From: Bacteroidales bacterium
Lineage (GTDB): Bacteria > Bacteroidota > Bacteroidia > Bacteroidales > Bacteroidaceae
DNA length: 34,452 bases
Direction of reading: 5' to 3'
NCBI GenBank assembly: GCA_022772475.1
Contig: JALEZQ010000096.1
Coordinates: 1 to 34,452, forward strand
Part shown: piece by piece, positions 1 through 34,452 of the stretch
Layout of the letters: each line of letters opens with the position of its first letter
Numbering within the stretch: the stretch's first letter is position 1
The notes under the pieces: generated by a model
The model's input: the letters and a program-made list of their open reading frames with translations, nothing else
Told to the model about the DNA's origin: nothing
Databases searched by the model: none
Translations under genes and position numbers: made by a program

Positions 1-342
1 AAGTACGCCGGCAGCGGGAACCTCGCCGCCGCCGCCGAACAGCTGAAGGCCGACATCAAGGTCATCGGCATCCGCCACGGCGAGAAGATGTACGAGACGC
101 TTCTCACCAACGAAGAGTGCGCCAAGGCCGAAGACATGGGCGACTTCTACCGCGTCCCCGCCGACAACCGCTCGCTCAACTACGACCAGTTCTTCACCGA
201 AGGCGACGCCCAGCGCTGCACCCTGACCGAGTTCAACAGCGACAACACCATACGTCTCGACCTGGCAGAGACCAAAGCCAAAATCGCCGCCCTGACCTAC
301 ATCCAAAACGAACTGAGCGGCGTCGGTAATCTGGCGAAATAA
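1..342 (+). CDS. fnlA: UDP-N-acetylglucosamine 4,6-dehydratase (FnlA/CapE type), 3' end only
   Basis: The reading frame is open from base 1 and stops at 340-342, so about 113 C-terminal residues of a longer protein (family length about 340-350) are present. The segments IRHGEKMYETLLTNEE, AEDMGDFYRVPADNRSLNYD and the closing NSDNTIRLDL stretch match my memory of the C-terminal part of FnlA/CapE/WbjB. These are cytosolic short-chain dehydrogenase-fold enzymes that turn UDP-GlcNAc into a 4-keto-6-deoxy sugar for capsule or O-antigen precursors such as L-FucNAc. The NAD site and catalytic Tyr/Lys lie outside the window. FnlB- and FnlC-type partner genes do not follow; an AT-rich island does. A CapD/PglF-like relative is the main alternative, but the PADNR-LNYD pattern favours the FnlA branch. 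Confidence 0.88.
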   Translation, partial: KYAGSGNLAAAAEQLKADIKVIGIRHGEKMYETLLTNEECAKAEDMGDFYRVPADNRSLNYDQFFTEGDAQRCTLTEFNSDNTIRLDLAETKAKIAALTYIQNELSGVGNLAK

Positions 343-373
343 GGGAGGGGAGTAGTGCCCCGTTAGTGCCACC

Positions 374-434
374 TTAGTAGTGCCCCGTCCATTGACGTGG
401 CACTCAGAACCCACGTCGCGCGTCGCGTGACACC
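374..434 (+). repeat. Left arm of a long-range inverted repeat
   Basis: Read on the plus strand this segment matches the reverse complement of 16144-16204 at about 52 of 61 positions by eye, with no gap in that span. The shared core includes TTAGTAGTGCC, GTCCATTGACGTGGC and CGTCGCGCG. The right part is a GC-rich imperfect palindrome. The two arms bracket almost the whole polysaccharide locus. No recombinase gene is present in the window. Confidence 0.75.
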
Positions 435-544
435 ATATCCCAAACCCCAAGCCCAGTGCCTCGTGGCCGAACATATTTATGAGAGGGTGATGAGGTATGC
501 GGGGGAGAGGGGATAGGTTTGACACCCGCAAAATTTGTTGCGTT

Positions 545-622
545 CATCGCCATCCGTAAAAATTAAAACCGTTGTTTATTATACCAGCCTAATGGAGCAT
601 TGAAAAGTGCTCTAATTCAGGG
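545..622 (+). repeat. Left copy of a direct repeat framing the ATPase island
   Basis: The copy begins with the 13-mer CATCGCCATCCGT and ends with a 22-base block (601-622, starting TGAAAAGTGCTC). Both blocks recur exactly, with the same 56-base start-to-start offset, at 2581-2658. The middle has diverged. A weaker match extends leftward (GACAC-CGCAAA). Confidence 0.8.
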
Positions 623-745
623 GCGCACCCTATATTGAGTGCTAACTCAAACAAGCAGCCATACTGACAGTTCTTGTTGAGGAATCCGCAGTTCGATATC
701 CGCAACTTGATACTGCTGGTTGCTGCAAAACCATAAAAGTATATT

Positions 746-2182
746 ATGGAATTTGATTTCAGAAATATAAATCTCGGGAAAGCTGATGCCCAAGAAGAGG
801 GGGCTGAATATCCAGAATTGCTCCGGAAAGGATACTATGATAATGATAATGTTGTAAGTCTGGTATATGATACGACAAAATTTCTCTTCTTGGGTTATAA
901 GGGTTCTGGTAAATCCGCATTGTCAGAGCATTTGAGGTTGTCGGCGAGTGTGGGAGTGCATGTGATACAACAATCACTGAAAGATTTCCCATACAAGATG
1001 TTTGCAAAAATTGTATCAGGAGAAAGCGAACCGGAATATAAACTAAAAGTTGCATGGCGCTGGCTGTTGCTTGTACATGTGCTTTCAAATTTAATTGCCG
1101 ACAACGATGCGAAACCGTCTAATGTGTCTAAAATAAAATCACTTACTGATTTTATGACACAAGCAGGAATATTCCCTTTGGTTAGCATTTCAGCTCTTGT
1201 AACCAAGACAACATCAAGAGCGTTTCAAGGATCTGTAAAGGCCTTCACTTTCAAACAAACAACGAACTCTGAGAATGCACAGATTTCCTTTGAATGGCTT
1301 ATTGACTATATAAAAAATGTGATATCTGGTTATTACGAGATGCACAAACAAGTCATAGTCATAGATGGATTGGATGATATCTTAACTTCCCGTGAAATAC
1401 AATATCTTTCTATCGCCGCTTTAATCAATGAAGTAAAGGACCTAAATTTATTCTTTAAGAGGAATGAACTTCCTTTCAAAATAATTGTTTTATGTAGAAC
1501 TGACATTTTTGAAAGATTGCCTGATGCTAATAAGAATAAGATAAAGAGAGATTGTTCTTATACTTTCTGTTGGTATAAAGAGGGTCAAGATAAACAGAAC
1601 GATTGCGGGCTGGTTGACATTCTTAATTTGAGAGGTAGATTGGTCTATCCAGAGATTGGCGATGTAATACAAGCGATGTTTCCAGCATATTATAAAGAAA
1701 CTAACATTTATGAGGCACTCTTGGAAATGACTCGTCATACGCCACGTGACTTTATGCAGTTGATGCTTTCGATTCAGACTGTTTGCACTTCGCCAACTGT
1801 TTCTGTCTACAATATTGAGGAAGGTATAAAAGATTATTCGATGGAATACTTTTTGCCTGAGATAAAAGATGAGATGGCAGGTTATATACCATATAAGCAC
1901 ATTGACTCTGTTGTGAATATCCTTTCTTCATTTAGGGATCGAGAATTTTCATACAAGCAATTCGTAGATTCTTTCAATGGATTAGATATTCAGTCAATAT
2001 CGCCAGACACTATTCTAAATGTTCTTTATGATTGCAGTGCGATTGGTCATGCCTATCCTTATGGAAATGGAGGGCAAACAAGAAAAACATTCAAATACAG
2101 AAATAGAAATTCCAGTTTTAATAAATTGAATCGTATCATATTGCATAAGGGGCTTTGGAAAGCACTGAATGTGAATTACTGA
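746..2182 (+). CDS. Lone P-loop ATPase resembling the Sll1717 family
   Basis: This 478-residue protein has a Walker A motif GYKGSGKS at residues 50-57 and a Walker B-like IVIDGLDD at about 204-211. Further on are IIVLCRTDIF, typical of a sensor strand after Walker B, and TRHTPRDF, which may supply a sensor or arginine finger. The layout matches the P-loop ATPase, Sll1717 family, a STAND/KAP-like group often found as lone genes in variable islands. No membrane segment or nuclease motif is evident; the C-terminal third looks like a winged-helix region. The gene is clearly AT-rich (roughly 37% GC) against GC-rich core genes and sits alone between two direct repeats inside a glycan locus, which suggests horizontal gain. 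A role in phage defence is inference only. The ATG at 746 is the only reasonable start; no strong Shine-Dalgarno is seen. Confidence 0.8.
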   Translation: MEFDFRNINLGKADAQEEGAEYPELLRKGYYDNDNVVSLVYDTTKFLFLGYKGSGKSALSEHLRLSASVGVHVIQQSLKDFPYKMFAKIVSGESEPEYKLKVAWRWLLLVHVLSNLIADNDAKPSNVSKIKSLTDFMTQAGIFPLVSISALVTKTTSRAFQGSVKAFTFKQTTNSENAQISFEWLIDYIKNVISGYYEMHKQVIVIDGLDDILTSREIQYLSIAALINEVKDLNLFFKRNELPFKIIVLCRTDIFERLPDANKNKIKRDCSYTFCWYKEGQDKQNDCGLVDILNLRGRLVYPEIGDVIQAMFPAYYKETNIYEALLEMTRHTPRDFMQLMLSIQTVCTSPTVSVYNIEEGIKDYSMEYFLPEIKDEMAGYIPYKHIDSVVNILSSFRDREFSYKQFVDSFNGLDIQSISPDTILNVLYDCSAIGHAYPYGNGGQTRKTFKYRNRNSSFNKLNRIILHKGLWKALNVNY

Positions 2183-2254
2183 TAGACAGTCAATAGATTC
2201 ATTGTTTATACACAGAGAAGAAAGTATCCAAAAAAGGCTAACGATTAGACGTTC

Positions 2255-2262
2255 TACCTTTG
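2255..2262 (+). promoter_or_regulatory. Bacteroidota -7 box upstream of IS remnant
   Basis: TACCTTTG fits the TAnnTTTG consensus and lies 21 bases before the ATG at 2284. No TTG lies at the expected -33 distance, so this is probably a relic of the IS promoter. Confidence 0.4.
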
Positions 2263-2283
2263 CTGCTGTCAAAAGACTAAGAT

Positions 2284-2616
2284 ATGTACAGTGGCGAAGA
2301 ATTGGAAAGGTCCTATTTGTTGTGCCAGACAAAGGCCCTGCCACATGGCGAATCTGTGCAGAGTTCCTACGCCAGAAAGAAAGTACCCTATAATATATTC
2401 TCTAAATGGTATGGGGAGATGCGCAGTCTGATTGTGGAGGTGTGCTATATGTTTGCTACTAAGTGGAGCTGTAGAAGAAGTGTGCCGAAAGCGAATCATG
2501 TGTTCGATAAAGCCGTAAAAACAGAACAAAAACCTGTACCGCGATTTTCGCAGTTCGACACTCGCAAATATCGGCGTGCCCATCGCCATCCGTTAAAATC
2601 TGAACCAATTATTTAA
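2284..2616 (+). pseudogene. Remnant of IS66-type accessory protein (TnpA-like)
   Basis: The first 53 or so residues (to about 2442) include EELERSYLLCQTKALPHGES and KKVPYNIFSKWYGEMR. They resemble the helix-turn-helix N-terminus of the small IS66 TnpA-type proteins of Bacteroidales, in which an LP-GES segment is followed by VPYNIF-KWY. After the RSLIVEV segment the translation no longer looks like that family. No TnpB or TnpC reading frame follows, so the element is a fragment. The frame runs into the right direct-repeat copy. The family call rests on remembered patterns, not a search. Confidence 0.5.
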
Positions 2617-2658
2617 CACAGCATTTACTAGAGTACTGAAAAGTGCTCTAATTCAGGG
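2581..2658 (+). repeat. Right copy of the direct repeat framing the ATPase island
   Basis: It shares the 13-base left block and the 22-base right block (2637-2658) exactly with 545-622, and both copies are 78 bases long. The preserved ends with a diverged centre suggest constrained sites rather than a fresh duplication. Confidence 0.8.
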
Positions 2659-2711
2659 ATGTGTCCTGAGCTTGTACAGATTATCATTAACAAGAAATCA
2701 CCAATCGAAGT

Positions 2712-3800
2712 ATGAATAGTTTGTGTTGCGTCTTTAATTACGCTTCTTTATATAGGAAGTCCATTTATATGCATATTGATAAAGAGTTCGATGCCCAATT
2801 CTATTTTGGAGATATGCAATCTGACATAGAGAAAATGGACTATGAGGATTTCAAGAAAAAGCCGATTACCATTAGAGAGAAACATTTCTTTAAAAAAATA
2901 TTATGGAGAAAAGACCTTCTGTCATTGCCATTCAAACCATACAAACATTATCTGGTTATTGGCGATAGTAATTTATCCTATTTCCCGTTTGTTGTTTTAT
3001 GTAAAATGATGGGGAAAAAGGTGTATGCCTGGGGACATGGCTATAAAAAATTCAAGGGTATACACGGAAAGTTATTTAAATGGTTGTATAAGCAATATGA
3101 TGTGTATTTCACTTATGGGGAGAAGGGTAGGGACAGATTGATAGATTTAGGAATTCCTCCTCGAAAGCTCGAAGTAATATACAATTCGTTGAATGAAGGA
3201 GTAAACTCAGACAGTCAGCGTTCATACAAAAGTGAAATCGTAAGTGCTCATTTTAACAATGGCTACCCTACGTTGCTCTTTGTAGGACGATTGACAAAGG
3301 TAAAACAGCTTGATTGGATTATCAAAGCACAAATACATCATAAGTCTTTGGGGCTTTTCTATAATGTACTGATTATTGGTGATGGGGAAGAAAGAGAAAA
3401 ATTAGAGGATCTTGTAACTCAAAATCAGTTACAGTCGGCTGTGTGGTTTTATGGAAAATGTTATGACGAAGAAGAATTATCGACATTGCTGTACAATGTC
3501 GATTTGTGCGTATCGCCAGGAAATGTGGGATTGACGGCATTACATGCCATGACTTATGGAACTCCGGTGATTTCTCATGATGATTTTGAAAGCCAAATGC
3601 CTGAATACGAAACAATAATTCCTGGTAAAACTGGAGATCTCTACAAAAAAGGAGATTTTGAAGATTTCTGTCTGAAAATACAAAAATGGTTTTCCAATTC
3701 ATTTGACAGAGAACAAATACGGAATCATTGTCATGATGTGATAAATGGGAAGTATAATTCGCTTTATCAGATACAATTGTTGTTGAAGATTATTAACTGA
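2712..3800 (+). CDS. Glycosyltransferase family 4 (GT-B fold)
   Basis: This 362-residue cytosolic enzyme probably adds a sugar from a nucleotide donor to the lipid-linked repeat unit. The C-terminal half carries the GT4 pattern: LLFVGRLTKVKQLDWIIKA, VLIIGDGEEREKLE, VWFYGK and the donor-site loop GLTALHAMTYGTPVI, where canonical E-x7-E residues are partly replaced. The N-terminal FNYASLYRKSIY resembles the opening of Bacteroidales capsule enzymes of this class, which supports the ATG at 2712. It is the first gene of an AT-rich run with the flippase and polymerase that follow, in the same direction with a 35-base gap. Donor and acceptor cannot be named. Confidence 0.88.
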   Translation: MNSLCCVFNYASLYRKSIYMHIDKEFDAQFYFGDMQSDIEKMDYEDFKKKPITIREKHFFKKILWRKDLLSLPFKPYKHYLVIGDSNLSYFPFVVLCKMMGKKVYAWGHGYKKFKGIHGKLFKWLYKQYDVYFTYGEKGRDRLIDLGIPPRKLEVIYNSLNEGVNSDSQRSYKSEIVSAHFNNGYPTLLFVGRLTKVKQLDWIIKAQIHHKSLGLFYNVLIIGDGEEREKLEDLVTQNQLQSAVWFYGKCYDEEELSTLLYNVDLCVSPGNVGLTALHAMTYGTPVISHDDFESQMPEYETIIPGKTGDLYKKGDFEDFCLKIQKWFSNSFDREQIRNHCHDVINGKYNSLYQIQLLLKIIN

Positions 3801-3835
3801 ACATACCTGCTTTAAGTACAAAATGCATTTTTACA

Positions 3836-5350
3836 ATGGCATTATCCACTAACCAACAAATTAAAATTGGGGCCATCCTCTCATATACAGGTATAGCGAT
3901 ATATGTCTTGACCGGACTCTTATATACGCCCTGGATGATCAATGTAATAGGAAAAGAAGATTATGGTTTATACACGTTAGCCCATTCCATTACAGCATTT
4001 TTTATATTTGACTTTGGCTTTAGCGCAGCTATTCAGCGTTTTACGGCAAAATTCTTGGCAGAGGGCAAAATAGATAAAGTAAACAACTATTTAAGTATAG
4101 TTTATAGATTATATATCTTTATTGACATACTTATCTTTTTTGTCTTAGTGATAATGTTCTTTTGTATTCCATCCATTTATACAGCATTTACGGCCGAACA
4201 GATCGAGCGCTTGGAATATGTATTTATCATAGTAGGAATTTTTAGTGTCATATCCTTTCCGTTTATTCCATTGAATGGAATACTATCTGCACACGAAAAG
4301 TTCGTACAATTGAAAGGTTGCGATTTATTCTCAAAAACATTGACGGTACTGCTGTGTGTCGGGTGTTTGTATTTTGGTGGAGGCTTGTATGAAATCGTTA
4401 TAAGCACAGCTTTGGTCGGAATACTCGTAATGTTCATCAAATACAAAATAGTTAGACGAGAAACAAATATTACAATAGACATTGGCTATTACAATAAGAA
4501 ACAAATGAAGGACTTGCTATCGTTCTCCGGGTGGGTCACGGTAGTAGCTTTATGCCAGAGGTTTATTTTCAATGTAGCACCTACGATATTAGGGCTATTT
4601 GAAGGTGCGGGAGAAATTGGCGTACTGGGAATAGCTATATGCTTGGAATCTTATACATTCACATTTGCATTTGCGTTGAACGGATTGTTTATGCCTAAGG
4701 TTGCAAGGATCCTGAGTTCTGGAGGTGAGGTATTACCGCTTATGATACGAGTTGGGCGCATACAGATACTCATTATTGGCATGCTTCTTGTTGGGTTCAT
4801 ATCCATAGGTGCTGATTTTATTAATCTATGGTTAGGCCCTGAATATGATAAGGCGTTCTTGTGCACATTGCTTTTTATCATCCCTGCGTTTTTCCTTCAG
4901 CCGGCAGATATCGCAGACCAAACTTTGGTGGTGAGTGGCTTAGTCAAATATAGGGCTATGGTTTTTATCATAATGGCATGCGTGAATGTGATACTATCAA
5001 TAGTACTTACATGCTATTGGGGTATAATTGGTTTGGCCATCTCCATATTCGTTGCCTATATGATAAGAAATGTGGCCTTATACTATGTTTACTATGTGAA
5101 ACTACATATCAATATATGGCAGTTTTTTAAGGAAAGTTATGGGAAAATGATATGGGGTATAATGGCTGCTTTATGTATCTATCAGATTGTTTCGACCATG
5201 CTTGATGTTCCCGGCTGGTTCGGCTTAGGTATAAAGGTTGTGGTTGTTTCCTTTATTTATTTGGCTTGTATGCTTCTGCTTGCAATGAATGCTGATGAAA
5301 AGAAAATGTTGAAAAGAGCAGTCAATAGTATAACAATTCGTAGGGGTTAA
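3836..5350 (+). CDS. Wzx-type polysaccharide flippase (MOP superfamily)
   Basis: This 504-residue, strongly hydrophobic protein has about 12-14 predicted membrane segments. It starts with IKIGAILSYTGIAIYVLTGLLYTPWMINVIGKEDYGLY, a typical oligosaccharide-flippase N-terminus in which the first helix is followed by a GxxxYGLY-like turn (quoted pattern: IGKEDYGLY). It would move undecaprenyl-linked repeat units from the cytoplasmic to the periplasmic face of the inner membrane. It lies between a GT4 gene and a Wzy-like polymerase, the expected Wzx/Wzy context. The ATG at 3836 gives a short cytoplasmic tail before the first helix. Its sequence is AT-rich like its neighbours. Confidence 0.92.
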   Translation: MALSTNQQIKIGAILSYTGIAIYVLTGLLYTPWMINVIGKEDYGLYTLAHSITAFFIFDFGFSAAIQRFTAKFLAEGKIDKVNNYLSIVYRLYIFIDILIFFVLVIMFFCIPSIYTAFTAEQIERLEYVFIIVGIFSVISFPFIPLNGILSAHEKFVQLKGCDLFSKTLTVLLCVGCLYFGGGLYEIVISTALVGILVMFIKYKIVRRETNITIDIGYYNKKQMKDLLSFSGWVTVVALCQRFIFNVAPTILGLFEGAGEIGVLGIAICLESYTFTFAFALNGLFMPKVARILSSGGEVLPLMIRVGRIQILIIGMLLVGFISIGADFINLWLGPEYDKAFLCTLLFIIPAFFLQPADIADQTLVVSGLVKYRAMVFIIMACVNVILSIVLTCYWGIIGLAISIFVAYMIRNVALYYVYYVKLHINIWQFFKESYGKMIWGIMAALCIYQIVSTMLDVPGWFGLGIKVVVVSFIYLACMLLLAMNADEKKMLKRAVNSITIRRG

Positions 5351-5413
5351 CGCTGGTTAGTTCTCTCCTGTTTAGTGTGTTTACTCTTTATTTGTAAATT
5401 TCGTAGTCATAAA

Positions 5414-6598
5414 ATGATGCAGTTAGGTAAAGGTTTAGAGAATTCGATAATTCTTTACATCTTATTGTTTCTTGCTTGTATGAATTGTATGGGACAGGCA
5501 ACACTGTTCTTTTTGTTGTTTGATCTGTACGGATTATTTAGCATAAAGTTTAAGGGAAACGGTTCATCAAAGGATGTTTTATTATATTTCATGATAACCC
5601 TCAGTGCCTTTGTCACATCTTGTTTCCAGTATGAGTTCACGGAGGTAATAAAACCTATCGTAATCTTTTTTACCTTTTATGTCGCTTATTATGGGTATCA
5701 GGTGGTTGTAGATAAGGAGAAATTCATAAAGTATTTGGTATTTGCTGTGTTTGCGGGTTTCTTTGCGAACTTACTACTTACATATTATTTGAATTTCTAC
5801 GTTATCGGTCATGTGGTAGGCACTAGAGTCCTATACAATTATTGGACCCATGACGTAATAGCTGTCACATTGGTAGGTTTGATTTCAAGTGTGGTCATTG
5901 GTTACTCATTTTATTGCTTGTTTTGTCACCCGAGTCGCATAATGAAAATACTCGGTGTTGGTTGTATTCTTGTGGCTGCAAAGGTAAATATTGACACCGC
6001 AACACGAACTCCATTCGTGATATTGTTCGTGGTATATGCGGTGTTGTTATATGAACTATACAAACAAAGTAAATTAACACAAAAGGTCGGGTTGATATGC
6101 TTAGTGGTCCTTTTTGCTTCTGTCTTATTCCATTATTTATTGCCGCTTCTTTCAGACAGTGCAATCGCCAATCGTTTGAATGAAAGTGGACTGGAAACAT
6201 CTAGATGGGAGATTATGGAGTTTTATTTTAGCAGCTTATTGGATTATCCCATTGGAGGACATAATGTTTCCGCCATACTGCATAAAGAGGCTCATAATCT
6301 GTTATTCGAAGGATTTGACTACTATGGTGTCATATTCTTTGTATTGATGTTGATATTACAAGTAGTTATGATTTACAGATTATGGCTTCTGCATCGGATA
6401 AAGAATAAGACACGTATTGTGTTTTTGCTAATGGCTATGATGATAGCAGTCTATCTACAAAGTTGGGCTGAGCCAGTATTGGCAGGATATCCGCAATTGG
6501 CGTGGTCTATGTTTTTGTTTGATGGCCTGATTGCTGCTTATCTGAGAGATAAAGAGAATTGTAATGTCGTGCCTAATAGAGCCAATTCCATTCGTTGA
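5414..6598 (+). CDS. Wzy-like O-antigen/capsule polymerase
   Basis: The protein has about ten hydrophobic segments and a larger loop late in the sequence (about NESGLETSRWEIMEFYF through GGHNVSAILHKEAHNLLFEG). Polymerases and ligases of the Wzy/WaaL fold keep catalytic Arg/His residues in such a periplasmic loop, and the EAHNLLFE segment fits that pattern. It would join repeat units in the periplasm after flipping. I chose the ATG at 5414, giving about 394 residues. An in-frame GTG at 5375 would add 13 residues with charged, non-helical character and is less likely. The gene follows the flippase by about 60 bases and belongs to the same AT-rich block. Family assignment is from topology and position, as Wzy proteins share little sequence. 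Confidence 0.78.
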   Translation: MMQLGKGLENSIILYILLFLACMNCMGQATLFFLLFDLYGLFSIKFKGNGSSKDVLLYFMITLSAFVTSCFQYEFTEVIKPIVIFFTFYVAYYGYQVVVDKEKFIKYLVFAVFAGFFANLLLTYYLNFYVIGHVVGTRVLYNYWTHDVIAVTLVGLISSVVIGYSFYCLFCHPSRIMKILGVGCILVAAKVNIDTATRTPFVILFVVYAVLLYELYKQSKLTQKVGLICLVVLFASVLFHYLLPLLSDSAIANRLNESGLETSRWEIMEFYFSSLLDYPIGGHNVSAILHKEAHNLLFEGFDYYGVIFFVLMLILQVVMIYRLWLLHRIKNKTRIVFLLMAMMIAVYLQSWAEPVLAGYPQLAWSMFLFDGLIAAYLRDKENCNVVPNRANSIR

Positions 6599-6778
6599 TA
6601 CACGTCAAAGAGGTGTTGGCTCATAAGAGTGTTTTCTTATAGTTTATTCGTTACCTTTACGTGTTCGTGTTACTCTTTCGTCCCATTTGTATTGAATCTT
6701 CATTAGACAAATATCCCCCCAAGGTACGCATGTAAGGGATGGGTGTAACAGAATGTGTTTCAATATACTTTTGTAATA

Positions 6779-8020
6779 ATGAAAATCCTACAAGTAAATT
6801 GTGTATACCGCAAAGGGAGTACGGGCAAAATAGTCTTTGACATACATGCCGAGTTGCAGCGGAAAGGTGTGGCTTCTGTGGTGTGCTATGGAAGAGGAGA
6901 CAGGCTTGACGAGCCTAGTACTTACAAATTCTGTTCAGAAATAGAAGCCCATTTATCGCACCTGTGGGCAGAGTTGGGTGGATTGCAATATGCATCTGCT
7001 CCTATTGCTACATGGAGACTGAAACGGATTATTAAACGAGAGCAACCTAGTGTCGTTCACCTGCATTGCATTAACGGATATTGTGTGAATATATATAGTT
7101 TGTTACGTTTTCTGGCAGCACGCAAGATAAAGACTGTGGTGACACATCATGCTGAATTTTTCTATACAGGTAATTGTGGACATTCCATTCATTGCAAAAA
7201 ATGGATGTCTGCTGAAGGCTGCAATTCGTGTCACGACTTACGAGGCGCAACTGGTTCAAGAACAATTGATAACACGCATCGATCGTGGCAACTGATGCGA
7301 GATGCTTTTGCTGCTTTTGATAAGAATGACTTGTGTTTTACAGCTGTATCGCCATGGGTGGTTGAAAGGTTTAAGTTATCTGAAGTGTTAGCTAAATATC
7401 CTTGTTTGTATGTAACGAATGGAGTAGATCCATCAGTTTTTCATTACGTAGAGAATGCTACGCAATTATTGCAAGGAAAGCTTCCCGTTAGTGGCAGTGG
7501 TTTTGTCCTTCATGTGACAGCGTCGTTCTCTACGAGTGCAAAATCGATTAAAGGAGGGCGGTATATTGTGCAGTTGGCCCGCCTCATGCCCGAGCGGATG
7601 TTTGTGGTTGTGGCCTCACAAGTGCTTGCTGTTGAAAATCTGCCTGAAAATATATTGTTGTGGGGGCGTGCTAATGGACAGAAAGAATTAGCCGCTTTGT
7701 ATTCGGCTGCAGAAGCTACGGTGCTGGTGAGTGAGCGTGAGACTTTTTCAATGGTCACCGCCGAGAGCCTTTGCTGCGGAACGCCAGTCGTTGGTTTCAA
7801 GGCGGGAGGACCGGAAAGTATAGCCATACCTGAGTATACTGACTTTGTAGAATATGGCAAAGTGGAATGTTTGCGAGATGTTTTACTGGAAATGTTGGAA
7901 GTAAAGCATGACAAAAAACGAATCTCGGAAGAAGCAAAGAATCATTATTCACAAGAGGTTATGACTAATGCCTATATGAAAGTTTATAAATCAATGATAG
8001 AACACGATGAGAATGGATAG
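6779..8020 (+). CDS. Glycosyltransferase family 4
   Basis: The protein begins MKILQVNCVYRKGSTGKI, a common start of Bacteroidales capsule GT4 enzymes, so I place the start at the ATG at 6779 rather than the in-frame ATG at 6755, which would add eight unrelated residues. The GT-B fold is supported by VVHLHCINGY and VTHHAEFFYTGNCGH in the acceptor half and by the donor-site run SERETFSMVTAESLCCGTPVVG, which holds the E-x7-E motif, followed by GGPESI. A cysteine-rich stretch (HCKKWMSAEGCNSCHDL) is typical of this subgroup. It is cytosolic or membrane-associated and adds one sugar of the repeat unit. Its last 14 bases overlap the next gene. Confidence 0.9.
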   Translation: MKILQVNCVYRKGSTGKIVFDIHAELQRKGVASVVCYGRGDRLDEPSTYKFCSEIEAHLSHLWAELGGLQYASAPIATWRLKRIIKREQPSVVHLHCINGYCVNIYSLLRFLAARKIKTVVTHHAEFFYTGNCGHSIHCKKWMSAEGCNSCHDLRGATGSRTIDNTHRSWQLMRDAFAAFDKNDLCFTAVSPWVVERFKLSEVLAKYPCLYVTNGVDPSVFHYVENATQLLQGKLPVSGSGFVLHVTASFSTSAKSIKGGRYIVQLARLMPERMFVVVASQVLAVENLPENILLWGRANGQKELAALYSAAEATVLVSERETFSMVTAESLCCGTPVVGFKAGGPESIAIPEYTDFVEYGKVECLRDVLLEMLEVKHDKKRISEEAKNHYSQEVMTNAYMKVYKSMIEHDENG

Positions 8021-9308
8021 ACGTGTGTTAGTGCTCTCAAACAACTGTTTCTCGCCATCTAATTCCAATGGCCGTACGTTAGGCAACCTGTTCTTTGGCT
8101 GGCCAAAAGAGAATCTTGCGCAATTTTGCGTGATAGCAAAAGACCCAAACTGGGACCTCTGCGACAATTATTATTGTCTAGAGGATAGAGCCATGTTGAG
8201 AGCCTTTAAACATGGAGGGAAGGCTGTGGGGCGAAAACTTCAGCCTCCATCAGTCGTCAGAGAAGGAAACTCTGAATCTGTTGACACACAACGCAAGAAG
8301 ATGGGCAAAAAAACTTTGCCCAAAATTATCCTTCGCGAAATGGTGTGGGCCCGTAAGCGTTGGTGTAGTCGCGACTTTGAGCAATGGGTGGATGGGTTTA
8401 GTCCCGAAGTGGTTGTTCTGCAGTTTGGCGACTCGTCTTTTATGATAGACATAGCCCTGTATATATCAAAGTCGCGTCAAATACCGTTGGTGGTGTATAA
8501 CACAGAGGGGTATTATTTCTTCCCTCGTAATTGGCATTACCCCTCAAAGATAGACGCACTTATATTTCCAGCATATAGACGTTATTACCAAAAACGGGTA
8601 AGAAAGTTAATGGTTGCCGCAAGTCATTCTGTTTATCTGAATGAAAAGTTGCAGGAGGATTATGATGGTGTATTTGGCAATAAGTCTTCAGTCATATACA
8701 ATAGTAGTGGGTTGCAAGACAGTAGTGCCCCTACATTTGAGAAAGAGGTTCCACGGATATCATATTTAGGCAATCTCGGCTTAGACCGAGATACAGCACT
8801 GGTTGAGGTTGGTAAGGTGCTGTATGATTTAGATCATCGTTATCACATAGACATTTATGGCAATGCTGATGAGCGTGTTACCCAAACCTTGAACGAGGCT
8901 CAAGGAGTTGTCTTTCATGGAAGAGTCTCGTATGATAAAGTAAAAGAGGTGATAGCAGAGAGTGATATTCTATTTCATGTGGAGTCTGAACAAGGGTATA
9001 AGGAACGCCAGTTGCAATACGCCTTCTCTACCAAGATAGCCGACTCTGTTTCATCGGGTAAATGCTTCGTGCTGTATGCACCGAAAGAGTTGGCTTGCTC
9101 CAAATATATTATTGAGTCGGGGGCTGGATGGTTTGCTGATAGTCAGCTCAATCTGAAACAGGTGCTGGTCAATATTATTAATGATGATAAAGAAAGGCAG
9201 ATGGTCTTGGATAGAGCTAAGACTGTAGCCAAGCAAAATCATAGTTTGGAGGGAAATGCGAAAGAGTTTCAGAAGATACTGATGAACGTAGGTAAAACAG
9301 ATAATTAA
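8007..9308 (+). CDS. Glycosyltransferase (GT4-like, GT-B fold)
   Basis: This 433-residue protein opens with VLVLSNNCFSPSNSNGRTLG, a GT-B nucleotide-sugar enzyme N-terminus with the small-residue loop. The C-terminal half has ISYLGNLGLDRDTALVEVG, YHIDIYGNAD, VVFHGRVSYDKVKEVIAESDILFHVE and KIADSVSSGKCFVLYAP, matching the donor-binding half of GT4 enzymes although the usual E-x7-E is not obvious. The start codon lies inside the preceding gene (14-base overlap), so the two are probably translationally coupled. Base composition is intermediate (mid-40s % GC). Sugar specificity is unknown. Confidence 0.85.
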   Translation: MRMDRRVLVLSNNCFSPSNSNGRTLGNLFFGWPKENLAQFCVIAKDPNWDLCDNYYCLEDRAMLRAFKHGGKAVGRKLQPPSVVREGNSESVDTQRKKMGKKTLPKIILREMVWARKRWCSRDFEQWVDGFSPEVVVLQFGDSSFMIDIALYISKSRQIPLVVYNTEGYYFFPRNWHYPSKIDALIFPAYRRYYQKRVRKLMVAASHSVYLNEKLQEDYDGVFGNKSSVIYNSSGLQDSSAPTFEKEVPRISYLGNLGLDRDTALVEVGKVLYDLDHRYHIDIYGNADERVTQTLNEAQGVVFHGRVSYDKVKEVIAESDILFHVESEQGYKERQLQYAFSTKIADSVSSGKCFVLYAPKELACSKYIIESGAGWFADSQLNLKQVLVNIINDDKERQMVLDRAKTVAKQNHSLEGNAKEFQKILMNVGKTDN

Positions 9309-9323
9309 AGATTTTGCAACGAT

Positions 9324-9537
9324 ATGAGTGATGCCCCTCATACCGCTATAGGTTCTTGGTCAGGTTACATTTGATGACATCAATTTTTGGGGGCTGATTG
9401 AAACCATTCGTCATGAGTTCCATGATTATAACCTGTTTTTGTCTACGCACGAAGATAATTATGCAAGTCTTTTGAGATACAAATTTGCAAATCTTGGTAT
9501 TCCTGCGAAGACCTACGATATGAAGAATCAACGATAG
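9324..9537 (+). pseudogene. Fused remnant of a probable ABC-three-component defence operon
   Basis: Two coding scraps in different frames abut. The first (ATG at 9324 to TGA at 9372-9374) reads MSDAPHTAIGSWSGYI, which resembles the N-terminus of ABC-3C C-terminal-domain proteins (AIGSWSGYIYQG pattern). The second, open from just after a TAG at 9349-9351 to TAG at 9535-9537, contains FDDINFWGLIETIRHEF and FLSTHEDNYASLLRYKF. That matches the end of an SMC/RecN-like ABC ATPase: the D-loop region after Walker B, then the H-loop STHED. The two frames overlap on the same 12 bases, CAGGTTACATTT, consistent with a deletion at a microhomology. Family names are recalled patterns. The region could otherwise be a remnant of any SMC-like ATPase operon. 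Confidence 0.55.
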
Positions 9538-9546
9538 ATCATAACT

Positions 9547-10356
9547 ATGAAAATTTCAGTAATTATCCCGACATACAAGCCACAGGCGTATCTTTGGGAA
9601 TGTTTGGATTCGCTGGTTGCGCAAACCTTCTCGAAGGAAGATTTTGAGATTATATTGGTGCTCAATGGTTGTACTGAGCCATGGAAGAGCCAGATACAGG
9701 AATATATCTACTCCAAGATGAAAGGTATGAATGTGAAGTTCATTCATACCGAGCAAGGTGGCGTGAGCAATGCTAGAAACATGGGGCTTGATGCGGCTGA
9801 GGGGGAGTATATTGCATTCATTGACGACGATGACTATGTGTCTTCGCGCTACCTTGAACTTTTGTTTGAAAAGACGTCGGATGATACCATCCCTCTTTGC
9901 TACCCGCTGTCGTTTGTGGATGGCGATGATAAATATGAGCCATATTATATTACATCACATTATCACGATACCCCAGGGAAATTGGATTTCATAAAGGCCA
10001 GAAGATTTTTCGCAGGTCCTGTATATAAGTTGATAAGTAAGCACGTTATCGGGCAACGACGCTTTAATTCAAAATTTAGAAATGGAGAGGACTCTCTCTT
10101 TATGTTTCTTCTTTCCGATAGGTTCAAGTTCGTAGAATTTGCAGACAAAGAGGCTATTTATTATCGTCGGTTTAGGCGGAACTCTGCCACTACAGTTCGT
10201 AGAAGTCGTAAGCAGATTATTGCAAATGAACTGAAAAGAGATTGGGTGGTGACCAAGATATATTTTTCAAATCCATTCAGATATAGACTGAAGTTTTACA
10301 TTACGAATCTTTTAGGCTCAATGCACACAATGATTGCGCCAATAAAGAATGTGTAA
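9547..10356 (+). CDS. Glycosyltransferase family 2 (GT-A fold)
   Basis: This 269-residue enzyme starts MKISVIIPTYKPQAYLWECLDS, the standard GT2 opening. It has GGVSNARNMGLDAAEGEYIAF and the metal-binding acidic cluster IDDDDYV at residues 92-98. EDSLFMF later supplies the likely catalytic acidic residues, and a C-terminal YYRRFR segment is typical of capsule GT2 proteins. No membrane helix is evident. The gene starts 9 bases after the preceding gene remnant, so the remnant lies directly in its leader. It is AT-rich like the genes to its left, and a sharp rise in GC follows at about 10,400. Confidence 0.9.
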   Translation: MKISVIIPTYKPQAYLWECLDSLVAQTFSKEDFEIILVLNGCTEPWKSQIQEYIYSKMKGMNVKFIHTEQGGVSNARNMGLDAAEGEYIAFIDDDDYVSSRYLELLFEKTSDDTIPLCYPLSFVDGDDKYEPYYITSHYHDTPGKLDFIKARRFFAGPVYKLISKHVIGQRRFNSKFRNGEDSLFMFLLSDRFKFVEFADKEAIYYRRFRRNSATTVRRSRKQIIANELKRDWVVTKIYFSNPFRYRLKFYITNLLGSMHTMIAPIKNV

Positions 10357-10380
10357 AGTGTTTACTCAAATTCTTTGATC

Positions 10381-10927
10381 ATGAGCAAAATATTCATACG
10401 TGGGGGGGGGTATTTTGGCCACCCTCTACCACTGGACGCATCCCCATGTGCCGGAAGAGAAGATACCGTATTGGTTCAAACGGTCCATCGTCGGTGAGTT
10501 ATGGCACCTGATTAGGAAAGGGATATGTCAGAACATCGCGCCAAACTGTGTGCTGACGCCGGTGCGGATTGGACTTTACAGGCTGTGCGGATTCAAGATT
10601 GGCAAGGGGTGCTTCATCGGCATGAAGTGCTACCTTGACGCCTTGTGCGTGGACAAGATTGTGATCGGCAACCATGTAACGATAAGTTATGGCGTCTATT
10701 TCGCCTGTCATGGCAGGAAGCAGGGGCACAACCGCATCGTCATCAAGGACGGGGCGTACATCGGTATGAGGGCAAACATTACTGCGCGCCACGACTTGGA
10801 GATAGGCGCGGACGCTGTGGTGGGCGCGGGCACCCTGGTGAACAAGAGCGTCCCTGACGGCGCGACTTGTGTGGGCGTGCCCGGACGATTGATAACTTGT
10901 TGTCCGCCATGTGAGGTTGAGGGATGA
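10381..10927 (+). CDS. Hexapeptide-repeat acetyltransferase with poly-G at the start
   Basis: The main body shows left-handed beta-helix hexapeptides: FKIGKGCFIGMKCYL, KIVIGNHVTISYGVYF, RIVIKDGAYIGMRANIT and LEIGADAVVGAGTLVNKSVPDGATCVGVPGRLI. This is a CatB/LacA/WbbJ-like O-acetyltransferase that probably acetylates a sugar in the cytosol from acetyl-CoA. The N-terminal segment TLYHWTHPHVPEEKIPYWFKRSIV is typical of capsule members. The start is unclear. An ATG at 10381 runs into nine Gs (10402-10410), is out of frame and stops at 10495-10497. With one G fewer (or two more) it joins the main frame. In the present sequence the main frame is open only from a GTG at 10400 overlapping the tract. 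Slippage at the tract could therefore switch expression. Confidence 0.82.
10402..10410 (+). repeat. Nine-G homopolymer in the 5' end of an acetyltransferase
   Basis: Nine consecutive Gs lie seven codons after an ATG (10381) and place it out of frame with the hexapeptide protein. Eight or eleven Gs would restore a full frame. This geometry fits slipped-strand phase variation; a sequencing error in the tract is the alternative. Confidence 0.85.
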
Positions 10928-11037
10928 TTTTCCGCCACACTTCAGTCCGCTGAGAGACGTGTCTTATTGAGATGATTTTCGGCATAGTACATTGACCTTT
11001 GACTGGAGAGCATTAGCATCTATTATTGACGAGACAA

Positions 11038-12120
11038 ATGACGAAAAGTCTGTTCTTTGACCTTATCCGTGTGGCGATAGGGCGGCAGGAGCGGATGTCC
11101 TGCGCGCCGTCGCGGGACGACTGGGAGGCGCTGTTTGCCATGGCCGAAAAGCAGGCGCTGATGGGCGTGTGCTTTGCCGGCGTGTGCAGGCTGCTCAGGC
11201 TGGGCGCCGACGTGCCCACGGACGTCTATATGAAGTGGCTCGCCGTGGCCGCGAACATTCAGCAGCGCAACGAACTGCTGAACCGCGGGTGCGTCAAAGT
11301 GCAGCAACTGCTGGCCGAGGAGGGTATGACGTCGTCCATCCTCAAAGGGCAGGGCGTGGCGTGCCTCTATCCCGAACCTTTGCGGCTATTGCGCCAGAGC
11401 GGCGACATCGACGTTTATGTGCCGTGCGGCATGACGAAGGCCATGGCCTATGCGCAGCGCAAATATGGCAAGGTGGACTACGACTACATCAATGCGCACG
11501 TCCCCATGCTGCGGGGCGTGGAGGTAGAGCTCCACTGGCGCGTGCAGGCCATGAGCAACCTGTTCCGCAACCGCCGGCTGCAACGGTGGCTGGAACGCGA
11601 GGAGACGAAGAGGGCCATTATGGGCGGCAAGGCTACGTTGCCCAACGGTCAGGTCATCGCCGTACCCACCGATGCCTTCAATGCGTTTTACATGATGCTG
11701 CACGCCTATAATCATGAGTTCTCCAGCGGACTGGGTCTGCGTCAACTGATGGACTACTATTTCCTGTTGGTCCACCGTGACGCCCGCCTCGACGCCGAGG
11801 TCAACGCCTTGTTCAAAGCGTTTGGTATGCAGCGGTTTGCCCGGGGCGTGATGTGGATTATGCAGGAAGTGTTTGGGCTGGAGCGTGAGCGCCTGTTGTG
11901 TGAGCCCGACGAGAAGGAGGGACGATTTGTTCTCGGCGAGGTGATGATGGGCGGCAATTTTGGCCACCACGACGAGCGGATAAAGACGGTGGGGCGCGGC
12001 AAGTGGCAGTCGATATTCGCCAGTTTGCAGCACGCCACCCACGTACTGAGCCGTCACCCATCCGAGGCCCTATGGATGCCCGTGTGGATGGTGTACCATT
12101 TTATTTGGAAAAGGATTTGA
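11038..12120 (+). CDS. Nucleotidyltransferase-fold family protein (PF14907-like)
   Basis: This protein of about 360 residues matches my memory of the uncharacterised nucleotidyltransferase family (NTP_transf_5). It has QRNELLNRGCVKVQQLLAEEGM, then ILKGQGVACLYPEPLRLLRQSGDIDVYV, with a GD-D-type metal site, and VEVELHWRV as the third acidic position. HAYNHEFSSGLGLRQLMDYYF follows. Members occur in capsule and lasso-peptide-type loci; the substrate is unknown. The ATG at 11038 is preferred to an in-frame TTG at 11026. The gene is GC-rich (about 58%), unlike the AT-rich block before 10,360. It follows the acetyltransferase by 110 bases and may be cotranscribed. Confidence 0.8.
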   Translation: MTKSLFFDLIRVAIGRQERMSCAPSRDDWEALFAMAEKQALMGVCFAGVCRLLRLGADVPTDVYMKWLAVAANIQQRNELLNRGCVKVQQLLAEEGMTSSILKGQGVACLYPEPLRLLRQSGDIDVYVPCGMTKAMAYAQRKYGKVDYDYINAHVPMLRGVEVELHWRVQAMSNLFRNRRLQRWLEREETKRAIMGGKATLPNGQVIAVPTDAFNAFYMMLHAYNHEFSSGLGLRQLMDYYFLLVHRDARLDAEVNALFKAFGMQRFARGVMWIMQEVFGLERERLLCEPDEKEGRFVLGEVMMGGNFGHHDERIKTVGRGKWQSIFASLQHATHVLSRHPSEALWMPVWMVYHFIWKRI

Positions 12121-12346
12121 CGCCCTTTCCCCTCGTGGAAAAACCTGTTTTCGCGGTTTGAAAAGATTTGGGGGAGTATCGGAATTATTCCCAAGGGCTG
12201 TGAATACGATTCCCAAGGCAGCTGTGTTTTTTGTTCGCGTCTCGGCAGTGCGCATAGGCACGGCTGTCTATTATGAAGGGCAAAAGATTTTGGGGAATAG
12301 CAATTTGAAATAAGGATAAGTAGTAATCATATTAATTACAAATCAG
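12121..12346. other. Intergenic spacer with a short direct repeat
   Basis: No gene is seen. A short near-direct repeat, ATTCCCAAGGGCTGTG at 12187-12202 and ATTCCCAAGGCAGCTGTG at 12209-12226, lies mid-spacer. The last 60 bases are AT-rich and probably hold the promoter of the dehydrogenase gene, but I see no full TTG/TAnnTTTG pair. Confidence 0.4.
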
Positions 12347-13102
12347 ATGATAAACGTTGGAATTATTGGATGTGGCTTCGTTGGCGGAGCCCTGAAGGAT
12401 TGGTTGGAACACAACAATCCGGAGTGCAAACTGTTCATCAGCGACCCCGCAAAGGGGTATAACGATGATATGTCTCAAATCGACATTGCCTTCCTGCAAA
12501 TCCATGTGCCGACAGAAGATGACGGCACGCAGGATTTGACGCTCATGAAGGAGCTGATAACGAACCTTCCCGATGTGCCCGTGTTCGTTCGGACGACCAT
12601 CCTGCCGGGCACAAGCGATTGGCTTTCGCGTGAAACAGGCCATAAGGTACACTACATGCCGGAGTTTCTTACTGAGCGCACGCATATTGAGGACTTCAAG
12701 AAGCAGACGATGGTGTTCACCGGCGCTCACGAACTGCTGACCAATATCTTCGTAGGCAAGAAGTTCACCGTGATGAGCCCGTTAGAGGCTGAACTGACCA
12801 AGTATATGCACAACGTGTTTGGCGCATATAAGGTGACCTATTTCAATGCCTGCCGTGAGTATTGCGAGCAGATGGGCGGTGACTGGCGGAAGGTGCACAC
12901 AGGCATGCTGCTATCGGGCTACATCAATGACACACATACCTACGTTCCCGGTCCGGACGGTAAGTTTGGCTATGGCGGCAAGTGCTTCCCCAAGGATGTG
13001 AACGCCTTTGCCAAAATGACGAAGGGCACGCCGCTCGGCACCCTGCTTGAGCACCTGCACGAGTTGAACGTCCATTTCCGTGGTTTCGAAGAGCACATTT
13101 AG
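12347..13102 (+). CDS. Short UDP-glucose/GDP-mannose dehydrogenase-family protein
   Basis: The 251-residue protein has the Rossmann motif GCGFVG (residues 8-13) and the family's central helix signature SPLEAELTKYMHNVFGAYKVTYFNA. The catalytic-cysteine loop YGGKCFPKD places Cys at about 213. These are hallmarks of nucleotide-sugar dehydrogenases that oxidise the C6 alcohol to a uronic acid with two NAD+. Typical enzymes are 390-450 residues with a C-terminal UDP-binding Rossmann domain; that domain is absent here because the frame ends 39 residues after the cysteine. The natural stop and lack of downstream homologous coding suggest a true short form, not a recent frameshift. Activity is uncertain. 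Confidence 0.82.
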   Translation: MINVGIIGCGFVGGALKDWLEHNNPECKLFISDPAKGYNDDMSQIDIAFLQIHVPTEDDGTQDLTLMKELITNLPDVPVFVRTTILPGTSDWLSRETGHKVHYMPEFLTERTHIEDFKKQTMVFTGAHELLTNIFVGKKFTVMSPLEAELTKYMHNVFGAYKVTYFNACREYCEQMGGDWRKVHTGMLLSGYINDTHTYVPGPDGKFGYGGKCFPKDVNAFAKMTKGTPLGTLLEHLHELNVHFRGFEEHI

Positions 13103-13191
13103 TGATGTTATAACCGGTAAGCACGTGCACAGGTGGAGCAACGGCTTATGGTTCGATACCATCACGTGCTTCAGTCAAAAAACGAAAAGGT

Positions 13192-14196
13192 ATGTTGTCA
13201 GTAATTGTTCCGATTTATAACGAAGAGAAATACATTGCCAAGTGCATAGATTCCATCTTGGAGCAGGATTATCCCAAAGATGATATGGAGCTGCTCCTCT
13301 GCGATGGAATGAGCAAGGACCGCACCCGCGAAATCATAGCAGAGTACCAGAAGAAGTACCCCTGGATTCAGCTGTTGGACAATCCCGACCGCATTGCCCC
13401 CTGTGCTATGAACGTGGGGATAAAGGCTTCGAAGGGCGATGTGATTATGCGATTGGATGCGCATGTATGCTATCCAACAAACTATTTTTCAATGCTTGTT
13501 AGAAAATTGAACGAACTACATGGGGCAGAGAATGTCGGTGCGGTGTGCAATACACTTCCCGTAAATGATACGCTCACGGCTCAGAGCATTGCAGCAGTGC
13601 TGAGCAGTAGTTTCGGTATGGGAAACTCACATTTTCGTGTTGGTGCAGACAAAGAGATGGAAGTTGATACAGTGCCTTTTGGGTGCTTCCACAGGAGTGT
13701 TTTTGATAAAGTCGGTCTTTACGATGAAGAACTGGTGCGAAACCAAGACGACGAGCTGAATGCACGTATTATAAAAGCAGGAGGCAAGATATATTTGATT
13801 CCCCAACTTGTTTGTGAGTACTATGCACGAGATACGGCGAAGAAAGTATATAAGATGTTTTATCAATATGGTGTGTTCAAGCCGCTGGTAAACAAGAAAC
13901 TAGGTAGTCCGGCTACAGTACGTCAGTTCTTCCCATTGTTTTTCGTGATGGGGTTACTGACTGGACCAATAGTGTCTTTGTTCCTGCCTGTATTATGGTG
14001 GATATATCTTGCTGTAATCCTGCTGTGGCTATTGTGTGCAACCTATTTCTCTCTTAAAGATTCAAAAAGTCCTAGGCGCATTCTGATGCAGAATTGGATT
14101 TATTTTGTTGTCCATTTTGGATATGGTTGGGGATATATTGTAGGCATATATAAACTATTGTTCCACCGTCCATTTGTTGCCCAGGTAAATAGATAA
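13192..14196 (+). CDS. Membrane-anchored glycosyltransferase family 2 (ExoA-like)
   Basis: The 334-residue protein opens LSVIVPIYNEEKYIAKCIDSILEQDYP and has LLLCDGMSKDRTREI. The metal-binding MRLDAHVCYP lies near residue 89 and YDEELVRNQDDELNARI follows; the last acidic/basic group is the usual catalytic ED/QxxRW-like region. Near residues 240-290 are two hydrophobic helices (FFVMGLLTGPIVSLFLPVLW, then WIYLAVILLWLLCATYF), followed by another near the end, so it is anchored in the inner membrane like succinoglycan ExoA. The 5' 280 bases are richer in GC than the rest, which may mark a recombination join. The ATG at 13192 gives the standard N-terminus. Confidence 0.9.
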   Translation: MLSVIVPIYNEEKYIAKCIDSILEQDYPKDDMELLLCDGMSKDRTREIIAEYQKKYPWIQLLDNPDRIAPCAMNVGIKASKGDVIMRLDAHVCYPTNYFSMLVRKLNELHGAENVGAVCNTLPVNDTLTAQSIAAVLSSSFGMGNSHFRVGADKEMEVDTVPFGCFHRSVFDKVGLYDEELVRNQDDELNARIIKAGGKIYLIPQLVCEYYARDTAKKVYKMFYQYGVFKPLVNKKLGSPATVRQFFPLFFVMGLLTGPIVSLFLPVLWWIYLAVILLWLLCATYFSLKDSKSPRRILMQNWIYFVVHFGYGWGYIVGIYKLLFHRPFVAQVNR

Positions 14197-14200
14197 GGTC

Positions 14201-14795
14201 TCACCCCGCAAACCCATCCGTCAGGAACATACGCAGATGGAGGTGCGTAATGCCGTCATGATTGGCAGAGCGCAGCATGGGGGTGGCGGAGATAGGCGTC
14301 GCTGATGGCCTGCAAGGCGCCAAACTCGCGATTGGACGTGGCGTCGCTGTTGATGATCCATGCCACCTGAACATAGATGCGCTGATTGGGACGGGTGCAT
14401 ACGAAGTCGATTTCTCCTGCACGCAACTGTCCGACGGTGACGGTATAGCCAAAGTGCAGAAGGTGGTGGTAAACAACGTTCTCGATGACTTTCTCGATGT
14501 CCGTCTGATGCTCGCCGCCAACATTGTAATTGCGCAGGCCGACATCGCCAAAATAGGTCTTTCCCGTAGATTCCAGCAGTTTTTTGCCATGAATGTCGTA
14601 GCGGCCCACGGCGCTGGTGAGGAACGCCTCGTTGAAGAAGGACATGTAGTTGAGGACCACATTGGTGGAGACGTCAAGGCCCCGCGACTTCATGTACTTG
14701 GCAATGCTGCTTGTGGAGTTGATTTTGCCTGTGGTGTCGGCTATGAAACTGATGAAAATACAGCACGATGAGGTTTTGTTGCGTATGGACAACAA
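14201..14795 (-). pseudogene. Broken DUF4143/AAA_14 ATPase, C-terminal part
   Basis: The minus-strand translation includes FIADTTGKINSTSSIAKYMKSRG, then NEAFLTSAVGRYDIHGKKLL, GDVGLRN, IEKVIENVVYHHLL and VGQLRAGEIDFVC. That is the characteristic DUF4143 half of the AAA_14 ATP-binding family. The whole N-terminal P-loop domain is missing. The beginning (residues about 6-14) looks frame-shifted. Near 14262 the frame shifts again, so the normal ending (HDGITHLHLRMFLTDG) lies in the other frame and stops at 14201-14203. With two probable frameshifts and no ATPase domain the gene is dead. Intact members often sit near toxin-antitoxin or accessory genes, as here. Confidence 0.85.
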
Positions 14796-14819
14796 AATTG
14801 GACAGCGCCGGCGGGCTTT

Positions 14820-15122
14820 CTACCCGTCGATGTGTCTTAAAGATTCATTCATCTTTTTCCCATAGGCTTCGCCACGGCTGACGATATACCTGAAAAAGAC
14901 TGTATCTTCAACGATTTCTATGTGAAAAGTGAAGAACGCCCTGTAGTCGCCAATTCGAATGCGGTAAACGTTTCGATAACCGACAAGTTTCTTGCAGTCG
15001 GTGATGTCTTTGATATTTTCAGCGTTTCTGACTTCCTTAATAACGTCACGGACGGCCTCAAGCATCTTGCCGGAAAACTTTCTTACGGACTTTTCGAAGT
15101 CCTTTGAGAAATCTATATTCAT
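14820..15122 (-). CDS. RelE/ParE-family toxin
   Basis: This protein of about 100 residues includes SKDFEKSVRKFSGKM, KLVGYRNVYRIRIGDYRAFFTF and FFRYIVSRGEAYGK, matching the RelE/ParE/YafQ-type toxin fold: a small alpha/beta protein with conserved RxRIGDYR. The ATG at 15122 overlaps the antitoxin stop as ATGA, so this start is preferred to the upstream in-frame ATG at 15134. RelE members cut mRNA in the ribosome and ParE members poison gyrase; the sequence does not tell which applies. It is the second gene of a two-gene minus-strand operon. Confidence 0.88.
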   Translation of the reverse strand: MNIDFSKDFEKSVRKFSGKMLEAVRDVIKEVRNAENIKDITDCKKLVGYRNVYRIRIGDYRAFFTFHIEIVEDTVFFRYIVSRGEAYGKKMNESLRHIDG

Positions 15123-15373
15123 ACGCCAAGCCACTTCTCAAAGTCGGCCTTTTCTTGCTGATTGAGCTTAACATTGCCTTCGGGGCGCTCCTTGCAGAGT
15201 TTGGTGTAAAGTCTTGAGTCCTCATAACTTTTTGCAATGTCAGAAAGGAGGTGCTCAATAAAGTTTTTGAGATTAGTGCCTTCCTCAGTAGCCATGATGG
15301 AAAGCATGTTGAAGGTAGCGTCATCAAGATTGATAATCTTTCGTTTGGATGGTGATAGTGTCGTAGTCTTCAT
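15119..15373 (-). CDS. Antitoxin partner of the RelE/ParE toxin
   Basis: The 84-residue protein has the run KRKIINLDDATFNMLSIMA followed by NLKNFIEHLLSDIA, resembling a ribbon-helix-helix or similar DNA-binding N-terminal half. The C-terminal half is charged and presumably wraps the toxin (EKADFEKWL at the end). It overlaps the toxin gene by 4 bases (ATGA), the classic order antitoxin then toxin. A well-formed TTG-N20-TATCTTTG promoter lies just upstream on the same strand. Such antitoxins usually repress their own promoter; no clear operator is visible. Confidence 0.85.
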   Translation of the reverse strand: MKTTTLSPSKRKIINLDDATFNMLSIMATEEGTNLKNFIEHLLSDIAKSYEDSRLYTKLCKERPEGNVKLNQQEKADFEKWLGV

Positions 15374-15398
15374 AGATTCAATGCATTAATTTCAAGAG

Positions 15399-15429
15399 CA
15401 AAGATATACGGTATCTCTGATATATACAA
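15399..15429 (-). promoter_or_regulatory. Promoter of the antitoxin-toxin operon
   Basis: On the minus strand TTG at 15429-15427 and TATCTTTG at 15406-15399 are separated by 20 bases, an excellent fit to the Bacteroidota primary-sigma consensus. The antitoxin ATG begins 25 bases further on. Confidence 0.75.
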
Positions 15430-15477
15430 GTTTTGTGGGAATAATTTGAAGAGTAAAGTAAAGAGAATTAGATAGCT

Positions 15478-16071
15478 ATGAAACGATTGTTTGACATTGT
15501 GGCGAGCGGCTGCGGGCTGCTTGTGTTGAGTCCGGTGCTGCTCGTCGTGGCGATATGGATTAAGTTGGATTCACGCGGACCTGTGTTTTACCGGCAGGTG
15601 CGTGTGGGGTATAAGAACAAGGACTTTCGCATCTTCAAGTTTCGGTCGATGAGAGTTGGGGCAGACAAGGGAAGCCTCGTGACCATCGGCGGGCGCGACC
15701 CGCGTATCACCCGCTCGGGCTATTTCATCCGCAAGTATAAACTGGATGAACTGCCGCAACTGATCAATGTGTTCGTCGGGGATATGAGTCTTGTGGGCCC
15801 TCGTCCGGAGGTGAGACATTACGTCGATTACTGGACCGCTGAGCAGATGCACGTGCTGGATGTGCGTCCGGGGATAACGGACCCCGCCAGCATCAAGTTT
15901 CGCAACGAGAACGAACTGATGGGGCAGGCCGAAGACCCCGAGGCGTACTATATCCACGTCATCATGCAGGAGAAGATAAAGCTCTATCTGGAGTATGTGG
16001 AGAACGTCAGCCTTTGGTATGATGTGAAGTTGATATTCAAGACGTTCAAGGTGATTGTGACCGAGCGGTGA
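15478..16071 (+). CDS. Initiating sugar-phosphate transferase (PglC/WcaJ family)
   Basis: The 197-residue protein has one N-terminal membrane segment (about residues 8-28), then the signature [28 protein letters not shown] and [25 protein letters not shown] follow; the last is the hallmark of bacterial sugar transferases (PF02397). Its length is that of the small monotopic PglC-type enzymes. They move a sugar-1-phosphate from a UDP-sugar onto undecaprenyl phosphate on the cytoplasmic side of the inner membrane, the first committed step of repeat-unit assembly. The substrate may be an N-acetylated deoxy or amino sugar made with the dehydratase at the left edge and the aminotransferase downstream; this is inference. 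Confidence 0.92.
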
Positions 16072-16143
16072 GGGGGTGGCCATTGCCCCAATGGTTGGGG
16101 CGTAGAAGGGGAGCCATGTGATGTGGATGCAACGATAAGAATA

Positions 16144-16204
16144 GGTGTCGCGCTGCGCGCGACGGAGGTGCTGAGAGCCACGTCAATGGACATGGCACTA
16201 CTAA
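16144..16204 (-). repeat. Right arm of the long-range inverted repeat
   Basis: The reverse complement matches 374-434 at about 52 of 61 positions by eye. It lies between the initiating transferase and the aminotransferase and includes the small palindrome GTCGCGCTGCGCGCGAC. Confidence 0.75.
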
Positions 16205-16272
16205 CAGAGCCGCGCCTTACGTGGTTTGGCGTAAGATGATAAGAATGAGCGAACTATAATCTTCGCTTTGTG

Positions 16273-16327
16273 TTTTTGTGGCATTTCGCTGGTGATTTTT
16301 GTGGTATTTCGCTGGTGATTTTTGTGA
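16273..16327 (+). repeat. 23-bp tandem repeat, about 2.4 copies
   Basis: Two 23-base units (16273-16295 and 16296-16318) start TTTTTGTGG and differ at one base; a partial third copy follows (16319-16327). The repeat is in the leader of the aminotransferase gene, about 65 bases before its ATG. Confidence 0.75.
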
Positions 16328-16389
16328 TAGCCTGAGACAAATTCTGAGAACAACAACAATCGAGTAACAACTGATAACAACCTTACAGT

Positions 16390-17601
16390 ATGAACATGAA
16401 ACTGAGAAACATTCCTTTCTCTCCGCCCGATATGACGGAGGCAGAGGCTATTGAAGTGAAGGACGCCATCCTCTCCGGGTGGATTACCACCGGTCCGAAG
16501 ACCAAGGAGTTTGAGCGGCTCATTGCCTTGTGCTGTCAGACGAAGAAGGCCGTGGCGCTCAACTCGGCCACGGCAGCCATGGAACTGACCCTGCGCGTGC
16601 TGGGCGTGGGCCCCGGCGACGAGGTCATCGTGCCCGCCTATACCTATACGGCGACGGCCAGCGTGGTACACCATGTGGGCGCCAAGATTGTGATGGTGGA
16701 TGTGGCCCCCGATACCTTCGAGATAGACTATGACCGCATTGCCGACGCCATCACAGAGAGGACAAAGGTGGTAATGCCCGTCGATCTCGGCGGCGTGATG
16801 TGCGACTACGACCGCGTGTTTGCCGCTGTGGAAAGCAAGCGTGATCTTTTCCGCCCGGCCAACGACCTGCAGCGGGCCTTCGGACGCGTCGTGGTGCTGG
16901 CTGACGCCGCCCATGCCTTCGGCGCCAGGTGGCACGACAAGATGTGCGGCGAGGTGGCCGACTTTACCTCCTTCTCCTTCCATGCCGTGAAGAACCTGAC
17001 CACGGCCGAAGGCGGTGCCATCACCTGGCGCCCCATCGAGGGTGTGGACGACGAGTGGCTGTATAAGCAGTATCAGCTCCTGTCGCTTCACGGACAAAAC
17101 AAGGATGCGCTGGCCAAGACGCAGCTCGGCGCATGGGAATATGACATCGTGGCCCCCGACTTCAAGTGCAACATGACGGACATTGCCGCGGCCATCGGTC
17201 TGGTGCAGCTGCGCCGGTATGCAGAGATTCTGAAGCGCCGTCGCGACATCGTGGAACGCTATGACGAGGCCCTGAAGGGCTACCACGTGCAGACGCTCAA
17301 TCACTATGGCGCCGACCACCAGTCGAGCGGCCACCTGTACTTGGTGCGCCTGTTGGGCAAGGGCTTGGAATACCGCAACGACGTTATCCGCCAAATGGCC
17401 GAGCGCGGCATAGCCTGCAATGTGCACTACAAACCGCTGCCCATGATGACGGCCTACAAGAACCTTGGCTTCGACATCAAGGACTACCCCAACGCCTACC
17501 GCCAGTTTGAGAACGAGGTCACGCTGCCCCTCCATACCTGCCTGACGGACGAAGACGTGGCGTACGTCATCCGCAATTTTGTGGACATCATCTCATGCTG
17601 A
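16390..17601 (+). CDS. DegT/DnrJ/EryC1/StrS aminotransferase
   Basis: The 403-residue, PLP-dependent sugar aminotransferase starts near IPFSPPDMTEAEAIEVKDAI with SGWITTGPKTKEFE. It has GDEVIVPAYTYTATA, the PLP-nitrogen aspartate in ADAAHAFGA (D172) and the Schiff-base lysine in SFHAVKNLTTAEGG (K201). It converts a 4-keto sugar nucleotide to a 4-amino sugar with glutamate as donor, in the cytosol. A keto substrate could come from the dehydratase at the left edge. It lies 318 bases after the initiating transferase; this pairing is common in Bacteroidales capsule loci. The first in-frame Met (16390) and Met3 (16396) are both possible starts. The overall similarity is closest to ArnB/PglE-type enzymes. 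Confidence 0.92.
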   Translation: MNMKLRNIPFSPPDMTEAEAIEVKDAILSGWITTGPKTKEFERLIALCCQTKKAVALNSATAAMELTLRVLGVGPGDEVIVPAYTYTATASVVHHVGAKIVMVDVAPDTFEIDYDRIADAITERTKVVMPVDLGGVMCDYDRVFAAVESKRDLFRPANDLQRAFGRVVVLADAAHAFGARWHDKMCGEVADFTSFSFHAVKNLTTAEGGAITWRPIEGVDDEWLYKQYQLLSLHGQNKDALAKTQLGAWEYDIVAPDFKCNMTDIAAAIGLVQLRRYAEILKRRRDIVERYDEALKGYHVQTLNHYGADHQSSGHLYLVRLLGKGLEYRNDVIRQMAERGIACNVHYKPLPMMTAYKNLGFDIKDYPNAYRQFENEVTLPLHTCLTDEDVAYVIRNFVDIISC

Positions 17602-17701
17602 CAAGCCAATCACGAGTGATACAACTGGCCAAAGGGATATGGGCATTCTGCTCATATCTCTTTTGGCCTCAAAAGAAGGATTCTCAATTCTGATAACCAT
17701 C

Positions 17702-18781
17702 ATGCAGCAGCCCATCCGGGACGTGCTCGACGTGCGTGGCGCCTTGCGGTGCGTGCGCTTTGTCTCCGGCGAGGTCGGCGTGGTCGGCCCGCAGGGGACG
17801 GTCGTGCTCGTGGTAGGGGCGTTTCAGCAGTTGGCGTTCGCTGAGCACGGATTTCTGAAGGCCCGCAACCGCATGGGCGGCGAGGGTGGGGCGGACAGTG
17901 TGCACGGGCGGCACTGCGTTGGCGATGAACGTGGCGATGAACGCGCTGAGGACGCCGGCGATGCCGACGAGAGGGTGCTCTTCATCGACATGAAAAACGG
18001 CGCGCTGTATGCCCGGATGCCCGAACTGGTACGCTTCGGCGACTTCGAGGTGGCCAGCATCGGCGGCTATCTGTGCACGCGGACCAAGACGCTGTATGAG
18101 GTGCAGGCCATCCCCGCCGAGGCGTGGCACGGCAAGGGCGGGGCGTATCTGTCGCTGCCCTTCCGCGGCGAACCCGACGAGGGAATAAGGCGGCGGATGA
18201 TATGGACGCCGGGGCGCTATCAGGTGTGCCTGCTCTGCGGTGACGAGAGCGGGGTATATTGGAAGATGCAGGTGTTTGACGACCATTCGCTGCTGGTGAT
18301 GGACGATGCGGGAAACTACTTCCACGTCAAGAAGAACACGCGGGCACGACGGGTGGTCATGGCGCATCTGGGACAGGTGAACAACGAAGCCGACAGGGCG
18401 ATGATGGCCCATGCCGTACGCGAGATAGAAGAGCGCGTGGCCGACCGCCAGAGGCGAGAGGCCACGAAAGCGCAGCGCGAAGCCACGAAGGAGCGGGAGC
18501 GGCAGATGGCGATGCTCGTCACGGCGGAGCCGTTCAGCATCGGCAACAAATGGGGACTGCGCAGCAAAGGGCGCATTGTGGTGCCGCCGATCTACCGGCG
18601 GGTGCGGCGGCCCGTGGGGCGCTACTGCGCCATCGAGACCTGCCCCGGGATATGGGGCGTGATGGCCGTGGATGGCAGGGTAGAGGTGGAGGCCCGCTAT
18701 GAGGACGTGGTGGTGCATACGGACGGTACGGTGGATCTGACGGTGAGGCCGGGGAAGGTCATCACGAAGAAACTGCCGTAG
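17702..18781 (+). CDS. WG-repeat-containing protein, function unknown
   Basis: The C-terminal third shows two WG-type repeats, NKWGLRSKGRIVVPPIYRRV and GIWGVMAVDGRVEVEARYEDV, a beta-rich unit in which W-G-hydrophobic is followed by a proline/tyrosine turn. Before it is a charged helix (EIEERVADRQRREATKAQREATKERE). The N-terminal two thirds are not recognised, although phrases such as VLFIDMKNGALYARMPELV and FGDFEVASIGGYL echo the end of the helicase gene downstream. I chose the ATG at 17702 (about 359 residues). ATG 17639 or a GTG at 17579, the latter overlapping the aminotransferase, are possible. No signal peptide is seen. Confidence 0.72.
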   Translation: MQQPIRDVLDVRGALRCVRFVSGEVGVVGPQGTVVLVVGAFQQLAFAEHGFLKARNRMGGEGGADSVHGRHCVGDERGDERAEDAGDADERVLFIDMKNGALYARMPELVRFGDFEVASIGGYLCTRTKTLYEVQAIPAEAWHGKGGAYLSLPFRGEPDEGIRRRMIWTPGRYQVCLLCGDESGVYWKMQVFDDHSLLVMDDAGNYFHVKKNTRARRVVMAHLGQVNNEADRAMMAHAVREIEERVADRQRREATKAQREATKERERQMAMLVTAEPFSIGNKWGLRSKGRIVVPPIYRRVRRPVGRYCAIETCPGIWGVMAVDGRVEVEARYEDVVVHTDGTVDLTVRPGKVITKKLP

Positions 18782-18805
18782 TGGGAGATGGGGTAGCGCG
18801 GCGTT

Positions 18806-18825
18806 CCAGGCAGTGACCTGCCTGG
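18806..18825 (+). terminator. Weak hairpin after the WG-repeat gene
   Basis: CCAGGCA pairs with TGCCTGG across a 6-base loop, 25 bases after the stop codon. There is no T-tract, so termination here is only a possibility. Confidence 0.3.
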
Positions 18826-18906
18826 CACAGGGGCTCGTGGCACAGGGCGGCTCGTGATACAGGGGCTCGTGGCACAGGGGGGCGGCTCGTGGCACGGGGG
18901 CTTGTG
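18824..18906 (+). repeat. Five degenerate 15-20 bp tandem units
   Basis: Units based on GGCACAGGGGCTCGTG repeat about five times with variable G/C insertions (GGGGCTC against GGGCGGCTC). The varying unit length argues against a coding role. Confidence 0.7.
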
Positions 18907-18960
18907 GCTGTCGTGCAGCACGGTGTGCAATCGCGGCGTTCACAATCGTTAACATCGAGA

Positions 18961-19068
18961 ATGGCCACGAAATCTACGCGGCGGCCGGCGGCCGAAAATA
19001 ACGCCGGTATGGCGCGTTGGTTTTTGACAGTATGTTGCGGATTCGTGGGGGTTATTCTATTTCTTTAG
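18961..19068 (+). CDS. Possible 35-residue single-pass membrane peptide
   Basis: An ATG at 18961 opens a 35-codon frame ending with TAG at 19066-19068. The first 17 residues are basic and polar (MATKSTRRPAAENNAGM) and the rest is a hydrophobic stretch (ARWFLTVCCGFVGVILFL), a plausible single membrane helix with positive-inside N-terminus. No family is recognised, no strong ribosome site is seen, and it may be chance or a fragment of a lost gene. Confidence 0.28.
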   Translation: MATKSTRRPAAENNAGMARWFLTVCCGFVGVILFL

Positions 19069-19146
19069 TTAATTCTACTAAAATATCGCCCCTCCGGCCG
19101 CAAATTACGCCCTCTTCAAGCCGCCGAAGAGTGAGCGTTTTCGACG

Positions 19147-19188
19147 TCCCTGTTTGGGCGACAGGATTTTCTGTCGCCCAAACAGGGA
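19147..19188 (+). terminator. Perfect 18-bp stem-loop with T-run
   Basis: TCCCTGTTTGGGCGACAG (19147-19164) pairs fully with 19171-19188 across the loop GATTTT and is followed by TTTTTC. It could end plus-strand transcription, but it is about 370 bases after the WG-repeat gene and 145 before the helicase start. A partial third copy of one arm (TCGCCCAAAC) follows at about 19194. A structured RNA or a regulator site are alternatives. Confidence 0.5.
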
Positions 19189-19332
19189 TTTTTCTCGCCC
19201 AAACGGTGCGGCCGCCATGCGTTTTGCACCGTCCGGAGCGCCTTTTCGTTTCCAGATGTAAGGCCGGGGCCGTTCGCGTTGTTAGTCAAAAAATTCACGT
19301 TTTGGGCAGCGTGTGCAATAATTTCTGTAAGG

Positions 19333-21627
19333 ATGAACAAGTTGAGAGACTATCAGACGGAGATATGCCGGAAGGTCAATGCGGCTTTCGGGACGCACCG
19401 CAGCGTCATGCTGCAGATGCCGACGGGTACGGGGAAGACCGTCGTGCTGGCCTCGCTGGTGCGGCAATATCTCGGTCTTGACCCGGATGCTGACGACGGG
19501 GCTGACGCCGGTCGACCAGACGCCGCATGCGGTGCGTCAGAAGCGGTGCACTGCCGCGTACTCATCGTGGCGCACCGCATCGAACTGGTCACGCAGACGC
19601 GGTCGCTGCTGCAGCGCTTCGGCATAGACAGCGGCATGATAGCCGACGGCAGATGGCCCGCGGCGCCTGAGCGGGTGATGGTGGCGTCCGTACAGACTTT
19701 GTCTAAAAAGCAGGGCTCGAACCTCGCCCCCTCGTTCGTCGTCATTGACGAGGCCCACCATGCGCCGGCACAGACGTATAAGAGGCTGTGGACGGCATGG
19801 CCGGAGGCGAAGTTCCTCGGACTGACGGCTACGCCCTATCGCATGAGCGGCGAGGGGTTTACAGACCTCTTTGAGGTGATGGTGGACTCGTGGAGCATCA
19901 GGCAGTTTATATCCGCCGGATGGCTTTCCCCCTACGACTACTACTCCATCCGCCCCGACAGCGAGGACCAACGCGTCATCGACTCCCTCAGAAAACGTGG
20001 CGCTGACGGCGACTTCCAGATGAAGGAACTGAGGGAAAAACTGGACGTGCGGCCAAGCATCGAGCGACTGTATGAGGCTTTTGCGCAGTATGCCGCAGAC
20101 AAGAAGGGCATCGTCTATGCCATCGATATTGCCCACGCCGAGCATATCGCCGCCTATTACCGTCAGCAGGGCGTCGGGGCCGTGGCCATCAGTTCGCAGA
20201 CCCCATCGCAGGAACGCCAACGGCTGCTGGCGCTGTTCAAGGACAACCTCGGCCGGGATGGCCACGACAAGGCGGACGGCGGTGCCCACTTCGGTGCCAT
20301 TCAGATAATGGTGAGCGTGGACCTCTTTTCTGAAGGCTTCGACTGCCCCGACGTGGAGTTTATCCAGTTGGCACGGCCCACGCTGTCGTTGGCGAAATAC
20401 CTGCAGATGGTAGGCCGCGGGCTGCGCCCCGGGAAGGACAAGCGATGCTGCACGATGATAGACAACGTCGGATTGTACCGCACCTTCGGTCTGCCGTCGG
20501 TGGAGAGAGATTGGGACAGTCTCTTCCATGGCACGAATCCGGACATCGGCCGTGACTGTGATCGGAACGAGCAGTTCCTCTGGTTAGGCTGCGGCGACCT
20601 GCGTGAGGACGGCGATGGGGACGTCGTCAAGATAGCGTCGCACGAAGACATGCAGATGCAGGGTGCCGCCGCGAGCCGGACAGGCTTTGTGCGCAGACAG
20701 AAGGGTAGGGCGTGGGTTTGGGAGGACCTGGTGAGCGGTGTGACGTTCGACCGCCATCCCCGCGTGGTCAACTACCGCGGCATCGAACTGGCCACCGCCG
20801 ATGGCGATACCTTCTATCCCCGCGTCCGCTCCCGATGGATAGACGCCAAGCACGGCATTAACCGCAAGGCTTTGGAAACGCAGGTAGGGGAGGGGATAGG
20901 CTGGATGAAGCGTTACATCTCCTTGGCCAAGCCCGACAGGGTGTTGCGGCTGCTGTCCGTCCGCCCCAACCATGCGCGGATATATACGGACGAGCAAGGG
21001 GGCGTCTTCCTCCGGCAAGACCCCGACCACGCCCCCGTCAGCGAGGCGGAAGCCGGCGGCATCGAGGCGTTCATGGCGCGGTGCGACAGTCGGCAGCGGG
21101 CATGGGCAGAGGCGAGGAAGACCATCGGCAGACAGGCATTGACGTATGACGCGCAGACGCAGTGGTGGCAACTGCCCGCAGGCAGCGTGAAGACGCTCGA
21201 TGACGACCGGCACGGCGCGGCGATATACCGTATTATATATAGCGAGCAGGGCGAGCGCCGGGCGTTCTGGCTCGATGCTACCTCCGGCATGACCTACCGC
21301 CACCGTCCCGTGATACGCCGGCGCGGTTTTGTGGACTTGCTCTTCGACGGCGCGACGGTCTATGTGCTCAACATCCGCGAGGAACGCTACATCCCCTACC
21401 GCAACTGGGAGATACGGGCCGACGAACGTATATGCACCATCGGCAACAAACTCTATTTCAGTGAGGAAAAAGACGCCGGCAGTTATCGGATAAAGCGGCG
21501 CAGCGACGACTTCCGCATGTTCGTCGTAGAGGAAAGACGTCCTCGTACCACCCTTGACCGGGCGGACCGCCATGCGTTGATGATTATTAACAAGGCCGGT
21601 CAGGAGGTGGAGGTGAAGAGGGTGTGA
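19333..21627 (+). CDS. DEAD/DEAH-box superfamily 2 helicase with long C-terminal region
   Basis: The 764-residue protein starts MNKLRDYQTEI at the ATG at 19333, preceded by AAGGA. Core helicase motifs are clear: Q-motif-like LRDYQ, Walker A MPTGTGKT (29-36), VIDEAHH (DEAH at 139-142), LTATPYR, and in the second RecA domain IMVSVDLFSEGFDCP and QMVGRGLRPG. This is the type I restriction/SSL2-like SF2 pattern. A low-complexity acidic insert (about residues 48-66) precedes motif Ia. The C-terminal 350 residues after the core are not a familiar domain; they contain several short beta-rich phrases such as TFYPRVRSRW and VYVLNIREERY. No nuclease motif is seen. A DNA- or RNA-unwinding role is likely; partner genes are not obvious. 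Confidence 0.88.
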   Translation: MNKLRDYQTEICRKVNAAFGTHRSVMLQMPTGTGKTVVLASLVRQYLGLDPDADDGADAGRPDAACGASEAVHCRVLIVAHRIELVTQTRSLLQRFGIDSGMIADGRWPAAPERVMVASVQTLSKKQGSNLAPSFVVIDEAHHAPAQTYKRLWTAWPEAKFLGLTATPYRMSGEGFTDLFEVMVDSWSIRQFISAGWLSPYDYYSIRPDSEDQRVIDSLRKRGADGDFQMKELREKLDVRPSIERLYEAFAQYAADKKGIVYAIDIAHAEHIAAYYRQQGVGAVAISSQTPSQERQRLLALFKDNLGRDGHDKADGGAHFGAIQIMVSVDLFSEGFDCPDVEFIQLARPTLSLAKYLQMVGRGLRPGKDKRCCTMIDNVGLYRTFGLPSVERDWDSLFHGTNPDIGRDCDRNEQFLWLGCGDLREDGDGDVVKIASHEDMQMQGAAASRTGFVRRQKGRAWVWEDLVSGVTFDRHPRVVNYRGIELATADGDTFYPRVRSRWIDAKHGINRKALETQVGEGIGWMKRYISLAKPDRVLRLLSVRPNHARIYTDEQGGVFLRQDPDHAPVSEAEAGGIEAFMARCDSRQRAWAEARKTIGRQALTYDAQTQWWQLPAGSVKTLDDDRHGAAIYRIIYSEQGERRAFWLDATSGMTYRHRPVIRRRGFVDLLFDGATVYVLNIREERYIPYRNWEIRADERICTIGNKLYFSEEKDAGSYRIKRRSDDFRMFVVEERRPRTTLDRADRHALMIINKAGQEVEVKRV

Positions 21628-21706
21628 GAATGGGTTATGTCATAGAAGTGCGGCACCTCGTCGCACCGACAGCCCTATCCCCAACGCTGATTATAGGAAC
21701 GAACAC

Positions 21707-21736
21707 AAAAAAACCTGCGGAGGTTATCCACAGGTT
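21707..21736 (-). terminator. Rho-independent terminator of the lipoprotein gene
   Basis: On the minus strand AACCTGTGG pairs with CCGCAGGTT and is followed by seven Ts (21713-21707). It lies about 65 bases after the lipoprotein stop. Confidence 0.7.
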
Positions 21737-21803
21737 CCAATTCTCTCTGTTCGTAGAATAGAGAATAGCGTGAAGGCTCAGCCTTCGTTCGGGGCTATTT
21801 CTA

Positions 21804-21998
21804 TTAGGCAGCTACGCTGTCAGCAGCAGCGCTGTCAGCAACTACGCTGTCGGCGCAAACGCTGTCGCTTTCTACGCTGTCAGCAACTACGCTGTCGGTA
21901 GCAACGCTATCAACGGCCTCAGCAGCCTTGTTAGAACCACCGCAAGAAGCGAACGATACAGCAGCCATAGCTACGAACATGAAAACCAACTTTTTCAT
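21804..21998 (-). CDS. Small lipoprotein with pentapeptide repeats
   Basis: The 64-residue protein has a lipoprotein signal (MKKLVFMFVAMAAVSFASC, lipobox FASC, Cys19), so it would be exported by Sec and lipidated. The mature part is almost entirely about seven pentapeptides of the form xDSVx (VDSVA, TDSVV, ADSVE, SDSVC, ADSVV, ADSAA, ADSVA), encoded by a 15-bp DNA repeat whose copy number may vary. No acidic export signal of the SusD/LES type is seen right after the cysteine, so it may face the periplasm. It has its own promoter and terminator and stands alone between the helicase and mtaB. Similar tiny repeat lipoproteins are seen in Bacteroidales; function unknown. Confidence 0.82.
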   Translation of the reverse strand: MKKLVFMFVAMAAVSFASCGGSNKAAEAVDSVATDSVVADSVESDSVCADSVVADSAAADSVAA

Positions 21999-22050
21999 TG
22001 TCTTTTGAAATTTTTAGAGTTAAACGTTTAATTGCTTTCTTAAAACGCTG

Positions 22051-22080
22051 CAAAGGTACGGACTTCCCCAGACCCTACAA
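22051..22080 (-). promoter_or_regulatory. Promoter of the small lipoprotein gene
   Basis: On the minus strand TTG (22080-22078), a 19-base gap and TACCTTTG (22058-22051) match the Bacteroidota consensus. The ATG lies about 52 bases further on. Confidence 0.75.
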
Positions 22081-22234
22081 GTCATCCCCGCCTTTTTTTT
22101 CGATTTTATAGAGTTTTTTAAGATTCGTTAAGATTACCTCGTGCAATCGTGAAGCAGACTTTGCAATATCCATCTGTTGGGCGGCGCACTATGGTTTTTT
22201 GGCAGTTAGTGATTTTCACGTGAGGGGAATGTCG

Positions 22235-22242
22235 TACCTTTG
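22235..22242 (+). promoter_or_regulatory. -7 box of the mtaB promoter
   Basis: TACCTTTG fits the TAnnTTTG consensus 78 bases before the mtaB ATG. The matching -33 box is weak. The predicted leader contains a nine-C tract (22281-22289). Confidence 0.6.
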
Positions 22243-22280
22243 CACAGCCGCACGGCAGGGCACCCCGCCTGCGCTGTGCG

Positions 22281-22289
22281 CCCCCCCCC
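22281..22289 (+). repeat. Nine-C homopolymer in the mtaB leader
   Basis: Nine Cs lie between the -7 box at 22235 and the mtaB ATG at 22320, in the predicted untranslated leader. Confidence 0.85.
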
Positions 22290-22319
22290 ACCTCCAACGT
22301 ACCTATATATATATTATAT

Positions 22320-23681
22320 ATGAGTGACACCATCCAACCGCTACACCTGAAGGCAGCCTTCGCCACCCTCGGCTGCAAACTCAACTTTGCCGAGACGTCA
22401 TCGCTGCGCGACACGCTGGCGCGCGAGGGTATACGCCCCGCCGAGAAGGGCGAGCGCGCCGACGTCTGCATTGTCAACACCTGTTCGGTGACGGAAGTGG
22501 CCGACCACAAGTGCCGGCAGGCCCTGCACCGCATGCTGCGCGAGCACCCCGGGGCTTTCACCGTGGTGATGGGATGCTACGCCCAGCTCAAGCCGCAGGA
22601 GATTGCCGCCTTCGACGGCGTCGATCTGGTGGTGGGCATGGAGCACAAGGGCGAGGTGGCCCGTCTGGTGCGCGAAGGTCTGGCCCGCAAGGCACAGATG
22701 GCGCCCGGCGAAGCCTGTCACGAGGCGCTGGCGGTGCCCACACGCGACATCCGCTCGTTCGTGCCCTCCTGCTCGTGCGGCGACCGCACGCGCTATTTCC
22801 TGAAAGTGCAGGACGGTTGCAACTACTACTGCACCTACTGCACCATCCCCATAGCCCGCGGCCGCTCGCGCAACGCCCCCATCGCCGACCTCGTGGCGCA
22901 GGCCGAGGACGTAGCGGCAAAAGGCGGGAAAGAAATCGTCATCACGGGTGTCAACATCGGCGACTTCGGGCGCTCAACGGACGAAAGCTTCGCCGACCTT
23001 GTCGCGGCGCTCGATGGCGTCAGCGGCATCATGCGCTACCGCATATCCAGCATCGAGCCCAACCTGCTCACCGACGACATCATCCGCTTCTGCGCCACGT
23101 CGCGCGCCTTCATGCCCCACTTCCACATCCCCCTGCAGAGCGGCAGCGACGAGGTGCTGCGCCTGATGCACCGGCGCTACGACACCGCCCTCTTCGCGCA
23201 GAAGATACGCACCGTGCTGCAGGCCATGCCCGACACCTTCATCGGCGTGGACGTCATCGTGGGCACACGCGGCGAGACGGACGAATGCTTCGAAGAGACT
23301 TACCGCTTTATCGAGAGGCTGGACATCGCCCAGCTGCATGTCTTCACCTACTCCGAACGTCCCGGCACCAAAGCGCTCGACATTCCCCACAGCGTGGATG
23401 CCGCTACCAAGCACGCGCGCAGTCAGCGCCTGCTGGCACTGAGCGAGGTGAAGCGCCGCGCCTTCTACGCCCGCCACATCGGCACCGAGCGCCCCGTGCT
23501 GTGGGAAAGCCGCCGCGCCGACGGTACGATGTCGGGATTTACGGACAACTACATCCGCGTCCGCCTGGCACCCACGTCGGCCATCCCCACCGAAAACACG
23601 CTGACGGCAGTCCGCTTGGCCGACTTCACACCGGACGGCGAATGTCTGTGGGGCGAGGTCGTGGCGCCCCTTAATGCTTGA
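22320..23681 (+). CDS. mtaB: tRNA t6A37 methylthiotransferase MtaB
   Basis: The 453-residue radical-SAM protein has the N-terminal UPF0004 domain (ATLGCKLNFAETSSL, IVNTCSVTEVADHK and VVMGCYAQ give the three cysteines of the auxiliary Fe-S cluster). The radical-SAM motif CNYYCTYC follows (Cys at about 167, 171 and 174), then the family pattern GKEIVITGVNIGDFG, MPHFHIPLQSG and HVFTYSERPGTKA, and a short C-terminal TRAM-like part. It converts t6A at position 37 of ANN-decoding tRNAs to ms2t6A in the cytosol. Likely first gene of a three-gene run with the GT2 and RsmI-like genes. Length and motifs are as expected. Confidence 0.95.
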   Translation: MSDTIQPLHLKAAFATLGCKLNFAETSSLRDTLAREGIRPAEKGERADVCIVNTCSVTEVADHKCRQALHRMLREHPGAFTVVMGCYAQLKPQEIAAFDGVDLVVGMEHKGEVARLVREGLARKAQMAPGEACHEALAVPTRDIRSFVPSCSCGDRTRYFLKVQDGCNYYCTYCTIPIARGRSRNAPIADLVAQAEDVAAKGGKEIVITGVNIGDFGRSTDESFADLVAALDGVSGIMRYRISSIEPNLLTDDIIRFCATSRAFMPHFHIPLQSGSDEVLRLMHRRYDTALFAQKIRTVLQAMPDTFIGVDVIVGTRGETDECFEETYRFIERLDIAQLHVFTYSERPGTKALDIPHSVDAATKHARSQRLLALSEVKRRAFYARHIGTERPVLWESRRADGTMSGFTDNYIRVRLAPTSAIPTENTLTAVRLADFTPDGECLWGEVVAPLNA

Positions 23682-23734
23682 TTGAGACATCCACACTGCA
23701 GGCCATACGGCCGATTGCACGCTAAAGAAAGAAT

Positions 23735-24754
23735 ATGGACAAGAAACGTATTGCCGTCGTCATTCTCAACTGGAACGGGGCCGACATGATGCGCCGCTAC
23801 CTGCCTTTCGTCATCCGAAACTCGCAGAGTCTGGCCGACGTCATCGTGGCCGATAATGGCTCGACCGATGCCTCGTGCACCGTCGTGCGCGACGAGTTTC
23901 CCGAGGTGCGCCTCATCGCGCTGCCCGAGAACTACGGTTTTGCCGAAGGCTACAACCGCGCCTTGGCCGGCCTGGACTACGAGTTTTATCTCCTGCTCAA
24001 CTCGGACATCGAGCCCGATGCCGACTGGCTCGCGCCGCTGCTCGCCTATATGGACCACCACCCTGAGGTGGCGGCCTGTCAGCCCAAACTGCTCAGCATG
24101 AGCGAGCGCCGGCGTTTTGAGTATGCCGGGGCAGCCGGCGGCTTCATGGACCGCTACGGCTACCCCTTCTGCCGCGGCCGCATATTCGACACCGTCGAGG
24201 AAGACCGGGGGCAGTACGACACGCCGGCCTACGTGCTTTGGGCCACCGGCGCCGCCCTGCTTATACGCCGCAGCGATTGGGAAAGTGCGGGCGGACTGGA
24301 CGGCCGCTTCTTTGCCCATCAGGAGGAAATCGACCTGTGCTGGCGCCTGGGATGCCGCGGCCGCCGCGTGGCCTGCGTCCCCCAAAGCCGGGCATGGCAT
24401 GTGGGCGGTGCGTCGCTGGCACAGGGCAATCCGCGCAAGACGTTCCTCAACTTCCGCAACAACCTGATGATGCTCTACAAGAACCTGCCCGACGGCGAAC
24501 TGCGCCGCGTCATGCGCATCCGCTTCTGGCTGGACCTGCTGGCCCGCATCCAGTTTGCCGTCAAAGGCGACTGGGCCAATGCACGTGCCATCTCTCGCGC
24601 ACGACGAGAGTTTAAGGCCATGCGGCCCACGCTGCGCGCCGACCGCGAGCGCAACCTGCAGGCGGCCACCACCGACCGCGCGCCGGGCCACACCACCTAC
24701 GCCATCCTCGCCGCCTACCACCTGAAGGGCAAAAAGCGCTTCAGCCAACTCTGA
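23735..24754 (+). CDS. Glycosyltransferase family 2 (rhamnosyltransferase-like)
   Basis: The 339-residue enzyme opens IAVVILNWNGADMMRRYLPF and has VIVADNGSTDAS, ENYGFAEGYN and the metal site LLLNSDIEPD. FFAHQEEIDLCWRL is the ED-like catalytic region of WcaA/RfbF-type rhamnosyltransferases. No membrane helix is obvious. It lies 53 bases after mtaB and 34 before the RsmI-like gene, in an arrangement often conserved among Bacteroidales, so it may serve a core cell-envelope glycan rather than the variable capsule locus. GC-rich, unlike the AT-rich enzymes on the left. Confidence 0.9.
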   Translation: MDKKRIAVVILNWNGADMMRRYLPFVIRNSQSLADVIVADNGSTDASCTVVRDEFPEVRLIALPENYGFAEGYNRALAGLDYEFYLLLNSDIEPDADWLAPLLAYMDHHPEVAACQPKLLSMSERRRFEYAGAAGGFMDRYGYPFCRGRIFDTVEEDRGQYDTPAYVLWATGAALLIRRSDWESAGGLDGRFFAHQEEIDLCWRLGCRGRRVACVPQSRAWHVGGASLAQGNPRKTFLNFRNNLMMLYKNLPDGELRRVMRIRFWLDLLARIQFAVKGDWANARAISRARREFKAMRPTLRADRERNLQAATTDRAPGHTTYAILAAYHLKGKKRFSQL

Positions 24755-24762
24755 CTTTCTCG

Positions 24763-24771
24763 CCCCCCCCC
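24763..24771 (+). repeat. Nine-C homopolymer between GT2 and RsmI-like gene
   Basis: Nine Cs lie just after the GT2 stop codon (24754) and 17 bases before the next ATG (24789). It may affect spacing to the downstream start. Confidence 0.85.
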
Positions 24772-24788
24772 TACGCCCAATCCTCACC

Positions 24789-25493
24789 ATGGCCACGCTC
24801 TACCTCATCCCCACCACGCTGGGCGATACGCCGCACGACCGCGTGCTGCCCGCCTACAACGCCGGTATCATACGCCATCTGCACCACTTCATCGTAGAAG
24901 AGGTGCGTACGGCGCGTCGTTTCCTCAAAGCCGTCGATCGCAGCATCTGCATCGATGACCTCACCTTCTACCCCATGGGCAAACATGCCGACCCCGCCCG
25001 CTATAGCGCCTACCTCGAGGCGCTGCGTCAGGGGGAGGATATGGGTGTTATCAGCGAGGCCGGCTGTCCCGCCGTAGCCGACCCTGGCGCTGCCATCGTG
25101 GAGATTGCCCAGCGCGAGGGTTTGCACGTCGTGCCTCTGGTAGGACCCTCGAGCATCCTGCTGGCCGTCATGGCCTCGGGCTTCAACGGCCAAAGTTTCG
25201 CCTTTCACGGCTACCTGCCCATCGACGGCGCCGACCGCGCCAAGCGCCTCAAGCAACTCGAAGCCCGCTCGCACGCCGAAAACCAGACCCAGCTGTTCAT
25301 CGAAACCCCCTACCGCAATGCCCGCCTCTTTGCCGACATCTGCGCCGCCTGTTCGCCGCGCACCCGCCTGTGTGTGGCCGCCGGCATCACCACCGAGGCA
25401 GAATGGATACGCACGCACACGATTGCCCGGTGGAAGCAGTGCGGCCTGCCCGACCTGGGCAAGACGCCCGCTATCTTCCTCATCTACGCCTGA
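24789..25493 (+). CDS. RsmI-like SAM-dependent methyltransferase
   Basis: The 234-residue protein belongs to the tetrapyrrole-methylase fold. LYLIPTTLGD is the N-terminal strand and loop, GVISEAGCPAVADPGA is the RsmI-type SAM-binding loop, and VVPLVGPSSILLAVMASGFNGQSFAFHGYLP is the substrate-facing segment; ETPYRNARLF follows. RsmI methylates the ribose of C1402 in 16S rRNA. This variant is shorter than E. coli RsmI (286 residues) and has IPTTLGD where RsmI has VATPIGN. It matches a Bacteroidota subgroup whose exact target I cannot confirm. It appears to be the last gene of the mtaB run. Confidence 0.85.
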   Translation: MATLYLIPTTLGDTPHDRVLPAYNAGIIRHLHHFIVEEVRTARRFLKAVDRSICIDDLTFYPMGKHADPARYSAYLEALRQGEDMGVISEAGCPAVADPGAAIVEIAQREGLHVVPLVGPSSILLAVMASGFNGQSFAFHGYLPIDGADRAKRLKQLEARSHAENQTQLFIETPYRNARLFADICAACSPRTRLCVAAGITTEAEWIRTHTIARWKQCGLPDLGKTPAIFLIYA

Positions 25494-25525
25494 CGGCGAC
25501 CTGTGCGGCCCGCTTCGGACGAAAG

Positions 25526-25606
25526 ATTTCCGCGAAATTTCCGCGAAATTTCCGCAAAATTTCCGCAAACGTACCACCGGAAACTGCCGGAAGCTGCCGG
25601 AAGCTG
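25526..25606 (+). repeat. Two short tandem repeats before tRNA-Arg
   Basis: Four copies of an 11-mer (ATTTCCGCGAA, last two ATTTCCGCAAA) fill 25526-25569. Three copies of a 10-mer (CCGGAAGCTG, first CCGGAAACTG) fill 25577-25606. They lie between the methyltransferase gene and the tRNA promoter. Confidence 0.85.
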
Positions 25607-25638
25607 CGGTGTCTTGTCCCAACAATTTCCCAATCCGT

Positions 25639-25669
25639 TTGGCCGATTGCCGAAATAGCCTTATCTTTG
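25639..25669 (+). promoter_or_regulatory. Promoter of tRNA-Arg
   Basis: TTG (25639-25641), 20 bases, then TATCTTTG (25662-25669). The mature tRNA begins 14 bases later, so the leader is very short. Confidence 0.75.
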
Positions 25670-25682
25670 TACCCCGAAACAT

Positions 25683-25759
25683 GGCTCCGTAGCTTAGCTG
25701 AATAGAGCGTCAGATTCCGGTTCTGAAGGTCCTGGGTTTGAATCCCAGCGGAGTCACCA
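25683..25759 (+). tRNA. tRNA-Arg (anticodon CCG), CCA encoded
   Basis: The acceptor GGCTCCG pairs with CGGAGTC (one G-U). The anticodon stem TCAGA/TCTGA encloses the loop TTCCGGT with anticodon CCG. The T-arm CTGGGTTTGAATCCCAG is intact. Discriminator A and CCA are encoded. Confidence 0.95.
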
Positions 25760-25765
25760 CAACGT

Positions 25766-25809
25766 AAAGCCCTCCGAGAGATAGTTGCAACTATCCTTCG
25801 GAGGGCTTT
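25766..25809 (+). terminator. Long hairpin terminator after tRNA-Arg
   Basis: AAAGCCCTCCGA (25766-25777) pairs with TCGGAGGGCTTT (25798-25809). An inner perfect hairpin, GATAGTT-GC-AACTATC, extends the structure. Symmetric ends would allow termination in both directions. Confidence 0.8.
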
Positions 25810-25984
25810 GTGTTGGTAAAGCGAAGCCTTCTGCTCCTGCCGCGGAGGATGTTATAGGCGGCGCCCTGACGGACGCCGAACAGGGGTTGCGGGCGAAGGT
25901 TGATGCCGGCGGCGACGTGGCAGAGGGTCGAGCAGATGGGAGGGACGGTACAGCGTCTGATGACGTGCTTCAGCGTTAGGAAAC

Positions 25985-26019
25985 AAAAGAGGCGGGAGAA
26001 CCATCGTTCTTCCGCCTCT
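25985..26019 (-). terminator. Terminator of tRNA-Cys
   Basis: On the minus strand AGAGGCGGAAGAAC pairs with the GTTCTCCCGCCTCT segment (one bulge), followed by TTTTG. It begins 5 bases after the tRNA. Confidence 0.7.
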
Positions 26020-26023
26020 GGGG

Positions 26024-26094
26024 AGGTACCCAGCAGATTCGAACTGCTGTACGCGGTTTTGCAGACCGCTACCTAGCCACTCGGTCAGGGTACC
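26024..26094 (-). tRNA. tRNA-Cys (anticodon GCA), CCA not encoded
   Basis: On the minus strand GGTACCC pairs with GGGTACC in the acceptor. The stem GCGGT/ACCGC encloses the loop CTGCAAA with anticodon GCA. The T-arm GCAGTTCGAATCTGC is intact. The discriminator is U73 as expected for Cys. The bases after it are CCC, so CCA would be added enzymatically. Confidence 0.93.
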
Positions 26095-26115
26095 CTGTTT
26101 GCTTGTTTGCGAGTG

Positions 26116-26146
26116 CAAAGGTAGGATAAGTTTTTTAATTGGCCAA
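26116..26146 (-). promoter_or_regulatory. Promoter of tRNA-Cys
   Basis: Minus-strand TTG (26146-26144), 20 bases, then TACCTTTG (26123-26116). The mature tRNA starts 21 bases later. Confidence 0.75.
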
Positions 26147-26256
26147 ATTTTTCTGTTACTTTTTTTGTGGTGTCATGCACATAGCGCTTTGTACGCTTTG
26201 TACATACGCCACACATATTTATCTTGCTACTACAGAAATAGCCGCCGTTCGCATAA

Positions 26257-28029
<1,773 letters not shown>

Positions 28030-28167
28030 GTACCATGTATGGCCGTGCAGGGTGAAAATGGGACTGCCAGTACGTCAGACCTGCCATTTGCATCCTGTCA
28101 CTTTTGCCGTTGGCACACAATTTGCCTAATGCGCCGTTGAACGACTTGACCAAAAACAACCTAAGCA

Positions 28168-28788
28168 ATGAACGAAAAAGACATAGACATGCAGGCTGCC
28201 GCCCCCGAGGCCGCCGAGACCCCCAACAATCAGGACGTACAAACCGAGGCCGCCGCACAGGAGGCTGACGCCACACAGGAAGAGGCCGGCGCACAAGAAG
28301 AGGCCGGCGTACAGGCTCCTGCCGAAAAGACCGACGCCGAAAAACTGGCCGAGGCCGAAGCCACCATCGCCGCGCTGCGCGACCAGATGCTGCGTCAGAT
28401 GGCCGAGTTTGACAACTTCCGTAAACGCACCATCAAGGAGAAAGCCGAACTCATCCTCAGCGGTGGCAGCCGTGTGCTGGAAAGTCTGCTCCCCGTTATG
28501 GACGACCTGGAGCGCGCACAGGACAACATGGCCAAAGCCAGCGACGTCGAGACGCTGCGCGAAGGCGTGGACCTCATCATGCAGAAACTCATGAAGACCC
28601 TCGAGGCCAATGGACTGAAGAAAATGGACCCCCGGGGCGTAGCCTTCGACACCGACTTTCACGAAGCCATCGCCCTGACACCCGCCGCCGACGAGGCACA
28701 GAAAAACCACGTCATCGACTGCGTGCAGGCGGGCTATATGCTCAACGATAAGGTGCTGCGCCACGCCAAAGTGGTGGTGGCACAGTAA
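28168..28788 (+). CDS. grpE: Nucleotide exchange factor GrpE
   Basis: The 206-residue protein has an acidic, alanine-rich N-terminal tail (about 1-55) and a coiled-coil segment with LRDQMLRQMAEFDNFRKRT. The C-terminal beta-domain pattern LESLLPVMDDLERAQ and MDPRGVAFDTDFHEAI follows, close to the GrpE signature. It releases ADP from DnaK in the cytosol. It precedes dnaJ by 114 bases, a standard Bacteroidota grpE-dnaJ pair. A near-match to a -7 box (ACAATTTG, about 28,118) lies upstream, but no HrcA/CIRCE element is seen. Confidence 0.95.
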   Translation: MNEKDIDMQAAAPEAAETPNNQDVQTEAAAQEADATQEEAGAQEEAGVQAPAEKTDAEKLAEAEATIAALRDQMLRQMAEFDNFRKRTIKEKAELILSGGSRVLESLLPVMDDLERAQDNMAKASDVETLREGVDLIMQKLMKTLEANGLKKMDPRGVAFDTDFHEAIALTPAADEAQKNHVIDCVQAGYMLNDKVLRHAKVVVAQ

Positions 28789-28902
28789 TGGCAGACGGTG
28801 CATGCCGCCAGCCCACACGGCACCAACCGCCGGTTCGCCACCCGCAGTAGGGTGGGGCGCACGACGGCCTGCTGAGAGACAAACAGAAACGTACAGATAG
28901 TT

Positions 28903-30069
28903 ATGGCAGAAGAAAAAGATTACTATAAGATACTCGGTGTGGACAAGAACGCCACGCCCGAGCAGATAAAGAGCGCCTACAAGAAGGTGGCCATCAAGTA
29001 CCACCCCGACCGCAACCCCGGCGATAAGGAAGCCGAAGAGAAATTCAAGGAGGCGGCCGAAGCCTATGACGTGCTCAGCGATGCCGACAAGCGTGCCCGC
29101 TACGACCAGTTTGGCGCAGCCGGCGTCAATGGTGCAGGCGGATTCGGTGGATTCGGCGGCCAGGGCATGGATATCAACGACATTTTCAGCCATTTCGGCG
29201 ACATCTTCGGCGATATGGGCTTCGGCGGCTTTGGCGGCTTCGGCGGCGGACGACGTCAGGGCGGTCGGCCCGTATATAAGGGCGGCGACCTGAAGATGAA
29301 AGTCAAACTGTCGTTGGCCGAGATTGCCACAGGCGTCACCAAGAAATTTAAGGTGCGCAAGGACGTGGTCTGCAACCACTGTCATGGCAGCGGCTGTGCC
29401 GACGGCCATCAGCCCGAGACCTGCCAGACCTGTCACGGCACGGGCTACGTCGTGCGCAACCAGCGCACTATGCTCGGCATGGTGCAGACCCAGCAGCCCT
29501 GTCCCACCTGCCAGGGCGAAGGCACCGTGGTCAAGGACAAGTGTACCCACTGCCACGGCGAGGGCATCGTCAAGGGCGAGGAAATCGTCGAGATAAAGAT
29601 TCCCGCCGGCGTGTCAGAAGGCATGGTGGTCAACGTGCCCGGCAAGGGTAATGCCGGACGCCGCGGTGGCGTCAACGGCGACATCCAGGTCTTTATCGAA
29701 GAAGAACCCCATCCCGACTTCATCCGCGACGAGACCGACCTTATCTATAACCTGCTGCTCACCGTGCCCCAGGCCATCCTCGGCGACACCGTCGAGATAC
29801 CCACCATCGACGGCCGTGCCCGCATCAAGATAGCCCCGGGTACACAGCCCGGCACCGCCCTGCGCCTGCGCGGCAAGGGACTGCCCGCCGTACAGGGCTA
29901 CGGCTACGGCACGGGCGACATCGTGGTGAACATCAGCGTCTATATTCCCGAGAATATCTCGGCAGAAGAGCGCAAGGCCGTAGAGAAACTGCGCGATGGC
30001 AAGAGTATGGAGCCCACCACGTCCATCAAGGAGAAAATCTTCAAGAAATTCAGAAACTACTTCAGTTGA
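28903..30069 (+). CDS. dnaJ: Chaperone protein DnaJ
   Basis: The 388-residue protein has a J domain ([25 protein letters not shown]) with HPD at 34-36 and a Gly/Phe-rich stretch (about 80-125). Four zinc repeats CxxCxGxG lie at about 157-220 ([32 protein letters not shown]), followed by the C-terminal substrate-binding domains. It stimulates DnaK ATPase and delivers unfolded clients. It lies downstream of grpE on the same strand and is full length. Confidence 0.97.
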
Positions 30070-30244
30070 CCCACTGAGGCATACAGGCGGACAACAGGCC
30101 GATGACGGCCGCCCATCGTGGCGGTCCACTTCAGCCGGTTGTCCGCTTGCTTTTCCCCTTCTTTCTATACCGCCCTTTCGCATCCTCCTGCCACCATCCC
30201 CTTCTCCTCTTTACCCTTCTCTTTTCTCCTCTTCCTCATCCCCC

Positions 30245-31546
30245 ATGACCTACGAAGAAACCGTTGCCTATCTCTATGCCAGTGCGCCGCTCTTTCAGCA
30301 AGTGGGCGGCGCAGCCTATAAAGAGGGACTCTCTACCACGCATCTGCTGGATGCCCATTTCCATCACCCCCATCGCCAATATACCACCATCCACGTGGCC
30401 GGCACCAACGGCAAAGGCTCATGTGCCCACACGCTGGCCGCCATGTGTCAGGCCGCCGGTCTGCGCACGGGCCTATATACTTCGCCGCACCTTGTCGATT
30501 TTCGCGAACGCATCCGTGTGAACGGGCAGATGATACCCCGCGAGGCCGTCGTCCGCTTCGTTGAGGACGAGCGCGCCTTCTTCGAGCCCCTCCATCCCTC
30601 GTTCTTCGAACTGACCACGGCCCTTGCCCTGCGCTATTTCGCCGAGGAGCAAGTCGATGTGGCCGTCGTCGAAGTGGGACTTGGCGGCCGCCTCGACTGC
30701 ACCAACATCATCACGCCCGCCCTGAGCATCATTACCAACATCAGTCTGGACCATACCCAGTTTTTGGGCCATACCCTCGCGGCCATCGCCGGCGAGAAGG
30801 CCGGCATCATCAAGGCAGGTGTGCCCGTCGTGGTGGGCGAGGCTCTTGACGCCACGCGCCCTGTCTTTGCAAGTCGCGCCGCCGAGGTCGGTGCCCCCAT
30901 CACTTTCGCTGAAGATTGCCTCGAGGTGCCGGGTTCGCACATTGGCGAGGACGGCCTGCACCACTATGATACCTGCCACTTCGGTCCGCTTGTGGGGCAA
31001 CTGACCGGCGACTGCCAGACGCATAACGCCAATACCATCCTCACTGCCGCCCGTCTGCTCTCCGCGCAGGGGCTGTTGCCAAAGGACGAGGCACTGCGGC
31101 AAGTGGTGCGACAGGCCTTCCGCCACGTCTGCGATATGACCGGTCTGATGGGCCGCTGGCAGGTGGTGAGCCATCGTCCCCTCGTGGTCTGCGATACGGG
31201 GCATAACATCGGCGGCTGGCAGTATCTGGGCCGGCGTATGGGCAGTGGCGAGTGGCCGCAGGTGCACATCGTTTTCGGCATGATGGCCGACAAAGACGTG
31301 GACCATGTGCTCGCACTGATGCCCCCGACGGCCCGCTACTACTTTACGCAGGCCAGCGTGCGACGCTCTATGGACGCGGCGACATTACAGGGCTACGCAC
31401 AGGGTCATGGCCTCATTGGCGACACTTTCGCCGCCGTGCCCGACGCTGTGGCCGCCGCCTTGGCCCAGGCCGCACCGGATGACCTCGTCTTCATCGGCGG
31501 CAGTACCTTCGTCGTGGCCGACTATCTCGCCGCATGTCAAGGATAG
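30245..31546 (+). CDS. folC: Folylpolyglutamate/dihydrofolate synthase FolC
   Basis: The 433-residue Mur-ligase-family protein has the P-loop HVAGTNGKGS (about 50-59), the TSPHLVDFRERI region and VVEVGLGGRLDCTN. NISLDHTQFLGHTLAAIAGEKAGIIK and the C-terminal domain motif CDTGHNIGG also match FolC. It adds glutamate to folates using ATP and may also form dihydrofolate. The ATG at 30245 gives the usual start (MTYEETVAYLY); the longer frame upstream is the shadow of the dnaJ 3' end. It follows dnaJ by 175 bases, and the spacer is C/T-rich on the plus strand with no gene. Confidence 0.95.
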   Translation: MTYEETVAYLYASAPLFQQVGGAAYKEGLSTTHLLDAHFHHPHRQYTTIHVAGTNGKGSCAHTLAAMCQAAGLRTGLYTSPHLVDFRERIRVNGQMIPREAVVRFVEDERAFFEPLHPSFFELTTALALRYFAEEQVDVAVVEVGLGGRLDCTNIITPALSIITNISLDHTQFLGHTLAAIAGEKAGIIKAGVPVVVGEALDATRPVFASRAAEVGAPITFAEDCLEVPGSHIGEDGLHHYDTCHFGPLVGQLTGDCQTHNANTILTAARLLSAQGLLPKDEALRQVVRQAFRHVCDMTGLMGRWQVVSHRPLVVCDTGHNIGGWQYLGRRMGSGEWPQVHIVFGMMADKDVDHVLALMPPTARYYFTQASVRRSMDAATLQGYAQGHGLIGDTFAAVPDAVAAALAQAAPDDLVFIGGSTFVVADYLAACQG

Positions 31547-31833
31547 CCCTGTACTTCGGAGGCCGTTAAGGGCCGCCGTGCCTGACATGAATAGCCTTTC
31601 GTGGCAGAATAATATGCGAAAGAGAGAAAGGGTGTTGCAAAACATACTTTTCTCTCTTTGTCGTTTGAGGGGAAATGGCTAATTTGCGCTGGTTTTTTAT
31701 GGGACGCCCCTGTGCGCCCTTTACGAAAGACACACTCACACATCCCACAACCTGGCAACGGCGCACGCCGGCGCAGCCCTTGCATCCCGAAGGTGCGACA
31801 TCGGTGCAGACGTTGCATAAATCTAATAGCGAC

Positions 31834-33993
31834 ATGAAAGTGTACGATTCTCACGAGATTAAAAACATTGCCCTCCTTGGTAACGATGGCTCAGGTAAGA
31901 CCACCCTCACGGAAGCCCTGCTTTTTGAGAGTGGTCTGATTAAAAGACGCGGCCGCATCACGGCCAAAAACACCGTTTCCGACTATTTCCCCGTTGAGCA
32001 AGACTACGGCTACTCCGTCTTCTCTACCGTCTTCCACGTGGAATGGAAAGGCAAGAAACTCAATATCATCGACTGCCCGGGCTCGGACGACTTTGTCGGA
32101 GCTGCCATGACGGCCCTCAATGTGACAGACACCGCCGTCCTCCTTATCAACGGACAGTTTGGCCCCGAGGTGGGCACGCAGAACCACTTCCGCTATACCG
32201 AAAAACTGGGCAAGCCCGTCATCTTCCTCGTTAACCAGCTCGACGATGAGAAGTGCGACTATGACGCCATCGTGGACGAACTCATGTCCATCTACGGCAG
32301 CAAGGTTGTGCCCGTACAATATCCCGTCAAGACCGGTCCCGACTTCAACTCGCTCATCGACGTCATCCTCATGAAGAAGCTCACCTGGGGTCCCGACGGC
32401 GGCGAGCCCACCATCGAGGACATACCTGCCGACGAGATGGATAAGGCCGTGGCCATGCACAAGGCGCTGGTAGAAGCCGCCGCAGAGAACGACGAAGGCC
32501 TGATGGAAAAATTCTTCGAGACCGAGCAGCTCACCGAAGACGAGATGCGCGAAGGCATCCGCAAGGGTTTGGTGACGCGCTCCATCTTCCCCGTCTTCTG
32601 CGTATGTGCCTATAAGAATATGGGCGTAGGCCGACTGATGGAGTTCCTCGGCAACGTCGTGCCCTTCGTAGACGAGATGCCCGCCGTACACAACACGCGC
32701 GGCGTTGAGGTTAAGCCCGACCCCGCAGGTCCGACCTCCATCTACTTCTTCAAGACCGGCGTAGAGCCGCACATCGGCGAGGTGCAGTACTTTAAGGTGA
32801 TGAGCGGTGTGCTCAAGGAAGGTGACGACCTGACCAATGCCGACCGAGGCTCGAAGGAGCGCATGGCCCAGATTTTTGTCTGCGCCGGTGCCAACCGCGA
32901 GAAGGTAGAGAAGATGGTGGCCGGCGATATTGGCTGCACCGTCAAGCTCAAGGACGTCCGCACGGGCAATACCCTCAACGGTAAGGACTGTGAGAACCGT
33001 TTCAACTTTATCAAATACCCCAACTCCAAATACACGCGTGCCATCAAGGCGGTCAACGAGGCCGATACCGAGAAGATGATGTCTGCCCTCAACCGCATGC
33101 GCCAGGAAGACCCCACGTGGGATGTGGAGCAGTCGAAGGAGTTGCGCCAGATTCTGGTGCACGGTCAGGGTGAGTTCCACCTGCGCACCCTCAAGTGGCG
33201 CCTCGAAAACCTCGACAAGATTCCTGTAGAGTTTTACGAGCAGCGCATTCCCTACCGCGAAACTATCACCAAGGCCGCCCGTGCCGACTACCGCCACAAG
33301 AAGCAGAGCGGCGGCGCCGGTCAGTTTGGCGAAGTGCACCTCATCGTCGAGCCCTATAGCGACGGCATGCCCGACCCCACGGTATATAAGTTTGGCAACC
33401 AGGAAATCCGCATCGCCATCAAGGGTAAGGAAGAAGTGCCTCTGGAGTGGGGCGGCAAACTCGTCTTTATCAACAGCGTGGTCGGCGGCGCCATCGACGC
33501 CCGCTTCATGCCCGCCATCCTCAAGGGTGTCATGAGCCGTATGGAGCAGGGACCGCTCACCGGCAGCTATGCCCGCGACGTCCGCGTCATCGTCTATGAC
33601 GGCAAGATGCACCCTGTAGATAGCAACGAACTCTCGTTCATGCTCGCCGGCCGCAACGCCTTCAGCCAGGCCTTCAAGGAGGCCGGTCCGAAGATTCTCG
33701 AACCCATCTACGACGTGGAAGTCTTCGTGCCCTCCGATAAGATGGGCGACGTCATGAGCGACCTGCAGGGCCGCCGCGGTATGATTGTCGGCATGAGCAG
33801 CGAGAACGGCTACGAGAAACTTCAGGCCAAGGTGCCCCTCAAGGAAATGAGCACCTACGCCACCTCGCTCAGTTCGCTCACCGGTGGCCGCGCCAGCTTC
33901 ATTATGAAGTTCGCCAGCTACGAACTCGTGCCCGGTGACGTCCAGAACAAACTCGTCGAAGCCTTCGAGAAGGAGCAGGGCGAAGAGAAGTAA
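31834..33993 (+). CDS. fusA2: EF-G2-like elongation factor lacking the GTPase histidine
   Basis: The 719-residue protein has EF-G domain order. The G domain has a P-loop GNDGSGKTT (16-24) where EF-G usually has AHIDAGKTT, switch II DCPGSDDF (80-87) where canonical EF-G has DTPGHVDF, and G4 NQLD (134-137) instead of NKxD. Domains II-V follow, with the domain IV region QSGGAGQFGEVHL and the domain V ending. Bacteroides EF-G2 (BT2167) is reported to lack GTPase activity and to support translation during starvation; this protein fits that group by its missing histidine. The ATG at 31834 starts MKVYDSHEIKN; the longer upstream frame has no family match. It is followed by a strong terminator. Confidence 0.88.
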   Translation: MKVYDSHEIKNIALLGNDGSGKTTLTEALLFESGLIKRRGRITAKNTVSDYFPVEQDYGYSVFSTVFHVEWKGKKLNIIDCPGSDDFVGAAMTALNVTDTAVLLINGQFGPEVGTQNHFRYTEKLGKPVIFLVNQLDDEKCDYDAIVDELMSIYGSKVVPVQYPVKTGPDFNSLIDVILMKKLTWGPDGGEPTIEDIPADEMDKAVAMHKALVEAAAENDEGLMEKFFETEQLTEDEMREGIRKGLVTRSIFPVFCVCAYKNMGVGRLMEFLGNVVPFVDEMPAVHNTRGVEVKPDPAGPTSIYFFKTGVEPHIGEVQYFKVMSGVLKEGDDLTNADRGSKERMAQIFVCAGANREKVEKMVAGDIGCTVKLKDVRTGNTLNGKDCENRFNFIKYPNSKYTRAIKAVNEADTEKMMSALNRMRQEDPTWDVEQSKELRQILVHGQGEFHLRTLKWRLENLDKIPVEFYEQRIPYRETITKAARADYRHKKQSGGAGQFGEVHLIVEPYSDGMPDPTVYKFGNQEIRIAIKGKEEVPLEWGGKLVFINSVVGGAIDARFMPAILKGVMSRMEQGPLTGSYARDVRVIVYDGKMHPVDSNELSFMLAGRNAFSQAFKEAGPKILEPIYDVEVFVPSDKMGDVMSDLQGRRGMIVGMSSENGYEKLQAKVPLKEMSTYATSLSSLTGGRASFIMKFASYELVPGDVQNKLVEAFEKEQGEEK

Positions 33994-34038
33994 GCCCGTT
34001 ATAGCATGCATCGCCTTGCAGACTACGCCCAAATACAC

Positions 34039-34080
34039 AAATCCCCGCCGTATCGCTGGATATGGCGGGGATTTTGATTT
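34039..34080 (+). terminator. Terminator after the EF-G2-like gene
   Basis: ATCCCCGCCGTAT pairs with ATATGGCGGGGAT (one mismatch) across a short loop, followed by TTTGATTT. It lies about 46 bases after the stop codon. Confidence 0.85.
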
Positions 34081-34452
34081 GACGACAACTTGAACAACGG
34101 GAACAACATGCGTTGTATGTGTTGTGTGAGACGTCGTGTTATTATATTTGACGACAACTTGAACAACGGGAACAACATTGCGTTGTATGTGTTGTGTGAG
34201 ACGTCGTGTTATTATATTTGACGACAACTTGTACAACGGGAACAACATTGCGTTGTACTTGTTTTGTGAGATGCCGTGTTATTATATTTGACGACAACTT
34301 GAACAACGGGAACAACATGCGTTGTACATGTTGTGTGAGACGTCGTGTTATTATATTTGACGACAACTTGAACAACGGGAACAACATTGCGTTGTATGTG
34401 TTGTGTGAGACGTCGTGTTATTATATTTGACGACAACTTGAACAACGGGAAC
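34081..34452 (+). repeat. Tandem array of 69/70-bp units with a promoter-like box
   Basis: Units start GACGACAACTTGAACAACGG at 34081, 34150, 34220, 34290, 34359 and 34429 (last copy cut by the window end), with periods 69, 70, 70, 69 and 70. They differ by a few substitutions and one T (AACATGCG or AACATTGCG). Each unit ends with TTATTATATTTG, which includes TATATTTG, matching the Bacteroidota -7 box; a TTG lies 18 bases earlier. A small stem (ACAAC-ATGC-GTTGT) is also present. The period is not a multiple of 3, so it is not a protein repeat, and there are no spacers as in CRISPR. Confidence 0.92.

Follow-up and report, generated by a model that had tools for sequence, protein, structure and literature searches.

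A remnant of a three-gene ABC-3C operon, probably left by an internal deletion, in a polysaccharide locus of a Bacteroidales bacterium

The stretch of DNA that was analysed (the window) comprises 34,452 nucleotides and is contig 84 (JALEZQ010000096.1) of a Bacteroidales assembly of 2.38 Mb in 104 contigs, 86.8% complete (GCA_022772475.1). The interval 9324-9537 sits in what we read as a polysaccharide locus of the capsule type, with a gene resembling flippases (Polysacc_synt, 3836-5350), a sub-threshold match to a polymerase/ligase (Wzy_C, 5375-6598), genes for glycosyltransferases, one for a hexapeptide acyltransferase and one for an NTP_transf_5 protein. It is flanked upstream by a GT4-like gene (glycosyltransferase group 1; 8007-9308, forward strand; Pfam PF13524, E 3e-6) and downstream by a glycosyltransferase family 2 (GT2) gene (9547-10356, forward strand; Pfam PF00535, E 8.2e-27), the GT4-like stop codon (9306-9308) and the GT2 start (9547) being separated by 238 bases. 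These bases hold two coding fragments, named here scrap 1 and scrap 2, with the packed spacing of an operon: the ATG of scrap 1 lies 15 bases past the GT4 stop, and the stop codon of scrap 2 lies 9 bases ahead of the GT2 gene, which shares its reading frame with scrap 2. No repeat of 10 bases or more was found at 9200-9620, and at 9200-9650 terminator-like sites were absent and promoter-like sites were no more numerous than in shuffled sequences.

Scrap 1 (9324-9374, forward strand) opens with an ATG at 9324, reads MSDAPHTAIGSWSGYI over 16 codons and ends in a TGA at 9372-9374, an in-frame stop that would be due to the deletion joint described below. It appears to represent the start codon and first 16 codons of a first gene of the ABC-3C/Lamassu type, as indicated by a 10-column weight matrix whose source was the N-termini of ten intact first genes only. 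With this matrix, TAIGSWSGYI scored 22.6 bits, the highest value among the 50,317 stop-free 10-mers in the six frames of the window (runner-up, 13.7), and the top score in 60 Markov-1 resamples of the window was 16.8. The 16 surviving residues fit the N-terminal motif of the ten intact first genes, which in the opened plasmid operons takes the form [ST][WY][SNE]G[YF]xYQG; the effector domain and the CTD region are not among them. By tblastn, scrap 1 had no match in plasmids, as expected at such a length, and gave E 5.5 against the first gene of the nearest intact operon (L062), being too short to stand alone; nothing was found in Pfam up to E 10 or in PADLOC.

Scrap 2 (9364-9537, forward strand) is in a frame different from that of scrap 1. 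Positions 9364-9534 encode VTFDDINFWGLIETIRHEFHDYNLFLSTHEDNYASLLRYKFANLGIPAKTYDMKNQR (57 residues) and are followed by a TAG at 9535-9537, which would make it the last 56 or 57 codons and the stop of a third gene, encoding an SMC/Rad50-like ATPase of the LmuB kind. Its parts are what we take to be a D-loop, the switch His (STHE) and then a C-terminal tail. In one single comparison, the L062 ATPase was identical to scrap 2 at 30 of 48 residues (E 3e-20), the aligned end of that protein reading ...DDPIQTIDDINFWGLMETLRHEFKDHFMLLSTHESNYEQLLDYKF... From the D-loop Thr to the stop there are 56 residues in scrap 2 and 56-61 in the ten intact ATPases, and, starting at the Walker B Gln, six intact ATPases agree in 13 columns, of which scrap 2 keeps 11. 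PADLOC rendered three matches to scrap 2 up to E 10, all of them to LmuB models (best E 7.8e-4), while Pfam was empty up to E 10 and NCBIfam gave one weak, unrelated match (E 0.05). The two fragments that the original prediction had reported here are therefore both readable in the sequence and score above chance. Its expectation that they would match ABC-3C families was borne out by the matrix and by the 30 of 48 residues shared with the L062 ATPase, not by plain tblastn of scrap 1.

Ten intact operons were used for comparison, namely six from plasmids, L062 and three from the same class, and all were kept. The sample is not random, each operon having been found through its resemblance to the scrap, to CTD1 or to another of the ten. 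The plasmid operons come from a tblastn search with scrap 2, which had matches in 67 of the 72,556 plasmid records with a limit of E 10, at least three of these matches being weak (H2, H7 and H25; E 1-2). Six of the 67 records were opened (Enterobacter, Pseudoalteromonas, Monoglobus, Catenovulum, Cetobacterium and Klebsiella), and in every one the match was the C-terminus of an AAA-family ATPase gene located after an annotated ABC-3C middle component 1. The first gene is annotated as an ABC-3C system protein in five of them and as hypothetical in the sixth (L047), with no Pfam match. The nearest intact operon, L062, belongs to the same order and is made up of three overlapping genes that Pfam identifies as encoding a CTD1 protein, an MComp1 protein and an SMC_N ATPase; CTD1-type ABC-3C operons look rare in the order, PF20276 (CTD1) being found in one of 393 genomes (L062, 5103-9223). 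The L062 ATPase rendered three more ATPases at E 1e-20 among 395 genomes of the phylum, from one genus of the same class and each in a three-gene operon (one is flagged with one TGA, yet its gene is open over 774 residues). Against plasmids, the same query matched 56 records at E 1e-30, with identities that stayed under 60%.

The order first gene, middle component, ATPase is common to the ten intact operons, as is a middle gene of 214-283 residues, identified by Pfam as MComp1 in the three cases tested. CTD1 was found in four of the five first genes tested with Pfam, and two of the five had matches to the Cap4 nuclease under the curated cut-off. PADLOC assigned the first gene of L062 to LmuA and the third to LmuB, leaving the middle gene without a family; the three intact relatives tested came out as LmuA plus LmuB, with LmuC in one of two middle genes tested. 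None of the ten operons lies in a capsule setting, as judged from the annotation for six and from our own reading of the frames for four.

Scrap 2 was also used as a protein query elsewhere. Among 200 relatives, only the source genome itself gave a match at E 0.01, and in 399 genomes of the family the matches were weak, the best outside the source genome having E 2e-4; at a limit of E 10 they extended to 98 genomes, the source genome included. Four of the five best family matches outside the source genome (the fifth being G260) were judged by reading their frames, without a family search, and none belonged to an ABC-3C operon: that in G344 is in an ATPase gene after a DUF262-like gene, that in G406 is inside a glycosidase-like frame, and those in G331 and G362 are opposite unrelated genes. 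Several other family matches belong to frames, 1,240-1,290 residues long, that are met repeatedly in different genomes and could presumably encode chromosomal SMC-type proteins. In phage records, five weak protein matches (E 3-8) were judged to be due to chance and no DNA match was found, and scans of viral contigs rendered no confirmed locus.

The joint between the two fragments was placed at ACATTT (9367-9372, forward strand) from the conserved residues of both genes. In the original prediction it had been described as a 12-base match, CAGGTTACATTT, present in both genes. This sequence does sit at 9361-9372, but a 12-base repeat is not supported by the codon ahead of the D-loop Thr/Ser, which is GTT (Val, 9364-9366) in the interval and encodes Gln in ten of ten intact ATPases; the GTT bases are hence more likely to come from gene 1 (GGT TAC). 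The same residue closes the DDPxQ motif (Walker B, with Gln for Glu) of the ten intact ATPases, and since the joint lies there, the Val reflects the loss and is not evidence on ancestry. Where the frame of scrap 1 turns to TGA, the first genes have Tyr (nine of ten) or Phe (one), whose codons start with T. ACATTT is compatible with both ancestral genes and was probably the longest stretch that they shared, of at most 6 bases, although the ancestral bases of the joint are not readable because the nearest intact ATPase is only 63% identical over 48 residues. Six or more shared bases would be expected at about 1 in 750 random joints (hand estimate, equal base frequencies), and a microhomology-mediated deletion is plausible. 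As for its size, the points equivalent to the joint are 3,860-4,646 bases apart in the ten intact operons. What is absent is the main part of gene 1, the ATPase half with the P-loop and the middle component; a tblastn search of the window with the L062 middle gene gave nothing up to E 10. No other match to the L062 ATPase was found at E 1 in the source genome (86.8% complete) or in that of Prevotella sp. SUG549, only the one at the interval.

That second genome comes from a scan of genome contigs that rendered 49 pattern matches and one confirmed locus (L061), which has the same joint and the same two flanking genes. It is hardly conceivable, with the same joint in a second assembly, that the scar is an assembly error. 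The locus is part of a block of ca. 6.7 kb common to both genomes (window 6775-13491, forward strand; L061 6650-13346), with 96.3% identity by blastn. The GT4 genes are identical at 1296 of 1302 bases (99.5%), the stretch 9309-9371 at 63 of 63 and scrap 2 at 171 of 174 (3 substitutions), and the GT2 genes show 95.6% identity. Over 250-base steps the identity is a mosaic of 79-100%, with 99-100% falling to 79-90% and back, and it is 99.6-100% at 8901-9400, which spans the joint. The block has its edges near the start of a GT4-like gene (6755-8020) and inside a GT2 gene (13192-14196). Outside it, L061 is matched by six scattered pieces of 37-798 bases at 75-89%, and window positions 26269-33993 match the SUG549 genome at 66-75% in pieces of at least 200 bases. 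The contrast between 96.3% in the block and 66-75% elsewhere suggests that the two genomes belong to different species and that the block bearing the scar was exchanged, so that the scar itself appears to have passed from one species to another.

An intact operon at this position was not found in the genomes searched. When the DNA of the scar was compared with the 200 relatives, only matches of 25-32 bases, taken as chance, appeared beyond the source genome, in nine genomes. The DNA from GT4 to GT2 had matches in five others of 58 genomes of the genus and, at E 1e-20, in two others of 339 genomes of the family, all within or at the edge of GT2 (the three genome sets overlap), and no match in plasmid DNA. 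By DNA, the GT4 gene was met only in the source genome and in SUG549. At the loci of GT2 homologues in six genomes (G003, G001, G041, G227, G025 and G049), neither the L062 proteins nor scrap 2 gave a match better than E 0.4. The original prediction had suggested that relatives may carry the intact operon between the GT4 and GT2 genes; none does among those searched, and the only other genome with the locus carries the same scar. Formally this is the outcome that would refute the prediction, but it comes from a shortage of informative relatives and not from relatives with an undisturbed empty site. The claim on the slot comes instead from the anatomy, with the gene 1 start 15 bases after GT4 and the gene 3 end 9 bases before GT2, from which it is likely, but unproven, that an intact operon once sat in this very slot.

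The fragments resemble the start of the first gene and the end of the third gene of one operon, they stand in the right order and orientation and in the phases of the respective genes, and a second species has the same joint. We therefore consider it very probable that one internal deletion in a three-gene ABC-3C operon of the CTD1/MC1 type (Lamassu superfamily) left 9324-9537 as its remnant. Such an operon would have consisted of an LmuA-like first gene, an LmuC-like middle component and an LmuB-like ATPase of the SMC/Rad50 type. A single deletion of ca. 4 kb, which we infer to have taken place in the capsule locus by means of microhomology, would have taken out gene 1 beyond codon 16 or so, all of the middle gene and the part of the ATPase gene that precedes the D-loop, joining the ends out of frame, perhaps at the 6-base match ACATTT. 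The original prediction, in which the scraps were the first and last genes of one ABC-3C operon joined as after an internal deletion, fits the order and orientation observed, and its interpretation, partly supported as it is, appears mostly right.

It can also be the case that the deletion took place elsewhere and that the scrap, already dead, was recombined into the capsule locus, so that no intact operon ever lay between these glycosyltransferase genes. This is unlikely, but it is in keeping with the clear signs of interspecies exchange in the block that bears the scar and with the fact that none of the ten intact operons opened was found among capsule genes. Against it stand the packed operon spacing on both sides (15 and 9 bases) and the extra step needed to bring in a scrap of 0.2 kb that runs precisely from the gene 1 start codon to the gene 3 stop codon. 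Two separate recombinations, one leaving the start of an ABC-3C operon at GT4 and the other its end at GT2 with no single internal deletion, would agree with the mosaic of the block; this course of events is nevertheless quite improbable, given that the fragments correspond to both ends of one operon, correctly ordered and oriented, with one joint and nothing between them, and that the near-identity to SUG549 at 8901-9400 includes the joint.

Still less probable is that the scrap has been taken into use, e.g. as a leader or an N-terminal extension of the GT2 enzyme. In SUG549, the stop codon TAG of scrap 2 reads TGG, and a 305-residue frame runs from a TTG through the scrap into GT2 (L061 9239-10231); in the window, however, the TAG is present and GT2 has an ATG of its own. 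Two of the three codon changes in scrap 2 alter the product, three being too few for a test, and the GT2 homologues of the six genomes align from residue 1 of the GT2 of the window, scrap 2 having no match better than E 1.7 in the stretches compared (which, for some of the genomes, include little upstream sequence). Finally, a chance resemblance or an assembly artefact, which the mere 16 residues of scrap 1 might suggest, can practically be dismissed in view of a matrix score that neither the rest of the window nor the resamples come near, of the E 3e-20 of scrap 2 and of the same joint in two assemblies that differ around it.

Taking the deletion of an ABC-3C operon as the preferred explanation, the scar can be called a well-supported gene fossil; the system is of a known kind, not a new one. 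It shares with ABC-3C operons of the CTD1 (PF20276) plus MComp1 (PF20289) type, such as L062, L050 (Catenovulum) and L052 (Klebsiella plasmid), the N-terminal motif of gene 1, the stretch of gene 3 from the D-loop to the C-terminus, the gene order and the orientation. In contrast to them, it misses ca. 4 kb and has no middle component, CTD1 or ATPase head, and it is non-functional because the P-loop, the coiled coil, the signature motif, Walker B and nearly all of gene 1 are gone. The LmuB models, the only ones matched in PADLOC up to E 10, relate it to the Lamassu superfamily (LmuA/LmuB/LmuC; DdmABC of Vibrio cholerae). Wadjet (JetABCD; SMC core plus JetD nuclease) came into consideration only through the wording SMC/RecN-like of the original prediction.

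In the review PMC10586767, ABC-3C is counted in the Lamassu superfamily, whose systems are described as made up of a Rad50/SMC-like ATPase, which likely senses aberrant DNA, and an effector that varies, and as believed to work through abortive infection. The C-terminal Walker B of LmuB is said there to have generally Gln for Glu; unlike such systems, the scar is a remnant only and this Gln has been lost at the joint, where it has Val. By analogy with the family and the literature, the role of the ATPase in the intact system would have been to detect aberrant or foreign DNA, and that of the effector to kill or arrest the infected cell; that the lost first gene carried a nuclease effector is a fair guess, no more. 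No such scar is described in the listed titles and starts of abstracts of open-licence PMC papers, and one may be in print elsewhere.

In itself, this would be the unremarkable loss of a known system. Fossil genes of defence operons are easily missed, since fragments of this length obtained few or no matches in the family libraries used here; in the present case, the ends of the operon, the joint and the presence in a second species inside a shared capsule block are all readable from the sequence. The remnant may persist as a passenger of a capsule block that moves between species. More tentatively, it is conceivable, although doubtful, that the capsule loci of Prevotella-like bacteria are exchange cassettes that carried a complete Lamassu-type operon, the scar being the trace that stayed after the costly defence half was deleted. 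If this were true, a change of surface (receptor) and an intracellular defence that senses DNA would have moved together between species. Should intact copies be met in capsule cassettes, it could be tested whether surface identity and intracellular defence move jointly.

Some further features of the window were observed. A run of nine G (10402-10410, in window 10381-10430; seven G in L061, 10275-10281) is a candidate phase-variation tract, located just 3' of an ATG that is out of frame with the hexapeptide acyltransferase gene (10400-10927). Ahead of the capsule genes, positions 746-2182 encode a P-loop ATPase of the Sll1717 family (NF047389, E 1.8e-78), with no match in PADLOC. Antiparallel within the capsule locus, at 14256-15373 on the reverse strand, there are a DUF4143 fragment, a ParE-like toxin gene just under the Pfam cut-off and a small gene before the toxin, which are perhaps further mobile or broken genes of this locus.
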